Origin: a virus | Virus record (IMG/VR): IMGVR_UViG_3300041964_000008 | Coordinates: 1 to 55,704 of that record | Length of the DNA: 55,704 nt | Strand: one strand, 5' to 3' | Part shown: one piece after another, positions 1 through 55,704 of the stretch | How the letters are laid out: each line of letters opens with the position of its first letter | Numbering within the stretch: the stretch's first letter is position 1 | Notes under the pieces: model-generated | Seen by the model: the letters and a program-made list of their open reading frames with translations, nothing else | Databases searched by the model: none | Told to the model about the DNA's origin: nothing | Made by a program: the position numbers and the translations under genes

Positions 1-272
1 GCTTAGCTGTCGTTGGATCGCGAACATCACCCTCGATGATTCGATCGGCCACAAGCACCAGCTTTGATGGGACTGGAGAGCCCGGCGTTATCAAGGCAAT
101 GATCGGCTTCTCCATCATGATGGCCATACCAAGCTCGACGGCGAACTTCACGTCGGTTGGTCCCTTAGGTATCATCGCGAGAACAGCACCAGATTGTTGC
201 ATCCCCGGTACCATCTTCTCTTCTACCTCACGTACCCACTCTTGGACTTCGGAGTCTTCCCAATTGGTCATG
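1..272 (-). CDS. Nucleoside 2-deoxyribosyltransferase-like protein (partial)
   Basis: About 90 residues, cut by the window edge so the C-terminus is missing. The start is ATG at 272 behind GAAAGG. Residues about 45-80 (VKFAVELGMAIMMEKPIIAL, then SKLVLVADRIIEGD) match small phage proteins related to nucleoside 2-deoxyribosyltransferases, with a Rossmann-like fold: a strand, a 'VELG.A' helix, then a 'KPII' strand. A role in nucleotide salvage is plausible from the family. No catalytic residue can be assigned with confidence because the C-terminal part is absent. Confidence 0.55.
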
Positions 273-298
273 TTAATCCTTTCGATAGGCGAAAAACG

Positions 299-318
299 AG
301 AGCCCTTGTAGGGGCTCC
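299..318 (-). terminator. Hairpin GAGCCC/GGGCTC
   Basis: On the minus strand a GAGCCC stem, six-base loop and GGGCTC lie just after the 329-601 gene and are followed by TTTTTCGCC. It is the usual gene-separating hairpin of this genome. Confidence 0.6.
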
Positions 319-328
319 CGCTGAGGTA

Positions 329-601
329 CTACTTCACAACGGTAGGGGACTTCCTGGTGGTCTTGGTCTCTGCTGCCAGTCGGAGCTTCCGCTCGGTTTG
401 CTTCTCGTCGAGCCAGTCGTTGGCCTTCGCCCACTGCCACGACATCGCGCTTCCGGCTGCGGTAGCCGCTGCGAAGAACAGTAGGAACTGCACAGTGGTA
501 CCGACCTTGGAGGCGGTTGTGGTGGGGGGTGAGGTGTAGGCCGCGGTCTCGAGCTCGTAGAAGTCTTCCTTGGGGATGATGACTGAGTTGCTGAGGTCCA
601 T
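329..601 (-). CDS. Small membrane protein
   Basis: 90 residues, starting at MDLSNSVIIPKED behind AAGGAG (the open frame extends further upstream but has no ribosome site). Residues about 38-58 (VQFLLFFAAATAAGSAM) form one transmembrane helix. A charged C-terminal tail follows (DEKQTERKLRLAAETKT). It has its own promoter-like element at 634-662. No family is recognised. Confidence 0.75.
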   Translation of the reverse strand: MDLSNSVIIPKEDFYELETAAYTSPPTTTASKVGTTVQFLLFFAAATAAGSAMSWQWAKANDWLDEKQTERKLRLAAETKTTRKSPTVVK

Positions 602-633
602 TAGGATCTCCTTGCTAGATGTGGATGTTTCTC

Positions 634-662
634 TCATTATGGGGCATGTATAAGGTGCGAAA
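634..662 (-). promoter_or_regulatory. Promoter-like repeat element
   Basis: Minus strand: CTTTCGC, seven bases, ACATG, then CATAATGA; a TATAAT-like -10 about 30 nt upstream of the ribosome site of the 329-601 gene. Confidence 0.6.
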
Positions 663-666
663 GCTG

Positions 667-689
667 TAAGCCCTTGTAGGGGGCTTACA
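667..689 (-). terminator. Hairpin GTAAGCCC/GGGCTTAC
   Basis: An eight-base-pair stem on the minus strand directly after the 699-950 gene and directly before the promoter-like element at 634-662. Confidence 0.65.
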
Positions 690-698
690 ACCGTGACG

Positions 699-950
699 CT
701 AGAGTTTGGTGACGACGATACCGTCCTCGTATGTCGCATCGGGGGCCAGGTTCTTTCCGATCGCGTTCAGGTAGTTCAGCTCGAACTGTCCCAGTCGTGT
801 GTTCTCGTTGTAGAACTCTCGCACGATCTCTTCGGTAGAGACTCGGTGCGAAAAGTGCTGTTCACGATTACGACGAATGAGAGGCTCGAGGCGTTCCATC
901 TGCTCGATCATGATCTCGATGGCCCGCATTTGCGGTTGTGAGAGTGGCAT
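699..950 (-). CDS. Hypothetical protein, helical
   Basis: 83 residues from MPLSQPQMRAIEIM, ATG at 950 preceded by GAAAGG. The first half is a predicted amphipathic helix rich in Glu/Arg (IEIMIEQMERLEPLIRRNRE). The second half is mixed and ends in DGIVVTKL. Cytoplasmic, no recognised domain. It is monocistronic, with a promoter-like element upstream at 973-1001 and a hairpin downstream. Confidence 0.7.
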   Translation of the reverse strand: MPLSQPQMRAIEIMIEQMERLEPLIRRNREQHFSHRVSTEEIVREFYNENTRLGQFELNYLNAIGKNLAPDATYEDGIVVTKL

Positions 951-972
951 GGGGTTTACCTTTCTATAGATG

Positions 973-1001
973 TCATTATAGGGCGTGTTCTTTGTGCGAA
1001 A
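973..1001 (-). promoter_or_regulatory. Promoter-like repeat element
   Basis: Minus strand: GTTTCGC, seven bases, ACACG, then TATAATGA, with a perfect TATAAT hexamer. It serves the 699-950 gene. Confidence 0.65.
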
Positions 1002-1005
1002 CTGA

Positions 1006-1028
1006 AAGCCCTTGTGGGGGCTTCCAGT
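1006..1028 (-). terminator. Hairpin AAGCCC/GGGCTT
   Basis: On the minus strand, GGAAGCCC, a loop, then GGGCTTTC. It lies between the 1036-1308 gene and the next promoter-like element. Confidence 0.6.
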
Positions 1029-1035
1029 AGAAGGG

Positions 1036-1308
1036 TTACTTCTTGACAATCTCGCAGAACTTGTTCTTCTTGGGAGGAGTGACGAACTCGTAGTCACGGT
1101 TGAACATGTTGTCCGGGCACCAGCAGTTGCCAAGCCCAACGACTGTCGGGGCGTTCTTTCCTCCACCGACGTAGATGGCTTCCGGCTGATTGATGATCAG
1201 CCAGTCGCCGTACGTCTGTGAAGGACCGATCGTCGCGAAGCCACCGGGAAGGCAGGCTACTGCGATCGGATAGGTTTCGGGGGTGATTTGGAGGGCCATC
1301 ATCTTCAT
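1036..1308 (-). CDS. Conserved phage protein, unknown function
   Basis: 90 residues. The start is ATG at 1308; Met3 or Met4 are also possible because no strong Shine-Dalgarno decides. The core is YPIAVACLPGGFA, then TYGDWLIINQPEAIYVGG and a Cys-containing NCWCPDN, suggesting a small beta-rich cytoplasmic protein. The 'GDWLI' piece recalls the GDWI motif of the paralogs at 2606-2911 and 3328-3639, but the similarity is too short to claim homology. Confidence 0.6.
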   Translation of the reverse strand: MKMMALQITPETYPIAVACLPGGFATIGPSQTYGDWLIINQPEAIYVGGGKNAPTVVGLGNCWCPDNMFNRDYEFVTPPKKNKFCEIVKK

Positions 1309-1337
1309 GAGGGTTTCCGTTCGGGTTGAGGGTTATG

Positions 1338-1366
1338 TCATTAGAGGCCCTGTTTTCCTTGCGAAA
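1338..1366 (-). promoter_or_regulatory. Promoter-like repeat element
   Basis: Minus strand: GTTTCGC, seven bases, ACAGG, then TCTAATGA. The same ACAGGGCCTCTAATGA block recurs at 16662, 18258 and 18364. Confidence 0.65.
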
Positions 1367-1399
1367 CCGAAAGCCCTTGTGGGGCTCACGGCTGTGAAA

Positions 1400-1648
1400 C
1401 TACTTCTGATGTTTGGCAACTGCTTCTTCAACGAGATCCTTGATCGTCGCGTTCTCTTCCACAAGCTTATTGATGGCTTGCTTCTGAATGATGACCATCG
1501 ACATGATCGATTCCAAGGTCGTGGTAGAGATTGTGGCTTCTCCACCGTATGACTTGGCAATCGTTCCGGCGAGGCCTTCAACCAGCAAGTCAGCACCATG
1601 GCTGAGTTTGTGGATAACTGCGAGGAATTCGGTGTCGTCTCTTGACAT
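1400..1648 (-). CDS. Hypothetical protein, helical
   Basis: 82 residues from MSRDDTEFLAVIHK, ATG at 1648 behind GAAAGGA. It is predicted to be almost entirely helical, with a C-terminal heptad-like stretch (NKLVEENATIKDLVEEAVAK) that could form a coiled coil. Cytoplasmic, no family recognised. A promoter-like element lies immediately upstream. Confidence 0.7.
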   Translation of the reverse strand: MSRDDTEFLAVIHKLSHGADLLVEGLAGTIAKSYGGEATISTTTLESIMSMVIIQKQAINKLVEENATIKDLVEEAVAKHQK

Positions 1649-1669
1649 GATTGTCCTTTCAGATAGGTT

Positions 1670-1697
1670 TCATTAGAGCGCATGTTACCTACGCGAC
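1670..1697 (-). promoter_or_regulatory. Promoter-like repeat element
   Basis: Minus strand: GAGTCGC, seven bases, ACATG, then TCTAATGA. It overlaps the last codons and the TAA of the 1685-1873 gene, so no terminator separates the two. Confidence 0.55.
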
Positions 1698-1873
1698 TCA
1701 GGAACTTCTCTCAGCATCTGAAAGATGACGTTCTTGATAGTGGACATACCATTAACCAGACGAACTTTTTCAAGCTCCATCTCAAGCTTGTCCACTTCGT
1801 CTTGACTCAACTCGAAGTGAAATTGATAGTTAGGCTTTGGCTGAACTCGCCTAATGGGCTCAAACATTCTCAT
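1685..1873 (-). CDS. Hypothetical protein
   Basis: 62 residues from MRMFEPIRRV, ATG at 1873 behind TAGGAG. After a basic N-terminus come a short strand (YQFHFELS) and two helices (DEVDKLEMELEKVRLV, then STIKNVIFQMLREV). Resembles small conserved phage proteins with no assigned role. Its stop codon lies inside the promoter-like element of the next gene. Confidence 0.65.
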   Translation of the reverse strand: MRMFEPIRRVQPKPNYQFHFELSQDEVDKLEMELEKVRLVNGMSTIKNVIFQMLREVPESRR

Positions 1874-1962
1874 GGGGTCTCCTAATAGGTGTTGTTGATC
1901 CCTCAAGACGAGGGGCAGAGCCGGGAGAGTCACTTCTTAACCCTGCCCCCCGCGTTCAGGGA

Positions 1963-2121
1963 TCAGCCGGTCTTAGAGAACGGCTTCGCCATCTTGTCGG
2001 TAGCTGACTCGAACGGAATCTCAGATGCCGCACGCTTCGAGATGATGAAGCGAACGACAGTTCCGATCATCAGCAGTACTGCGATGCGGACTGCGACGTC
2101 CTTCCAGGTGAGTTCCTTCAT
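1963..2121 (-). CDS. Small membrane protein
   Basis: 52 residues, MKELTWKDVAVR onward. The ATG overlaps the stop of the upstream gene (ATGA-type coupling). One transmembrane helix (VRIAVLLMIGTVVRFIIS) is followed by a basic-then-polar cytoplasmic-type tail (KRAASEIPFESATDKM). No known family; probably co-translated with 2118-2327. Confidence 0.7.
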   Translation of the reverse strand: MKELTWKDVAVRIAVLLMIGTVVRFIISKRAASEIPFESATDKMAKPFSKTG

Positions 2122-2327
2122 GAAGTGGAAGGCCTTTCGTCCGTGACCGTCTCGGTCCGCTCGACTGTGGTGGTCTCCATGTCCTCCCGAGAGGTCAGAC
2201 CTTCGGCCGGCTCGGGCTGGGACGAGGTCTCAGTTGCCCGGTCCATGCGCTTGGGGTCCGCAGGGTCCTGGATGTCACCGTGCTTGATGCGCTTGCCTTC
2301 GTACTCGTCTTCCCGGATGGTTTCCAA
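2118..2327 (-). CDS. Hydrophilic acidic small protein
   Basis: 69 residues. The best start is TTG at 2327, because a strong AAAGGAG lies six bases before it. Very rich in Glu, Thr, Asp and Arg (TTTVERTETVTDERPSTS at the end), without hydrophobic segments, so it is likely disordered. No family recognised. It is translationally coupled to the membrane protein that follows. Confidence 0.6.
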   Translation of the reverse strand: METIREDEYEGKRIKHGDIQDPADPKRMDRATETSSQPEPAEGLTSREDMETTTVERTETVTDERPSTS

Positions 2328-2411
2328 GGTGATCTCCTTTGGGGTTGGGTATCCTGACTGGATACCTCACTGCAAGAGGCAGACCAACACGCTGTCTCTT
2401 ACAGACAAATA

Positions 2412-2606
2412 TCAGTCATGGTACATAATTCGAGCTTCTCCCCCCTTTCCGTGAACTGCCTCTACCTCCATCATGTTCGGACAAATAACAGTGGAGTTGT
2501 ATTCACTCGAGTCCCAGTGGATAACAGCCGTTCCATCTGTGAACTCGACGCCCTCGGCGACAATCTCGTCTGTGAGATTCTGAAGCACGAAACGTCGCAT
2601 AGTCAT
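2412..2606 (-). CDS. Conserved small phage protein (DGT..HW fold)
   Basis: 64 residues. The ATG overlaps the TGA of the upstream gene. The pattern FVLQNLTDEIVAEGVEF-DGTAVIHW matches a small beta protein common in actinobacterial and firmicute phages, whose function is unknown. Part of a tightly packed operon from about 6.1 kb to 2.1 kb. Confidence 0.65.
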   Translation of the reverse strand: MTMRRFVLQNLTDEIVAEGVEFTDGTAVIHWDSSEYNSTVICPNMMEVEAVHGKGGEARIMYHD

Positions 2607-2911
2607 CAGTCTGTCGCTCTTCGGTTGAACTCGACCTTGGTCTTGACGGGGACCATCTCGAAGCTCTTCTGGAACGACGTGTCAGGATATACCTTGAATC
2701 CTGTGCCGGCGTACAAGATCCAGTCGTTGTGAAAAGCCTTGGTCTGTCTCTCGTTCATGGGGTTGTGCACATCTACCTTGATGTACGAAGCGTGTCCGTC
2801 GTTCTCGACGACCCCACTACACCATTCTGCAACCTCGTCCATGTTCGAGTCTTGCACCTGAATGGCGTCAACGGGAAAGGACTTACGCACATACTTGGTT
2901 GTCTCAATCAT
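2606..2911 (-). CDS. Phage protein of the AVQ..GDWI family (copy 2)
   Basis: 101 residues from MIETTKYVRKSFPVDAIQ, with AGAAGG before ATG 2911. It has the features of a widespread phage family: an N-terminal VDAIQV strand, a 'EVAEWCSG' helix, a central NDWILYAGTGFKVYPD (GDWI position degenerate) and a terminal FEMVPV strand. It is a paralog of 3328-3639 and 5427-5696. Function unknown; such proteins often sit in early operons. Confidence 0.65.
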   Translation of the reverse strand: MIETTKYVRKSFPVDAIQVQDSNMDEVAEWCSGVVENDGHASYIKVDVHNPMNERQTKAFHNDWILYAGTGFKVYPDTSFQKSFEMVPVKTKVEFNRRATD

Positions 2912-3147
2912 GATCCTTCTCTCTTTGAAGATGGGTATAGCTCTAGCACAAGCTCGTTCAGACGCCTCATCGCATCGGTGTATTCAAGAGTCAGAAATTC
3001 CTCCCCGCGGAAAAATATGGCTAGATCTTGAGGAAGCACTGCAACATGGTGCTGTACTTTATCTTCAGTCTCGAATACTAGCTGGAAGAATATCGTCTCA
3101 CTCGGATGGGTGTGAATCGCCACCTCGATTACTCGGTTGGTGTCCAT
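2908..3147 (-). CDS. Hypothetical protein
   Basis: 79 residues from MDTNRVIEVAIHTHPSE; GAAGGAA precedes ATG 3147. Alternating strands (TIFFQLVFETEDKVQHHVAVL) and a C-terminal amphipathic helix (DAMRRLNELVLELY). The start lies 50 bases inside the 3' end of the previous gene. No family recognised. Confidence 0.6.
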   Translation of the reverse strand: MDTNRVIEVAIHTHPSETIFFQLVFETEDKVQHHVAVLPQDLAIFFRGEEFLTLEYTDAMRRLNELVLELYPSSKREGS

Positions 3148-3328
3148 AAGACATTCCTTCAATCTCCGATGTGGGCATATGTATAGGGGTGGGTGGGCGG
3201 ACTCGCGTCTGTTCGCGTTGTTTATCCATCTCGAGTTGGTTGCTTCTCTCGAGAGCTTTGGTAAGCTTCTCAATAGCCTTCATGGCATCTCGATCAAGTT
3301 TCATGACCACGACATTACTAGTAGCCAT
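3098..3328 (-). CDS. Hypothetical protein
   Basis: About 76 residues from MATSNVVVMKLDRD. The second of two adjacent ATG codons (3328) is favoured by the AGGAG spacing. A helical N-terminal half (AMKAIEKLTKALERSNQLEM) leads into a proline-rich tail (RVRPPTPIHMPTSE). The 50-base overlap with the next gene may mean the true C-terminus is shorter and an indel is present. Confidence 0.55.
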   Translation of the reverse strand: MATSNVVVMKLDRDAMKAIEKLTKALERSNQLEMDKQREQTRVRPPTPIHMPTSEIEGMSYGHQPSNRGGDSHPSE

Positions 3329-3639
3329 CATTCTCCTAGGGGTTCGAAGGTAGCTGCAAACACCTCCTGACACCGAGGGAAGAACTCACCCTTAGTGCCC
3401 TTAATGATCCAATCACCTTGCTTAACGCCATACCAGGTGTCATGGAACTTGTCCCAGACCTCAGCGATAACCTCGGGATCCTCATGATCCATTCGAGTGT
3501 GTACCGGATTGAAGATATACATCGAGACATGTTGCCCATCTCGAGTCACATACTTCCCACAGAACTCTTGCAGTTCTGCGAAATTGTTACCGTCGAATTG
3601 GACGGCTTCAACTTCTAGAGGTCTGTATTTGAATTTCAC
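3328..3639 (-). CDS. Phage protein of the AVQ..GDWI family (copy 3)
   Basis: 103 residues, MKFKYRPLEVEAVQFDG onward, ATG 3639 overlapping the previous stop. It is the best-preserved member of the three paralogs: AVQFDG, a LQEFCGKYVTRDG helix-turn, QGDWIIKGTKGEFFPRCQEV and ATFEPLGE at the end. The family is common in phages of Gram-positive hosts and has no assigned function. Confidence 0.7.
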   Translation of the reverse strand: MKFKYRPLEVEAVQFDGNNFAELQEFCGKYVTRDGQHVSMYIFNPVHTRMDHEDPEVIAEVWDKFHDTWYGVKQGDWIIKGTKGEFFPRCQEVFAATFEPLGE

Positions 3640-4154
3640 TCATTCTCCTCATTCTCGAAACTCGGAGTGCGGGTGTCGATCTCGGGTGTTTGGTTCTGGT
3701 CTTGAAGCAAGGACGCATACATCAACTCGAGTTCGTCCTCGTTCAACGTGACGAATATGGACTTGAGGAAGCCCGAGTATCCACCGCCGGCCATGTCGCT
3801 CCACCAGCCGTTGATCATCACGTCGACCTGCTTGATGTCCGCGGCATCTAACAAGGCAATCTCGTCCATACCAAGTTCAGTATGGCTCTTAGAGGTTATT
3901 ACCACACAGCGCGGTGGTCGCCCCTTCTTGTAGTTCAGATTGACTTTGAGATGGTAGTCGCCTTCCTCGTCGTCCTCACGAGGCTTGAGTTGCTTGACGC
4001 GCCATCCCTCATCGATAAGCTTTTTCGCCAGACCGGGTTCGAGAACTACCGAGAAGTTCCGATCTCCTTCGGAGTTGTACTCTCGCTCACGTCCAGCGAA
4101 GTTTCGAAATATGATCCTTGCATCTTGAATCATAAGGCTCTTACTGTCCGGCAT
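3636..4154 (-). CDS. Single-stranded DNA-binding protein-like
   Basis: 172 residues from MPDSKSLMIQDARIIFRNFA (ATG 4154, GAGGATGATGAAG before it). The pattern ARIIFRNFAG, GDRNFSVVLEPGLAKKL, VKQLKPRE, GRPPRCVVITSK, DAADIKQVDVMINGW and KSIFVTLNEDELELMYA matches the phage ssDNA-binding protein found beside replication genes in actinophages (OB-fold expected). The C-terminal tail is acidic (SFENEENE), as in many SSBs. The replisome region at 6209-9983 lies upstream in the same direction. Confidence 0.7.
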   Translation of the reverse strand: MPDSKSLMIQDARIIFRNFAGREREYNSEGDRNFSVVLEPGLAKKLIDEGWRVKQLKPREDDEEGDYHLKVNLNYKKGRPPRCVVITSKSHTELGMDEIALLDAADIKQVDVMINGWWSDMAGGGYSGFLKSIFVTLNEDELELMYASLLQDQNQTPEIDTRTPSFENEENE

Positions 4155-4305
4155 CTTCATCATCCTCAATAGCTTTGTCATAGTAGACGCTGTAGGGTTC
4201 AAGAACCCCTACAACCTGTCGAACGGCTTTCACAATCTCGTCAGCCTTAGACTGCTCGATACTGTGCCAGCTGATACTCAGATATACCTTCTCGTCTTCG
4301 TCCAT
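4141..4305 (-). CDS. Hypothetical acidic small protein
   Basis: 54 residues from MDEDEKVYLSISWHS. The ATG overlaps the TGA of the hydrolase-like gene upstream (TGATG). Mixed alpha/beta (VYLSISW, then EIVKAVRQVVGVLEPY) with an acidic end (IEDDEDAGQ). Not recognised; translationally coupled on both sides. Confidence 0.6.
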   Translation of the reverse strand: MDEDEKVYLSISWHSIEQSKADEIVKAVRQVVGVLEPYSVYYDKAIEDDEDAGQ

Positions 4306-5236
4306 CACACACCTACAAGAGCACGCCACGCAGCTCTCTCGGACTCGAGATTCAGCATCTCCTCAGGACCGATGATGCCTGGAAAATCGAACCAGTTGAT
4401 GGCGATGGGCGGAGGTACACCTTGATCCGGTACACCAAGACTAAGCTTGGCTACTTCGCTCTTGAACCAAGCGATTCGACGAGAGCCGTTCGTGTCCCCC
4501 TCAACCGACGGCATACAGAACTCGGGAATGATCCATCCCGAATATATCCCGCCTTGTACATCTGAATGAACTTCTCACTCATCTGACGAGCAGCGTAGGG
4601 ATAGAAGTCATACTTGGCCGGCAGTCCATCCATGTCGATACCCAGCAGGTCCGCGTTGCAGTGGAAGTTCGACGGATTGATCCCCGCAGTCGAGTCCACA
4701 GACCATCCAGACAATGTGTTACACGTCTTAACCTTAGCAATATGCCCGGCATTGCGAAGCCTCACCACAGCTGCGTGAAAGGCGTTCTTGTAAGCAAGCA
4801 TGGCAGGCAGAGATGCACCTTTGCGGTACTTGACATCGGCTTCGTGAATAACCTCCACGGTGTCATTGTCAAGCAGGTTCTTACAAGCCGTAGCAACCTT
4901 CGCATCGGTGATTGTGGAAGTAGGCTTCCATGAGTAATGAATGTGGGATGCGGTCTCTGGACGAATGACGGCAATGGCGAAGTCGCCTGGGATGAACGCA
5001 CGAATGCTGGCCTTCGCACCATACCGAGCAAGAACTCCGGTGACGCCACCCGTAGGCGTCGGACAAGCTCCGATGAAGGTCTTGCGTACCGCCGGCGGTG
5101 GCTGCAGCTTGTCGACGAGTATCTGAAGCCGAGCAACTTCGTTTATCAGAGGTGAGGTTGCTTCGGTTACTCGCTCCTTCGTGTACTGCTCTACCATATG
5201 TCCTACATTGGTAAGCAAGCTGCTCAGATCCGTCAT
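4305..5236 (-). CDS. Putative glycoside hydrolase-like protein (one apparent frameshift)
   Basis: About 310 residues after joining two frames near 4535-4550. The reading from 5236 runs to RDGSFP and the adjacent frame continues to RAALVGV-type C-terminus at 4305. N-terminus about 45 residues: helical/coiled coil (LLTNVGHMVEQYTKERV). After a PPP linker comes a TIM-barrel-like order: GACPTPTGGVTG, FAIAVIRPE, VEVIHEADVKY, VKTCNTLSGW, LLGIDMDG, FCMPSVEGDTNGSRR, NWFDFPG. The IHEAD and SVEGD stretches are candidate catalytic acid sites, which is inference. The overall layout recalls phage hydrolases. Cell-wall or exopolysaccharide glycan is a possible substrate. Confidence 0.5.
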
Positions 5237-5430
5237 TTACCGATCTCCTCAATTTTGTGTGGGGGTACAAGTTTTTGACAATTGGGACAGAAGTCTGTCT
5301 CATCGACGGGATCATACTTCCAACCCAAGGTCGTCATCCAAGCTCGAGCAGCCATTCGATCGGGCGTGTGCACGTGGTCAAATATGAAGCATCCATCACA
5401 CTCCATCTTGACCACCACAACGGCCGTCAT
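5233..5430 (-). CDS. Zinc-ribbon small protein
   Basis: 65 residues, ATG 5430 overlapping the previous stop. Two Cys pairs (CDGC near residue 11 and CPNC near residue 48) are about 37 residues apart, with HVH between, consistent with a structural zinc site. Starts MTAVVVVKMECDGCF. Role unknown; it lies in the early operon between the AVQ-type paralog and the hydrolase-like gene. Confidence 0.65.
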   Translation of the reverse strand: MTAVVVVKMECDGCFIFDHVHTPDRMAARAWMTTLGWKYDPVDETDFCPNCQKLVPPHKIEEIGK

Positions 5431-5696
5431 CTGATGCTCTCGTACTGCATGTCGAAGGCCACGGCTCCCGTCACATAGAAATTGCCGTTCACCTTTACGA
5501 CGTACATGCCTTGACTGCAGCGCTTTTTCCCCTCGGGGGTTTTTACGTTCAGCCCCTCGAATATGGTGTCGTGAAGCATGTCCCGTTCTTCTACGACCTG
5601 GCTCTGAGTCCAGTTGGCTACGGCATCGACGTTATCCTGTGTGAGCTGCACAGCCTCAACGAATATGCCATTGCTCTTGTTCATGTATCTCTGCAT
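5427..5696 (-). CDS. Phage protein of the AVQ..family (copy 1)
   Basis: 89 residues from MQRYMNKSNGIFVEAVQL. Met1 at 5696 is used; Met5 is an alternative. The family pattern is visible: VEAVQLTQDNVDAVANW, a glycine turn, SQGMYVVKVNGNFYVTG in place of GDWIVRG..GEF, and FDMQYE at the end. It is the most divergent of the three paralogs in this window. Confidence 0.6.
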   Translation of the reverse strand: MQRYMNKSNGIFVEAVQLTQDNVDAVANWTQSQVVEERDMLHDTIFEGLNVKTPEGKKRCSQGMYVVKVNGNFYVTGAVAFDMQYESIR

Positions 5697-5698
5697 GA

Positions 5699-5866
5699 CT
5701 ACCCTTCCGCTACTCGGATAAGCGCCAGCCTTGCCGGACCGTCCACGTAACGACCACAGTCGTCACAGAACAGATACCACATGGGATGGGTAACCGCTCG
5801 CAGAGCCATGTGGGGGCAGCGTCTGCGAGCAGTTATGCCAAACCAACCACGATACGTGTATGTCAA
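5699..5866 (-). CDS. Zinc-finger small protein with TTG start
   Basis: 55 residues. No ATG exists in frame at the 5' end. TTG at 5866 sits five bases after GGAGG and overlaps the previous TGA, so it is the convincing start. Sequence: TYRGWFGITARRRCPHMA and WYLFCDDCGRYVDGP. The C-P-H and C-D-D-C groups look like one zinc-binding site. Not recognised beyond that. Confidence 0.65.
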   Translation of the reverse strand: MTYTYRGWFGITARRRCPHMALRAVTHPMWYLFCDDCGRYVDGPARLALIRVAEG

Positions 5867-6138
5867 GCGTTCCTCCGCTTCTGAATGTAGACCATGGCCT
5901 GATCAGGATTGTTGCAAAGCATGATCGTGTTCTCATCCAGTGCAATGCAAATTTGACCTGATCGAGCTATCTTCCGAGCAAACGTCAAGAGCTCAGCATT
6001 GGGAATGACAACCGTGACCTTTGAGTTCTTGGAAGGTGTCGCCTTCTTACGAGGCTTCTTGGCGACCTTCTTGGCAACCTTCTTGACAGTCTTCTCATCA
6101 AGGCTGCCGGTCTTTTGTACAGCGGTGTCTCTGAGCAT
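5863..6138 (-). CDS. Basic Lys-rich protein with small C-terminal domain
   Basis: 91 residues from MLRDTAVQKTG, ATG 6138 behind GAGGAG. Residues about 17-42 are a Lys/Ala-rich tail (KTVKKVAKKVAKKPRKK) similar in composition to nucleoid-protein tails. Residues 43-91 form an alpha/beta piece (VTVVIPNAELLTFARKIARSG). DNA or RNA binding is likely from charge alone. Its leader holds a hairpin between promoter and start (6169-6186). Confidence 0.65.
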   Translation of the reverse strand: MLRDTAVQKTGSLDEKTVKKVAKKVAKKPRKKATPSKNSKVTVVIPNAELLTFARKIARSGQICIALDENTIMLCNNPDQAMVYIQKRRNA

Positions 6139-6168
6139 GGATACTCCTCAATAGGTATGCGAAAAGCA

Positions 6169-6186
6169 AGAGCCCGTGTAGGCTCT
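6169..6186 (-). terminator. Leader hairpin GAGCC/GGGCTC, possible attenuator
   Basis: On the minus strand GAGCCTACACGGGCTC followed by TTGCTTTTC lies between the promoter-like element at 6188-6216 and the ATG at 6138, unlike other hairpins here, which precede the promoter. Confidence 0.5.
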
Positions 6187-6187
6187 T

Positions 6188-6216
6188 CTATTATAGGGCT
6201 TGTTATTTCTACGATA
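6188..6216 (-). promoter_or_regulatory. Divergent promoter-like element at polymerase stop
   Basis: Minus strand: ATCGTAG, then ACAAG and CTATAATAG. It keeps the ACA and TATAAT blocks but has ATCGTA in place of TTTCGC, and overlaps the stop codon of the replication gene. Confidence 0.45.
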
Positions 6217-9200
6217 TGAACCACTCGAAATCGCCGAACTTCTGGATGGTCTTGACGGCCTCATCAGCAAGTCTTTCGAAGTACGACATGTTGATGTTGC
6301 CGACTGCTTTCTCACCCAGCTTTTCGACTACGTCGGCCTCGAGCCACAAATATCCCTTAGTGCCGCTAACAGCGTAGTGCTTGTCATCCACGATGCGATA
6401 GAGTGAGGCACCGTTGGCGCCTTCTCTCACAGGGACAAATCTCCCTGTGCGACCGATGAACTTCAAGCTCTTCTTCTCAGGGACTACGGGCTTGTCATGC
6501 TCGAAGTCAAGATATAGAGCGCCCTTCTGTACTTGCTTCGTCTCACAGAAGTCATCGAATACGACTGGCTCATTGCTGAACAGCTTCTTGTACACAAATG
6601 GGTGCTGGAACTGCGCACCCACTGCTTCCCATTTGCCGTCAGACTTCTTCGCAATATAGACCGCGTCATTCACAAGGCAGAACTTGTCGTAGGTAGCCTC
6701 ATGCTCGAAGTCGTACCCATACTTCTCACCAAAGCGAACCACGAACTCACAGATCTCAGGTGTGGCGTTCGGGATCTTGATGGAGTCTGTCTTGATATGA
6801 GCGACGGTGAAGCCCTCAGCCTGCACAGCGTGCTTGAGATCGATCATGAACAGAGCACCGCGCTTAGCAACGATGTTGTCCTGGTTACGTCGATCTCGGA
6901 AAGGCGTGTCGAACTTCGCACTTGTTAATCCATAAACCGTGTTGATCACAATCTTTAGAGCATACGCAAGAGCCTCGGCATGCGCGGGATCCTCAAGATA
7001 TGGAACCAGCTTTCCGTTAAGCATCTGTCGCGCATTGTTATAGTCTCGATGCTTGATAGCCATACGAGCATTCTTCAGATCAGAGAACTTCGGCGTGTAC
7101 TCGTTTCCGAACAAATTCAGCTGTTCGATGGATGTAGGATGCATGGACGCGATGTCCAATACCGCCACATTTTCGTACATACCAGGCTCAGAATAGACGT
7201 ATCCTCCCTCGCCAGGCTCTTCATCGCGATAGTAACTCTTGCCCAATTCGAACCGATAACCAGGAAAGTCCTTAGCCAAGTTCGTGTACTTGAACTGCGA
7301 TTGAGGGTTTCGATCCTTGCCAAATATGATTCGAGCGGTGTGCTTCTGCGTTGTGTCATTGACTGTCAAACCGCTGAGTTCGGCAAGAATCTGACGCGCG
7401 ATGAAGTCCTGCTTCCGTGCATTGAACGTGGCCTCAGTTGTCTCCACGTCATTCACACAGTACTCAACGACCTTGTCCCACTGGTCCTTTGGAACTGGCT
7501 GATCCCAAGGAATATCGAGCTCCACGTGACGAAGCCCTAGCTCGATCTGGAACTTCTTCAGGCTCTGCTTCTTCGAACTGAAGTCGTAGATATCAGTGTA
7601 GGAGATGTTGAACGCCTCACCGAACAGAGCATTGCGATCGTTGTTGATGATCTTCTGGCTCAGCTTGTACAGTTCCTCATTGCTGTAGCCCATGAATCGA
7701 GCGTAGAGGATATGGTTGTCGTACCGGCGATTGTTGAAGCCGATCAGACGGTAGCCTAGAAGAGGCTCCACGTCCTTACCAGGTGGGTTGATCATCTTCT
7801 GGACTTCAGTCGCACCTTCGTACTTCCAGCACACTACGAAGAGGTTAGGATATACCTCCACGTCAAAGAACACCAAGCGCATGTCCTCTGGACCGTTCTT
7901 GTCCGTCACACCTGGGTGGTAGATCGGATCCTTTTCCATGAGGTCGACAATATCCTTGCCCTGGAACTTCATCTGTTGAACGATCTTCAGGCACTGCAGA
8001 GCCTGGTTGGTGCTGTTGTTCGCGAAAGCCATGATCTTCGGCTTCAAATCTGTCAGGTCATACGAGAGACCATCTTCGTATGCCTCGTCCATGATCTTCT
8101 TGATGAAGTCGATCGAGGACTTTGTCCTGGATGTATCTCCTTTCGAAGATTTCGAGCAATCAGGTCACGCATCCCCTTCTCGCTCTGAATGGTCTTTACA
8201 TCCAGCATCTTCTTCTCCTTCAGGGGGAGTCCGGAGGATATGATTCCAATAGGTACGCCGTTACACTTAGTGAGGTCGACGACGTAGAGAGCTATCTCCT
8301 GTGAAGACCTTAACTTCAATTCCTTCAGAGAAGACATTAGAGAGTCGGTCAACATCTCTTCGTAACGGTAATGGAGATGTACTCCGCTCCCGGACTTACT
8401 AAGCTCGGCGTAAGTAGCGGGCCAGACACTTGCGGCTTCGAGATTCCGTTCAAGGGATTTCTCTCCATCCTCGCCTCTCAGATCAAAGTCAATGACAATA
8501 TGATGTCCGGGACCTTGACGAAGTGCAACTCTGACGTGTCGATATCGTCGAGTCTCGTCTCAACCTCGGACCACTTCTTCTTGGGGGTCTCTGCCTTAGT
8601 GGCCCCCTGGGCCGGCATGTTATCAACTCCCAGTCCAGCAAGGACTCCGTCTGATCTAGTACCAACGAGAAGCTAGGAGCGTCTGCAGACGGTTCCTTGA
8701 ACTTGTTGGCGTTGAAGCCCTCGTAATAACTGCGTACAAGCTTCCCGTCACGACGAGCCCGATCCTTAAACGAATCGAAGTAGTTCCGCAGCTCTTCACG
8801 GAACTTGTACTTAGGCATGATCCGCTCGATGCCTGACTCTCCGCAGTACTCCTTGTACAACGCATAGGCCTGCTCCAACGAGGTACCGTCTTGAGCCTTG
8901 AATATGTCGTAGTAGGCCTCGATGAAGTTGAAGAACACGTCCGTCTGAAGCATCATCTCAAGAGGACGATATGCGTTGTAGTAGTTCTTTCCCATGGATC
9001 GATACACCTCAAGGCAGTGATACGCAATAGCCCCTAGTTGAAAGTCGATCTGCGTCATGAGAGTGTTGAAGTGGTTGTTCGGAATATAAACACCTGTCGG
9101 GTGAACATCTATGAGCCGTCGAATGATGCCCGACTTCGAGTCCGAGATCTTGACAGGTTGGTTGGTACCCATGAAGAGAAATGCATTGACCTTGGCCGTG

Positions 9201-9983
9201 TAACTCGACTTGAACTTCTCGTTCATCGTCATGTCTTCATGAGATATGATCGAGTTCAGCCTCGCGTTGTCCTCAATTCGAGACAGGTCACCGTCATGCT
9301 GAATGGCAGCAATCGGATTTCCCTTGAAGACCTCTGTTGCGACTGGCTGTTGCTACTACCAAGAGCCTTTGCTTCAAACGTCGTGGTATAACCGATGAAC
9401 AGCTTCTCGATGATGCGCAGGATGGTGGACTTGCCTGAGGCAGGAGGACCATACAGAACGATGAACTTCTGAATATCCTTGGCATCTCCTGCAACAATGG
9501 CACCAATAGACCATTCGATCTTGGCACGCTCCTCGACGGAGAAGAGCGTGCCGACAAGCTCATCCCAGCACTGTAGTCACCTGGTTCCAACGCGTAGGGA
9601 AGTCGTCGACTGACGTAGTCGTTCTTCTTCACAGGCGTGTTGGCAAAAGTCAGATTCACATCCAGCTGGTGGCTGTTGTCGCCGATCTGACCTATGAACT
9701 TCTGGAACTGCGCCCAACTCTGTGTTTCATACGAGCGCATGTCCTTGACGTGCAACTTCTGACCTGCATAGACCTCTTTCTGAGATTCTTGATGTAGTTC
9801 CTCATCAATCAGTCGGGCAACGTCGTACTCATCATGTGGACCACAGCCCCTTCTTCTCGTCCCAGATGGCATAGAAGTTTCCCCCTCTAACCATGAGATC
9901 AGTCGATCTTCCGACAGTGAAGCCAGGATATAGTTCAATGATTCCGTTCTTCGTCTCCTAGTTCGAATCTGGTAGAAATCCAT
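6209..9983 (-). CDS. SF3 helicase - AEP primase - family B DNA polymerase region (several apparent frameshifts)
   Basis: Reads as one polypeptide of about 1,258 residues once roughly six single-base indels are bridged. The start is ATG 9983 after GGGGAG. Residues about 1-330: D5/P4-family helicase, with Walker A GPPASGKST near 178, then AAIQHDGDLSRIEDNARLNS, SHEDMTMNEKFKSS and FMGTNQPVKISD. About 470-560: archaeo-eukaryotic primase motifs, VIDFDLRGEDG near 496 and SKSGSGVHLHY near 533. About 630-1258: family B polymerase, with exonuclease FFDVEVYP (707), IGFNNRRYDN (750) and YCVNDVETTE (845), then motif A VLDIASMHPTS (942), motif B KIVINTVYG (1010) and motif C IKTDSIKI (1066). It should unwind, prime and copy phage DNA. 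No convincing stop-start boundary was found at the junctions, but separate genes cannot be excluded until the indels are resolved. Confidence 0.75.
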
Positions 9984-9999
9984 CCACACTCCCCTGCTT

Positions 10000-10543
10000 C
10001 TAGAGAAGCTCGAGCTGTTCGATCATATAAGCGTTGAGTTGATACCAAAGCTCAACGTTTCTCTGATCATTTGGTGTCCTACTGAGCGGGAATAGTCCAC
10101 CGTGTCCATCGGCCCCATATGTCCGGAATATGATTCGATTCAATGTGTCGTCAACAATCCTCTCGGCAGATAACTCATAGCTGTACACGTGGTCCGTATA
10201 CAGATGCAAGCCAACGTTCTCCATCATGTGCCAGAACCACCATGCAGGTTCCTGGTCATCGAGAAAGGACGCATGTCTTGATAGCGATACCAACATCTCA
10301 AACATCGAACACCCCAGATCTTTCCAATGTGGATCTGGGGATTACCTGTCATCTCCAGGTATTCGCGGCGAAGTTCCCGACGTCTGTTACTCGGTTATCA
10401 TCATTCGGGATGAACCAGACGAACTCTTTCTTGTACAGTTGCCTGGCAAGACACCAGTGTGTCCTTTTGGGATTCTTCAACCTGAGTGAGGTGATTTGGC
10501 TGTAAAGCCATATCAAATATCCCTCATCCAGTGACTGATCCAT
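10000..10543 (-). CDS. Conserved phage protein next to replication genes (two apparent frameshifts)
   Basis: About 180 residues in two frames joined near 10320-10370. N-terminal part from MDQSLDEGYLIWLYSQI, then KNPKRTHWCLARQLYKKEF and WFIPNDDNR. C-terminal part SMFEMLVSLSRHASFL, AWWFWHMMENVGL, IIFRTYGADGHGGLFPL and DQRNVELWYQLNAYM. This set of motifs is found in a protein shared by many phages of Gram-positive hosts, mostly helical and of unknown role. It ends 17 bases before the helicase-polymerase start, so it is probably co-transcribed with it. Confidence 0.7.
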
Positions 10544-10546
10544 AAG

Positions 10547-11608
10547 TCATCGACGTCCCCCTTTTTGTTCGCCGGCGACGCTCGCCACGCTGTGGTGCAT
10601 TGAACGGAGGAGTGTTTGCGACAATCTGCTCGACCCGATGCTGAGGCATTGTGGACATCGCGGAATGCTTGATGACCGCCTGCTCAGCCTCATCGTCAAA
10701 GCCGAGGATATCGTGGGAATACTTGCTGTGGTGCGAGAGATTTCGAAGTCCATCTCAAGCTTGTCATTGCGGACGTACACCATGTTGGGGTCCGTCGTAC
10801 CCTCACCGAATCGAGCTAGGTGCTGTTGTCCAACGATTCCCTCGACATTAGGAATGACCTCGTCGCGCTCATCCATGAGGACGTTGTCGCCCATGAAATA
10901 TGTCAGAGCAGACTGCTCGTAGTCCCTTGTCGTTCGGACCCTCGTTGAACTCTTCCTCCGTGATGATGTATGGAGCGTCCGGAGTACGAAGAGGAATCTC
11001 CTTCTGGTAGTCAAACCCGCTGGAGTTCGTCTCATCATCGACAGATATGATCGTCTGCTCAGTGACGACCTTGCCCTGCTTCGTCTTCTTCTTCGTCACG
11101 GTCTTCTGCTCCAAGACCTCAGCCTCTGGCACATCCAGCCCTGGTACTCGGTCAAGGCGGACCTTGCCTCCGAGCCGTGAATACGGTCCACGACATCCCC
11201 GGAGAGGCGTTCTCCGAGTCTGACTTGTAAAGCTTGCCGTAGAACTGCTTGGCCTACTCGAGCTCGTCCGCGAGCATCTGCTCGTACTTCGTGCCGAGAC
11301 GCTTGCGAGCGACGTAGAAGCCCACGCCGGCACCGATAGCGAACGATGCCGCGCTGATCGCAACGACGGCCCAGGGCCACGCTTGACCCAGGTGCGGAAC
11401 TTGTTGTTACCAACGGTCAGGTTATCCAGGTGCTTCTCGGTGACGTCTAGCGCCTTTTCGAGAGTGTCCGAGGTCTCCTCGAGAATATCTGCGGGTCTTA
11501 CCCGCGGCTTTGATGGCAAGCGCTTCGGCTCTCTCGTTCAGGTCCTTCAGGTTCGACTCAACCTTTACCTTCGGGTGGTCTTCGTTTCACATTGGTCGTT
11601 GTCGCCAT
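10547..11608 (-). CDS. Membrane-anchored conserved phage protein (at least five apparent frameshifts)
   Basis: About 350 residues pieced from three frames. Starts MATTTNVKRRPPEGK at 11608. The coiled-coil region has NLKDLNERAEALAIK and ETSDTLEKALDVTEKHLDNL. One transmembrane helix (WPWAVVAISAASFAIGAGVG) is followed by a basic VARKRLGTKYEQML. Then come QKTVTKKKTKQGKVV, TPDAPYIITEEEFNEG, YEQSALTYFMGDNVLMDERD, PNMVYVRNDKLEMDFEISR and a basic end (GERRRRTK). The YVRNDKLE..FE and LTY..GD..L.DERD stretches are shared by uncharacterised membrane proteins of other phages. Topology suggests a large cytoplasmic C-terminal domain. Confidence 0.6.
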
Positions 11609-11624
11609 GATAGGTATCCTTCTC

Positions 11625-12539
11625 CTAGATCTTGTTCCAGATGGGTCCATCGACATTGAAGTCGAGGAAGATTTCGCCTTCAGGTCCCACGACCATCTCG
11701 TGGAACTGGTTCAACTCGTGATTGCGGAACACCTGGAAGTCGACGAAGCCGTCTCCAGTGTGACGCTCAGGGTTACGCGGATCAAATATCCAACCCGTCA
11801 CTGCTCCGGCCTTCGTGTCGGGCATACCGAGCTCACGGTATACCTCGTTCAGGAACAGGTGTCCCTTAGCACGAAGCTTGTCGTTGCAGTAAAGCTGAAC
11901 CGTCCTCAGGAACATCACGTTGTACGAGGACTGCTGCTGCCAGTTGGCATTCGAACGATCAAATATCACAGCGTACGGCTTCCGATTGCCGTCACCTGCG
12001 ACCTTCACGTTCTTCGTCACAGGACCTTCGTCAGTGTCCTCGACGATGGTCTTGTCGGTAGCACCGAATCGGTACTCCCGGTCCTTGTCAGCGCCGACGT
12101 CAGCGATGACACGAGCCCGGTAGTCGTTGAAAGCCTCCGTGGTGAGAGTAAGCGCTGCCGTCAGGCCGGCGTTCCTCTTCATAAGGATGCTGTGTGAACC
12201 AGCGAACATGCCCAAGGACAACAGTCCAAGGCCGATCGCCGGAGCATAGAGACGCGCCATCTGAGCGGTCGCCTCCATGTAGATGAACAGCATGTCCTTG
12301 TTGTACGCGGAAGTCGAGTAGACCTCCGTTGAGTGCCTCAGACGTCCAGCCTTGTGCTCCTTGATCTTATTCTCGATCAAAGTCAGCTCCGACTCAACGC
12401 GAAGCGTCGCCCGACAAGCCATGACCGTCGAGCCGATGGCGAGTGCTACGCCACCGGCGAATAGCAGAGTGGGGGAATTCTTCTGTGCGAGAATGACTGG
12501 TCTAGCCAGCATTCGTGTCAAGCCTTCGGGCAACTTCAT
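11625..12539 (-). CDS. DUF6353-family membrane protein (copy 1)
   Basis: 304 residues, MKLPEGLTRMLARPVIL onward, ATG 12539 after TAGGAG. Two hydrophobic helices near residues 25-45 (SPTLLFAGGVALAIGSTVMA) and 95-115 (LYAPAIGLGLLSLGMFAG), then a soluble domain with YAVIFDRSNANW, FLRTVQLYCNDKL, GHLFLNEVYRELGM, AVTGWIFDPRNPE and a final IFLDFNVDGPIWNKI. These are the hallmarks of DUF6353, a phage family of unknown function. Likely inner-membrane anchored with the C-terminal domain inside. Paralog at 16827-17617. Confidence 0.8.
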   Translation of the reverse strand: MKLPEGLTRMLARPVILAQKNSPTLLFAGGVALAIGSTVMACRATLRVESELTLIENKIKEHKAGRLRHSTEVYSTSAYNKDMLFIYMEATAQMARLYAPAIGLGLLSLGMFAGSHSILMKRNAGLTAALTLTTEAFNDYRARVIADVGADKDREYRFGATDKTIVEDTDEGPVTKNVKVAGDGNRKPYAVIFDRSNANWQQQSSYNVMFLRTVQLYCNDKLRAKGHLFLNEVYRELGMPDTKAGAVTGWIFDPRNPERHTGDGFVDFQVFRNHELNQFHEMVVGPEGEIFLDFNVDGPIWNKI

Positions 12540-12693
12540 CTCTGTCTCCTAGACATACGTTTTGGGATTGGAGCCGTTGTAAAACGGCGATAACTTGTGT
12601 CTTTGGCATGTTGTCGACCTTGGCGTACCACTGGTCGTCAGCAAAAGCCGTTTTCAATAGTCGCCTCTCCTCTGAAGCTCCTACACGGGTCAT
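12502..12693 (-). CDS. Hypothetical small protein
   Basis: About 50-63 residues from MTRVGASEERRLLKTAFADD, ATG 12693 behind AGAGGA. Contains DNMPKTQVIAVLQRLQSQ, probably a helix. The annotated end overlaps the DUF6353 start by 38 bases. A stop (TAG) in the adjacent frame right at the DUF6353 ribosome site suggests that one indel hides an earlier end near 12550. No family recognised. Confidence 0.5.
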   Translation of the reverse strand: MTRVGASEERRLLKTAFADDQWYAKVDNMPKTQVIAVLQRLQSQNVCLGDRDEVARRLDTNAG

Positions 12694-12704
12694 GGGTCCT
12701 CTGT

Positions 12705-13367
12705 CTAGTCGTTGATTGGTTCGGGTCGGGGGAGATTGAGCAAATATCCGCCTTCACGAGTTCTTTCAACGCTAGCGCTGCGTAGATCTGTCCAGCCCCA
12801 CCTTTGATCGGTGTATTGGGCACCTACGCCGAGAAATTCATAGAGATCCGCGACTGTGACAATATCGAATTTGACGAGGATTGCGCTGAGGTTATCAAGG
12901 ACATGTTGAGCCTCAGCACGAGATTCCAGGATGATGTCCCTGAAATCGAATGTTGCACGTGAACGATCCGTCGGCTGCTTGTTCGGGATCCTCGGATCAG
13001 ACAAGGGTGAATATGATCCGATAGGAGCCTTACCGATGTTGTGGTACTGCATGCTTCCGAGAGGCTGACCTCCATACATCCGAGGAGCACCTGGATGTCC
13101 GTAGAGTCGTTGGCTCACAGCAGCATTGACCGACTCAAGGATGAGATGCTTTCCCGAAGGCACAAGAATATCCGTCCAGACCGTCATGAAGACGCTCCTA
13201 CTGTCTGGCCCCTTGATGAATATGCTCTTGAAGCGGTCCCATCGTGATCTATCACGCTGGATTACCTTGCCAACGACGATCTTCGAGATGTTCTTCTCTT
13301 CCACCTTCGGGATCGAAGACTTTTGTCGTTGGGTATGACTCTGACTAGGAAATTCACTTTCCGTCAT
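12705..13367 (-). CDS. Conserved phage protein, unknown function
   Basis: 220 residues from MTESEFPSQSHTQRQKSS. Basic N-terminus, then SVFMTVWTDILVPSGKHLIL and ESVNAAVSQRLYG. The C-terminal half has FDFRDIILESRAEAQHVLDN, FDIVTVADLYEFLGV, YTDQRWGWTDLRSASVER and GYLLNLPRPEPI. This last order of motifs is shared by an uncharacterised protein found in many phages of Gram-positive bacteria, generally close to replication genes. Cytoplasmic; the role is not known. Confidence 0.7.
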   Translation of the reverse strand: MTESEFPSQSHTQRQKSSIPKVEEKNISKIVVGKVIQRDRSRWDRFKSIFIKGPDSRSVFMTVWTDILVPSGKHLILESVNAAVSQRLYGHPGAPRMYGGQPLGSMQYHNIGKAPIGSYSPLSDPRIPNKQPTDRSRATFDFRDIILESRAEAQHVLDNLSAILVKFDIVTVADLYEFLGVGAQYTDQRWGWTDLRSASVERTREGGYLLNLPRPEPIND

Positions 13368-13392
13368 GCGGTCTCATTCCTGAGCATAAAAC

Positions 13393-13418
13393 GAGAGCCC
13401 TTGTAAGGGGCTCCCGTT
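13393..13418 (-). terminator. Hairpin GGGAGCCCC/GGGCTCTC
   Basis: Stem GAGCCC-GGGCTC with loop CTTACAA on the minus strand, followed by GTTTTATG. It separates the 13427-13588 gene from the following operon. Confidence 0.65.
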
Positions 13419-13426
13419 GGTGAATG

Positions 13427-13588
13427 TTACTCCTTTACGGGGGGAGGAGGGGGAGGTGTCGGCGGGTTGTAGTGCTTGTCGATGGCAGCATTAGCTTCCT
13501 TCTCCGTCTTGACCAGGGATCCGATCAGGACTGAGGTTAGGACGCCAAGGCCGGCCCGAACGGCAAGCTTGACAACAGTGGGGTTCAT
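13427..13588 (-). CDS. Small membrane protein with proline-rich tail
   Basis: 53 residues, MNPTVVKLAVRAGLGVL onward, ATG 13588 behind GAAAGGA. One hydrophobic helix (VRAGLGVLTSVLIGSLV), a short amphipathic helix (KTEKEANAAIDKHY) and a tail of eight prolines (NPPTPPPPPPVKE). It has its own promoter-like element at 13615-13643 and a terminator. No family. Confidence 0.7.
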   Translation of the reverse strand: MNPTVVKLAVRAGLGVLTSVLIGSLVKTEKEANAAIDKHYNPPTPPPPPPVKE

Positions 13589-13614
13589 CTCGTTCCTTTC
13601 CAATAGGTGTACGT

Positions 13615-13643
13615 TCGTTAGAGGGACGGTTTTTTCTGCGAGT
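13615..13643 (-). promoter_or_regulatory. Promoter-like repeat element (variant)
   Basis: Minus strand: ACTCGCAG, A-rich spacer, then CTCTAACGA in place of TAATGA. It overlaps the stop codon of the 13643-14098 gene. Confidence 0.5.
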
Positions 13644-14098
13644 TATCCTCGCCCCATGATGCGACGAGCCTTGCGCTTTGCTCGCTCGTTACGCCACCAG
13701 TCCTTCAGCCTCTCGATACGCGGCTTGAGCCACTTACCGATCTCCTTGTCGAGTCCTGTCTGGTGGAGTAGCGACCAGGTCGTCACTACAAGACCGATCG
13801 ATGTGCTCAGGCTTCGCTTGTTGCCCAGGATCAGACCTCGAAGGTTGCGGCTCATGAACTGTGTGCGATCCAGACGCTGACGCTCCTTAGCCGCCTTGAT
13901 GGCATGCTTGGCCATGTCCTGACGGTCGTAGGCAGCCTTCAGCGCCTGCTCGTAGCCAGGAACGCTCTTGATCTTGTGGTTGATTTCCGCCTGCAGAAGC
14001 TTGCGCCTCGTTCCGGCACCCTCGCCGAAGAACATCTCAGCGTAGGCCCATTTCGAGGCGTCCTTCTCGGCGATGCTTTTGATGTTGGTACCGAACAT
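13643..14098 (-). CDS. Hypothetical basic protein
   Basis: 151 residues from MFGTNIKSIAEKDASKW, ATG 14098 behind AAGGAG (the open frame runs on upstream without a ribosome site). Helical and very basic at the end (LKDWWRNERAKRKARRIMGRG), with one moderately hydrophobic segment (SIGLVVTTWSLLHQTG) that may touch the membrane. Not recognised. Confidence 0.65.
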   Translation of the reverse strand: MFGTNIKSIAEKDASKWAYAEMFFGEGAGTRRKLLQAEINHKIKSVPGYEQALKAAYDRQDMAKHAIKAAKERQRLDRTQFMSRNLRGLILGNKRSLSTSIGLVVTTWSLLHQTGLDKEIGKWLKPRIERLKDWWRNERAKRKARRIMGRG

Positions 14099-14124
14099 GG
14101 GGGTCTCCTTTATAGGTGTGATGA

Positions 14125-14445
14125 TCAACGATCTTCGATATCGGTCATGATGTAATGGAACTTCGCAGCCACTTCCGTATCGGGGCAGTCGTATCGCTCC
14201 TTGGCGAGCCAAGAACACAAGCGTTCGGCGTGTTCTCTTCCTTCTGCAGTCGACAGGTTTACCTTGAACGTGACTGTGTACTCCTCGTTTTGATTAAGCA
14301 AATGCCGAACCGAGGATTCGTTAAGACTCATCCTTTCAGCAATTTCGGCAATGGAATAACCCGTATCTTTCAGGCTCCATGCTTCCTTGATGTCTTGTGT
14401 TCTTGCTTCCTGGGACTTCTTGAAGCGTTCAACGCGGTCGCTCAT
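14125..14445 (-). CDS. Helix-turn-helix protein
   Basis: 106 residues from MSDRVERFKKSQEART, ATG 14445. Residues about 25-55 (LKDTGYSIAEIAERMSLNES, then SVRHLL) are a clear helix-turn-helix of the resolvase/sigma-like type. The C-terminal half (TVTFKVNLSTAEGREHAERL) may be a dimerisation or ligand domain. The HTH is very similar in wording to the second HTH of the RNA polymerase-like protein at 46731-49436 (LSNIAIGEKMGINESSVRSL), so it could bind the same kind of site. Probable transcription regulator. Confidence 0.7.
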   Translation of the reverse strand: MSDRVERFKKSQEARTQDIKEAWSLKDTGYSIAEIAERMSLNESSVRHLLNQNEEYTVTFKVNLSTAEGREHAERLCSWLAKERYDCPDTEVAAKFHYIMTDIEDR

Positions 14446-14520
14446 AATATGATCCAATCTGATAGGTATGCTGGGGTGGGCAACCTTTTCTCCCGGGGGT
14501 GGAACGGCGGTCGTTTAAAA

Positions 14521-14570
14521 TCAAGCATCCGTTTACGGGTTGAGACCCCACCAAGAGGACCCTTGCTTGA
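14521..14570 (-). terminator. Long hairpin TCAAGCA/TGCTTGA plus TTTT
   Basis: Seven-base-pair perfect stem around a 36-nt loop containing GGGT and ACCC, followed by TTTT on the minus strand. It lies in the gap 14446-14583 that separates the HTH gene from its upstream neighbour. Confidence 0.5.
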
Positions 14571-14583
14571 CTCCCATGTTGCA

Positions 14584-14739
14584 TTACATCAATCCCAGTG
14601 CTTGCAGGACTGTGCGGGTCTCTTCGGCGCTCGCACCAGTTTTAGCGCCGATTTCTACAACGGTGAGACATGCATTCTTTTGAGCATCCGCACTGATGTG
14701 CGGAATTGGTATCTCACCGTACTTGTCCATTTGGGGCAT
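14584..14739 (-). CDS. Hypothetical small protein
   Basis: 51 residues: MPQMDKYGEIPIPHISADAQ, then KNACLTVVEIGAKTGASAEE and TRTVLQALGLM. ATG 14739 follows AAGGAG by six bases. The C-terminal half resembles a small helical (UBA- or HTH-like) fold. It is coupled to 14743-15213, whose stop is four bases away. Too short to classify. Confidence 0.6.
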   Translation of the reverse strand: MPQMDKYGEIPIPHISADAQKNACLTVVEIGAKTGASAEETRTVLQALGLM

Positions 14740-14742
14740 ATA

Positions 14743-15213
14743 TCACTCCTTGCCGAGGTTGTTCTCCTTGACGATGTCATCGAACTGCTGGGTCACCGCG
14801 GAGCGCTTCCATGCGCTCTTGACTTCGTCCATGAAGTTCCGAACGCTCTCACGAGCCTTCTGGAAGTTGGACTTGGCCGCGATGGCCCGGGGGTGGTTCG
14901 GGTTCTCCTTGACGAACCGGTACGTCTGGTAGTACGGACGAGCCTTCTGAGCAAGCCAGTACGTGAGACCGACGGCGAGAAGGGTCTTCTTGAAGCCCCA
15001 GCCACCACGCTTGGCCGAGGCGTTCGCCAGCTGAACCGGCTGAGCCTTGACCTCCTTGATCGCTTCCTTGGCGGCGTCCTGGATGAACGTGCCGACACCG
15101 ATCTTGTACGGGAACCCGATGTCCTGGGCGTACCAGAGCCGGCTCTCGAGCGCGTCTGCTGCGTTGCCGAGAGTCTCTGCCTCGACGGGAACCTTGAAAT
15201 CGAACGTCTTCAT
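14743..15213 (-). CDS. Hypothetical protein with a possible membrane segment
   Basis: 156 residues, MKTFDFKVPVEAETLGN onward, ATG 15213 behind TAGGAAG. An N-terminal soluble part (IGFPYKIGVGTFIQDAAKEA) precedes a hydrophobic segment (FKKTLLAVGLTYWLA) and a helical charged C-terminus (SNFQKARESVRNFMDEVKSA). No family recognised. Confidence 0.6.
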   Translation of the reverse strand: MKTFDFKVPVEAETLGNAADALESRLWYAQDIGFPYKIGVGTFIQDAAKEAIKEVKAQPVQLANASAKRGGWGFKKTLLAVGLTYWLAQKARPYYQTYRFVKENPNHPRAIAAKSNFQKARESVRNFMDEVKSAWKRSAVTQQFDDIVKENNLGKE

Positions 15214-15238
15214 GAGATGTCTGCTTCCTATAGGGTGT

Positions 15239-15520
15239 TCAGATTTGCTGCAGGGTACGCATCATGCTGATGCGTAGTTGATCTCTGGTCATGGCATCGA
15301 GATCGATACCAACCAAGGCATCGAATTCCTCTTGTGTCATGCCCAGAAGTTCTTCTTCGGTGTACTCCTCGAACAGCTTAGGAACAGCTGCCGTCACAAC
15401 GGGGTCTCCAAGGACGTACTCGAATCCGTAGTCCTCATCACCACCAAGACGCTCGATTGCGACCTGGTTGGCATTCTCCTCAGTGTCTGTTGCACATGTG
15501 ACGCTGATCAGAAATATCAT
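15239..15520 (-). CDS. Chaperone-associated protein sharing a C-terminal motif with its neighbour
   Basis: 93 residues, ATG 15520 overlapping the stop of 15517-16149 as ATGA. N-terminal strands MIFLISVTCATDTEENANQV and DYGFEYVLGDPVV. The C-terminus (EELLGMTQEEFDALVG, then AMTRDQLRISMMRTLQ) closely parallels the end of the preceding gene (AELLALPQDQFDHLAG, KMDRELLVIAMQRK). The pair may interact or derive from duplication of that segment. Function unknown. Confidence 0.6.
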   Translation of the reverse strand: MIFLISVTCATDTEENANQVAIERLGGDEDYGFEYVLGDPVVTAAVPKLFEEYTEEELLGMTQEEFDALVGIDLDAMTRDQLRISMMRTLQQI

Positions 15521-16149
15521 GCCTGACTCTTCCTTTGCATAGCGATGACGAGGAGCTCACGATCCATCTTGGATGGATCCTTGCCGGCGAGGTGATCGAA
15601 CTGGTCCTGAGGAAGAGCCAGAAGCTCTGCCCTAGAATATGATTCGATGTCCCTCTCGAGAAGTGGTCCACCACCGATCTCTTCAGTCGATGACTCAAGA
15701 ACTGGTGCTGTGGTGGGGAGCTCGACGGTCTCAGTTGTCTTCTGCTTTGCTACCTCCTGTTCAACCAGCTTCATAAGCTTTGGCGGGAAGAGACCTTGAA
15801 TGAACTCTTGCGCAATCTCAGCACCACCCTCACCCATGAACTGGAATATAAGCTCACCCAAGGCCGGGTGCTCTTCGAATGTCTCACGCAGAGGACGCCC
15901 GTTCGCGTCCTTCTTTGTGAAGCCCCCCTCATCCGTACGCTTGCCATAGCTCGCAAGGATGATGTCCTTGAAGAGGTAGTAAGCGTCGTTTCCAGACGTG
16001 GTCTTCGTCAGCTTCTCGAGATATGCCGACAGTCCGCCTTCGTACTTCAGCTCCATCTCAGCAATCTCAAGCTTGTAGAGGTTGAAATAGAAGTCGTCAG
16101 TCCTCGAGTTACCATCGACGTCGTCATACGTGATTGTTTTCTTGATCAT
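15517..16149 (-). CDS. Tail assembly chaperone-like protein
   Basis: 210 residues from MIKKTITYDDVDGNSRTDDF, ATG 16149 behind GAGGAG. The first 130 residues match a family found in phages of Gram-positive bacteria and often called tail assembly chaperone: DFYFNLYKLEIAEMELK, GGLSAYLEKL, FKDIILASYGKRTDEGG and ALGELIFQFMGEGGAEIAQE. The C-terminal extension carries LALPQDQFDHLAG. It lies in the left, non-structural region, 14 kb from the canonical chaperone position (30132-30674), which is unusual. Confidence 0.6.
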   Translation of the reverse strand: MIKKTITYDDVDGNSRTDDFYFNLYKLEIAEMELKYEGGLSAYLEKLTKTTSGNDAYYLFKDIILASYGKRTDEGGFTKKDANGRPLRETFEEHPALGELIFQFMGEGGAEIAQEFIQGLFPPKLMKLVEQEVAKQKTTETVELPTTAPVLESSTEEIGGGPLLERDIESYSRAELLALPQDQFDHLAGKDPSKMDRELLVIAMQRKSQA

Positions 16150-16339
16150 TGAGGTGTATCTCCTCGTCAAAGAGAGTGGGGTTATCGGCTTTGAGCTCGA
16201 GCATAACTTGAGATACTTGACCATAGGCTAGCGAAAAGCGAATAAAGGCCATGCTCATAGAGTTATACGCGTCCGATAATCCGTTGACTGCTTTGATCAA
16301 GTCAACGTCTGTCACTTTCTTTCCTGAGGAACTGTCCAT
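16124..16339 (-). CDS. Hypothetical helical protein
   Basis: 71 residues from MDSSSGKKVTDVDLIKAV, ATG 16339. Helical throughout (LIKAVNGLSDAYNSMSMAFI, then YGQVSQVMLELKADNP), ending acidic-polar (LNDQENNHV). It overlaps the start of the chaperone-like gene by 26 bases. Not recognised. Confidence 0.6.
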   Translation of the reverse strand: MDSSSGKKVTDVDLIKAVNGLSDAYNSMSMAFIRFSLAYGQVSQVMLELKADNPTLFDEEIHLNDQENNHV

Positions 16340-16365
16340 GCGCCTCACCTTCAAAACGAAAAGAG

Positions 16366-16392
16366 TGAGGCCTAGTTTCCTAGGCCCCTCTC
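16366..16392 (-). terminator. Hairpin GGCCTAG/CTAGGCC
   Basis: Stem GAGGGGCCTAG-GAAA-CTAGGCCTC on the minus strand, a GNRA-capped hairpin after the 16409-16636 gene. Confidence 0.7.
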
Positions 16393-16408
16393 TTGTGAAA
16401 CGGGTCGA

Positions 16409-16636
16409 TCAGGGGGTGGTGGTGTTCGGGGTCTCCGGGTGGAGGTCCGTGACGACGGCCTGAACCTTCTTCTCACGCTTGAGCTTGGAGAGTCCAGCGT
16501 TGATCGCGAGGACGCCCACGCCGGCCAGTGTGGCGACGGTGGCGAACTTCGCGGTCAGCGACTTGGACTCCGGGCTCATCGTGGGGATGGCTTCGGTGAC
16601 GTCGGTGACGGTGGTGTTCTCGGGGGTCTCGGACAT
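16409..16636 (-). CDS. Small membrane protein
   Basis: 75 residues from MSETPENTTVTDVTEAIP, ATG 16636 behind TAGGAG. Polar Thr/Glu-rich N-terminus, one transmembrane helix (FATVATLAGVGVLAINAGL), a basic stop-transfer (SKLKREKKVQ), and a polar tail. It has its own promoter-like element (16662-16689) and terminator. No family. Confidence 0.7.
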   Translation of the reverse strand: MSETPENTTVTDVTEAIPTMSPESKSLTAKFATVATLAGVGVLAINAGLSKLKREKKVQAVVTDLHPETPNTTTP

Positions 16637-16661
16637 TTCTACTCCTAGATTGTCGGTCATT

Positions 16662-16689
16662 TCATTAGAGGCCCTGTTTTCTTTGCGAC
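16662..16689 (-). promoter_or_regulatory. Promoter-like repeat element
   Basis: Minus strand: AGGTCGC, seven bases, ACAGG, then TCTAATGA. It serves the 16409-16636 gene. Confidence 0.6.
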
Positions 16690-16690
16690 C

Positions 16691-16786
16691 TCACCCATAC
16701 CCCCAATCCTTACGATCGTCTACCACACGCATGAAAACCCGTGCTCGGTTCGAGTCCTTGTGACAGTGAGGAGGATATGCTTTCAT
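16691..16786 (-). CDS. Small Cys/His peptide
   Basis: 31 residues, MKAYPPHCHKDSNRARVFMR to the stop at 16691, ATG 16786 behind GAGAGG. In frame upstream without a start lies SDWGCCDPCEGEGLR, whose Cys cluster together with HCH would make a zinc site. The real start may be near 16826, hidden by an indel at the end of the DUF6353 gene. Confidence 0.45.
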   Translation of the reverse strand: MKAYPPHCHKDSNRARVFMRVVDDRKDWGYG

Positions 16787-16826
16787 TCGCAATCCCTCTC
16801 CCTCACACGGGTCGCAGCAACCCCAA

Positions 16827-17617
16827 TCACTGCATGTGGCTGTAGTTCCTGAGAGGGGCTGCATCGAAATCAAGCGAGATACACGGCCGTCCGTCATCGG
16901 CCAGAACTGGCGTCGGATCGATCTCGAACTCGTCACCCATGGCCGTCCAACCGACGTGATCGGACAACTTGGTGGCTGAAATACCGATCAGCTCGTAGAA
17001 GTCGGTCAACGACGCCTCATCGTTCTTCAAACGCTTGGCGTTGACCTTGTTCTGAGCATCCAGAATCGTGTGCATGTCACTGTAGAAATATCGCTCGGAC
17101 ATGGGGTCGAAGCACAGCACATCTCCTCCTCCCGTGATGATGATCTGTGCCTTGTTCGGAGGATGCCGATCGAACTTCTCCTTCGCCACCTCTGCACGCA
17201 CCTTCGACTCCTTGGTCAGGCCAAAGTGCTCTTTCACCTTGTCCTTGTACTCGGAGTGAGCACGCTGAGAGAGCGCAAAGGCGGTTGCCATAGCTGCTAC
17301 ACGCTGCGTGTTGATGCGATTCGCCATGACGATCGAGGCGATTGTTAGCGCTCCTGCTCCAATGGGCGGAATATAGAGCGTCCACAGAAGTCGTGTCTTG
17401 TCCATCCAGTCGACAGGCTTCGCGGTCCTCTTCGATGCCGTAGCATCTTTGGTTCGAGCGATGCGCTCCATCTGGAGGATGCCGGCGGACTTGTATGCAG
17501 CCCGTCCGGTCAAATATGCGGTTGCGACCGTGCCGAGTACTCCGATACCCGTCAGATGGTCGGTGAGTTGTCGGTGATGAGCTTGCCTGCTTTGTAGCTG
17601 AACTTGGAAAAGTCCAT
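16827..17617 (-). CDS. DUF6353-family membrane protein (copy 2, one apparent frameshift)
   Basis: About 263 residues. Starts MDFSKFSYKAGKLITDN at 17617 (AAGGAG). After ITDNSPTI the frame must shift by one base near 17555 to continue LTGIGVLGTVATAYLTGRAA. Two hydrophobic helices follow the family pattern (GVLGTVATAYLTG and WTLYIPPIGAGALTIASIVM). The soluble part has QIIITGGGDVLCFDPMSERY, LTDFYELIGISATKLSDHVG and SLDFDAAPL. DUF6353 is a phage family of unknown role; the copy at 11625-12539 is larger. Confidence 0.75.
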
Positions 17618-17638
17618 GGGGGTCTCCTTGTATAGGGG

Positions 17639-17833
17639 TCAGCTGCTCTTGCGGGTGAGTGTTCGGATCGTTCGAATGGCTTCCGCAAGAAGAATCAGCT
17701 TCATGCGATCGCGCCGGGACAGAATGAAGGTCATGGCGAACTTCATGCAGATCACTGCCCGATCGTACGTCGTTCGAGCGAAGTACAGACGCACGCCAAG
17801 CCAGAGAAGGCGTAAGCGTACGAGGAATATCAT
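17639..17833 (-). CDS. Basic hydrophobic small protein
   Basis: 64 residues, MIFLVRLRLLWLGVRLYFAR onward, ATG 17833 just inside the end of 17841-17982. Alternating Arg and hydrophobic residues (FILSRRDRMKLILLAEAIRT) suggest amphipathic helices lying on the membrane. No family recognised. Followed by the DUF6353 gene. Confidence 0.55.
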   Translation of the reverse strand: MIFLVRLRLLWLGVRLYFARTTYDRAVICMKFAMTFILSRRDRMKLILLAEAIRTIRTLTRKSS

Positions 17834-17840
17834 CGGCGCC

Positions 17841-17982
17841 TCATTCGCGGACGAAGATCCAGATGAGCCAGAGCCCACCCGTGAGCAACGTCATGATGAC
17901 GTCGCCCAAGAAGGCAAGGCATCCGTACTGCTCGAACGTTGGTCTGACCGGACTCGACGTGGCATAGCTCGTCATATCTCAT
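17841..17982 (-). CDS. Small membrane protein (one apparent frameshift)
   Basis: About 46 residues: MRYDELCH, one-base shift near 17960, then SPVRPTFEQYGCLAFLGDVI, MTLLTGGLWLIWIFVRE and stop. ATG 17982 follows TTGGAAGG. The second half is a classic helical hairpin or single membrane span (LTGGLWLIWIF). 142 bases is not a multiple of three, supporting an indel. Confidence 0.55.
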
Positions 17983-18017
17983 GCGGATCCTTCCAATAGG
18001 GGGGGGTCGAAAAGTGT

Positions 18018-18099
18018 GAGAAGATGTATACGATGGATGGTCGTATCACTTCAAGTTCAGCGGCCGGGTTAGGGCTCGATGACTCATAAGTGTCTTCTC
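18018..18099 (-). ncRNA. Candidate structured RNA A (three-way junction)
   Basis: The minus strand folds as an outer stem GAGAAGA/TCTTCTC, an adjoining stem CACTT/AAGTG and a hairpin ATACGA-7 nt-TCGTAT, with the helices directly abutting. It lies immediately after a promoter-like element (18098-18125) and contains no good ORF. The T-loop and D-loop consensus of a tRNA is absent. The start of transcription might trim part of the outer stem. Confidence 0.4.
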
Positions 18100-18125
18100 A
18101 TTAGGGGGCTTGTTTTTTTCGCGAG
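18098..18125 (-). promoter_or_regulatory. Promoter-like repeat element
   Basis: Minus strand: GACTCGC, seven bases, ACAAG, then CCTAATGA. It points into candidate RNA A. Confidence 0.55.
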
Positions 18126-18135
18126 TCAAAAATTT

Positions 18136-18259
18136 GAGGAGAGGTATACGGCCCAACGAAAGCTGTATCGTTAACTAGCTGCTTGGTACTTGCTAGCACT
18201 CCGGGTAGGATTCTAACCTACACATTCGTGTCTCGGAAACTCTTTCGAGTTCTCTTCTC
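18136..18259 (-). ncRNA. Candidate structured RNA B
   Basis: Outer stem GAGAAGAG/CTCTCCTC with one mismatch encloses hairpins AACTC-GAAA-GAGTT, GTAGG-7 nt-CCTAC and CTAGC-11 nt-GCTAG. No ORF or ribosome site. The GTAGG hairpin has a tRNA T-arm-like loop (TTAGAAT), but no matching acceptor or D-arm was found. Confidence 0.4.
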
Positions 18260-18286
18260 ATTAGAGGCCCTGTTTTCTCTGCGAAA
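18258..18286 (-). promoter_or_regulatory. Promoter-like repeat element
   Basis: Minus strand: GTTTCGC, seven bases, ACAGG, then TCTAATGA. It points into candidate RNA B. Confidence 0.6.
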
Positions 18287-18292
18287 CATGTA

Positions 18293-18363
18293 GACCATGT
18301 ATTCAATGACAGGCTTTAACTGGAATGATCTCTGCAGCGAAGTAATTGCTGAATTGCATGGTC
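18293..18363 (-). ncRNA. Candidate structured RNA C
   Basis: 71 nt with outer stem GACCATG/CATGGTC extended by ATTC/GAAT across a small internal loop, and an inner CAGC/GCTG hairpin. It follows the promoter-like element at 18364-18391 directly. No ORF. Confidence 0.4.
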
Positions 18364-18391
18364 TCATTAGAGGCCCTGTTTTCCTTGCGAA
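18364..18391 (-). promoter_or_regulatory. Promoter-like repeat element
   Basis: Minus strand: CTTCGC, seven bases, ACAGG, then TCTAATGA. It points into candidate RNA C. Confidence 0.6.
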
Positions 18392-18394
18392 GAA

Positions 18395-18421
18395 TAAGAG
18401 CCCGTGTTGGGGGACTCTTAT
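18395..18421 (-). terminator. Hairpin TAAGAGTCCC/GGGCTCTTA
   Basis: Imperfect stem on the minus strand after the 18430-18576 gene, immediately before the promoter-like element at 18364. Confidence 0.55.
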
Positions 18422-18429
18422 TCGTGAAG

Positions 18430-18576
18430 CTACTTCTTGAGGGAGCGGACGGTCTTCTTTGTCGCTCCACCAAGCACTCGAACCACGAGCAGGATGAGTA
18501 GCACTGGGATGAGCAGTGCGATCATCATGATCGAGATATCGAAGGCGTTGGCGGAGATCGTATTCCAGATTTCCAT
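18430..18576 (-). CDS. Small membrane protein
   Basis: 48 residues: MEIWNTISANAFDISIMM, then IALLIPVLLILLVVRVLGG and a basic tail ATKKTVRSLKK. ATG 18576 follows GAAAGGA. One transmembrane helix with a positive C-terminus, so the N-terminus is probably outside. Monocistronic between a promoter-like element and a hairpin. Confidence 0.75.
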   Translation of the reverse strand: MEIWNTISANAFDISIMMIALLIPVLLILLVVRVLGGATKKTVRSLKK

Positions 18577-18601
18577 GGGTGTCCTTTCAGATTGTATGTC
18601 T

Positions 18602-18629
18602 TCATTATAGGGCTGGTAAATATCGCGAG
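18602..18629 (-). promoter_or_regulatory. Promoter-like repeat element
   Basis: Minus strand: TCCTCGC, seven bases, ACCAG, then TATAATGA. It serves the 18430-18576 gene. Confidence 0.55.
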
Positions 18630-18637
18630 GAAAACCT

Positions 18638-18662
18638 AAAGCCCATGTAGGGCTCTAGGCTA
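18638..18662 (-). terminator. Hairpin CTAGAGCCC/GGGCTTTAG
   Basis: Stem of about eight pairs on the minus strand after the 18667-18816 gene, followed by GTTTTCC. Confidence 0.6.
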
Positions 18663-18666
18663 GAAC

Positions 18667-18816
18667 CTAGTGCTTCTTGCCGAGGTCTTTGTCCATCTCG
18701 TTCAGGTGCTTTCCGGCTTCCTTCATGAAGTCCAACCAGCCGTAAATCGCCATAGCGATTCCGACGTAGGTTAGACCGTTCCGGATCTTGCGGAAAGTGA
18801 ATCGAAGTGTCTTCAT
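18667..18816 (-). CDS. Small membrane-associated protein
   Basis: 49 residues from MKTLRFTFRKIRNGLTYVG, ATG 18816 behind GAAAGG. A basic N-terminus, a short hydrophobic stretch (LTYVGIAMAIYGWLDF) and a charged helical tail (KEAGKHLNEMDKDLGKKH). Likely inserted with the tail in the cytoplasm. Not recognised. Confidence 0.7.
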   Translation of the reverse strand: MKTLRFTFRKIRNGLTYVGIAMAIYGWLDFMKEAGKHLNEMDKDLGKKH

Positions 18817-18838
18817 TCTCGTGCCTTTCTAGTAGGGT

Positions 18839-18868
18839 TCTATTATAAGCCATGTAGAATATGCGAAA
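18839..18868 (-). promoter_or_regulatory. Promoter-like repeat element
   Basis: Minus strand: TTTTCGC, seven bases, ACATG, then TATAATAG. It serves the 18667-18816 gene. Confidence 0.6.
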
Positions 18869-18869
18869 A

Positions 18870-18895
18870 CCCAGACCCCGTGTAGGGGCCTAGGC
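18870..18895 (-). terminator. Hairpin CCTAGGCCCC/GGGGTCTGGG
   Basis: GC-rich imperfect stem on the minus strand, followed by TTTTCGC, after the 18901-19068 gene. Confidence 0.55.
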
Positions 18896-18900
18896 TCAGA

Positions 18901-19068
18901 TCAGAGCTCGATGACGGAACTGCGGTTGCGTGTCCGAACGAACCACACACAGCCGAGGCCCAGAGTCAACACGATGACGAGCACGAGTATGGATGTGCGT
19001 CGGCGTTGGAAGAGTCTGGGTCGGATGACGGTGTGGTGGCGGTCGAATCCATAATTGGAATTCAACAT
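18901..19068 (-). CDS. Small bitopic membrane protein
   Basis: 55 residues, MLNSNYGFDRHHTVIRPRLF onward, ATG 19068 behind GAAAGGA. A basic cytoplasmic stretch (RPRLFQRRRTS) precedes one transmembrane helix (ILVLVIVLTLGLGCVWFV) and a short RTRNRSSVIEL tail. No family recognised. Confidence 0.7.
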   Translation of the reverse strand: MLNSNYGFDRHHTVIRPRLFQRRRTSILVLVIVLTLGLGCVWFVRTRNRSSVIEL

Positions 19069-19096
19069 GAGTGTCCTTTCAATGGAGGATTGATCT

Positions 19097-19124
19097 TCAT
19101 TAGACGACTTGTATAAATTGCGAA
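19097..19124 (-). promoter_or_regulatory. Promoter-like repeat element
   Basis: Minus strand: ACTTCGC, seven bases, ACAAG, then TCTAATGA. It serves the 18901-19068 gene. Confidence 0.55.
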
Positions 19125-19140
19125 GTGATTTTTCCGAACT

Positions 19141-19158
19141 TCCCCCCGGGGAATTTTT
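19141..19158. promoter_or_regulatory. Shared CCCCGGGGGGA element, copy 1
   Basis: Plus-strand TCCCCCCGGGGAATTTTT. The minus-strand 11-mer CCCCGGGGGGA, preceded by AAAAAT, recurs only at 46332-46350 as far as I noticed. Both lie at boundaries of the late operon. Function unknown. Confidence 0.4.
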
Positions 19159-19209
19159 GATATCAAATTATGAAATTTTTAGACAAAATGTACGCTTTGC
19201 GAAACCTAA

Positions 19210-19248
19210 GAGGGCATGTAAGGGGTGTTGGTATCCTTACATGCCCTC
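19210..19248 (-). terminator. 14-bp inverted repeat, late operon terminator
   Basis: Perfect arms GAGGGCATGTAAGG and CCTTACATGCCCTC around an 11-nt loop. It is the strongest hairpin I saw and is placed 30 bases after the last gene of the late operon. No long U-run follows, though TTAGGTTTCG does. Confidence 0.7.
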
Positions 19249-19277
19249 CAGGGCGAGCGGTTCCTTTCGGATCGGTG

Positions 19278-19571
19278 TTATCGAAGTGCGGACTTGATGA
19301 AGGTCAACGCTTTCGAGGTCACAATATGTGTACGCTCGTAGGCAACGACCATGAGGATTCCAAAGAGGTTCCCCACCACAACCAGCAACGTGTCAGGCGA
19401 CACTCCGGGCTTCTTTTCAGAAGCCTTCAGAGTGTGCAGCTTGGCAAGTTGCGTGACTATGATGGCGTATTCTTTGTCGTCCGCATGATAGTTGTCCAGA
19501 TCTGCGTACAACGACGTGATGGCCTTGTCTAGCGCTGATGCTTCAGGCGGGGTCTTCTTCCAGAATAGCAT
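19278..19571 (-). CDS. Conserved phage membrane protein
   Basis: 97 residues, MLFWKKTPPEASALDKAITS onward, ATG 19571 behind AAGGAG. A helical N-terminal region with DLDNYHADDKEYAIIVTQLA, a polar linker (SEKKPGVSPDTLLVV), one transmembrane segment (VVVGNLFGILMVVAYERTH) and IVTSKALTFIK at the end. This arrangement (KEY...L..L, SPDTL, VTSKAL) occurs in an uncharacterised protein of many actinophages. It has its own promoter-like element (19595-19622) at the end of the late operon. Confidence 0.75.
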   Translation of the reverse strand: MLFWKKTPPEASALDKAITSLYADLDNYHADDKEYAIIVTQLAKLHTLKASEKKPGVSPDTLLVVVGNLFGILMVVAYERTHIVTSKALTFIKSALR

Positions 19572-19594
19572 CGGTCTCCTTATAGGGGGTACGT

Positions 19595-19622
19595 TCGTTA
19601 TAGCACTTGTTTACGATGCGAA
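19595..19622 (-). promoter_or_regulatory. Promoter-like repeat element
   Basis: Minus strand: GTTCGC, seven bases, ACAAG, then TATAACGA. It serves 19278-19571. Confidence 0.5.
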
Positions 19623-19635
19623 CCCCTAAGGAGAA

Positions 19636-19737
19636 CTACCTGCCATTGTTAGCGCCGAGCAGGTTGACCACAAACCAGAGCAGGAAGCAGATAACGAGAA
19701 TCGCTACCACCAGCCCGATGAGTCGTTCAGTACTCAT
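19636..19737 (-). CDS. Tiny membrane protein beside the holin
   Basis: 33 residues: MSTERLIGLVVAILVICFLL, then WFVVNLLGANNGR. ATG 19737 follows AAAGGAG. A single transmembrane helix with almost no soluble part. It lies 13 bases after the holin gene, so a lysis-accessory role is a reasonable guess from context only. Confidence 0.7.
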   Translation of the reverse strand: MSTERLIGLVVAILVICFLLWFVVNLLGANNGR

Positions 19738-19750
19738 GCCGCACTCCTTT

Positions 19751-20086
19751 CTAGCTACTCGGATTGACCTTGAAGGTGACTTCCTTCTTAGTCTCAAGTT
19801 CCTCTGGATCTACGTTGAGACTCAGAGAATATACTTTTCGATCCTCGAGCTCTTCCATGTCAATAGAGCCATCGTATTTCGCTTCACTATGGCTGTACTT
19901 TGCCGCTGAGAGACCCAGGAGGACCCCTAGGAAGGCGTCAACAGCCATGATGGTGCCTACTACCTGAAAAGCATTTGGAAGGCTCCAGAGGTCCGCTAGC
20001 GCAAAATATAAAGTGCCCAACGCGGGCAGAAGAATCTGCGTAATGAACTTCGCCCAGTCATATGCTCGATTACTCAAATATGGCAT
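19751..20086 (-). CDS. Holin
   Basis: 111 residues from MPYLSNRAYDWAKFITQILL. The open frame continues upstream but the protein similarity begins here. Two hydrophobic helices (FITQILLPALGTLYFALADL and VVGTIMAVDAFLGVLLGLSA) are separated by WSLPNAFQ, followed by a polar tail (KYDGSIDMEELEDRKVYSLS). The pattern YDWAKF..Q..LPA.GTLY..LA..W.LP matches a common phage holin family that permeabilises the inner membrane to release endolysin. No endolysin is adjacent; candidates are at 43535 and 45235. Confidence 0.8.
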   Translation of the reverse strand: MPYLSNRAYDWAKFITQILLPALGTLYFALADLWSLPNAFQVVGTIMAVDAFLGVLLGLSAAKYSHSEAKYDGSIDMEELEDRKVYSLSLNVDPEELETKKEVTFKVNPSS

Positions 20087-20165
20087 GTCACTGTTCCTAC
20101 AAAGGTGTTGGCCATGAGAATGACTGCTGATTGCAGCAGGATCCCACTGCTGCATGCCGCCCTCA

Positions 20166-20455
20166 TCACGTAAAGAGAAGCAACATTCCTGCGTCCGCGA
20201 CCTGCAAGATTGTCATATCTCCTAGATCGGCGTCTGTAGCTGAGCGACATATCTTAGTGTCTAAGACCTGAGCTGCAGAAAGCTAGTGTACGCATCGCTC
20301 GTTGCGAACCATATCGTCATGACTTTTCTCAGCTCGCATCGCGCGGAGCATTACCGAGAATCTACGATCAAGATGTTAATCAAGTATAATTGCGTCTTCT
20401 CCGCTTGAAATACTTCTCTGAATCGTGATGAGCCAGTATGCTGTTCGCTCGTGCT
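20166..20455 (-). pseudogene. Indel-degraded ORF remnants
   Basis: No intact ORF spans this gap between the holin and the 20462-20855 gene. Pieces in different frames read as protein: QHTGSSRFREVFQAEKTQL, MRAEKSHDDMVRNERC and AQVLDTKICRSATDADLG followed by DMTILQVADAGMLLLFT and a stop at 20166. One small gene broken by several indels is the simplest reading; its start is not resolved. Confidence 0.35.
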
Positions 20456-20461
20456 CTTGAT

Positions 20462-20855
20462 TTAGTCATCCAACGACGCTTCGTACTCATTAGCCTGAAT
20501 GGCAAGCTCTTTATCAGCAGCTCGCCAATTGTGACCTGTTTGCCTCAACGAGTAACTGAGCAGCAACACGTCGATCTTCAAGGCGTTTGTCAAGTTCGAT
20601 ACTCGAAGAGTGATCACCGGTTACGCTCATTTCGCTGTGTAGTGAGACTATAGCGCTGTCAAACGTTCTTGAACGAAGCTCTACTGATCAGCATTTCGAT
20701 GTCTCTTGAAGAGCTTCTAGAGTTCAGAAGATCTGCTCACAGACAGTACTCTCTAGACATCAGTAACTCGGCTCTGGAACACGTTCTCGAGATCATCTAC
20801 CTCTCTCATTACCGATCACTCTGATAATGACTCTGCGGTCTGCGTCTTTCGTCAT
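20462..20855 (-). CDS. Small tail-region protein (many apparent frameshifts)
   Basis: 394 bases, not a multiple of three. Start MTKDADRRVIIRVIGNERGR at 20855 with GGAGG at the preceding stop; end AADKELAIQANEYEASLDD at 20462. Between them, readable fragments change frame roughly every 30-60 bases. The position directly after the Gp37-like tail gene is typical for a small helical phage protein of unknown role. The reconstruction is an inference. Confidence 0.45.
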
Positions 20856-20868
20856 TCCGTACGACCTC

Positions 20869-22075
20869 CTAGAGCAGTGCCTCCAACTCATTTGGAGTTA
20901 TCAGCGTAGGATAGTTTCGCTCGCCGTTCTGATCTTGCGTTCGAACGAACTCGCTAACTATCATGGTTTGTGACACCCCGTACTGAGCCATAAGAGTCAC
21001 TTTATCGCCTAGGTTGTAGTGCACTCCTCGCGATAACCCGATCGAGGAGCTACTTCTGCGTCAAAGAAAAATGTCTCGTTCTTCTTGGCCAAGGCAGCAA
21101 GACCAATAGCTTTGCTTGCCGTCTCATTTGCGCTGGAGGACGAGGTATCATTTGAGGATTCGGAGGAGCTTCGTAATTGGGATCATAACCGGTTCATCTG
21201 ATTGGGAGGATTAGGAGGATTAGGATCATAATTTGGATTCTTTATCTCGTCCTTGATGCTTGCGCTGACATAGAGAATACGACGATTCTCGCCACTTACA
21301 TCGGAGAAACCCCCGGAGCAAAAACCCTCTGCTGCCAAGTGTCACTAACCACGTAAGCGACATTTCGGTAATCCTTGATAGACCACAGATACTTCGGATC
21401 TACGACATGCTCAGCGCTGAGGCTGAACACGAGAGGCTCCCGATCGTTCTGTCCTACCGTTCGATTGACGCCACGGTAAATATAGATCTTAAGGACACAT
21501 CGTTGTCAAGCTGACAGCGAATGCCGGCAGTTCTCCATGTCAAGCAAACGCAGAATCTCAGGATATAGCTCGCCTGGCTCATGTGCGTAGCTCATCTGCT
21601 CACCTGGATGCTCATTAGCACCAATCAGGTTAGCCACTGCTACGTTAGGCACCCTCTGTGTAGGAGATTCCTCTGACACAGTCAGATGAGACATGATCAA
21701 CGCTCGAGCGGCAGTCGTCGGCCAAATATCATCGTGCTCGTAGATCCACATGTTGTTCTTAGCGCCATCATTGGCATAAGGAATTACGGTTGTTCGACTC
21801 TCGAGAATGGTCTCGAATGTACGACCCGTGATGGTGATCTCATCTCCACCTTCAATCGGATCAATCGAGTGAGTCTCGACAGTCATGACTTCCTGGCTGT
21901 CTCGAAGACTTACCTTGGACTTTCGGGGTAGTGCATCACGCATTTGATTGACCTTTCGGCTCTTCAGCGTGAAGTCACCAGCACCCAAATATCGCTCAGT
22001 CCAGATCAGCGAGCTGTAGCCTTCGACCAGATCTGAATGTTCCCATGTGTTCTGGTTGAGTGAGACAAGTTCCAT
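20869..22075 (-). CDS. ReqiPepy6 Gp37-like tail protein (several apparent frameshifts)
   Basis: About 400 residues. Starts MELVSLNQNTWEHSDLVEGY at 22075, overlapping the distal tail stop as TGATG. An intact first 195 residues include SLIWTERYLGAGDFTLKSRK, DPIEGGDEITITGRTFETIL and RAALIMSHLTVSE-like motifs of the Siphovirus ReqiPepy6 Gp37-like family. After 21510 the frame shifts several times: KIYIYRGVNRTVGQNDREPL, VFSLSAEHVVDPKYLW, a PNPPNPP linker, KAIGLAALAKKNETFFFDAE, VHYNLGDKVTLMAQYGVSQT, MIVSEFVRTQDQNGERNYPT and LITPNELEALL. It is the baseplate/tail-tip component following the distal tail protein. Confidence 0.7.
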
Positions 22076-22874
22076 CAGATCCCCCAATACAACGGGGTGT
22101 AGACAAACCGATCCAATTCGTAGCAGCTGGCTCAACCCAAAAATGATTCTCACCAGGATGCAGATCGAACCAAACGGAGTCCGAGGTTAGAGCGCGAATG
22201 ATGTTGATGTTGTTGTTACCGCGCTCTACATAGACGTACCTTCCACCAGCTGTGGTGCGGATCTTCACTCGATCGTTGTCCTGGAAATTGAAGTTCAGAC
22301 GAAGTCTTGCTCCGGCGTTTCCGGGACTAGATGACAAGAGGAAGTAATCACGATTTGCCGTGAACTTCATCTCCATAAAGAACCCAGTGCTTACCGTACC
22401 GATGTTATCGATCGTGAAATCAGCATGCTTGCCTGGTTCCTTCGAGATCGACTGAGGATGCTCCAAATATGGGCTCAGACAAGCAACGACAACCTGCACC
22501 TCAGGCGTCTTTGTGAAAGGAACAATCTCGATCTTCTTCACAAAGCCTTTGGTGAACGCCTTCTCGATCGGACCATTCATCAGCCGAACAAATATGGCGT
22601 CACCAGAACGAGGAGAGAGCAAGCCGTAAAGCCGATCTCTCATCGATCCAGCAGATTGTCCAGAGGCGAAGCTCGGGTTAAGACCAACCCGCAGGATGAT
22701 CTCCCGATTCTGCGGCGTTCGCTGCAGATATACTCCGTCTTCAATCATCACATCAATCTCGGGAGGACCGAGTCCGTCTGCGGCCTTGAGGATGAAGTTG
22801 GACGTCGGACGAAGACCAAAGAAGGGTAGGTCGATGTTTGACCGACCATCAAGGCGTACCTTAGTGAATATCAT
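22075..22874 (-). CDS. Distal tail protein (one apparent frameshift)
   Basis: About 266 residues from MIFTKVRLDGRSNIDLPFFG, ATG 22874 overlapping the tape measure stop. Beta-rich: an N-terminal domain with RLYGLLSPRSGDAIFVRLM and VQVVVACLSPYLEHPQSI, then a galectin-like C-terminal part (DNDRVKIRTTAGGRYVYVER, GNNNINIIRALT, WFDLHPGENHFWVEP). In the given frame it runs on to 21996, but one base near 22105 restores the expected end FVYTPLYWGI and a TGA that overlaps the next ATG. It caps the tail tube. Confidence 0.8.
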
Positions 22875-25800
22875 CTAACTCCCAACGCCTCCTTTGCCAA
22901 TGACAACTGGTTCTTCGTCTGACGATAGATCTCTACTGCTGAAAGAGCCTTCGGTGAGTGGTTGTGCTGCTCGAACTTGAACTCACGATGCTCAGTCTTC
23001 GGCGTTTCCTCTTGACGATCGTTTTCTCGATTAGCAAGATCTGCCGACGAGATAGCCCGAGCTCTGCTAGCAGATACCTCGGCCTTGATCGGACGAATAT
23101 GCGCCATGAGATCGTCGACAGTACGAGCATCTCTCTGGAACTTTGTGAGATCCAGAACTGGAGTGATTCTAGGATTTGCATCCAATCCAGCTAGCTCGTC
23201 CATGCCGCGAAGGCCCTTCTTCAGACCACCAACGACACCAATGCCCATCTTCTCAGTCTCTTGAGCACTAAGATTTCCCTTTGCGTTGATACCATCCGCC
23301 ATACCGATTGCGACCATTTCACCAAGCCAGTGCATCTTCTTAGACGGTGATCCAATTATCAAGAAATCCACAATCTCATCCCAAGCTTCGCTGACGATGT
23401 TCATAAGTGCGTTGACAATCCAATCGCTCATGGCGTCAAGGCCGTTTACAACGCCCTCGATAATGGCGGTTGCGACATTCCAACCAGCATCTCGAATCTC
23501 TTCCTCGTTCTCACGAATGGCAGTTGCAAGCCCATTCAAGAAGTTGATCAGAAGATTGAAACCAGCATCGATGATGCTCTGCATGTTCTCGCCGATGCCC
23601 TTGATGATGTTTGTGACAATCGCAATACCAGCCTTTAGAATCGGCTCAAGATTGTCGCGAATACCACTAAGCAACGCCATTAGAAGCTTGAAACCTGCCG
23701 TGATAATACGCGGAAGGTTATCAGCGAGCTTTAGAAGGAATGTCTCAATAATATCTGCTACCGCTGGCACAATTCGATTGAGGCCTTTCCAAATACCTGT
23801 AAGGAAGCTAACCAGCAGTGTGACGCCAGCACTAACAATCTTAGGAATCCAAGTGGTTAGAGCCTTGAAGAACGTGACGATGATTCGTCCAACGGTTGGA
23901 ATAACCGATGGAAGATTATCCTTTATTCCACCAAGAACCGACTTGATAATAACCCAGCCAGTCTTAACTAGCTCAGGATATGCGTCACGAATGATCTGGA
24001 AAATTCCTAGAAGCAACGCGGTTATAGCAGCAGCTACGGCAGGTACACTCTTCGTGATCTCTTCTGCTAGAGCTCTAAGAGTTGCACCAAGACCTTCAAT
24101 CAGCTTAGGTGCTGCATCCTTCAGTACAAGACCAAACGCAACCATACCCAAGCCGATTTGCTGAGCGATAAGCGGGAACATTTGGATAAATCCAATTACG
24201 ATCGCGGTCAGAACAGCAAACCCAGCAAGACCAGAGGCTGCCAGAGCTGCCAAGCCAGCCGCGAATAGGAGAAGACCTGCTCCAACGGCCACAACAGCAA
24301 GACCCATGAACAGGAATGCCTTGGATAGAATAAACAGAGCTGGCGCAATAGGAGCCAAAAGAGCCATTGTGCCACCAATGATTGCAAATATCGCAATCAG
24401 AGCGATAAGCGCAATGGCGATCTTCTTCGGATCCATGTTACCAAGACGTTCCAATGATGGAATAAGAAGTTTGATCGCCGTTGCCATAGCAATCATAGCC
24501 ACAGAGCCTAGGAATACACCCGGATGCGACATTAGAATCATGGCAGCTCCGATAATAAGTAGAGATCCGCCAAGCATCTTCAATGATGTAGATATCTCTG
24601 CAGGAGAGAATCCTGCAAAGCGAGTCATAGCCACCGAAATGAGCATCAACGCATTAGCCAATATGAGCAAAGCCGCTGCAGATGCAATCATGTGTGGAGG
24701 CATAAGATGCATGACAAGGCCAAGCGCAGCCAACATCGCTACAATCTTGAGACCGCCATCCTTCAGCATCTCTACATCATACTTGGCGTATAGTTTGACA
24801 GCTTGAGCAAAGGCTGTAAGCGCTACCGATAGAAGACCGATCGCTATCGAAGCAGCAATCAATGTTGCGCCTCCACCTGATGCACCTAGAATTGCAGTCA
24901 TGGCGGTGATTCCTGTCAGCACAAGACCGACAGCAATAAGACCTTGTTTAAGCTCCTCCGGGTCCAGTCGGCCTATGACGGCAAGAGCTACCGACATAGC
25001 TAACAAGCCTACTCCAAGGCCAATCATTGCCAACGAAAGTGCAGACATCTGAAGTGCACCAGTAAAGGTTGATGTCTTCTCCAGCTTAATAAGCGCCGCA
25101 ACTAGCATAAGCATCAATGCTGCGACAGCTGCGAGACCTCGCTTTAGTCCTTCAGCATCGATTTTAGACAACACATAAAGTGCTGCTGCCAACAATGCAA
25201 TTGCCGCTGCGATCTTAAGAATGATGTTTGATCGAACGTCAGTTTGCATTGTCTTAAGATTGCTAGTGACCTGATCAAGAACACCTGTGAAGCTATCGAA
25301 GGTTCCTGTAATGGTTTTTACCATGGTTGAGAACTTACCAACGAAGCTTCGAAGCATCATGTACAGCGCAATGAAGAATCCAGTGTTGACCAGTGCCAGA
25401 CCTTCGTTAAAGCCTAGATCTCCGAGATAACTAATGAACTTGTCCTTGATAGTACCAAAGATCTCCTTGATACCATCCCAGATACCGCCAATGCTTCCAC
25501 CAAAGCCTGAGAGAGCATCACCAGTTCCAGTCCATGCGGCAGATATACCATCGCCAATAGCCAATGCTATACCACCTAGAAATACACCAATGCCCTTCAA
25601 GAAGTCAGCAAAGCCGGAGACCTCTCGCTTGGCTGTACTGGCTGCTGGGGCCGCGAAAGTCAAAGCATCTCTTACCTTATCGATGCCTTCTGTGGCTGTA
25701 TCAGTTGCTGAACCAATGTCGAACAGATTCTTCAATGCTTCGAAGGTTCCGCCCAACGATCCGCCCATGTTCATCAAATATGCCAACGCATCACGAACAT

Positions 25801-27730
25801 TGTCCTTGACATCCTCAAGAATAGGTCCGAGAATTCCAAACGCCTTAATGAGCTTGCTGCGAACAGTGTCGCTAGCTGACTGAAGAGCCTCTTGCATGTC
25901 ACCAAGAAATGGCATAACCTTCTTGGACAATGAGACGAGAGCAGCGGACGCCGACTTTGCTACAGATGAAAGAAATGTACCCAAGGATCCTAGTAGCTTG
26001 TAGATCAACTTAATGATCGGTGAGATTATCTTGTGTCTCGTCTCACCAAGCTTTTGGAAGAATGCTCCGACCTTATCACCTTCACGCATCCACGTGACGA
26101 ATTGAGTAACCATGTCGGCAATACTGCGAATGAAGGAAAGAACACCCTTTTTACCACCAGTGAACAACTGAATAAAGTCAACTACAAAGTAGCCAACTAA
26201 AGCCTTAATAACGTCTATGCCCAAACCGAGCACGCTAAATAGAGCCGTGAAGACACTTCTAATGGTCTTCATTACCGGCTTGTTTGCAATCAAGCCTTCT
26301 GTAAAGTCTCGGAACATCTTCGTAAGGGAGAATAGATCCTTACCCGTCTTTGCGGGAAAGACTTCTCGAAATGCTCGACGAATTGGTCCGAGAATACGCA
26401 TGAGAGCCTTCCATGCGTTCGCTACTCCCTCGATCATGACCTTTCGGCCGCCGAGCTTGTTCCAATCCTCAAGAACCTTGTTACGAGCTTCTGCAGAGCG
26501 ACCAAGAATTCCACCAAGAATATCATTCACATTAGTGAACATCTCCTTGGCCTCTTCAAAGTCACCCAGAATGAGGGACCAAGACTTGGACCAACCAGAG
26601 CCGACCGTCTCCTTCAACGTGTCCAGCAATGCGGTAGCAGTCTTGACCTTTGTGGCAGCCTCTGTGGCTGTCACACCCATCTCGAGAATGCCCTTGATGT
26701 CCTCGTCTGTGTAGCCCTGCTCCTTGAGCTGAGCCGCAGTCATGTCACCCGTGAACTTGCTCAAGGTGCCAGTCAGAACATCAGATGTGATCCAGCCTTG
26801 CTCCAGGCTGGCTCGGAAGCTACCGGCCTTCTTGACCATAGCGTCGACATTAACACCCTGAATACGAGCGGTGTCCATCAATGCCTGCTGGAAGACCTCG
26901 CCACCCATACCAGCGTTCACGACCGAGTTCCAGTCCATCAGGGTGACCTTGCCGGCAGCAAGACCCTGCGAAAGCTGATACATAGCTGTGGATGCCTGCT
27001 GAGAGTTCGAGCCAGATACAGCCGCCAGGTTAGCGATACCCTTAATAGCCTCTGTCGAGGTATCCAGGTCAACACCAGCCGCGGTGAACGTACCGATGTT
27101 CTTTGCCATCTCCGCAAAGTTGTAGATGGTCTTGTCAGAATATGTGTTCAGTTCTTCCAAGGCACCTTCAACGTCATGAAGGGTTGTACCATCCATCGAC
27201 GTGTTCGCCATAATCGTCTGAATCGAGTTCAGGTTCGTCTCATACTCACTAAGACCAGCCGTGATGGGATCGATAGTAAGACTCTTGGCGATGTCGGTAC
27301 CAGCGCTAATAGCTGAGGAGACCACAGTAGACAGCGCTGTGACTCCGATTGTTGCCATAGCCATGAACTTGGTCGAGACACCGGATATGGTACCACCGAT
27401 GCCGCTTACGCCTACTGTTGTATTACTAGCGGCTGTTCCCAGATCAGCTGCCCCTGTAGTGGCTCTGCTGAAAGGGTTCAGCCGCGAAAAGATGGTGGTT
27501 GCAGCCGTTAAATTGCCCAGCCCCACCTTAGCAGCCTTGAATGGGTCACCGGTAACCTTACTCAAAGCTGTTGATATACCACCAAGACCGCTAGTCGCCT
27601 TTGATGCAGCAGCTCCAAGGTCAAGGCTTGCCTTCAACTTACCGAGCGTGGATATAGTCGTAGCGATTCCCCGCTCAAACGCGACGTTGTCAAACTTCAT
27701 CGTCACGATTCTGCTGTCAACTGAGCTCAT
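22871..27730 (-). CDS. Tape measure protein
   Basis: 1,619 residues from MSSVDSRIVTMKFDNVAFER, ATG 27730 overlapping the preceding TGA. It begins with the usual tape-measure N-terminal domain (TTISTLGKLKASLDL and GLSEYETNLNSIQTIMANTS, the latter a strong marker), followed by SGSNSQQASTAMYQLSQGLA. Long hydrophobic helical segments fill residues about 820-1160. Repeated amphipathic blocks (GWVIIKSVLGGIKDNLPSVI, AGIAIVTNIIKGIGENM) fill 1160-1420. The length predicts a tail near 240 nm at 1.5 angstrom per residue. It is intact, with no frameshift. Confidence 0.95.
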   Translation of the reverse strand: MSSVDSRIVTMKFDNVAFERGIATTISTLGKLKASLDLGAAASKATSGLGGISTALSKVTGDPFKAAKVGLGNLTAATTIFSRLNPFSRATTGAADLGTAASNTTVGVSGIGGTISGVSTKFMAMATIGVTALSTVVSSAISAGTDIAKSLTIDPITAGLSEYETNLNSIQTIMANTSMDGTTLHDVEGALEELNTYSDKTIYNFAEMAKNIGTFTAAGVDLDTSTEAIKGIANLAAVSGSNSQQASTAMYQLSQGLAAGKVTLMDWNSVVNAGMGGEVFQQALMDTARIQGVNVDAMVKKAGSFRASLEQGWITSDVLTGTLSKFTGDMTAAQLKEQGYTDEDIKGILEMGVTATEAATKVKTATALLDTLKETVGSGWSKSWSLILGDFEEAKEMFTNVNDILGGILGRSAEARNKVLEDWNKLGGRKVMIEGVANAWKALMRILGPIRRAFREVFPAKTGKDLFSLTKMFRDFTEGLIANKPVMKTIRSVFTALFSVLGLGIDVIKALVGYFVVDFIQLFTGGKKGVLSFIRSIADMVTQFVTWMREGDKVGAFFQKLGETRHKIISPIIKLIYKLLGSLGTFLSSVAKSASAALVSLSKKVMPFLGDMQEALQSASDTVRSKLIKAFGILGPILEDVKDNVRDALAYLMNMGGSLGGTFEALKNLFDIGSATDTATEGIDKVRDALTFAAPAASTAKREVSGFADFLKGIGVFLGGIALAIGDGISAAWTGTGDALSGFGGSIGGIWDGIKEIFGTIKDKFISYLGDLGFNEGLALVNTGFFIALYMMLRSFVGKFSTMVKTITGTFDSFTGVLDQVTSNLKTMQTDVRSNIILKIAAAIALLAAALYVLSKIDAEGLKRGLAAVAALMLMLVAALIKLEKTSTFTGALQMSALSLAMIGLGVGLLAMSVALAVIGRLDPEELKQGLIAVGLVLTGITAMTAILGASGGGATLIAASIAIGLLSVALTAFAQAVKLYAKYDVEMLKDGGLKIVAMLAALGLVMHLMPPHMIASAAALLILANALMLISVAMTRFAGFSPAEISTSLKMLGGSLLIIGAAMILMSHPGVFLGSVAMIAMATAIKLLIPSLERLGNMDPKKIAIALIALIAIFAIIGGTMALLAPIAPALFILSKAFLFMGLAVVAVGAGLLLFAAGLAALAASGLAGFAVLTAIVIGFIQMFPLIAQQIGLGMVAFGLVLKDAAPKLIEGLGATLRALAEEITKSVPAVAAAITALLLGIFQIIRDAYPELVKTGWVIIKSVLGGIKDNLPSVIPTVGRIIVTFFKALTTWIPKIVSAGVTLLVSFLTGIWKGLNRIVPAVADIIETFLLKLADNLPRIITAGFKLLMALLSGIRDNLEPILKAGIAIVTNIIKGIGENMQSIIDAGFNLLINFLNGLATAIRENEEEIRDAGWNVATAIIEGVVNGLDAMSDWIVNALMNIVSEAWDEIVDFLIIGSPSKKMHWLGEMVAIGMADGINAKGNLSAQETEKMGIGVVGGLKKGLRGMDELAGLDANPRITPVLDLTKFQRDARTVDDLMAHIRPIKAEVSASRARAISSADLANRENDRQEETPKTEHREFKFEQHNHSPKALSAVEIYRQTKNQLSLAKEALGVR

Positions 27731-28101
27731 CCGGTCACCAACTTCCAAACCTCGTTAGCAATACGGTCAAATATGGGTCGAAGTGCAGGGTTGATGTAGT
27801 CACTCCCTTGAACAAACCCGCCGGTACCAGTGCCGTGGCCGTATTGCAAAAGGATTGCAACAGGTCGTCCATTGACGACGTTCGTGTTACTCCAGATGAG
27901 AGAATATGAACTCTTGTCTCGAATGATCTCGTAGGTCCAGGAGTTTGCGGTCTCTCCAGTATCAGTCGGAGTCGCAGAAGCTAACGCGTTAACTCCTTCC
28001 TGACCATAGCGAGAAAGAGCCGAGAACTTGTCGCCACTGGCACGCTTCAGAAAGTCTTCTGTCTTCTTGAAATCTCCACCTAAACTTGCTCCAAAGCTCA
28101 C
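27727..28101 (-). CDS. Tail completion/minor tail protein (HK97 gp10-like)
   Basis: 124 residues. GTG 28101 is preceded by GGAGGAGCC. SFGASLGGDFKKTEDFLKRA, then ALASATPTDTGETANSWTYE, VAILLQYGHGTGTGGFVQG and INPALRPIFDRIANEVWKLV fit the HK97 gp10-like family: PTDTG..A.SW, LQYGHGT and a final helix. It normally acts at the tail terminus or in tail completion. It sits directly before the tape measure with an overlapping stop/start. Confidence 0.75.
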   Translation of the reverse strand: MSFGASLGGDFKKTEDFLKRASGDKFSALSRYGQEGVNALASATPTDTGETANSWTYEIIRDKSSYSLIWSNTNVVNGRPVAILLQYGHGTGTGGFVQGSDYINPALRPIFDRIANEVWKLVTG

Positions 28102-28119
28102 GGCTCCTCCTCTCTTAGG

Positions 28120-30113
28120 TTATTCGTTAACGGGCGGATCCCAACCAGCCGGAACACACAATATGACGCTGATTACAGGATCACTGGTGGTACGTCCTGC
28201 AGTTCGCATGCTCATCCAACCAGCATCTAGAACCAATGACGTTATAGTCTGAACTGTAGGATGAAGCAGAGCCCGCAACATGCTTTACCACACCAAAAGG
28301 CCTCCAAATGAAATCACGAGAGCCGTCTTGATATGAACAGCGAGCAATGACTGGACTAGTGCTATCCCAACGAGCAACATCAGTAAGAGAAGCCCAACCT
28401 GACTTGGCTGGATTGTAGAGATCAGTTGGTGTGATGATCTGCTTTCTTACGATCGTGTTGTTTTCGAAGTGGAATCGCCCAAGGAAAGATCTCATGTTTC
28501 CATCTGATGCGGTGAGATAGAATATGTCTGGACGATCATCGTTCTTCATAGCGAACTGTCCTTGAACAACTTCCGAATAGTATGGATCAAATGGCGCCGA
28601 TTTCGTTGGGAACGGTACCAAGCTCAATGGAGTATTTGGAGTGTTGGTGTTAATCAGGAAAGTCTGATTAATATGATCCGGCATTTGGCCTCGAAGTCCT
28701 CTAAGGAAGAATCCAGACGGCAGCTTCACATCGTAACCAACATGTCCACTATCAGAAATTACTGCACCACTTCCGACAGCTTGCCATACAGAAAACACTC
28801 CGTTAAGAATGTTGACTGAATACCAAACAGAGTTCCAAGGATCACTCCATTTCTTAGTCAGTACCACAAGCTTGTTAGCTTCTCGGTTGAAATATGTACC
28901 CACAACTTCCGTGAGACTAGTGGGATTCACAACCAAAGGAGAAGCAATCGAAGACACCTTTGTGAGAGACAAATCTGATAGATTGTAACTTAGAACACTA
29001 AACATCTCTGTTTCTGGCCAGTTCTCAACCAGAATACGATTGCCGTTCATGAGATGAATCTCATTAGGCCTTGGATATACATCTGGTACGGAGTACAAAG
29101 GTCCAGCCGTGATAGTTCTATTTGGATTTAGGCGCATAAGTTGAAGACTGTCCCAGTTCTCATTAACCATGAGCCAGACTTTCTTCCCCGGAATTCTAAA
29201 CAAGGCTCGATCGCATTTCAAACCTGGAACTGGAATAATCGTTCTAAAGAATCCGTTCTCGATCTCGTCACCATCCGGCGGCGGGGGCGGCGGAGGCGGC
29301 GGAGGCGGAGGAGGCGGTGGAGGCGGAGGAGGAGGATCGAAGTCGAAGTCATAACGCCTAGGAGGATTATCTCCGTTTAGAATCTTGACCACATCCAGCA
29401 GTGGTGGCTGATGCGGTGGCTGATCCGGAGTACCTCGAAGACGACGTTCCAAGTTATCAAGAACTGAAGGCTCAACATCGGGAGATTCGATCATAATATA
29501 AGCCGTTGGAGCCCATCCGTCGACCGGTTTATTACCATTCGGTCCTGTCGGCCACCCATGCATACCAACTCCGGAAGGCCACTGCCATTCATCCCCACCA
29601 CCATGGTTGATTAGATCTGATCCAGGGAATACCAGGTACAGAGTGAATCGTCCAAGAGAAAATAGTCGGGTTTTGCTGCTCACTAAGCGTAGAAAACGCT
29701 TTGGAAGAGGGCGCTGCCGTGCAGTTATAGATCAAGTGCAGTCTATAACCACGGTATCGAGTGCCCTTTTCATCATTACCAAGCTGAGTACGATATGCTA
29801 AACCGAACGTCGCTCGATTCTGAAATGGCGCATAGATCCCGTTAGCTAAACTCTTGAATCCTTCTGCTGCTGAGAAGACCTCAGGATACGTGAAGGCAGT
29901 TAGCGTCGCTTGAAAGTCCTGAGTGGCGATGTGATCGAAATACTTGATTCCATCGAAGTAATACGCCTCATGTTCACCACCCGAAACGTCTTGCGTGACG
30001 GAGATTAGACCATTCCAAGGCACACCCATAGAGCCGTTAGGATAGAGGATCCCGTGATCTACCCCAGCTTCGAAGAATCTACGACCATCCTTGTCCCACT
30101 CGATCCTCGTCAT
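28120..30113 (-). CDS. Second tail-tube-like protein with polyproline linker and large beta domain (two apparent frameshifts)
   Basis: About 660 residues. Residues 1-165 are a paralog of the main tail tube (EAGVDHGILYPNG, GVPWNGL, FTYPEVFSAAEG, ATFGLAYRTQLGNDEKGTRY, GYRLHLIYNC, FSWTIHSVPG). A one-base shift near 29625 continues to APTAYIMIESPDVEPSVLDN and RRLRGTPDQP. A run of about 22 prolines follows (29275-29335 region). About 340 residues of repeated short strands with W/F, N and D turns (KVWLMVNENWDSLQLMRL, VYPRPNEIHLMNGNRILV, TYFNREANKLVVLTKKWSD) look like a propeller-type domain. A second shift near 28215 would give an end PAGWDPPVNE at 28120. It may decorate the tail surface. Confidence 0.65.
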
Positions 30114-30131
30114 TACAGGTATCCTCCCTTC

Positions 30132-30674
30132 TCAGCCTGAGGTGCCCAGTTGGGCCTTACGTTGTTCATTAAGTTCGCGGTTGCGTGCTGCAACTTCGTT
30201 ACGACCCATCTTCTTTGGCTTAGCGTTCTTGGCATTACATACTTTGATCAAAGTGAACAAACGATTGAGATGCCAGTTCTCACAAGCCATTGGTATGGTA
30301 AACGCTATCATCCAGTAGTAGATCAACTCAGATGTGATGACTTCGCGACTTCGTGGTGAGTTTGGATTGTCACTAAACCACGTGGCGGTCATCTTAGCGT
30401 CGATGTAACTGTTAATCTCCTCAAGATTAGCTTGAGTAAGATTCTCAAAAGCCTCCGGAGCAATATTGGGGTTAACGCACATGGCTTTTACATAGCCAAG
30501 GGTCTCTTCCTCAGTCTTAGGTTCTTTACCGAGGAACGGTTTTTCGTACTTTGACTCCCATTTTGAAAGGGTGACCAGAGAGTGCTCCAGCTCCAGAATG
30601 TGGCTCTCCGAAGTGATAAACACTTGCTTCTCTTCGTCGAAAAGTTCGACACCTAGAACTGTAATGGTGAGCAC
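30132..30674 (-). CDS. Tail assembly chaperone
   Basis: 180 residues. GTG 30674 follows [25 protein letters not shown], then [34 protein letters not shown] and DAKMTATWF match the phage tail chaperone family found between tail tube and tape measure (LEHSL.SLSKWE...KPFL). The basic C-terminus ([20 protein letters not shown]) is typical. I found no obvious slippery heptamer for the programmed frameshift often seen at this locus, and the gene is separated from the tape measure by two other genes. Confidence 0.75.
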
Positions 30675-30706
30675 TCTCCGGTCTCCTTTCTAGTTGATCA
30701 GTTGAA

Positions 30707-31399
30707 CTATGCGCCTGGCGGGTCGGTGTTGGCCGTTGCAGCGAAGAGACTGACGACCTCGTCGGGGAACGGCAGGCGTGCCGTGTTGGCAGCTCCAGCA
30801 CCAGGAGATCCATAGAGAATCGCCTCGAGTGCAGCCAGGTCGGCACCATCCACCTTGGTGGAGTCGACGGTAAGCTGGGCCGTGGGCTTGTGCTCGTCGA
30901 CGGACACCGCGGTAGTAGTCAGCTCCCAGCTGAAAGTGATCGCCTCGGGAGAGTCGTTCACCGTGCCGAAGGCCTTCTCCGACGGAGCAGCCTGCGCGCC
31001 GTAGATCAGGTGGAGCTTGTAGCCGAAGTCGGTACCCTCGAGGTCGTTGCCGACCAGCGTCCGGTAGCAAAGACCGAAAGGCACTCGACCCTGCTGACCG
31101 ATGGCCACACCCTCGGCGAGGAAGGCCGTTCCGTCGCAACGGGCGAACTCCTCGGGGTAGGTGAACGCCTCGATGGTGGCACCGAACTCCTCAGCGGAGA
31201 CCAGGTTCAGGTACTTGATGTTGTCGGCATACTGCGCCGAGCTCTCAGCACCAGAAGGTGACTCGGTAACGGTCGTCAGACCATTCCACGGGACACCATT
31301 GCGGTATTCACCCGCGTTGTTCGGGAGGTAGAGGACACCATGGTCTACACCAGTCTCGTAGAGACGTGTGCCGGCCTGGTCCCAGGTAAGCTTAGGCAT
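30707..31399 (-). CDS. Major tail tube protein
   Basis: 230 residues, MPKLTWDQAGTRLYETGVDH onward, ATG 31399 after AGGAAGGA. VLYLPNNAGEYRNGVPWNGL, AEEFGATIEAFTYPEEFARC, RVPFGLCYRTLVGNDLEGTD, GYKLHLIYGAQAAPSEKAFG and ADLAALEAILYGSPG define the actinophage tail-tube family. GC-richer third positions than neighbours suggest high expression. It polymerises around the tape measure protein. Confidence 0.9.
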   Translation of the reverse strand: MPKLTWDQAGTRLYETGVDHGVLYLPNNAGEYRNGVPWNGLTTVTESPSGAESSAQYADNIKYLNLVSAEEFGATIEAFTYPEEFARCDGTAFLAEGVAIGQQGRVPFGLCYRTLVGNDLEGTDFGYKLHLIYGAQAAPSEKAFGTVNDSPEAITFSWELTTTAVSVDEHKPTAQLTVDSTKVDGADLAALEAILYGSPGAGAANTARLPFPDEVVSLFAATANTDPPGA

Positions 31400-31410
31400 T
31401 GTGTTCCTTC

Positions 31411-31729
31411 CTAGAAGTACAGGTTAAAGACGTCGTGGTTCAGGTTGTCCGCCGTAAAGTGTCTATCGAAAGAACACATAGGCAGGCCGGCAATCTTGCC
31501 CGGAATTAGGCTATCTGGATCTAGGTCGATGACCGTTATCTGAAATTTCTTAGTTGTTCTATAAGGTGCATTATCAGCGAACAGCGTTTCAACGTCATCC
31601 CTTGTGTAGATGATGCAGGGATACTGCATGCCGAGGTTGGGAGGTGGTTGATAGTAGACGTTATCCTGAACCGAGAAGCTTCTCTAGTAATATACCTAGC
31701 TCAAGCCTTCTTTTCAGCGCGTGGTCCAT
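31411..31729 (-). CDS. Tail terminator (one apparent frameshift)
   Basis: About 106 residues. The start MDHALKRRLELGILLEKLLG lies at 31729, inside the previous gene. One base near 31680 shifts to SVQDNVYYQPPPNLGMQYPC, then IIYTRDDVETLFADNAPYRT, FQITVIDLDPDSLIPGKI and FDRHFTADNLNHDVFNLYF. The order Y..PP..MKYPCI.Y, VT.ID..PDS and F.AD.LNHD.F..Y is that of phage tail terminators, placed just before the tail tube. The unshifted frame gives only 72 residues. Confidence 0.75.
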
Positions 31730-32036
31730 TATAAACACCTCCCAACCTCAGCAGCAGGCGGGGACTTTGCACTTCGACGTCTGAAACCGTCCACAAAGCC
31801 CCCGCCCACTCGATGTAGCGGATGGCAAAGAAATGTAGGTTCGCATAAGCGTCAGCAATTATGCTGATCGAGTTACCGACGGACAGATCGTTATTGAGCT
31901 TTTCACCCTCATCCAATCGACGAGTATTTCGAATGACATCTCCGGTGTATATCTTTTCGGTAATGACATCCTGCCATACTTGAGGAGCGGTTTCCACGTT
32001 CTGTCCATACCCGATAGCGCCGTGGAACTTTGCCAT
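31701..32036 (-). CDS. Head-tail connector protein
   Basis: 111 residues, MAKFHGAIGYGQNVETAPQV onward, ATG 32036 after GAAAGG. Beta-rich; VITEKIYTGDVIRNTRRLDE, NDLSVGNSISIIADAYANLH and RLLLRLGGVYNGPRAEKKA match the small phage protein found between capsid and tail terminator (head-closure/stopper position). Confidence 0.75.
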   Translation of the reverse strand: MAKFHGAIGYGQNVETAPQVWQDVITEKIYTGDVIRNTRRLDEGEKLNNDLSVGNSISIIADAYANLHFFAIRYIEWAGALWTVSDVEVQSPRLLLRLGGVYNGPRAEKKA

Positions 32037-32051
32037 CGTAGAACCTTTCTA

Positions 32052-34086
32052 CTACTCGGTGTAGGCGAAGGTCCAGTCCGCGTCGGTGTTGTGCGGGAAG
32101 TTGTAACCCGCAGCCGGCCGAGCCTCGACGTCCGTGGTCTGGTTGATGGTGAACGACTGACCGGACATCTCAGACGGGCTCTGCTCCGTGTAGTACTCGA
32201 CACCAGTCACCGTCGGGAACGTCAGCGTGTTACTGGCTGAGTCAAACGTGGGCGTCACAGGAGTAGCAGTAGTACCCGAGGTACGCTTCACGCAGACAGC
32301 GGACTTCGGCTTGGTCAGAGCACCCGACATACGGGTCTCCATCAGGTACTTGTACTGGTTGTAGTCGATGTCGAAGTCGTCGAACATCGCCAGAGCGCCA
32401 CCGCGGTCAGCGCCGACGGTGTAGTCCGCCATGTTGACGATGACGCCCAGCAGATCGGGCGTGTCCTTCCATGATCTCGACGACGACGATGCTGCCGACG
32501 CGAAGTGCCGCGGCAAGCTCGACCTCGGTGTTGTACAGACGCCGGCCCATCTTGTCCTTCAGCAGGATCATGTCCGTGAGGACGTCATCCGTGGTGTAGA
32601 ACTTGGGAACACCGGTGCCCTTGTAGTGCTTGCGCGCGCGAAGAACTGACTCGATGATCCCATCGGGCGTGATGCCGGTGGGAACCGTGACGGGGTGGGT
32701 GTACATCTCGTGGTCCCAAGCGATGGGGCGGATCTTGTCCTCATCGATCTTGTCCTCGTCGTCAGGCTCGCGGCCATCGCCAACGAGCACTGCCCGCGCG
32801 ATTTCCTCTTCGAGCATGAAGCGCATCTCCCACTTCAGCCACGCGACGACGTCCAGGTCGGTGATGTCGACGATGTCGTCCCGGTCCAGCTTCTGCTTCT
32901 TGTAGATGGTGGTCGGAGTCGTCACCCGCTTCAGGAGCTTGATGATCTCGTCCTTCTTCAGGTTACCCTTGACGTAACCCTTTGCACGGGCCTCGTCAGC
33001 GGTCAGGTCGGCCGCGAGCGACTTGATGCGCGAGAACGGCGAGTGCTTCGCACCGTCCAGGATGGCCTTGACCCACTCGGTACGACGAGCGATCAGGTCG
33101 GGCTGGCTGGTAACGGACTTGGCGTCCGGGAACAGCATGTCGATGTCCTCGATGCCATACTCCGCCGCGTGCTGCAGGAGCGACTCCTTGAAGGAACCGA
33201 TCTTCTGAGCATCGGCGACGACGGCCTGCATCTGGTCATGGGAGAGCGTCGGGCCGGCGTCAGCCTTGGCGCCGTTCTGCTCGAAGACGTTACGTGACAT
33301 GTCGGTAGAACCTTCCTGGTGGTTGAGGTCGCCCTCATCGTTAGTTTCGTTAGCGGACTCGTCCGGAGACTCATCGTTGGACGCATCTTCGGACGTCTGG
33401 TCTTCGTGCTTGACCTCGTCCTTTTCCTCGACATTAGTTGTGTCTTCGTGCTTAACATCTTCGGCAGCGACCTCAAGTGCGGCGCCGATCATAAAGTGAA
33501 CAACCTCCTTCTGCTCTGGAGTGAAGGAGTCGTAGACGTCTTGGACAGTCTTGTCCTCGGCGACCGCATGCTCGACGGTCTCCTCATCAGGAGCTTCCGT
33601 CTCATCTTCAGAGAATGCTGAGTGCTCCAGCTCCAGAGCAAGACCTGTGGTGATGATGGCTTCATCCTCTAGGTCGTCGACAGAACCATCCGAGTGACGG
33701 ATAGCTACGAAGTCAATCTTTGCCTCGGGATTTGCGCCGGCGAGAACCAGGCTGACCTCACGAATAGCTCCGTGAAAGACCTGCTTAGCTCGCTCGATAA
33801 GCTGGTTGGCATAGATCGACAGCATTGTGATGTCGCCATGCTCAACCAGGAGCTTGCTGTCCTGACCCTGAACCGTGTCGTTGAAGTATCCGTAGGTGTA
33901 AACACCATCGGGACGAGCTTCGAGAACGGCGTGGCCAAGAACATTCTTGGGATCGGTGTGGCCATGCTGCCAGACAAGCGGCACCGTCATCTTGTCCTGA
34001 TGCTTGAAGGCATCGGGCATGATGGTCCGACCGTCGGTGCACTTGAGACCAGCCTTGGTGGCGTACCCACTGAAATCGGGTTCCAT
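32052..34086 (-). CDS. Prohead protease - scaffold - major capsid ORF (one apparent frameshift)
   Basis: About 678 residues from MEPDFSGYATKAGLKCTDGR. Residues 1-135 are an HK97-type (S78) protease: VPLVWQHGHTDPKNVLGHAV with His near 41, IREVSLVLAGANPEA with Ser near 112. Residues about 136-255 are very acidic and disordered, scaffold-like. The capsid part begins near MSRNVFEQNGAK (internal ATG at 33300, with AGGAAGG upstream), then SPFSRIKSLAADLTADEARA, RDDIVDITDLDVVAWLKWEM, EEIARAVLVGDGRE, FYTTDDVLTDMILLKDKMGR. One base near 32475 restores TPDLLGVIVNMADYTVGADR and a C-terminal Ig-like stretch (TFDSASNTLTFPTVTGVEYY). Capsid subunits may arise from the internal start as well as from cleavage. 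Confidence 0.85.
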
Positions 34087-34112
34087 TTTGACTGTTTCCC
34101 TTCTTTTTAGTG

Positions 34113-34757
34113 TCAACGGCCTGCTGGCGCCGACTTGGACTTCTTACTAGCTGTCTTTCGAGCATCTTCAAGAGCTTCTTGAATCTTCTCTCGAACATCA
34201 GCAATCTGCTTCTGAAGAGCGACAAGTTCCTTGGCAGGGGGCTTGTCTTTGTTCTTCTTTCGGTACTCTTCAGCTCGCTTAGCAGCTTCCTTCTTCTGCT
34301 TAGGAGACAACTTGTCGTTCTTAGCGTCCGCTTTGTCCTTCTTGTTAGCGGCTTCTTCCTTTGGGTCGATGCCACTTCGAAGCTTTGCGGCTTCAACTAG
34401 ACCGGCAAGGTGTTCCTTTAGCTTGTCAAGGCGTCCCTCTAGGGCTGCTACCTGGGCCTTAATGGCCTCGCTGCCTGCCGAAGATGCTCCTGAGGACCCT
34501 TTTGGTCCACCACCAGCTTGTCCGCCTCCACCGCCTGATCCGGAGGGGCTATCGCCTCCGCCGGATCGTCTACCCTTTAGCCGACGAGTCCTCAAGTAAT
34601 ACTCTCGGGCCTTTGCCGGATCGTAGTCTGCACCGTGAAGGAGCGGCGAGTCGTCGGGGGCGGTTAACTCTCGATAGAACCGACGAGCGTCTTCTAAATC
34701 ATAGAGTTGTCCATGTAGAAGAGCTGAATCATCAGGCACTGACGTCTTCATCTGCAT
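34113..34757 (-). CDS. Head-associated protein with duplicated LLHG..YD motif
   Basis: 214 residues, start MQMKTSVPDDSALLHGQLYD (34757; Met3 is equally possible), overlapping the portal stop. The N-terminus has a tandem motif, PDDSALLHGQLYDLEDARRF and PDDSPLLHGADYDPAKAREY, ending YLRTRRLKGRRSGG. This YY.RTR.LKGR signature is frequent in head proteins of actinophages. A Gly/Ser linker follows, then coiled coil (VAALEGRLDKLKEHLAGLVE) and Lys-rich helix (KKDKADAKNDKLSPKQKKEA). Probably a virion or scaffold component. Confidence 0.65.
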   Translation of the reverse strand: MQMKTSVPDDSALLHGQLYDLEDARRFYRELTAPDDSPLLHGADYDPAKAREYYLRTRRLKGRRSGGGDSPSGSGGGGGQAGGGPKGSSGASSAGSEAIKAQVAALEGRLDKLKEHLAGLVEAAKLRSGIDPKEEAANKKDKADAKNDKLSPKQKKEAAKRAEEYRKKNKDKPPAKELVALQKQIADVREKIQEALEDARKTASKKSKSAPAGR

Positions 34758-36048
34758 CTTCTTCCACCCCCAGGTCCTTAAAGACACTGTCGAGGGTTTC
34801 GTTTATGCCGGCGAAAGCGTCATCAGTAGCGCCCGTGTCTTCAACAACAGGAGCAGCTTCAGTAAGTGCCTGAGGCATGTTGCTGTTGACCAGTTGATCC
34901 GCCTTCGGATCGGCTGAAGGCTTCATGCCAATGAATCCTCTGAACTCATTGGAACTGACGATCTCGTTTCGAGTGAACTTGTCCGCGAGCTCTGCCAACT
35001 CACTCATAGGAACGAGCTTGAAGGGATCACGGAAGTATTCAATAGATTGTCCTTGTGTGCGACCCGTCTTTGTAAGGAATCGCCGCTTCATTGCTTCCGC
35101 AATCGCACCTAGAACAGGTTCGATCGTGCGGTTAATATAGTTAAGCATGGCCTTCTCATCAGCTGTGCCATTCATGACTTCAGCAGTGATGCCCAGTTGG
35201 CCATATAGCATCTGGGTAAGATAGTCGACCTGCTTGAGCAGATTGTTCTCAGCAGGACGGTTCAGCTGAGTGATCTTCTCGGTTCCATCTGTGTAGGCAA
35301 TGCCGTACTGGCTTCCCTTGAGTTGGAACTCGATGTCCTTCCTACGCTTCTCAGCCTGCTGAGCACGAGCTTCAGACTTGATGACGTATGGAAGCTGAAT
35401 GATCATGTCGAGCTTGCCTGAACTGGAGGCTTCATCGACAGAGTCCAAGAGGTTAAGCTTGCGAATTAGTCGCTGTAGCGTCGAGTTCGGTTCGTTCATC
35501 ACCGAATATAGCGGGTTCTCGATGATTGCTACTTGCTTCTTCTCAAGCAGAACGTCCTCACGACGACCCGTTTGATCGTTGTAGATGCTGACTCGCACGT
35601 GCGCGGGGAACCATTGCACAATGTCACCGACACGCATCGTCAGAATATCGTAGCCTCCTGTGACTTGCGGATCGAGATCCGTGTCCACAGGAACCAAGGC
35701 GATAACACCCTTATCGAAAAGAGTCATAGCTGCATCTTGACGAAATGCTCGAGCTGCTTGGTCGATGTTGGCTTCGATAGTTAGACAGTTCTGAAGGCCA
35801 CTATCGATGTCCTCCTTGTATCGACCTTCATCATCTAGGCGAACATGTCGAATGTCGACCGCAGCAACATCCACACTGAGTCTTGTGTAGATCGAGGATA
35901 TGATGGAACGTTCGTTTGATAGATGAAGTCGAACACGATCAGGTCGTCCGGCGTAAGCATGCCCGAAGTCCGGAACATAATGCATTCGTTCAACAGGTGT
36001 ATCTAGAAACGCGTTCCAACCGTGCTTCAGTCGACCGAGAACACCCAT
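34732..36048 (-). CDS. Portal protein
   Basis: 438 residues, MGVLGRLKHGWNAFLDTPVE onward, ATG 36048 behind AAGGAGG. HK97-type portal features: SIISSIYTRLSVDVAAVDIR, DAAMTLFDKGVIALVPVDTD, VQWFPAHVRVSIYNDQTGRR, QLKGSQYGIAYTDGTEKITQ, QVDYLTQMLYGQLGITAEVM, NYINRTIEPVLGAIAEAMKR and IVSSNEFRGFIGMKPSADPK. It forms the dodecameric DNA channel at one capsid vertex and contacts the terminase encoded upstream. Confidence 0.9.
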   Translation of the reverse strand: MGVLGRLKHGWNAFLDTPVERMHYVPDFGHAYAGRPDRVRLHLSNERSIISSIYTRLSVDVAAVDIRHVRLDDEGRYKEDIDSGLQNCLTIEANIDQAARAFRQDAAMTLFDKGVIALVPVDTDLDPQVTGGYDILTMRVGDIVQWFPAHVRVSIYNDQTGRREDVLLEKKQVAIIENPLYSVMNEPNSTLQRLIRKLNLLDSVDEASSSGKLDMIIQLPYVIKSEARAQQAEKRRKDIEFQLKGSQYGIAYTDGTEKITQLNRPAENNLLKQVDYLTQMLYGQLGITAEVMNGTADEKAMLNYINRTIEPVLGAIAEAMKRRFLTKTGRTQGQSIEYFRDPFKLVPMSELAELADKFTRNEIVSSNEFRGFIGMKPSADPKADQLVNSNMPQALTEAAPVVEDTGATDDAFAGINETLDSVFKDLGVEEDADEDVSA

Positions 36049-36080
36049 AAGTCACCTCCTTCGCTGTTGAATATGAGTGA

Positions 36081-36437
36081 TCAGTCTCGAGGATCGGTGA
36101 TCGTTCCCGAGAGAGGACTGTTTGGGCTGGTGTTGATCAACCGTGCGTCCCCGGTTCGATCCGTAGTTGTCATTGGAAATGCTCGAGTGAGTCCGCTGAC
36201 TACCATTCCGCCAACAGGTCCCGCTAGCATGGAAGCTGCGATGGTTGCACCGACGCCAACAAAAGCCGCGGCTGCTACCTTTTGATTCCTCGTGAAGCTC
36301 CGAGGCGTTGAAGTCTTCTTCTTCTTAGCACTAGACGACGAAGTTGAAGTCTTGTTGGTGACGCCCCACTTCATACCCTTTTTTCCAAAGTGTTCCAGTA
36401 CTTCTCCGGGAGAAGATGGCTTATCGAAAGTAGTCAT
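36081..36437 (-). CDS. KGMKWG-tagged head protein with membrane-like segment (copy 1)
   Basis: 118 residues from MTTFDKPSSPGEVLEHFGKK, ATG 36437 behind AAAGGAGG. Residues about 13-26 carry LEHFGKKGMKWGV, a signature of actinophage head-associated proteins. A Ser/Lys linker then leads to a hydrophobic Gly/Ala-rich segment (VAAAAFVGVGATIAASMLAG) and VGGMVVSGLTRAFPMTTTDR. Paralog of 36473-36835 with the same architecture. Probably packaged in the virion; function unknown. Confidence 0.7.
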   Translation of the reverse strand: MTTFDKPSSPGEVLEHFGKKGMKWGVTNKTSTSSSSAKKKKTSTPRSFTRNQKVAAAAFVGVGATIAASMLAGPVGGMVVSGLTRAFPMTTTDRTGDARLINTSPNSPLSGTITDPRD

Positions 36438-36472
36438 GTAAGAAGCCTCCTTTCCTGATTGAATATAAGTCA

Positions 36473-36835
36473 TCACTTGCTCCGATAGCTGGTTAGTCTA
36501 GCGTTATCAGCTGCCAATTCACTAGTAATAGCAGCTGCCTCACTACTGATTCTATCCAGCCTAGCTTCATTCTCACGAAACGTTGTGGTAACCGGAAGCG
36601 AGTTAACTGCTTTTGTGATTCCGGATACCAACATGTCACCTAGTGGACCCGCCACCATAGCTGCTGCGACGGTGGCTCCTATACCAACAGCCGCTGCGAC
36701 CTTTTGATTCTTCGTGAAACGAGCGGGTGTTGCTTTCGTCTTTGCTGATGAACCGGAAGATGAAGTATCGTTTCGAACACCCCACTTCATGCCTTTTGTA
36801 CCGAAGTGTGAAAGAACCTCTTCGGAAGTGCTCAT
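36473..36835 (-). CDS. KGMKWG-tagged head protein with membrane-like segment (copy 2)
   Basis: 120 residues, MSTSEEVLSHFGTKGMKWGV onward, ATG 36835 overlapping the terminase TGA. After the tag come SSSGSSAKTKATPARFTKNQ, a hydrophobic segment (KVAAAVGIGATVAAAMVAG) and a C-terminal helix (AAAITSELAADNARLTSYRS). It is clearly duplicated with 36081-36437. The hydrophobic segment could be exposed on ejection, which is speculation. Confidence 0.7.
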   Translation of the reverse strand: MSTSEEVLSHFGTKGMKWGVRNDTSSSGSSAKTKATPARFTKNQKVAAAVGIGATVAAAMVAGPLGDMLVSGITKAVNSLPVTTTFRENEARLDRISSEAAAITSELAADNARLTSYRSK

Positions 36836-38577
36836 TCGAACAACTCCTTGTTTGCCTTGTAAGCAATATAAGCATCCATTAGAGCGGCGACGTTGTCGAT
36901 CTTCTCGTCTTGTCGCTTCTTTAGGAGCTTACGGTTGCCGTTGGTGTCTTCGAGAGTGATCGCATTACCCATTGTGAAGGACATTAGATCCTGATCGAAA
37001 ATAAGCATTCTCTGCTCACTCAAGATCTTAAGCTCTCCAAGAGGAACTGATTCGGTTCGAGCACCTTGAATGACCTTCTCGATTCCAAAGGGACCATTCT
37101 CGGCTTCCCAACGAGCAACGAACTCTTTCGCGTTGTAAGGGTCGAAACCGAACGCTCGGACGTCGTACTCCTCGGCAATGATGTGTTGATCTAGATCTTC
37201 ATAGACCTGCATCATGTCGAGAACTGTTCCGGTTAGCACATGCAAGCTTCCTTCTCGAACAAAGGTGTCATACTTGTGCCGCATAGCTCCAGGAAGCTTC
37301 ATAAGCGTAAGCTCGGTTATGTAACTTCGAGTCTTTACACCAAATCGTCCATTTCGAAGCGGGAACAAGAATGTGAATGCGCAGAAGTCATCACCTTGTG
37401 AGAGGTCTGCTCCAAGAGCACATGGCATCTGCCAGAACTTCTGAGGTCGATGTGGAATGGTCTCCTCATAGGTGAAGAAGTACGTGTAACCCTCCATCGG
37501 AATGCCAAATCTCTTAGCAAGAATGTCATTCCGTGAAGCAGGCGCTTTCTCTGCTCTTTCAACGTCCAAATGATAAGTCTGATACGAAACAGTGCGGCCG
37601 AGATTGGGATTTGCTTTAATCCATGTCGACGGATCAGCCACTTCCTCAACTTCATCCAGCTTATAGTGCCAGATCGAGATGTGAGGTGCTGTATACTCGC
37701 CTTTAAGTATTGTAGCTAGTTCCATTTTGATGGTATCGCCACTACCGTTTCGAACCGTTCCTTCAGAGCTAATTGCGACGATCAGATAGTCGTCTAGCTT
37801 CGAAGCTCCTTGCTCAATTGCACCGACAACATCCTCTCGAATGTCGCCGGACAACCATTCATCAATAGTTGACACTTTAGGGCGAAGGCCCTGTAGTTTA
37901 TTAATAGCCATAGGTCGCACTTCGAGCAACGAACCAGTAAGAAAGTTCTCGATGCCCTTCTTTGTTGAGGCAAGCTTCTGCCTCATGAACCGATTGCCGG
38001 TTGTGTTCTGCATGGATCCCTCGGTTAAGAATGCAAAGAGGGGGCCACGGGCTCTTGTGATCGCTGTCCTAAAGGGGGACATGACCTCATCGGCCTGCTT
38101 CATGGTTGGTGCGGTTGTGATCTGGTGCGTGGTCGAGGTGTCGACGTTCAGAAAGTAGCTCTGAATGCATTCGGCATACATCGACTTAGCTGCCCCTCGG
38201 GCGACGATCAAGTATTGCTTGGTCGTTAGCCTCTTCTTGATCTTTCGGGTGACGTATCGACCACCGTGACCATCTGGGAAGGGCTCATACACACTTCGTT
38301 CAACGAAGTAGTACCATCCAAAGATCTGTTCAGCCCAGAGTTTGAATGTTGGAAGCAGATGAAGATCACCGCCGTCCGTGAGAGTTAATTCTCTCTCGCA
38401 ATAGAGAATGAAGCCCTCTACCTTGAGATCATCGTAGTAGACGTTCGGGTTGGTAATGAGTGAATCGATGCGATTCATCTCCAACGCAACTTCCCGACAT
38501 ACAGGAATGTCACCCCGAAGCACCGCCTCGCGAAACTGACCATAGTAGATCGGAATCGCTTTGTTCGATAGACTCAT
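36832..38577 (-). CDS. Terminase large subunit
   Basis: 581 residues, MSLSNKAIPIYYGQFREAVL onward, ATG 38577 behind AGGAGGG. ATPase domain with Walker A-like VARGAAKSM (127-133 region) and Walker B VSTIDEW (235-241). Nuclease domain with ALGADLSQGDDFCAF (Asp391) and later VRAFGFDPYNAKEFVARW and DNVAALMDAYIAY. Terminase_1-type HK97-like enzyme that packages and cuts concatemeric DNA. It is intact. The small-subunit candidate is 6 kb upstream at 44722-45063, an unusual separation. Confidence 0.95.
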   Translation of the reverse strand: MSLSNKAIPIYYGQFREAVLRGDIPVCREVALEMNRIDSLITNPNVYYDDLKVEGFILYCERELTLTDGGDLHLLPTFKLWAEQIFGWYYFVERSVYEPFPDGHGGRYVTRKIKKRLTTKQYLIVARGAAKSMYAECIQSYFLNVDTSTTHQITTAPTMKQADEVMSPFRTAITRARGPLFAFLTEGSMQNTTGNRFMRQKLASTKKGIENFLTGSLLEVRPMAINKLQGLRPKVSTIDEWLSGDIREDVVGAIEQGASKLDDYLIVAISSEGTVRNGSGDTIKMELATILKGEYTAPHISIWHYKLDEVEEVADPSTWIKANPNLGRTVSYQTYHLDVERAEKAPASRNDILAKRFGIPMEGYTYFFTYEETIPHRPQKFWQMPCALGADLSQGDDFCAFTFLFPLRNGRFGVKTRSYITELTLMKLPGAMRHKYDTFVREGSLHVLTGTVLDMMQVYEDLDQHIIAEEYDVRAFGFDPYNAKEFVARWEAENGPFGIEKVIQGARTESVPLGELKILSEQRMLIFDQDLMSFTMGNAITLEDTNGNRKLLKKRQDEKIDNVAALMDAYIAYKANKELFE

Positions 38578-38591
38578 ACCAACCCTCCTAT

Positions 38592-39200
38592 CTATTTGCC
38601 TTCAGGTTTCTTCTCGTCGTCCTTCTTGCCAGGTGTGATACGCTCTCCGACTTTCATCAGATGCTTATCTCCACTAGCTTTGAGCAATTGCTCTACTCTT
38701 AGAGCCGCAGAACCCTTTGACACTCTCTTGACTTCAGCTTGTCCGATCTCAGACAAGAGATCGAAGGCAAACTTCTTTGCCTTTTCTTTCTTAGATAGGA
38801 TCTTCGGAGGAGCTGACTTTGCTATAGCGTCAGAATACTTCCGCTCCATGTCCATTCGATCAACCAGAGCTTTCATATCAGCATTAGACAATGAAGAAGC
38901 CGGCTTCGCGCGCAAGGCAGCAGCTGTCTTGAAGTCCGTGGACGGACTGTCACTGTCGTCCATGTGCTTCTTCGCTGATGCAAGCTGCGCTCGAACATGA
39001 GCTTCTTCACTCTTGCTGCCGCGAAACACTCCGGTTTCAGTGTTAACCTGAAGCTTCGACGGGTCGTACTTGACTTGGTACTTCTCGCCGGTCTTAGGAT
39101 TGACCACCGAAAACGAACTCGTACGGTTACGATCCTTACGAATACCCCACTTCATACCCTTGACTCCGGCATGCTCAAGTAGAGCTTCAACTGCGTCCAT
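38592..39200 (-). CDS. KGMKWG-tagged head protein, soluble
   Basis: 202 residues, MDAVEALLEHAGVKGMKWGI onward, ATG 39200 behind AAAGGAGG. After the tag come SFSVVNPKTGEKYQVKYDPS, then a helical Lys-rich remainder (SEEAHVRAQLASAKKHM, PKILSKKEKAKKFAFDLLSE) and a basic end. No membrane segment, unlike the other two tagged proteins. It sits directly upstream of the large terminase. Likely a minor virion protein. Confidence 0.65.
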   Translation of the reverse strand: MDAVEALLEHAGVKGMKWGIRKDRNRTSSFSVVNPKTGEKYQVKYDPSKLQVNTETGVFRGSKSEEAHVRAQLASAKKHMDDSDSPSTDFKTAAALRAKPASSLSNADMKALVDRMDMERKYSDAIAKSAPPKILSKKEKAKKFAFDLLSEIGQAEVKRVSKGSAALRVEQLLKASGDKHLMKVGERITPGKKDDEKKPEGK

Positions 39201-39222
39201 GTGTCCTCCTTTCAGTACCTAG

Positions 39223-40300
39223 TTAAGCTGCTGGAAAATCAAATACCTTAGCCCAACCGGTTGTGGACTTGGCGGCTTGAATGCTTAAACTGTACCCTTC
39301 AAGCAAAGTACTGAAAGTAAACCCATAATACAGTTGACCTGGAGTTGCGCCAACTCCACCAGTCGAACGTCCAGTTACTAATCCTTGAGTATGGATAGCA
39401 ACTATCCACAAAGTTTGTCCTGCGGTTACTATAAGCGGTGTATTCAGCAAAGCTTGTTGCCAACCAACACCATCAGCTGCTAGATCAGCATAAGCTAACC
39501 AGTTAGGAGCTGGAGCATTAATATGTGTTGGCTTTTGCAAGGTGAAACCATAACGACCAGCATACCCGGTAAACCCTTGAAAATGAGCTCGAATGTGCGT
39601 GTATGTATCTGCCTCTTGAACCGTATACTGTTGAGCAACGTACTGGTTAATGTGAGATGTTGAGTTATTACTTGGTCCACCCATGTAGGCAAAGGCTAGA
39701 GATCCCGGTACAACGCCAGCTACAGGAGCAGGAGACAATGCTTCCCACAAAGCTCCAGCATGAACCACGGTTGATCCAGCCGGATAAGACTGAGTAGATA
39801 CCCATGCGCCTTTATAGTTGGTTGAACCAAGACCGCCTGATCCAGCGGGACCTGCAGGACCAGTGGCTCCAACAGGACCGATAGAACCGGCAGGACCGGC
39901 TGATCCTTGTGCGCCCGCGGGACCTGCAGGACCTATAGAACCGGCTGGACCAGGAACAGTTGAGTCAGCTCCTGTTGGTCCAGGTGGTCCATCTGCTCCA
40001 GGAGGACCTTCTGGACCTTCCGCACCATCGACTCCATCAGTTCCAGGCAGGACCTATCGGACCTTGCGGTCCTGGCATTCCTTGAGCTCCGGTTGCTCCC
40101 GGATCTCCTTGAGCGCCTTTACCCTTAGGACCTACAGGACCTTGAGGACCAGGAGGTCCTGCAGGACCAACAACTCCATCTGCACCTGGGGTACCAGGAG
40201 ATCCATCATCTCCAGGCTCTCCCTTCTCGCCAGACTCTCCCTTCTCTCCCTCTGGGCCACGAATATTGGCGATGTATTGTTTCGTCACAGCTTCCTCCAA
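39223..40300 (-). CDS. Collagen-like tail fibre 1 (one apparent frameshift)
   Basis: About 358 residues from [23 protein letters not shown] 40300 inside the previous gene's end. Gly-X-Y repeats run to about residue 160 ([20 protein letters not shown]), with one base lost or gained near 40045. Then a globular C-terminus: [36 protein letters not shown] and a beta-rich receptor-binding-like end ([37 protein letters not shown]). Host recognition is the likely role. The 39223-39768 stretch alone looks intact. Confidence 0.75.
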
Positions 40301-40743
40301 ACGTGGCCGCTAACAGGATCGAAACCAACGTCTCCGGGTCGAGCGTCGGCAGGAAATGAATCGCGATCGTTGATCTCCCACCAAAAGGACTCAGTACCAG
40401 CTCCGACGAAGCGATCGTTCTCTACAGTCAATCGCCATTCAAGCTCCTTGACTTGCTCAGTCAAAGCCGTGATGAGATATGATGTAGTCGGAGGATCGAA
40501 GAGAAGCCGCACTCGAAGATAGACATACGTCTTCACAGCGTTGTATCGAGGATCTGTTCCCAGAAAGTCGACCCACTTGGCTTCAGCATCCTCAATCATG
40601 AATCCTTCAGCAGGACCGATACCAAGCTGGTGCAAAGTGAAGAACACCGAGTTGATATGAGTCATGATATCGAGATCAAAAGCCGTATAGCCGGCATCGA
40701 TTCCGAGGATCTTCTTTGTACTCTCAAGAATGCTGTCGGTCAT
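40285..40743 (-). CDS. Phage gp6-like head-tail connector family protein
   Basis: 152 residues, [20 protein letters not shown] onward, ATG 40743 behind [47 protein letters not shown] and [20 protein letters not shown] are the classic motifs of a small protein usually annotated gp6-like head-tail connector in phages of Gram-positive bacteria. The C-terminus adds [20 protein letters not shown]. Its place between two fibre genes is typical for this family and argues for a fibre-related rather than a strict connector role. Confidence 0.7.
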
Positions 40744-40781
40744 AGTGGATCACCTTCTTTCCTAGTTGAATAAAGAGTTAA

Positions 40782-43162
<2,381 letters not shown>

Positions 43163-43166
<4 letters not shown>

Positions 43167-43522
43167 GTCAATCCTCCTGAGGTGATCACCGGATGAAGAG
43201 TCAGATAACCATGAAGAACTTGTATGGCCTTGGCATCGGTATTACCTGGATCTGAAATGATCAAGTCGTAGTAGCCGATCTTAAGCAGACGAGTCTGAGC
43301 TCCTGTCAAGTACCAAGATATGATGATGTCATCATTATCGAAGGACGTAACAAGGTGAGGAGTGAAGTCATACTTAAGCCGGCTACCAGAGTCCTCCGAT
43401 ACACGGATGTGCATTCGGGCCTCAAAGTCCTCTAGCTCTGCCCAGATATGCTTACCGTTGACGATGCGGACGCGCCTACTGAACGGCAGTCCAGCTTTCA
43501 CGTCAAGTTGTACGGAGGACAT
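43163..43522 (-). CDS. Beta-rich structural protein (LtfC-like candidate)
   Basis: 119 residues, MSSVQLDVKAGLPFSRRVRI onward, ATG 43522 behind GAGAGG. Alternating strands (IVNGKHIWAELEDFEARMHI, FDNDDIIISWYLTGAQTRLL, GYYDLIISDPGNTDAKAIQV, HGYLTLHPVIT). A jelly-roll or beta-sandwich as in actinophage LtfC-type tail-fibre-associated proteins is plausible. The overlap with the fibre start (ATGTCA) suggests a fibre attachment or chaperone role. Confidence 0.5.
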
Positions 43523-43534
43523 GGTACCTCTCTC

Positions 43535-44161
43535 TCAGGACTTTCGTTCGATGACCCTTCGAACTACACGCAGTCGACGCATGTAGGTCTCGGCCAGATT
43601 GTCACGGTGATTCTGCCGGGCCTTCCTTACCATTCTCTCGAGCTTCTCTTCCCACGATCGAAGCTGATGCATAGTGGCGTCTTCCGCGCGCGTGCGCGTA
43701 GCCTTGCGTTCCTTCTCTTCTGCAGTCAGAGGAACGGCTCGAGCTCCATCAAGGAAGGGGATGTTCTGCTCGTTGAGCTCGCTGGCCCATCCGAGAATAC
43801 GATGTCCCCACTGTTCCTCATAGAATGAACCAGAGACTCGATCGATACGACCGTCACCATACTTGTCATTGGTGAATGTCAGGTGTATACCGTTCTTAGT
43901 GCGTCCACCCTTGAGGAAGATATGACCGTAGGGATTGGATCCCTGAGAGAAGACTGGTGCTCCGAAGGGAACAGCATCCCACCCCTCGAACGAATGCTTC
44001 TCATCGTTCGCATCCCAAGCGTCATCCGCTGACATGTAGAACGAATTGAGCTCGAGGTGACCGCGAGTGTCCTTCAGGCAGTAGCCTGCTCCGTTGGATG
44101 AGTTGTCTCGAACTCTACGAAGAGCATTGTCCACAGCTTCTCGTGCAGATGAAGCTACCAT
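43535..44161 (-). CDS. NlpC/P60-like cysteine peptidase or amidase, candidate endolysin
   Basis: 208 residues, ATG 44161 overlapping the preceding stop. The N-terminal 125 residues have a papain-like layout: NGAGYCLKDTR with Cys28, ADDAWDANDEKH, PFGAPVFSQGSNPYGHIFLK with His80, then DRVSGSFYEEQWGHRILGWA. This matches the CHAP/NlpC-like domain common in Streptomyces and actinophage proteins. The rest is a basic helical tail (MHQLRSWEEKLERMVRKARQ). It may cleave peptidoglycan, as lysin or virion enzyme. The catalytic assignment is inference. Confidence 0.6.
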   Translation of the reverse strand: MVASSAREAVDNALRRVRDNSSNGAGYCLKDTRGHLELNSFYMSADDAWDANDEKHSFEGWDAVPFGAPVFSQGSNPYGHIFLKGGRTKNGIHLTFTNDKYGDGRIDRVSGSFYEEQWGHRILGWASELNEQNIPFLDGARAVPLTAEEKERKATRTRAEDATMHQLRSWEEKLERMVRKARQNHRDNLAETYMRRLRVVRRVIERKS

Positions 44162-44304
44162 CAGTTCTCCTCCTCGTCAGACTCGATTTCAAGGTCGTCC
44201 TGACGGTCATCGTCAGTGTCACTGACCTCAGAATCGTCGACAGTCGTGTCGTTGTCGTTGTTAGGGTCGAAGTCTTCCTCGTCCGCTGGGTACTCGTCTG
44301 GCAT
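44161..44304 (-). CDS. Small acidic protein
   Basis: 47 residues from MPDEYPADEEDFDPNNDND, ATG 44304 behind GAAAGGA (the longer open frame lacks a ribosome site). About half the residues are Asp or Glu. Disordered; it could mimic DNA or act as scaffold. Not recognised. Confidence 0.6.
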   Translation of the reverse strand: MPDEYPADEEDFDPNNDNDTTVDDSEVSDTDDDRQDDLEIESDEEEN

Positions 44305-44314
44305 GTCAGTCCTT

Positions 44315-44725
44315 TCATCCCCACAGCTTTGTGTCACCCGGACTACGTTCAACGAGAGGCCTTGCAAGTAGTCGCTCGTCTCCATAGTGAATGGCGTTGT
44401 GAGTATTGTGAGTGGTTGTGATCAGAAATTCCGGATCGAGAATGCTTTCTTCTCCATGTGTTATGTCATCCACCGTCATAGGATTCATGTGGTGAATAAC
44501 AATCTTGTTGTAGATCTCGTAACCGTCGATTCCAAGATCACAACCTTGGTCACGAGCAATTACATGGTTTCGAACTTGCTTCCACTGTGCTGAGGAATAG
44601 AACATCTGATTGATGTGTCGATCATAGCCAAAAGTTGAAGCTCCGACCGATCCTCTTAGTGCAAGGTATCGAAATCTCTCTTCAAAAGTCGCTAGACTTC
44701 GAAGTGTGTAGTATGATCGAATCAT
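44315..44725 (-). CDS. HNH endonuclease
   Basis: 136 residues, MIRSYYTLRSLATFEERFRY onward, ATG 44725 overlapping the previous stop (ATGA). Contains QWKQVRNHVIARDQGCDLGI, IVIHHMNPMTVDDI with the HH of the nuclease core, DPEFLITTTHNTHNAIHYGD with the terminal N/H residues. Many HK97-like phages need such an HNH protein with the terminase for packaging. It lies beside the small-terminase candidate. Confidence 0.8.
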   Translation of the reverse strand: MIRSYYTLRSLATFEERFRYLALRGSVGASTFGYDRHINQMFYSSAQWKQVRNHVIARDQGCDLGIDGYEIYNKIVIHHMNPMTVDDITHGEESILDPEFLITTTHNTHNAIHYGDERLLARPLVERSPGDTKLWG

Positions 44726-45063
44726 TCGAGTGGATCTCCAGCCGGTTCATCACCTGAGTAAGAACGCATAGCGTGAAGTGCTGTCTCATAGAGCTCTTCG
44801 ATCTTCTTAGCAGAATCCATACCTTCGATCTTCTTCTCAAGAAGATCAACTTCTCGCATAAGACGTGCTTGCTCAAGCTTCTCTCTTGTCGAACCGAGTT
44901 TCAGATAGTGAGTAACCACTTGACTCGATGCGGTACCTTCACGCATCTGCCTTTCGGCTTCATCGACAGCAAGAGCCACCATTTGATGCTCTCGAGACTC
45001 TGGAGAAGTAGCAGGAGATCGACTTGGCTTCTTTGGTTCTGGCTTTATGCGCTTAGAGACCAT
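44722..45063 (-). CDS. Terminase small subunit-like protein
   Basis: 113 residues from MVSKRIKPEPKKPSRSPATS, ATG 45063 behind AAAGGAG. ESREHQMVALAVDEAERQMR, EGTASSQVVTHYLKLGSTRE and KLEQARLMREVDLLEKKIEG, then IEELYETALHAMRSYSGDEP match a small phage protein located beside HNH and terminase genes. HTH-like region around TASSQVVTHYLKLGS, then coiled coil. DNA recognition for packaging is inferred from family and position. Confidence 0.6.
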   Translation of the reverse strand: MVSKRIKPEPKKPSRSPATSPESREHQMVALAVDEAERQMREGTASSQVVTHYLKLGSTREKLEQARLMREVDLLEKKIEGMDSAKKIEELYETALHAMRSYSGDEPAGDPLE

Positions 45064-45077
45064 GACGACTCCTTTCT

Positions 45078-45224
45078 CTAGATGAATCGGAGGAAGATCA
45101 TGGCGAAAAAGATGAAGCATGCTAGAACAGTGCCAACCCAGAATAATACCGTAAACACGGCTACTGCTATAAAGCTAAGCATCACGGATAGGCCTCGAAG
45201 TACGGCCACCAAGTAGGATCCCAT
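45078..45224 (-). CDS. Small hydrophobic membrane protein
   Basis: 48 residues: MGSYLVAVLRGLSVMLSFIA, VAVFTVLFWVGTVLACFIFF, AMIFLRFI. ATG 45224 follows GAAAGG by four bases, better than the internal Met15. Nearly all hydrophobic, with one long or two short membrane spans. It lies after the LysM endolysin, so it could be a holin-like or lysis-accessory protein, by context only. Confidence 0.65.
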   Translation of the reverse strand: MGSYLVAVLRGLSVMLSFIAVAVFTVLFWVGTVLACFIFFAMIFLRFI

Positions 45225-45234
45225 GAAACCTTTC

Positions 45235-45768
45235 TTACGTTCGATCTTCTAATAGGATGAGTTGACCGATTTGCAAAGTATAAGGGGAATGCAGATTGTT
45301 GATTCGTGCAAGCTCTTCCCAAGCGATTCCAACCTTGAGTCCGATTCGGCTCAAAGTATCTCCACCGATGACGATGTAGGTACCAACTGGTGGAGGATAG
45401 ATGTCCTGGAGATATGCCTTGTACTTGCCGCTGGTATAGACGCTCCAAGCATCGAAGCCTTGATCACGACGAATGGTAAGTCCAGACTCCATGTTGAAGA
45501 GAGGATCGAGAAGTCGATCTTCGTCTCGGTAATGTCCGGTTCCCTTGTGCGATCGAAGACTTCGAACCTGAAGACCTCCGTATGAGTATCCCCACTTGTC
45601 ATTGGCAAGCTCTTGATCACCAACACTGTCGAAGTCAGAGAAAGGACTTCCATCTTTTGGCTGACCTTCAACCATAGCGATAGCCGAGATGACTCGTGCC
45701 GGCCATGGACGAAAACCAATTCGACGAGCCATTGATCGAACCTGCTCTTGAGTGAAGAGATTAACCAT
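45235..45768 (-). CDS. Lysozyme-like endolysin with LysM domain
   Basis: 177 residues, MVNLFTQEQVRSMARRIGFR onward, ATG 45768 behind GAAAGG. Residues about 1-115 look like a lytic transglycosylase/lysozyme fold: VISAIAMVEGQPKDGSPF with candidate catalytic Glu near 34, DFDSVGDQELANDKWGYSYG, GLQVRSLR, LLDPLFNMESGLTIRRDQGF, AWSVYTSGKYKAYL. Residues about 128-175 are a LysM repeat (GTYIVIGGDTLSRIGLKVGI, WEELARINNLHSPYTLQIGQ). It would bind and cut cell-wall glycan strands. Confidence 0.8.
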   Translation of the reverse strand: MVNLFTQEQVRSMARRIGFRPWPARVISAIAMVEGQPKDGSPFSDFDSVGDQELANDKWGYSYGGLQVRSLRSHKGTGHYRDEDRLLDPLFNMESGLTIRRDQGFDAWSVYTSGKYKAYLQDIYPPPVGTYIVIGGDTLSRIGLKVGIAWEELARINNLHSPYTLQIGQLILLEDRT

Positions 45769-46237
45769 GAGCTACCTTTCGGTCGAGCCATCCGGCTTCT
45801 CGAGCCGTGTTGACTAGGATCTCATACAACTGATCGCAAAGTTTGAATCGATCTTTCTGAATGGCCAACGAATGCACGAGATCACCATCGGCGTGACGCT
45901 CGGAGGCAGCTTTCCAATCGGCCAACATCTCCACGAGATCAATCAGAGACATACCTGACACGCCATTGGAGAAGTGTTCAGGGTGATGTCGATTGTTCGC
46001 GTAGTGATGATCAAGCGCGGGCTTCATCTGATCGAGAAAGCCCTTGTACTCATCGGATCCGTATGTGCTATCCTTTAACCTAGCGCTGTAAAGGTCAAAG
46101 GTAGCCAGTTCAGGATCCTCCATCTTCGAGAGGTCGTGTTTCGTGAGTCTCTTCTGAACTTCGATGATGAGTTCGAGCACAAGTTGGTCTACTCGACGTG
46201 AATGTTGAAGCGTTACGAGCGTGGAATCGTGAGCCAT
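45761..46237 (-). CDS. DUF5662-family protein
   Basis: 158 residues, MAHDSTLVTLQHSRRVDQLV onward, start ATG 46237. RLTKHDLSKMEDPELATFD, STYGSDEYKGFLDQMKPALD, HHYANNRHHPEHF, MSLIDLVEMLADWKAASERH and DGDLVHSLAIQKDRF are hallmark motifs of DUF5662. Many conserved His/Asp residues suggest a metal-dependent HD-like enzyme, which is unproven. First gene of the late operon. Confidence 0.85.
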   Translation of the reverse strand: MAHDSTLVTLQHSRRVDQLVLELIIEVQKRLTKHDLSKMEDPELATFDLYSARLKDSTYGSDEYKGFLDQMKPALDHHYANNRHHPEHFSNGVSGMSLIDLVEMLADWKAASERHADGDLVHSLAIQKDRFKLCDQLYEILVNTAREAGWLDRKVAHG

Positions 46238-46331
46238 TAGTTCATCCTACTTCTCTTAGACTCTGAAAGACATAGCCAATGGTTTAACCAATCTTTTGCC
46301 TAGTTTAAAAGTGGATTGTTTGTACTAAATC

Positions 46332-46350
46332 TCCCCCCGGGGCTATTTTT
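46332..46350. promoter_or_regulatory. Shared CCCCGGGGGGA element, copy 2
   Basis: Minus strand AAAAATAG followed by CCCCGGGGGGA, about 95 bases upstream of the first late gene. The rest of the 46238-46406 gap is AT-rich with no ORF and could hold the late promoter. Confidence 0.4.
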
Positions 46351-46363
46351 AGAGAGCGGCGAT

Positions 46364-46403
46364 CCAGGGTGGGGGGCGTTTTTTCGAGACCCCCCTCCCC
46401 TGG
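46364..46403 (-). terminator. Long GC-rich hairpin CCAGGG..GGGGGG/CCCCCC..CCCTGG
   Basis: Nested stems on the minus strand around TCTCGAAAAAACG, right after the stop of 46407-46685. There is no U-run directly after it. It separates the RNA polymerase-like operon from the late operon. Confidence 0.6.
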
Positions 46404-46406
46404 CTT

Positions 46407-46685
46407 TCAAGACGGAACGTCCTCGATAACGAGTCCTGTCTCGGCCGACACCTTGCGATGAACGCCTGAAGCGTTGAGCCTAACGATGGTGTCGATAGCG
46501 TCCTCTCTGGCAAGAATCTGATCTGCTTCTGACATCTCAGAAGATGTAACGATGACTCTTGCCAGTAGTGCCAGTGAGTGGTACCCGGCGGTTGAATCAA
46601 ATGAATACCATTCTTTGAACTGTGTGATTGGGTTCCATGGATTGTCAACCGTCGTCAGCACGTGTGTCGTCCGTCGATCAGCCAT
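46407..46685 (-). CDS. Conserved small phage protein
   Basis: 92 residues, MADRRTTHVLTTVDNPWNPI onward, ATG 46685 behind AAGGAGG. TQFKEWYSFDSTAGYHSLAL, LARVIVTSSEMSEADQILAR and EDAIDTIVRLNASGVHRKV match a short protein widespread in phages of Gram-positive bacteria, always with 'D.P..P...F.EW...D...GY'. Function not known. It follows the RNA polymerase-like gene in the same operon. Confidence 0.7.
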   Translation of the reverse strand: MADRRTTHVLTTVDNPWNPITQFKEWYSFDSTAGYHSLALLARVIVTSSEMSEADQILAREDAIDTIVRLNASGVHRKVSAETGLVIEDVPS

Positions 46686-46730
46686 CGTTCACCTCCTTGT
46701 ACTGCTGTGCGTGGTAAGGAAGGGTAGGTG

Positions 46731-49436
46731 TCATCCGCCTAGCTCCTTCTTCAGTGTGGTGAGGGAGACGCCTAGGGCAGCAGCGATCTCGCCTTGGGTG
46801 TAGCCCTGGTCAGCCATCTGTTTCGCTCTGTTGATCTTGGTGGAGGTCATCAGTTTGGTTGAACGGGGGGTTGCAAGAGCCTTCACGATGTCGAGGTCGG
46901 CATTGTCTAGGATTCGTGCTAACTTGGTAGGGCTGATTGCCCCAGCCTGCACGGCTTCCCACTCACGGGGGGTAATTTCGATCTTTTGTTTGCCTGCCCC
47001 CATTCGCATTCGTGCCTCAGTGAGTGCTTGTCCTTCAACCTTCTTGCGTGTAGCAGGGTCCATGTTTGGATTGGAGGCCACTTTAGCAGCGATGGCGGTA
47101 TTTGCAATGACCTGGGCCTGTCTTTCAAGGGGGGCATTGCGTTGCGCAATCTTTAGCTTTGCTGTTAGTGAATCAGCTTCAGCCTTGAATGCCTTGTTAG
47201 CCTGATTGTCATAAGGCTTGTTCTTGATCGAGAGAGTAGACAGACGAGCGTCATTGGCTAAGGCCTTCATTCGATTAGAATGATCGGCATAGATCTTCTC
47301 CATGACTGTAGGGTTAGGCCGTGATGTCAGAGTGTGAGCATCGTTGGTCTCAGCCAACTTAACAGACTGCTCTGTTAGAACCTTACGCAAACCTGTCTTA
47401 GTGAAGTAGTGCTCACCAGTCTCCTTATAGACCTTCTCACCAGTCTTAGGATCTATAGGTCCACCCTCAGAAGCCCTTCGCAGTCTACGCCTAGGTACAT
47501 CCGTTCGAGACGTAGCCCTAGAGATCAGTGTAGAGGATCCACCAGGACGACCACCTGTCTCTTTAGCCTGATACTTACGCTGTAGAGACACGATGTTGTT
47601 GTCTATGAAAGACTGCTTGTAGTTCAACTCATGGTTCACAGCATCGATGACAACCATAGCGTGACGTACAGCAGCAGCGATCTCATCAGGCTTAGCCTTC
47701 TTAAGAGTCATGTCTGTGATGAGGTTAGAGACAGACCCCATCTCAAAGCCCTTCTCACCTTCAGTCATCACCTTCATACCATCAAACTTAGGGTAACTCA
47801 GCTTGGCATCAAAGTCCTTTAGACCCTCTAATCGAGCAGTGGTCTTTATCTTGGGATTAGCGATAGGGTTCGGTATCACAAGGACTGTGTCACCATCAAA
47901 GTCTGCACCAGACAGGTGTCCAGCAACCTTGCTATGGATGCCCACTACATCCTTAGCTAGAGGACCAATGAGCTTTACAGCCTCAGGTTGACGATTGTTG
48001 ACTATCAGTTCAGGGATCTCGAACGTACCACCATGAGGGAAGCGAATCAGAGCGACTCGCTCTCCATGATCGTAGTTGGGCGCATAGATCTCTGTTACCT
48101 TCATGCTGTCGATAGGAAGAAGCACTTGTGTGCTCTGACGTGGCAGCTTGTGTGCCGTTAGCTCTACAGCTAAGGAGTCAGCACTATCAGCATAGCTCTC
48201 AAGAAGCTTCTTCTTGACTGTGGGGTTGGTGAGAGCCTTGATCTCGTCAAGTTCCATCTTTCGCTGTTCATGAGTCATAGACAATTGAGTTTTAGCCAGA
48301 ATAGGACTCTGCTTAGACAGAACTTGTGTAGAGATGACGTTTCTCCACTTGTCCCAGTCACCTTCCTTGTTCACAAGGTTCATTGCAGAGGTAACTTCGA
48401 GAATCGGCCCATCTGGATACTCACGTTTTCCGATTTGCTTGATAGTAGCCCCAAAAGGATTCTCAGGATCATCGGAAATCGGCTTTAGGACAGCTAGCTT
48501 GTCCTTGTACTTAGGATCGCTCTTAAGCTTGGGTGTATGGAATTGAATGTCCGTACCACGAGGAAGATCGTCCTTGTACATGGCCATACCCTTGATGTAG
48601 TGAGTACCATCAACCAAAATTCGAACTTGTGCGTAATTGGCACCTCCCAAAGAGAGGTCATCCTTACCAGGACGCAAATAGACCAATCCATCAAGCTTAG
48701 ATCCACCATCCTCACCGTACACGACCTTGATTCGACTTGAACTTACGGAAAGCGGAGACTTGGTTTGGTAGTACGACCGTCCACCGTCATCAGAGATCGT
48801 CGTGATGTCCTTGATCTGACCGAGATCTTTGACGAGGTCCTTATACGTAGTTCCAGGCTTAGCCAACACCTTAATAGTGGTCTTCTTACGACCACCAGTC
48901 CCGATTGTAGGTGTCTGAACTAGCTCATACGCATAACCTTCGGCTTTTAGGATGCTAACGGCCGTAGCAAGAAACTCCTTGCTCACATAGCGGTGATTCT
49001 CGACACCTCTACCAACATCGATAGCCCCTTTTTCCGCAATCTGGTCACGAAGCATTTGAGCAGTCGCTTTGAGGATGCTGACCTTCTCTAATTCGCCTGG
49101 CTTGAGAAGGCTTCGAACAGAAGACTCGTTAATCCCCATCTTCTCGCCAATAGCGATGTTCGACAGACCTTTATCCTTCAACTTCTGAGCAGTCGCGATG
49201 TCAGCTGCCTTTTTGGCGTTTCGAGCAATGGTCTTCGTGATTCTCAGATCTGTGGTGGACATATCAAGGCCTTTTGCGATTTGAAGATCCGTAAGACCCT
49301 TATCCTTCATCTCCTGGATGTAATCCGTGAACATCTTGCTTCGCTTGGCCTCAGTTCCACCAGAACCCCAAGGATAGCGACCTGACTTTCGAAGAATGCC
49401 GTAGTGTGCCAGATGTGCGCTTTCATCAATGATCAT
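46731..49436 (-). CDS. Double-psi beta-barrel RNA polymerase-like protein with helix-turn-helix domains
   Basis: 901 residues, ATG 49436 overlapping the previous stop, behind AGGAGAGG. Residues 8-27 (HLAHYGILRKSGRYPWGSGG) resemble the 'H.G..KGMKWG' tag of this phage's head proteins. Two helix-turn-helix units follow near 37-70 (YIQEMKDKGLTDLQIAKGLD) and 82-112 (LKDKGLSNIAIGEKMGINES). The catalytic region has IRFPHGGTFEIPELIVNNRQ, AKDVVGIHSKVAGHLSG and ADFDGDTVLVIP at 511-522, equivalent to the NADFDGD metal-binding loop of cellular RNA polymerase beta-prime and YonO/QDE-1-type enzymes. Then EMGSVSNLITDMTLKKA and AMVVIDAVNHELNYKQSFID. A third helix-turn-helix ends the protein (MADQGYTQGEIAAALGVSLT). 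Transcription by a single-chain polymerase is the leading hypothesis; the family is known in phages but poorly characterised. Confidence 0.75.
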   Translation of the reverse strand: MIIDESAHLAHYGILRKSGRYPWGSGGTEAKRSKMFTDYIQEMKDKGLTDLQIAKGLDMSTTDLRITKTIARNAKKAADIATAQKLKDKGLSNIAIGEKMGINESSVRSLLKPGELEKVSILKATAQMLRDQIAEKGAIDVGRGVENHRYVSKEFLATAVSILKAEGYAYELVQTPTIGTGGRKKTTIKVLAKPGTTYKDLVKDLGQIKDITTISDDGGRSYYQTKSPLSVSSSRIKVVYGEDGGSKLDGLVYLRPGKDDLSLGGANYAQVRILVDGTHYIKGMAMYKDDLPRGTDIQFHTPKLKSDPKYKDKLAVLKPISDDPENPFGATIKQIGKREYPDGPILEVTSAMNLVNKEGDWDKWRNVISTQVLSKQSPILAKTQLSMTHEQRKMELDEIKALTNPTVKKKLLESYADSADSLAVELTAHKLPRQSTQVLLPIDSMKVTEIYAPNYDHGERVALIRFPHGGTFEIPELIVNNRQPEAVKLIGPLAKDVVGIHSKVAGHLSGADFDGDTVLVIPNPIANPKIKTTARLEGLKDFDAKLSYPKFDGMKVMTEGEKGFEMGSVSNLITDMTLKKAKPDEIAAAVRHAMVVIDAVNHELNYKQSFIDNNIVSLQRKYQAKETGGRPGGSSTLISRATSRTDVPRRRLRRASEGGPIDPKTGEKVYKETGEHYFTKTGLRKVLTEQSVKLAETNDAHTLTSRPNPTVMEKIYADHSNRMKALANDARLSTLSIKNKPYDNQANKAFKAEADSLTAKLKIAQRNAPLERQAQVIANTAIAAKVASNPNMDPATRKKVEGQALTEARMRMGAGKQKIEITPREWEAVQAGAISPTKLARILDNADLDIVKALATPRSTKLMTSTKINRAKQMADQGYTQGEIAAALGVSLTTLKKELGG

Positions 49437-49993
49437 CCTAGGGCCTCCTCTCGAAGAGTCTTGATTCGCTTGTCAAAGGTAACGATTCTGTCCATGATGT
49501 GGAAGATCACGTCGGGGTCCGCCTCAAATAGTTGAATCTCATCGCTCTGGTAGATGCGAAGTTCTGTACGAATCGAGAAAGGACGAAACTTGTACTCGAG
49601 ACAGAACAACGCAGCATAGACCTCTAGCTGTCGAACTGTTGCTGGATGTATTCCCGTTTTCAGATCCGAGATTCGCAATCGATTGCTTCGAAACGAGACA
49701 ACGTCGGCAGTGCCAAACGCGTTTTCCGAATAGAACAAAGGTTGCTCCGGAGTCATCCGGAATCCGATCGAATCGTTGACGTACATGTTCAACGTTTTTG
49801 GTATCCGGGGAAGTTTGACACCAAGACGAATGCACATGTGAGCAAGAACGTGTAACTCAGTACCTCTCTGCGCTGCCTGATTCATGTAGAAGACTCGCTC
49901 GAGTTTGTCTTCATCATAATTCACCCACGACGACTTGCTCGCACTCAAAAAGGCATGTTTGCCTTCAAGCGCGGAATGCTTGTTGAAGCGCAT
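49433..49993 (-). CDS. Cas4/RecB-like PD-(D/E)XK nuclease
   Basis: 186 residues from MRFNKHSALEGKHAFLSASK. The longer frame to 50062 lacks a ribosome site. QAAQRGTELHVLAHMCIRLG provides the N-terminal Glu/His, NAFGTADVVSFRSNRLRISD with Asp of GTADVV, RISDLKTGIHPATVRQLEVY with D-x-K and the QLEVYA helix: the RecB-family nuclease pattern. No Cys cluster for an iron-sulphur cluster is apparent. Probably processes DNA ends during replication or recombination. Confidence 0.75.
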   Translation of the reverse strand: MRFNKHSALEGKHAFLSASKSSWVNYDEDKLERVFYMNQAAQRGTELHVLAHMCIRLGVKLPRIPKTLNMYVNDSIGFRMTPEQPLFYSENAFGTADVVSFRSNRLRISDLKTGIHPATVRQLEVYAALFCLEYKFRPFSIRTELRIYQSDEIQLFEADPDVIFHIMDRIVTFDKRIKTLREEALG

Positions 49994-50267
49994 CAAGGAC
50001 CTCAGTTTCGTTCTCGGGATAAATGAAAGCACCGAAGGACATTTGGTTTGCCTGTGAAACAAACCACTCTTGGTTGGGCTGTTGCTCAGCGTTGATCTTC
50101 GGTTTGACTTCTAGCATGGCCCATCGATCGTTCCAGAAGATGCTCAGATCCGGAATGCCTTGTTGGTAGTCCGTGTCGTTCTTGAGAATGATGCATCCTG
50201 GAAAGATCTGACGAAGTCGCTTGATAAGACCTTCTTGATAATTCGACTCAAGTTTTGTCTGACGCAT
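49965..50267 (-). CDS. VRR-NUC/resolvase-like nuclease
   Basis: 100 residues from MRQTKLESNYQEGLIKRLRQ, ATG 50267 behind GGAGG. PGCIILKNDTDYQQGIPDLS, IFWNDRWAMLEVKPKINAEQ contain the GIPD and E-x-K catalytic motifs of the PD-(D/E)XK superfamily in the VRR-NUC/phage resolvase arrangement, followed by QEWFVSQANQMSFGAFIYPE. Possible structure-specific nuclease or Holliday junction resolvase. First gene behind the promoter-like element at 50319-50346. Confidence 0.75.
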   Translation of the reverse strand: MRQTKLESNYQEGLIKRLRQIFPGCIILKNDTDYQQGIPDLSIFWNDRWAMLEVKPKINAEQQPNQEWFVSQANQMSFGAFIYPENETEVLDALQQAFRA

Positions 50268-50318
50268 CTTCGCCTCCGATCGCAAAAAGGGAGAGAACGT
50301 GTTTTTAAAGACGTCCTT

Positions 50319-50346
50319 CTATTAGGGGGCATGTTTCATCCACGAG
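50319..50346 (-). promoter_or_regulatory. Promoter-like repeat element upstream of nuclease-polymerase operon
   Basis: Minus strand: TCTCGTGG, spacer, ACATG, then CCTAATAG. A degenerate copy followed by a 50-base leader to ATG 50267. It would drive both nucleases and the RNA polymerase-like gene. Confidence 0.45.
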
Positions 50347-50357
50347 ATATTACCATA

Positions 50358-50852
50358 TCAGTCCGCGTGTTCAAACTTCTGAAACGTGAGCGGGACATAG
50401 GTATCCTCATAACACGACTGCTCAACGTCGAAGTAGTAAACGCCATTCGCCATACAGAGTTCCTTCATGCTGTTATAGACAATACCGGTCTCACGATCTC
50501 GTCTCGGTCGTGTATCGTTGTGGAAATTCTCATAACGAAACTGCTGTTGGTACTTAATGGCGAACCAACGAGGACGCCACATCAGATTGTCAGCTCGACA
50601 GTTCAGCAGATCCGAGTCGAGATGTATGGGTGTGTCGAAATGCTCGTAGGGCTTTGGTATGAACGTACGAGCAACCAGCTGAGCAACAGATCTTGTGTAG
50701 GCGATACGATCTCGAACAAGCGTGATCTTAGCGTGACCCATCTTGTTCATGGACTGATGGACATCTACTCCAGTCTTGAGGTTGGTGAACTTTGCATAGG
50801 TGCTTACGGCATACATCGGGAACTCCTCGAGAACTTCCCATAATTCTTCCAT
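50358..50852 (-). CDS. NUMOD4/HNH homing endonuclease-like protein
   Basis: 164 residues, MEELWEVLEEFPMYAVSTYA onward, ATG 50852. NUMOD4-like N-terminus (W..L..FP.YAVS.Y....N), then VAQLVARTFIPKP, TPIHLDSDLLNCRADNLMWR, the HNH-like core in which the first His is kept, and a C-terminal MKELCMANGVYYFDVEQSCY (NUMOD1-like helix-turn-helix). The 150 bases upstream are strikingly AT-rich. Probable selfish insertion; activity uncertain because the HNH core is partly degenerate. Confidence 0.7.
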   Translation of the reverse strand: MEELWEVLEEFPMYAVSTYAKFTNLKTGVDVHQSMNKMGHAKITLVRDRIAYTRSVAQLVARTFIPKPYEHFDTPIHLDSDLLNCRADNLMWRPRWFAIKYQQQFRYENFHNDTRPRRDRETGIVYNSMKELCMANGVYYFDVEQSCYEDTYVPLTFQKFEHAD

Positions 50853-51005
50853 TTGGGTGCCTTTCTTGAGTGTGCCAAAAACGGTGCCAAAAACACGGTT
50901 TATAGCGCTTATATATATCCCATTTTATTACAATAATAATAACTTCACTACATGGGAAGTAAGTAAGCCTTGTATTTGTGGCACAACGGAACAGCTAACT
51001 ATGAC
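50853..51005 (-). promoter_or_regulatory. AT-rich leader with direct repeat
   Basis: On the minus strand a run GTAATAAAATGGGATATATA, then TATAAACC, and two copies of GTTTTTGGCAC before the ribosome site of the HNH-like gene. A possible sigma-70-type promoter; it lacks the TTTCGC element. Confidence 0.4.
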
Positions 51006-52205
51006 TTATATGGACAATTGGGACTCGTTGAAGTTCCGTTTGTTCTTCAAAGCCTTGAGAATTGCCTTGTCAATCATCGCTCCAGAAACCAGAATTGAGT
51101 ACCAAAGATCGTTGAAAGGAGTGTCCAATCTGTCGATTCTCCCTTGAGCTTGGCAAAAAGCCTTGTACGAGTAGGTCAAGGAGTAGAAGCACATAGCGTC
51201 CGTTTCCGTACAATTCCACCCCTCCGAACCAGCTGTGTACTGCACTAAGTAAACCCATCTATCACTCTCCGGGATCGGTTGGTGTCGGTGGCCGTTCCAC
51301 TCCGCCATAGATATTGAAGGGGTCGCTAATGATCTGAGCAGGTCGAGTTCGTAGTCGAACGAATAGAATACAACCAAACGGGGGTGCACCATCAACAAGT
51401 CTTTGACAGCCTCCAGACGGGACGGATGTGAGTTGACGACCTTTCTCATCACTATAAACATCTCCGCAACATCCCGTAAAGGTCTCTCTTCGTACACGTG
51501 CCATCTATCTTTCACCACCCGATCGAATAGAGTCTTGTCATAAGAGACAGGGACATACGAGGTATGCCGAGTTGTGTGTTGCTTATAAGGCATGTGCACA
51601 AGAAGCTTGTTACGGTTCTTGACAAGCTTGTTCGCACCTACGTACCGATCTACTTTCGGATGCTTCGAGTACGTATTATAAATGACGTGCTCCCGCTTAA
51701 ATTGCGTACGATTCTTATAGAAACCATTCGCAACAAAGACGGGTATATAATCCAACCACGTGTCCCCAGGTGTAGCCGTAAGTAATACCCACTCGTTCCT
51801 TTTCGCAATTCGAAGAAAGGACTTGGACCAGGCCCCGGACCCCACCAGTCGCTGTTCATCGAAGATGAAGAATGCCTCTGAAACATTCTCATACTTCTCG
51901 ATGTTGTTCCACGAATCCACCGTAAGGCAGATTCCATCCATAGACCCCTCATGCGTTCGTCCAATCCCGAACTTGATAGCAGCCTCTTGCCAATCGAAAC
52001 TGTCACGCTTCTTAGCTGTCGTGATGATGTAGAGATCCCGAGGCCTTGTACAAGAGCCAGGCTTACCAGGAACGCCGTCGCATACCTTGGAGTAGAAGTA
52101 GGTCAGAGCAGTCAGAGACTTACCCGAACCTACTCCACCCCAAAGTATGCACCCGTTGTGCATCTGCTCGACAGCCTTCAGCTGATGCGGGTACAGCTCA
52201 TCCAC
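51006..52205 (-). CDS. SF2 DNA/RNA helicase
   Basis: 399 residues. Start GTG 52205; it overlaps the 3' end of the zinc-finger gene. Motifs: [18 protein letters not shown] (Q/I region), Walker A GGVGSGKS 23-30, DEQR near 116 in place of [12 protein letters not shown] 141-148 (motif III), then [33 protein letters not shown] (motif V) and [10 protein letters not shown] (motif VI, arginine finger). A SNF2/DEAD-like phage helicase, probably for replication or recombination. Confidence 0.9.
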
Positions 52206-52335
52206 TAGCGCTTCCGTAGCGCGACGCGTCCTCTTCCTTAGCCAAGTCCTTACGACAGTTGTCAGAGCACCAGTCCTTGCCGATGAACGCCATGACCTTG
52301 ATCTCCTTGCCGCAACTCTTGCAGTGCGTGTTCAT
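52198..52335 (-). CDS. Small zinc-finger protein
   Basis: 45 residues: [49 protein letters not shown] and CSDNC form a four-Cys zinc knuckle. ATG 52335 follows AAGGAG. The stop overlaps the helicase GTG by eight bases, implying coupled translation and perhaps a joint function. Confidence 0.7.
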
Positions 52336-52343
52336 ACTTCTCC

Positions 52344-52679
52344 TTACGAAACCATGTGAGGGCTGTGTCTCTGGTAGCCGCGAGTACAGTTCGGGTGCTG
52401 ATCACGAGGCTCACCCTTGCAAGCATTCGCCGGCAGAAACCCCTCAGGCAAAGCTTCAGCAGACTGCTTCTCGCTCTGCTTGAGAGTGGCCAGAGCACCT
52501 AAGGCCGTCGCCTGAGCAGACAGTAGCTCCAGCATCGGCCAGCTACCATCACGGTTACGTACCTCGAACAGAGGAACGCCCATGCGTGCAGCCTCAGTCA
52601 CAAGGAACTGCATTTGCACATCAAGACGGTCCAGAACATTCTCGAGTTCGATGGTCAGTGTGCGGGTCGTGTACTTCAT
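52344..52679 (-). CDS. Hypothetical protein
   Basis: 111 residues from MKYTTRTLTIELENVLDRLD, ATG 52679 behind GAAGGAG. A helical first half (VQMQFLVTEAARMGVPLFEV), then DGSWPMLELLSAQATALGAL and a polar tail with two Cys (NACKGEPRDQHPNCTRGYQ). Not recognised. Packed directly upstream of the zinc-finger and helicase genes. Confidence 0.6.
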   Translation of the reverse strand: MKYTTRTLTIELENVLDRLDVQMQFLVTEAARMGVPLFEVRNRDGSWPMLELLSAQATALGALATLKQSEKQSAEALPEGFLPANACKGEPRDQHPNCTRGYQRHSPHMVS

Positions 52680-52681
52680 AG

Positions 52682-52837
52682 CTACTCCTTCAGATAAGTG
52701 AGACATGCTTGACAGGTGATCTCTGCTTCGTTCCATGACGCTTCGAACGTACCGGTCTGACCAACTCCCCAGCAGAGAGGGAAGCCGTCTTGAAAGTGCT
52801 TGACATGTACTACCAGGTTCATCTCCTCTAGGCCCAT
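52682..52837 (-). CDS. Small protein with C-x2-C pair
   Basis: 51 residues, MGLEEMNLVVHVKHFQDGFP, LCWGVGQTGTFEASWNEAEI, TCQACLTYLKE. ATG 52837 follows AGAGGA. The H-x..C and C-x2-C spacing fits a zinc-ribbon-like knuckle. The long frame further upstream has no ribosome site. Function unknown. Confidence 0.6.
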   Translation of the reverse strand: MGLEEMNLVVHVKHFQDGFPLCWGVGQTGTFEASWNEAEITCQACLTYLKE

Positions 52838-52862
52838 GAGGTCCTCTCGTAATAAGTCCGAA

Positions 52863-52893
52863 AAAACTAGAGGCCTTGTAGGGCTTCTAGTTT
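52863..52893 (-). terminator. Hairpin AACTAGAAGCCC/AGGCCTCTAGTT plus U-run
   Basis: A twelve-position stem with TACA loop followed by TTTTTT on the minus strand, the most canonical intrinsic terminator of the small-gene block, after the 52899-53081 gene. Confidence 0.8.
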
Positions 52894-52898
52894 CAGAA

Positions 52899-53081
52899 TC
52901 AAACGGTGGGGTAGCCAGGGGGCGGCGGGATGTTCGGTACACGGGTACTGGGATCAGGCGCAGGCATGTTGCGAAGCTTCTTCTTCTCATATCGAGTTGA
53001 TATGATGATGAAGAGGCAGGCTCCAAGTCCGCTACTGATGGCAATGATGCTGTAGTAGTAAACAAACGTGTCGAGTGACAT
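52899..53081 (-). CDS. Small membrane protein with proline-rich tail
   Basis: 60 residues from MSLDTFVYYYSIIAISSGLG, ATG 53081 behind CAGGAG. One transmembrane helix (YYSIIAISSGLGACLFIIIS), then TRYEKKKLRNMPAPDPSTRV and PNIPPPPGYPTV, a tail that could bind SH3- or WW-like or structural partners. Own promoter-like element and terminator. Confidence 0.75.
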   Translation of the reverse strand: MSLDTFVYYYSIIAISSGLGACLFIIISTRYEKKKLRNMPAPDPSTRVPNIPPPPGYPTV

Positions 53082-53103
53082 GGTGTACTCCTGTGTTTGG
53101 GAT

Positions 53104-53132
53104 TCATTATGCACCATGTATACCTCGCGAAA
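53104..53132 (-). promoter_or_regulatory. Promoter-like repeat element
   Basis: Minus strand: TTTTCGC, seven bases, ACATG, then CATAATGA. It serves 52899-53081. Confidence 0.65.
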
Positions 53133-53133
53133 A

Positions 53134-53158
53134 CCGTAAGCCCTTGTAGGCGCTTAGG
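53134..53158 (-). terminator. Hairpin CTAAGCGCC/GGGCTTACGG
   Basis: Stem AAGC.CC/GGGCTT on the minus strand after 53167-53316, followed by GTTTTCGC. Confidence 0.55.
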
Positions 53159-53166
53159 TTGGTGAA

Positions 53167-53316
53167 TCAGTTCTTGTCGAAGTACTGGGGGTTGTCGAGC
53201 TTCCACTTCACGGCCAGGGTGGTAACCCACAGTGCGATAACGATCATGACGATGATCGCGAACGGCAACATGGTGTTAACAAAGTTGGCCCAGAAGGTAA
53301 AGATGTCTGACAGCAT
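53167..53316 (-). CDS. Small membrane protein
   Basis: 49 residues: MLSDIFTFWANFVNTMLPFA, IIVMIVIALWVTTLAVKWKL, DNPQYFDKN. ATG 53316 follows AAGGAG. One long hydrophobic helix with a short polar C-terminus. No family; monocistronic. Confidence 0.7.
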   Translation of the reverse strand: MLSDIFTFWANFVNTMLPFAIIVMIVIALWVTTLAVKWKLDNPQYFDKN

Positions 53317-53340
53317 GGCTGTTCTCCTTAGAATTGGGTT

Positions 53341-53369
53341 TCATTATGCACCATGTAAATCTCGCGAAA
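53341..53369 (-). promoter_or_regulatory. Promoter-like repeat element
   Basis: Minus strand: CTTTCGC, seven bases, ACATG, then CATAATGA. It serves 53167-53316; nearly identical to the copy at 53104. Confidence 0.65.
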
Positions 53370-53371
53370 GA

Positions 53372-53392
53372 GAAAGCCCTTGTGGCCTTCTC
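53372..53392 (-). terminator. Hairpin GAAGGCC/GGGCTTTC
   Basis: Short imperfect stem on the minus strand after 53399-53548. Confidence 0.45.
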
Positions 53393-53398
53393 TCCCCT

Positions 53399-53548
53399 TC
53401 AGTGGGACGCTTTGTAGCTGTAGTTCAGTTGGAAGCTTCCGCTGTCCGGTGAGTGATTGAAGCAGTAGGGTTCGTCGTCATAAGCGACGTACTCTACGCA
53501 ATCAGGATGCTCACACGGGTGGAAGTCAGGGTTCTGTAACTCTGACAT
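53399..53548 (-). CDS. Small zinc-binding protein
   Basis: 49 residues: MSELQNPDFHPCEHPDCVEY, VAYDDEPYCFNHSPDSGSFQ, LNYSYKASH. C-x4-C followed eleven residues later by C-x2-H gives a CCCH zinc site. ATG 53548 follows GAAAGG. The long frame upstream to 53806 is antisense noise. Function unknown. Confidence 0.7.
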   Translation of the reverse strand: MSELQNPDFHPCEHPDCVEYVAYDDEPYCFNHSPDSGSFQLNYSYKASH

Positions 53549-53570
53549 GTCGTGCCTTTCTAATAGGGAT

Positions 53571-53599
53571 TCATTAGAGGACATGTATAACCAGCGAAA
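53571..53599 (-). promoter_or_regulatory. Promoter-like repeat element
   Basis: Minus strand: GTTTCGC, seven bases, ACATG, then TCTAATGA. It serves 53399-53548. Almost identical to the copy at 54174. Confidence 0.65.
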
Positions 53600-53600
53600 C

Positions 53601-53625
53601 CGTAAGCCCTTGTAGGGGCTCACGG
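53601..53625 (-). terminator. Hairpin GTGAGCCCC/GGGCTTACGG
   Basis: Stem GAGCCC/GGGCTT with CTACAA loop on the minus strand, after 53631-53816. Confidence 0.6.
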
Positions 53626-53630
53626 ATGAA

Positions 53631-53816
53631 TCAGTACAGCTGGCCTTTGGCGGCTCGGTGTTTGAGGCTGAGTTCGCGGTTTCTCTGGATCCATTTCGAG
53701 ATCGTCTGTTCGTAGAGGTCGTCGTAGAAGGTGTCCTTCTTATCTGATCTCTTGTAACGTTCGAGCTGTTTCTTCTCCAGATGATTTGCGCGACGAGCAT
53801 ATCCATCGATTGCCAT
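53631..53816 (-). CDS. Basic helical small protein
   Basis: 61 residues from MAIDGYARRANHLEKKQLER, ATG 53816 behind GAAAGGA. YKRSDKKDTFYDDLYEQTIS and KWIQRNRELSLKHRAAKGQL are highly charged and helical. Possibly nucleic-acid binding by composition. Not recognised. Confidence 0.65.
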   Translation of the reverse strand: MAIDGYARRANHLEKKQLERYKRSDKKDTFYDDLYEQTISKWIQRNRELSLKHRAAKGQLY

Positions 53817-53839
53817 CGTGTTCCTTTCTTGTAGTGGAT

Positions 53840-53868
53840 TCATTATAGGGTCTGTTCCTCACGCGAAA
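53840..53868 (-). promoter_or_regulatory. Promoter-like repeat element
   Basis: Minus strand: TTTTCGC, seven bases, ACAGA, then TATAATGA. It serves 53631-53816. Confidence 0.65.
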
Positions 53869-53869
53869 A

Positions 53870-53894
53870 CCTATACCCCGTGTAGGGATATAGG
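53870..53894 (-). terminator. Hairpin CTATATCCC/GGGGTATAG
   Basis: Stem of nine positions with loop TACAC on the minus strand, followed by GTTTTCGC, after 53902-54150. Confidence 0.65.
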
Positions 53895-53901
53895 GTTGAA
53901 C

Positions 53902-54150
53902 TCAGCGTAGAAGGATGGGCGTGAGCTTGAACTTGCCCTGGGGGATGTCGTAGACGCAGTCGCGTCCGAGCGTCATGACGAGGAAGTCGACCGGCGTCAC
54001 TTCCAGTAGCGTTGCCGACTGTATCGAAGCGTAAAACTTCGAGTACTTTCGGGAAACGATTACGGTGGAAATGACGGCGGCGACTGCAACGGCATGAGGC
54101 GCGTACTTGACGACCTTCTCCTTGACTTCCGAGCGTGTTGGGATGTTCAC
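53902..54150 (-). CDS. Small membrane protein with GTG start
   Basis: 82 residues. GTG 54150 is five bases after AAAGGA and no usable ATG exists in frame. MNIPTRSEVKEKVVKYAPHA, then one transmembrane helix (VAVAAVISTVIVSRKY) and a soluble C-terminal part (IQSATLLEVTPVDFLVMTLG, RDCVYDIPQGKFKLTPILLR). Monocistronic. No family. Confidence 0.7.
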   Translation of the reverse strand: MNIPTRSEVKEKVVKYAPHAVAVAAVISTVIVSRKYSKFYASIQSATLLEVTPVDFLVMTLGRDCVYDIPQGKFKLTPILLR

Positions 54151-54173
54151 ATTTGTCCTTTCTTGTGGTGGGT

Positions 54174-54202
54174 TCATTAGAGGACATGTATAACCAGCGG
54201 AA
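54174..54202 (-). promoter_or_regulatory. Promoter-like repeat element
   Basis: Minus strand: CTTCCGC (one change from TTTCGC), seven bases, ACATG, then TCTAATGA. It serves 53902-54150. Confidence 0.6.
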
Positions 54203-54203
54203 G

Positions 54204-54230
54204 CTGAAAGCCCTTGTAAGGACTTTCAGA
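54204..54230 (-). terminator. Hairpin CTGAAAGTCC/GGGCTTTCAG
   Basis: Ten-position stem with TTACAA loop on the minus strand, after 54245-54421. Confidence 0.7.
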
Positions 54231-54244
54231 TGAATATCAGGGGA

Positions 54245-54421
54245 TCAGCTGCGACAGCCGTAGTTGCTGTTGTGAGCCAACACCCTGACTGAGGAGTTCG
54301 GGTCTGCATAGATCTTGCAACCATACTCACATGAGCTGATTGCGATTTCGTACATGCGTGCACGAACCGTGGGGTCGGGGTGAATGAGCTCGTTGTGGGA
54401 AGTGGTGTACGTGATGTGCAT
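54245..54421 (-). CDS. Small Cys-containing protein
   Basis: 58 residues: MHITYTTSHNELIHPDPTVR, ARMYEIAISSCEYGCKIYAD, PNSSVRVLAHNSNYGCRS. ATG 54421 follows AAGGAG. Three Cys (C-x3-C and a late C) plus His may bind metal. Cytoplasmic, unrecognised. Confidence 0.65.
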   Translation of the reverse strand: MHITYTTSHNELIHPDPTVRARMYEIAISSCEYGCKIYADPNSSVRVLAHNSNYGCRS

Positions 54422-54442
54422 ACTTACTCCTTAATGAGGGAT

Positions 54443-54471
54443 TCATTAGAAGCCATGTTCCCTACGCGAAA
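54443..54471 (-). promoter_or_regulatory. Promoter-like repeat element
   Basis: Minus strand: CTTTCGC, seven bases, ACATG, then TCTAATGA. It serves 54245-54421. Confidence 0.65.
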
Positions 54472-54494
54472 GCTGAGAGCCTTTGTAGGGCTCT
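54472..54494 (-). terminator. Hairpin CGAGAGCCC/GGCTCTCAG
   Basis: Stem GAGAGCC/GGCTCTC on the minus strand, after 54504-54677. Confidence 0.65.
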
Positions 54495-54503
54495 CGCTTG
54501 TGA

Positions 54504-54677
54504 TCAGTACGCACTCCAGTTTGGGGCGTTGACGACGGTGCACGAGGACGTTTCTTCGCAGGACTCCTCGACGACGGCCTCCGCGTTGGCCTCCTGCCCG
54601 TGGTAAAGGGTGGTGGCGAGTGCGGTGACTACGACGAGGAGTACCATGATGAACACGTTCTTGAGTGTGTGGGTCAT
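54504..54677 (-). CDS. Small secreted or membrane-anchored peptide (copy 1)
   Basis: 57 residues from MTHTLKNVFIMVLLVVVTAL, ATG 54677 behind AAGGAG. The N-terminal helix (FIMVLLVVVTALATTLY) is a signal peptide or anchor. The exported part HGQEANAEAVVEESCEETSS, CTVVNAPNWSAY has two Cys five apart and a final P-x-W. Paralog of 54777-54945. Confidence 0.7.
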   Translation of the reverse strand: MTHTLKNVFIMVLLVVVTALATTLYHGQEANAEAVVEESCEETSSCTVVNAPNWSAY

Positions 54678-54708
54678 TACATTACTCCTTGATGGGTGGT
54701 GATACTTG

Positions 54709-54737
54709 TCATTAGGAGCCATGTAAAACGTGCGAAA
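54709..54737 (-). promoter_or_regulatory. Promoter-like repeat element
   Basis: Minus strand: TTTTCGC, seven bases, ACATG, then CCTAATGA. It serves 54504-54677. Confidence 0.65.
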
Positions 54738-54764
54738 ACCTAAAGCCCTTGTAGAGCTGTCGGT
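54738..54764 (-). terminator. Imperfect hairpin before promoter element
   Basis: Minus strand ACAGCTCTACAAGGGCTTTAGG. The stem is weaker than elsewhere. Confidence 0.4.
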
Positions 54765-54776
54765 TGGTGTTGAAGG

Positions 54777-54945
54777 TTACTGGTCGTTCCAGGCAGGGTC
54801 GAATACGACAACGCAGTCTCCTGTACGGTCGCAGTTCTCCTTCATCTCAGTCGCGTCAGCGTTCCACTCATAGAGAGTGGCACCGGTGACGGTGAGGATG
54901 AAAAGGAGCACAGCAATCGTCAGGTTTCTTGAGATGTGGTTAGCA
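54777..54945 (-). CDS. Small secreted or membrane-anchored peptide (copy 2, start damaged)
   Basis: About 55 residues ending at the TAA at 54777. Readable frame: NHISRNLTIAVLLFILTVTG, ATLYEWNADATEMKENCDRT, GDCVVVFDPAWNDQ. It parallels 54504-54677 (I-x-VLL, AxTLY, C-x4-C-x-VV, P-x-W). No in-frame ATG exists. ATG at about 54945 would connect after one base change, and the sequence deteriorates just upstream. Confidence 0.5.
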
Positions 54946-55704
54946 TGACATGGCGCCCGTCTGGGGTGCCAAGGGGTAGGTAAAGGACTAGTTTATTGAT
55001 GGTAAATTATGCGGGGCGGACATTGCGAACAAGAACACTAAAAGATGATAGTGGGAGTTGTGGAGAATTAGGAGTGGAAATCAGAGTCGGGCGAGTGATG
55101 TATCTGATATAGGATTTGAGAGCATTGGTGCGGTTACGTGTAGTAATCGGGAACAGCGTCTCTTCGCCGGCAATTTAATATTATGATTGGATGTGTGGGA
55201 AAAGCTTGGAATTGTGTGGAGTTGTGCATGAATTGCATTAAGGTGGGATAGGGGGAGATGGTAAAGGGGTTGCGATGGATTGTCTAGGGAATGTGTTTTG
55301 TAAGTGTATAGTGAAAGTATAATAGGGGTATTGAGGAGAGAGTAAATGAGGGTGGTGGGGGTAGTGGTATGTTTGGGTTATGATTTATGGAGAAATTAGG
55401 GATTTGGAGTTAGGTGTAAATGTGGTTATAAAGTATTGAATGAGTTTTGATTAAGTGAATAAGGGGTTTGTTTGTGTGAGAGTATTGAAAGATATGAAGG
55501 TTATTGAGTGTTGAAGAAGGATTAAATTAAGAGGGATGTTAGAAGAATGGTTGAGGTAGAGTGTATGAATGATGTAGAGTTAGGTAATTTAGAGAATGAT
55601 GGAGTTGATGGGGTAAAAGTAGGGTGGAATGTTTGAGAAAGTGTGTTTTATTAAAGGGTGGGGTAATGTGGTGATGGATATGAGGGGATAGGAAGGGGAG
55701 ATGT
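54946..55704. other. Anomalous C-depleted end of the window
   Basis: No gene on either strand. Cytosine falls progressively from about 55,000 and is absent from 55285 to 55704 (420 bases), leaving only G, A and T. None of the promoter-like or hairpin elements of the genome is present. It looks like low-quality read tail or an artefact rather than phage DNA. Confidence 0.7.

What the first reader, a model, noticed from the sequence alone, without database searches (positions are those of the whole stretch)
17990..18430. Non-coding island with three promoter-led structured RNAs
440 bases without an ORF hold three promoter-like elements in a row. Each is followed immediately by a sequence whose ends pair: GAGAAGA/TCTTCTC, GAGAAGAG/CTCTCCTC (one mismatch), GACCATG/CATGGTC. 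RNA A forms a compact three-way junction with abutting helices. They are not tRNAs by loop consensus. They might be regulatory RNAs, decoys or packaging-type RNAs.
Basis: partly seen in the sequence, partly recalled or inferred. Interest (0 to 1): 0.7.

Follow-up and report, generated by a model that had tools for sequence, protein, structure and literature searches.

The report
Phage small-RNA cassettes, one tRNA-arm-like
A bacterial virus carries a row of short non-coding RNAs, each with its own switch and folded ends; one belongs to a widespread, apparently undescribed viral RNA family that contains a piece resembling part of a transfer RNA.

Summary
Three copies of one promoter (TCGC-N7-ACA-N7-TAATGA) each lead directly into an RNA whose ends pair. 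RNA B (18135-18260) is certain: a covariance model finds it once in the window (48.9 bits), with relatives in metagenomic phages, Rhodococcus phages ReqiPepy6/Poco6 and 23 Gordonia phage records where nothing is annotated. In 47 distinct sequences 210 cells change on both sides and stay paired (47 in shuffles). Its core is a tRNA-like T-arm stacked on another helix, plus a covarying pseudoknot. No Rfam 15 family matches the island. RNA A is a stable three-way junction (z -4.6); different small RNAs hold the same place, before the same membrane-protein gene, in five other phages. RNA C is the weakest and could be an 18-codon near-leaderless ORF. The promoter goes with a phage-encoded QDE-1-like RNA polymerase: 30 of 35 records with it, 1 of 6 without; 18 of 20 contigs picked by polymerase alone. 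Best reading: cassettes of stable effector RNAs made by the phage polymerase, B working as a partial tRNA mimic. The anatomy of B and A is well supported; the decoy function is inference (about 0.35).

The parts
18393..18423 (-). Hairpin between the upstream 48-aa gene and the island, likely its terminator
   Evidence: sequence: AATAAGAGTCCCCCAACACGGGCTCTTATT on the minus strand
18364..18390 (-). Promoter of RNA C (TCGC-N7-ACA-N7-TAATGA)
   Evidence: motif list
18291..18366 (-). RNA C, candidate end-paired RNA; alternatively an 18-codon near-leaderless ORF (MQFSNYFAAEIIPVKACH)
   Evidence: 8-nt end pairing P 0.004; fold z -1.30; ORF; no relatives found
18258..18284 (-). Promoter of RNA B
18135..18260 (-). 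RNA B, full RNA: terminal helix P1, hairpin P1a, then the family core
   Evidence: 11 full-length relatives aligned with it, 92.3% of cells paired, 65 cells changed on both sides against 17.4 shuffled
18140..18239 (-). Family core of RNA B: P2, P3, T-arm-like P4 with 7-nt loop UUAGAAU, P5, P6, pseudoknot CGAA/UUCG
   Evidence: covariance model R1, 48.9 bits, E 1.1e-10, only match in the window
18124..18134 (-). T run after RNA B (AAATTTTTGAC), likely termination
   Evidence: sequence
18098..18124 (-). Promoter of RNA A
18017..18100 (-). RNA A, three-way junction
   Evidence: fold z -4.60, 0 of 200 shuffles; end pairing P 0.003; same place as other small RNAs
17841..17975 (-). 44-aa membrane protein gene directly downstream of RNA A; relatives also follow a promoter and a small RNA
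   Evidence: 6 of 8 genes of this motif found in the loci held; phrog_29296
16827..17513 (-). DUF6353 membrane protein gene downstream of the island
   Evidence: Pfam DUF6353, 187.6 bits
18430..18576 (-). 48-aa membrane-like protein gene upstream of the island
   Evidence: ORF list; no family match
46731..49436 (-). 901-aa phage RNA polymerase (QDE-1-like, DFDGD motif at residue 512), proposed to read these promoters
   Evidence: phrog_4291 1180 bits; model matches QDE-1 Z 15.9 and Thermus phage RNA polymerases P74 gp62 Z 13.2, P32 gp64 Z 11.9

Best explanation
The island is a row of RNA genes. Each cassette has a phage promoter, a short RNA that begins at or just before GAG, and a closing 5'/3' helix that with a following T run ends transcription and hides both RNA ends. 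The promoter is most likely read by the phage's own QDE-1-like single-chain RNA polymerase. RNA B is a stable non-coding effector whose core copies a tRNA T-arm stacked on an acceptor-like helix, locked by a pseudoknot; it most likely acts by occupying a host protein that recognises tRNAs, as a decoy or counter-defence RNA. A and C are other cassettes from a fast-changing repertoire. Shown: promoter repeat, paired ends, B's conserved fold and pseudoknot, its presence in phages, the co-occurrence of promoter and polymerase. Inferred: expression, start site, polymerase use, tRNA mimicry as function, any target.
For: B: (covariation, pseudoknot not built into the model). T-loop-like U54/R57/A58 in 36 of the 41 seven-nt loops among 47 distinct sequences; T-arm follows the neighbouring helix without a linker. 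End-pairing with T run: 64 of 148 promoter seeds against 0.24 expected. Base after the 3' arm is A, able to pair with T at -1, in 44 of 67. Phage-borne: 26 viral stretches, 1 in the collection of 84,980 cellular species genomes. Promoter and polymerase. Neighbouring cassettes in cultured Gordonia phages include a tRNA-like RNA whose anticodon loop is four bases.
Against: No transcript data. Most relatives have T-loops that are not the canonical TTCRA (5 of 41 seven-nt loops are), so the likeness to tRNA may be only a common T-loop fold. B's core helices continue into P1a and P5 and there is no CCA end. Five of 35 polymerase-bearing records lack the exact promoter; one record with 8 promoters has no polymerase found. 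The YonO record (SPbeta) is not matched by phrog_4291 and the motif is not seen upstream of yonK. RNA B is patchy: 1 of 20 polymerase contigs. In one search neither A (four T only) nor B (mismatch) of the window passes the strict test.
Confidence: 0.45

Rival explanations
1. The RNAs are regulators: each pairs with or sequesters a phage or host mRNA or regulatory protein through its loops, and the tRNA-like arm is only a stable scaffold.
For: Many other cassettes share the closing helix but not the inside; several carry the same hairpin two or three times (e.g. L037, L071, L072, L105, L113), as sponge RNAs do. B has conserved unpaired GUUGG in the P6 loop.
Against: B's conserved loop is engaged in a pseudoknot; no target was identified and none was searched for.
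Confidence: 0.3
2. The promoters are ordinary host sigma-factor promoters (TATAAT as -10), and the RNAs are made by the host polymerase.
For: TATAAT is the sigma-70 -10 consensus; the motif also precedes ordinary genes.
Against: A sigma-70 start would lie about 7 nt downstream and leave GAGARG out of the RNA, yet GAGARG pairs with the 3' arm far above chance; the motif is absent from five phage records without the polymerase and present in 18 of 20 picked by polymerase.
Confidence: 0.3
3. Processing or structural role: the RNAs are packaging or virion RNAs.
For: The cassettes lie downstream of tail genes in Gordonia phages.
Against: Copy number, type and presence vary freely between related phages, unlike a packaging part; no Rfam link to pRNA.
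Confidence: 0.05
4. RNA C is not an RNA gene but a tiny near-leaderless gene of 18 codons.
For: ATG a few bases after the GAG; open frame to a stop; C starts with GAGACC like many mRNA leaders in relatives; weak fold and no strong T run.
Against: 8-nt end pairing, P 0.004.
Confidence: 0.35

Closest known systems
RNA anti-CRISPRs (Racrs), PMC10651486 (abstract and passages read)
   Same: Phage-encoded small RNAs directly behind a promoter, acting by mimicry of a host RNA
   Different: Racrs copy CRISPR repeats; no such likeness was shown here and the island was not compared with CRISPR repeats
tRNA, Rfam RF00005
   Same: Five-pair T-arm with 7-nt loop, stacked on the next helix; loop UUAGAAU in the window, UUCGAAU in some relatives
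   Different: No D-arm, anticodon arm or CCA end; below the Rfam tRNA threshold (13 bits for one relative), none for the window
Anticodon-less tRNA-like RNA of Gordonia phages (Kenosha about 33,351 and relatives)
   Same: Same promoter, neighbouring cassette, T-arm, closing helix, unannotated
   Different: Whole-tRNA likeness (42.6 bits to RF00005), not a member of the RNA B family
YonO / Thermus phage / QDE-1 two-barrel RNA polymerases (PMC5467207, passages read)
   Same: Fold and DFDGD motif of the window polymerase
   Different: The YonO record is not hit by phrog_4291; its promoter was still undetermined in that paper
Bacterial Y RNAs (YrlA) with tRNA-like domain (recalled)
   Same: Paired ends plus a tRNA-like domain
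   Different: No Rfam family matched the island or the one relative tested at E 10 apart from a tRNA fragment

Membership tests
RNA B family (defined here, model R1) | Match to the covariance model | tested here: met
   48.9 bits, E 1.1e-10, full length, sole hit in window; the window was not in the model's training set
RNA B family (defined here, model R1) | CGAA/UUCG pseudoknot (not in the model) | tested here: met
   window CGAA/UUCG; 38 of 47 distinct sequences fully complementary, including CUAA/UUAG and CGUA/UACG
tRNA | Full cloverleaf with anticodon | tested here: not met
   ARAGORN none, Rfam none
tRNA | T-arm: 5 pairs, 7-nt loop with U54, R57, A58 | tested here: met
   window GUAGG-UUAGAAU-CCUAC
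Any Rfam 15 family | Gathering-score match of the window | tested here: not met
   0 matches in the window, 0 at E 5 in the island
Racr | Likeness to a CRISPR repeat and binding to Cas proteins | not tested
   no CRISPR repeat comparison made
YrlA Y RNA | Rfam model match and Ro-protein binding | tested here: inconclusive
   no match to any of the 4227 models; presence of a YrlA model among them is recalled, binding not testable
QDE-1-like single-chain RNA polymerase | Two-barrel fold with DxDGD | tested here: met
   DFDGD at residue 512; Z 15.9 to QDE-1 over 378 residues, rmsd 4.8; phrog_4291 1180 bits
QDE-1-like single-chain RNA polymerase | DNA-dependent RNA synthesis from this promoter | not testable with these tools
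   co-occurrence only

The most novel reading that the evidence does not exclude
Phages with a QDE-1-like polymerase carry a swappable arsenal of small effector RNAs: one promoter, one closing-helix chassis, many different insides (tRNA-arm mimics, anticodon-less tRNAs, repeated hairpins, small junctions). Each would sequester a different host factor, so this would be an RNA counterpart of the protein anti-defence islands, and the TCGC-ACA-TAATGA element would be a promoter of this polymerase type.
Probability: 0.25. Interest if true: 0.9.

Novelty: new variant of a known kind. Interest (0 to 1): 0.72.

Why it matters
Covariation shows a phage RNA family with no Rfam match, present unannotated in cultured, tractable Gordonia and Rhodococcus phages, so its function can be tested at once. 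The paired RNA ends also fix where transcription must start, which points to a candidate promoter for a class of phage RNA polymerase; the promoter of its better-known relative YonO was described as still to be determined in PMC5467207 (passage read).

Tried and rejected
Known RNA families: the whole window gave nothing and 15 related loci gave only two true tRNAs, both in L078; the island at E 5 gave nothing. BLAST of the island's surroundings against phages listed no relatives of A or C among the 20 of 74 records shown, and RNA B itself was not listed from the window; a relative's sequence (L106) found the Gordonia copies.

Rfam's SpF41 Streptococcus sRNA scored 23.9 bits (threshold 52) on the Kenosha tRNA-like RNA; not pursued. 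SPbeta with YonO as a direct test of the promoter: negative. A 48-aa neighbour gene as bait found nothing.

One search queried a wrong stretch (gene 54 of Kenosha) and is not used; one search is the correct one. A loose structural regex gave 166 hits, most of them false, and is not used. The literature searches showed no paper on these RNAs in the listings; the library lacks most subscription journals, and the ReqiPepy6 genome paper is not held.

RNAalifold's own consensus on A6 finds P2, P4, P5 and P6 but not P1a or P3, and pairs columns of the P6 loop of which one I assign to the pseudoknot. P3 is the weakest helix of the family (85.1% of cells).

Full report
What is there. The window is a 55.7-kb virus contig; the large ORFs that match phage gene families, and all 16 promoter sites found, are on the minus strand. 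The island lies between a 48-aa membrane-like gene and a 44-aa membrane gene that precedes a DUF6353 gene. Three minus-strand copies of TCGC-N7-ACA-N7-TAATGA each run straight into an RNA with paired ends. The same element stands before many protein genes of the window; there the GA is followed by a ribosome-binding site and start codon instead.

More than chance. In the window, only A and C among 16 sites carry an 8-nt exact complement of the 5' end at 38-150 nt (P 0.003, 0.004); B's arm has one mismatch. A test on other viruses was chosen without looking at the 3' half: the pattern TCGC-N7-ACA-N7-TAATGAGARG was scanned in the viral collection (119 stretches, scan stopped at its limit). Of 148 distinct sites with 170 nt downstream in the loci held, 64 have the exact 6-nt 3' arm followed by a T run, against a mean of 0.24 and a maximum of 2 in 100 shuffled sets. 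The two window sites that fit this pattern (A and B) do not pass this strict test. The base after the 3' arm is A in 44 of 67, as if T at -1 also paired. So GAGARG lies inside the RNA, and transcription starts at or just before it.

RNA B is a family. Twelve short relatives without the window gave alignment A3: 94.1% of cells paired, 45 cells changed on both sides against 13.2 in shuffles, 0 of 500. The model built from them, R1, finds the window's RNA B with 48.9 bits (E 1.1e-10) and nothing else in the window. Over 95 sources (of the 145 loci then held, plus the window) it gave 29 matches at E 0.1, and in 21 loci found by a sequence pattern it matched 21 of 21. With 51 matches, 47 distinct: 95.4% of cells paired, 210 cells changed on both sides against 47.3 shuffled, 0 of 500, and far above slid versions. 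That alignment was fitted to the model, so it leans towards the structure; A3 and A6 (MAFFT only) were not.

The pseudoknot was not in the model. The loop CGAA of P3 faces UUCG in the P6 loop: 93% of cells paired, 7 cells changed on both sides against 1.8 shuffled; 38 of 47 distinct sequences are fully complementary, in four combinations.

The window's subtype. Eleven relatives share the whole architecture of the window's B: 92.3% of cells paired, 65 changed on both sides against 17.4. Hairpin P1a is present but poorly aligned (65% of cells). P1 was not counted on this alignment because the ends are shifted.

tRNA-like part. P4 is a five-pair arm with a 7-nt loop; position 1 U, 4 purine, 5 A in 36 of 41 seven-nt loops (47 distinct sequences), but the canonical TTCRA in only 5. 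It follows the next helix without a linker, as T-arm and acceptor do in tRNA (general knowledge; elbow review PMC4810234, passages read). Neighbouring cassettes in Gordonia phages include an RNA that scores 42.6 bits as tRNA with the anticodon arm cut to a four-base loop; a similar one in Arthrobacter phage Gordon gave no Rfam match.

Where it occurs. BLAST of one relative found 23 Gordonia phage records, all without annotation under the match; Rhodococcus equi phages ReqiPepy6 and ReqiPoco6 have it. One degenerate pattern gave 26 stretches in viral contigs and 1 in the collection of 84,980 bacterial and archaeal species, a Bacillales bin that also matches R1 at 42.2 bits. In five of the six Gordonia phages read (Secretariat, Schwartz33, Gill, Hydrus, Conley and Fazel) annotated membrane-protein genes cluster around it; Conley's genes are annotated hypothetical. 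In all six it lies downstream of a minor tail gene.

RNA A. Genes like the 44-aa neighbour were found 8 times in the loci held; 6 have the promoter and an RNA directly upstream: window, L023, L083, L090, L112 with different small folds, L096 with an RNA B. So the place is conserved and the content is exchanged.

Polymerase. The 901-aa protein is phrog_4291 (1180 bits), with DFDGD. Its model (mean pLDDT 77, pTM 0.59) matches QDE-1 (Foldseek 1.6e-8 for 2j7n, Z 15.9, 378 residues, rmsd 4.8) and the Thermus phage RNA polymerases P74 gp62 and P32 gp64 (that these are Thermus phages is recalled). In 41 whole records the exact promoter occurs in 30 of 35 with the polymerase and 1 of 6 without, always on one strand; the reversed control pattern never occurs. 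Many of those records were found by the promoter, so the fair test is 20 contigs picked by polymerase only (of 80 loci, ones on long contigs): 18 have it. R1 hits 1 of these 20: the RNA is a changeable cargo, the promoter a core trait.

Mechanism. Cassettes of stable RNAs driven by the phage polymerase and ended by their own closing helix. For B I think occupation of a tRNA-recognising host protein most likely (about 0.35), regulation of an mRNA or protein next. No expression or binding evidence exists in my calls.

Noticed in passing
L143 7528-7606 (minus; Gordonia phage Kenosha about 33,351): Unannotated tRNA-like RNA with its own promoter, anticodon arm reduced to a four-base loop; 63 phage records match the stretch.
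   Followed up: partly
L147 4069-4129 (Arthrobacter phage Gordon): RNA with acceptor-like helix and canonical T-arm (UUCGAAU) but seemingly no anticodon arm; no Rfam match.
   Followed up: partly
L037 2829 minus, L071 317 minus, L072 9083 plus, L105 6059 minus, L113 1419 plus: Cassette RNAs that contain the same hairpin or loop two or three times, like sponge RNAs.
   Followed up: no
L063 586 minus, L072 9735 plus, L037 3198 minus: A second recurring RNA type with shared GAGCCUAUGG...CUGCAGAUACUU..ACCAUGCG.
   Followed up: no
L156 7480-7565 minus (Bacillales bin CAMKPL010000006): RNA B-like core inside a longer RNA closed by GAAGGA/TCCTTC and a T run, in a cellular bin.
   Followed up: partly
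window 53105-54735 and 635-1696, minus: Series of short genes, many with a G+C-rich hairpin and T run directly before the next promoter.
   Followed up: no
L066 contig (79.7 kb): Eight exact promoter matches on one strand but no phrog_4291 polymerase found.
   Followed up: no
L146 4119-4191 (ReqiPepy6): tRNA annotated as tRNA-OTHER, read by ARAGORN as Ala(AGC), with the same promoter, next to RNA B.
   Followed up: no

Follow-up and report, generated by a model that had tools for sequence, protein, structure and literature searches.

The window, i.e., the whole 55,704-nucleotide stretch of viral DNA analyzed here, encodes on its minus strand a 901-aa protein that is well supported, by its modeled structure, as a single-chain two-barrel RNA polymerase with its own DNA-binding domains; RNA synthesis is predicted. 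In the reading that we prefer (probability roughly 60%), this enzyme would be carried in the virion and transcribe the early genes, with an N-terminal tag directing its packaging and a repeated TCGC...TAATGA element serving as its promoter. The observations behind this reading are the fold match, the conserved catalytic motif, the conservation of the tag together with the exchange of its variants, and the placement of the motif. From them we infer that DNA is the template, that the tag is a packaging signal, and that the motif is the promoter of the enzyme. Both virion RNA polymerases (N4, P23-45 gp96, crAss-like) and two-barrel single-chain polymerases are already known kinds. As far as the searchable literature allows, the novelty lies in the tag link, in the candidate promoter, and in taking an existing database label as virion evidence.

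The polymerase, its family and its fold

The initial annotation had reported an ORF at 46731-49436. This ORF is real (901 aa) and its strand was corrected to minus, the plus strand over the same interval being rich in stops. The phrog_4291 profile matches it in full length (1180 bits, residues 4-899), a sequence match that puts it far beyond a chance frame. The gene and its neighbors are:

46731..49436, minus strand: putative single-chain two-barrel RNA polymerase, phrog_4291 (901 aa, ATG at 49436)
49433..50062, minus strand: exonuclease gene (phrog_3953), directly upstream, a conserved neighbor
46407..46685, minus strand: small protein phrog_4303, encoded directly after the polymerase

The 3' end of the exonuclease gene overlaps the start codon of the polymerase gene, which lies at the end of the replication module and adjoins the late genes. 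The phrog_4303 protein is a possible partner or candidate accessory subunit of the polymerase; a similar protein, orf76 of Lactococcus phage 1706, likewise follows the polymerase gene, and other relatives have a small ORF after the polymerase, at the genome end. Elsewhere in the window, a second frame (14272-14412, minus strand) has 45% identity to polymerase residues 73-119 (the second helix-turn-helix, HTH) and represents a separate HTH protein.

A polymerase match at E<=0.01 was found in 250 of 50,697 phage records, and in 249 records the match covers at least 80%, all with less than 60% identity. Moreover, 207 stretches in IMG/VR encode relatives. The family is found in phages of two bacterial phyla (Actinobacteria and Firmicutes), with hosts such as Arthrobacter, Gordonia, Streptomyces, Lactococcus, Curtobacterium, Rhodococcus, Microbacterium, and Faecalibacterium. 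Its members are labeled in databases as 'RNA-dependent RNA polymerase', as 'helix-turn-helix DNA-binding domain protein' (in actinophages), or as hypothetical. The phrog_4291 family is therefore already known by annotation, yet unstudied: no functional test of it was found among the searchable papers.

The following regions were assigned within the protein:

48507..48755, minus strand: presumed first barrel region (about residues 228-310), with the conserved HYxKGMAMYK...K
47862..48149, minus strand: second barrel region (about residues 430-525), which holds the metal loop ADFDGD (nucleotides 47889-47906)
49233..49340, minus strand: first HTH (about residues 33-68), from PHROG/NCBIfam partial matches and model helices
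49101..49199, minus strand: second HTH (about residues 80-112), from profile matches and model helices
46737..46844, minus strand: C-terminal HTH (about residues 865-900), from HTH_23 above the Pfam cut-off and the model

In a 65-row alignment of the polymerase and its relatives, SGADFDGD is invariant, which bears out the metal loop ADFDGD noticed initially at residues 511-516. The assignment of residues 228-310 as the first barrel follows the fold match and is thus model-based; within it, K282 is invariant and K303 nearly invariant, and the two would act as catalytic lysines. The AlphaFold model (mean pLDDT 78, pTM 0.61) is disordered over the first 20 residues, which include most of the tag. 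Its best PDB matches in Foldseek were QDE-1 (E=1.7e-9), maize and Arabidopsis RDR2, and the phage polymerase P74 gp62. Structural alignment by VIA-align gave Z 14.6 for maize RDR2 (5.3 A over 437), 14.4 for QDE-1 (4.4 A over 373), 12.5 for P74 gp62 (5.0 A over 365), and 10.9 for P32 gp64. The matches to QDE-1, RDR2, and P74 gp62 lie mostly over model residues 226-738, which cover both barrels of the matched enzymes, and the two-barrel core is therefore supported, including the second barrel on which the initial annotation depended. Only fold comparison reached these structures, as a sequence search of the PDB with the single protein and with a profile gave no true match; the Pfam RdRP profile was reached weakly (E=0.055 for the 901-aa protein, 7e-5 for the 1706 orthologue).

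The earlier proposal of a single-chain double-psi barrel polymerase that brings its own DNA-binding domains agrees with the phrog_4291, AlphaFold, Foldseek, and VIA-align results. So does its count of two N-terminal HTH units and one C-terminal unit: HTH_23 passed the Pfam cut-off at the C-terminus, and the N-terminal pair has partial matches to the phage HTH family phrog_3855 (PHROG) and the HTH protein Cbp1 (NCBIfam), with model helices at 29-45/50-56/61-88 and 93-100/104-110.

The N-terminal tag and the virion

The polymerase starts with a tag whose resemblance to that of three other window proteins had already been pointed out in the initial annotation. The tagged features are:

49359..49412, minus strand: N-terminal tag LAHYGILRKSGRYPWGSG of the polymerase (residues 9-26), mostly disordered in the model and near-invariant in the family
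38592..39200, minus strand: DUF7211-tagged protein, directly upstream of the large terminase gene
36473..36835, minus strand: DUF7211-tagged protein, directly downstream of the large terminase gene
36081..36476, minus strand: DUF7211-tagged protein, between the terminase and portal genes

The 65-sequence alignment shows no variation at residues H11, G13, R16, S18, G19, R20, Y21, P22, G24, and S25 of the tag. Of 80 IMG/VR loci, a single one seemed tagless, and there the tag is encoded in another frame, which looks like a sequencing frameshift. The three proteins above are the only further proteins of the window with a tag-like motif, and all of them carry the GMKWG form and exceed the Pfam cut-off for DUF7211 (PF23847), a 25-residue family of unknown function. 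They flank the large terminase and portal genes; the name 'head proteins' given to them earlier is only a guess.

A scan of IMG/VR for the GMKWG form yielded at least 120 stretches, and 256 non-redundant tagged proteins were gathered from all loci, usually with the tag 5-20 residues from the chosen start and in 17 cases with two tags. Pfam DUF7211 was matched by 79 of the 82 tagged proteins scanned. Other domains on tagged proteins comprise GNAT acetyltransferase (8), papain-fold glutamine deamidase (3), and ADP-ribosyltransferase (1), as expected of injected cargo. It was also observed that the terminase/portal region of a single phage, Rhodococcus phage ReqiPepy6 (loci L112 and L206), encodes eight DUF7211-type tagged proteins.

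The polymerase tag, of the SGRYPWGSG form, is of the same kind as DUF7211 and lies beyond the reach of its HMM, which gave no match to the polymerase at E<=1. A profile comparison of the polymerase tag with the GMKWG tag gave E=1.4e-5 and a probability of 80%, and the half-tag [DE][DE][FY]LAHYG is common to both. Three cases bridge the two forms, so that we read them, on sequence grounds, as one tag. The polymerase of BitterVaud1 carries the intermediate form SGRYKWG. In gut phage MT835616, two small non-polymerase proteins bear polymerase-type tags (LAHYGLPRRSGRYKWGSG and LEHYGLPRRSGRYKYGSG). Their genes enclose that of a terminase with 70% identity to the window terminase, a position occupied in the window by GMKWG proteins. 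In locus L119, a protein carries SGRYPFGSG, and its body matches that of a GQKWG-tagged protein with 40% identity over 115 aa (E=2e-21). Two IMG/VR scans for the SGRYK[WYF]G and SGRYP[FY]G forms on small proteins found none, and small proteins with a polymerase-type tag are thus known only from MT835616 and L119.

With regard to the virion, the original GenBank record of Lactococcus phage 1706 (EU081845) labels orf75 as 'structural protein'. This protein is the orthologue of the window polymerase (35% identity along its length, tag LQHYGTKRHSGRYPWGSG, DFDGD kept), and orf7 of the same phage, with two DUF7211-type tags, has the same label. The label presumably came from virion proteomics, since we see no homology reason to call orf75, or the small orf62 and orf71, structural; in the RefSeq copy, orf75 was relabeled 'RNA-dependent RNA polymerase'. 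The packaging claimed in the initial annotation is supported only through the label of this orthologue in one GenBank record, and by analogy the window polymerase is a likely virion component. It is possible that the label reflects co-purifying contaminants.

A promoter-like element before early genes

An element of the form TCGCA-N4/5-WTACAYGSCCTATAATGA precedes early-region genes. Column statistics describe it as TCGC, 4-5 variable bases, and WTACA-G-CCTATAATGA, and nothing is conserved further upstream of TCGC, hence no -35 box. The pooled motif search required CGC to lie in a 14-nt interval, which accounts in part for its 100% conservation; it did not require the fixed spacing. The copies in the window include:

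53104..54735, minus strand: seven copies, TCGC-N..ACATG..CYTAATGA (CGC at 54734, 54468, 54199, 53865, 53596, 53366, 53129)
16662..19123, minus strand: six copies (CGC at 19122, 18865, 18389, 18283, 18123, 16687)
634..1696, minus strand: four copies (CGC at 1695, 1363, 998, 659)
50310..50345, minus strand: variant ACATGCCCCCTAATAGAAGG, upstream of the VRR-NUC/exonuclease/polymerase genes

A weighted consensus scan of the window found 23 matches on the coding strand versus 1 on the other strand (1.8 expected). The same scan gave 13 versus 1 in a Streptomyces phage, 14 versus 1 in a Gordonia phage, and 18 versus 1 in a Rhodococcus phage, chance expectation in these scans being 0.6-1.8 matches per strand. 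The window has 17 strict matches, all of them on the coding strand and none in the late module (43% of the genome). For most copies, a small ORF has its start codon 21-25 nt further downstream; in the region 53104..54735, six of the seven are paired with a small ORF starting 21-24 nt downstream.

Related forms occur in phages of two phyla, among them Bifidobacterium and Lactococcus phages; Lactococcus phages P092 and 1706 have TTTTACATACCCTATAATGA and TTTTACATACACTATAGTAG, and BitterVaud1 has ACATCGCTTATAATGA. Scored by the actinophage consensus, the element is weaker in BitterVaud1 and P092, and motif searches in three other relatives (G003, G023, and G026) gave no comparable element. A literature search with five core strings of the element found no phage paper, and a sigma-70 promoter scan near the polymerase gene was uninformative (9 sites versus 10.3 expected). 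Judged by its sequence and placement, the TCGC...TAATGA element is a candidate promoter of the polymerase. The earlier suggestion that the enzyme starts early transcription is strengthened by this motif upstream of early-region genes, at the level of a candidate.

Intergenic k-mer counts also revealed a repeated hairpin-like element, TACAAGGGCTYT (28 matches versus 5.8 expected), often followed by TTCGC...TATACATGTCCTCTAATGA or a variant. It may be a terminator or a processing hairpin. Its sites (54742, 54207, 13394, 46037, 299, and others, minus strand) are often just before the promoter-like element. In Streptomyces phage G005 (locus L223, e.g., positions 6676 and 7031), the element lies between inverted-repeat arms of differing sequence, which also take in the ribosome-binding site. 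From these repeats, seen by eye, read-through RNA might hide the ribosome-binding site and RNA started inside would not.

Proposed mechanism, alternatives and known systems

In the preferred reading, the polymerase would be directed into the head during assembly by its flexible N-terminal tag (a DUF7211 tag variant) and would enter the cell along with the phage DNA. There it would use its HTH units to initiate at the TCGC/ACAYG/TATAATGA element, so that the early genes are transcribed, and would perhaps transcribe its own operon as well through the TAATAGAAGG variant. More tentatively, and with somewhat less than even confidence, we suggest that a lineage on Actinobacteria and Firmicutes loads its heads via one modular N-terminal address tag. 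Its cargo would comprise the sigma-free two-barrel RNA polymerase and acetyltransferase, deamidase, and ADP-ribosyltransferase-type enzymes, and the injected polymerase would read a promoter conserved across host phyla.

The main rivals are use of the element by the host polymerase and a YonO-like late enzyme. Under the former, which we regard as rather unlikely, the polymerase is virion-borne and reads other sites, and the TCGC/TATAATGA element would be a promoter for a host sigma factor, copied along with small early genes. Part of the element is a sigma-70-like TATAAT, the bacterial -10 consensus, which the host polymerase could use, and the element sits in cassettes with hairpins and small ORFs. 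However, a conserved -35 box is lacking; what is conserved instead is TCGC 19 nt before TATAAT, with ACAYG between them, and a related form is shared by phages whose hosts, Lactococcus and Actinobacteria, belong to different phyla. It is unlikely, too, that the polymerase is a late enzyme made in infection and unpackaged, its tag tethering it to terminase/portal proteins or having another role. The location of the gene beside the late genes would fit, as would YonO, a single-chain two-barrel enzyme that transcribes the late genes of SPbeta (PMC5467207), and the separate non-virion enzyme of P23-45 (PMC10770324), but the late module has no copy of the promoter-like element, the 1706 orthologue is labeled structural, and the start of YonO is without this tag.

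The tag similarity could also be a convergence of short glycine/tryptophan-rich motifs unrelated to packaging. The tag has only about 18 residues, the profile probability is only 80%, and the DUF7211 HMM misses the polymerase; nevertheless, the shared [DE][DE][FY]LAHYG half, the polymerase-type tags on small proteins at terminase-flanking positions in MT835616, and the exchange of tag forms on homologous bodies make this explanation very improbable.

Tag, polymerase, and motif also co-occur. Of 29 long contigs picked by the GMKWG tag alone, 28 carry the polymerase. Of 31 contigs of at least 35 kb picked by the promoter-like motif alone, 27 have a strong match to the polymerase, and all 20 motif-chosen contigs of at least 50 kb carry it. 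This co-occurrence may reflect the common descent of one phage lineage: the capsid-protease fusion gene is distributed in nearly the same way (244 records versus 250 for the polymerase, with nearly equal host counts), so co-occurrence alone gives no proof of function.

Among known proteins, the window polymerase is a member of the phrog_4291 family, including orf75 of Lactococcus phage 1706, with full-length homology and the same tag, HTHs, and neighborhood. The best structural matches of its core, QDE-1 and plant RDR2, are eukaryotic RNA-silencing enzymes, which are not known to have the tag or the phage HTHs. Thermus phage P74 gp62 and P32 gp64, of the P23-45 non-virion type, have the same single-chain two-barrel fold, whereas their solved chains have about 590 residues versus 901 and only 14-15% sequence identity in the structural alignment. 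Enzymes of this type have been shown to be RNAPs, and P23-45 gp64 is absent from virions (PMC10770324). P23-45 gp96, in contrast, is a two-barrel RNAP in a siphovirus virion that transcribes pre-early genes (PMC10770324); it is fused to the tape measure protein, whereas the window polymerase has a gene of its own and a short tag. An hhalign comparison of the 65-row alignment with YonO gave a probability of 4% over 19 columns, YonO being a single sequence and thus a weak profile. We liken the polymerase to YonO by analogy and leave membership of the YonO family aside.

If the preferred reading is true, the few virion RNA polymerases known so far would be joined by those of a large cultivable lineage (about 250 sequenced phages, for which laboratory hosts exist), in which the polymerase is a tagged protein of its own and not part of a tape-measure fusion. 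A packaging tag that is short and exchangeable would make the selection of head cargo by phages accessible to study and to a simple genetic test, and a sigma-independent promoter common to host phyla would be a useful transcription tool. The annotations 'HTH protein' and 'RNA-dependent RNA polymerase' in about 250 phage genomes should then be revised.

Two other features of the window were observed. The capsid-protease fusion ORF (32052-34116, minus strand) stops early (569 aa) and seems to continue in another frame (ORF 32516-32052), whereas relatives have one long ORF; the break is probably a sequencing frameshift and possibly a programmed one. In addition, the region 40782-42876 (minus strand) encodes long collagen-like GPTG repeats, probably in tail-fibre proteins.
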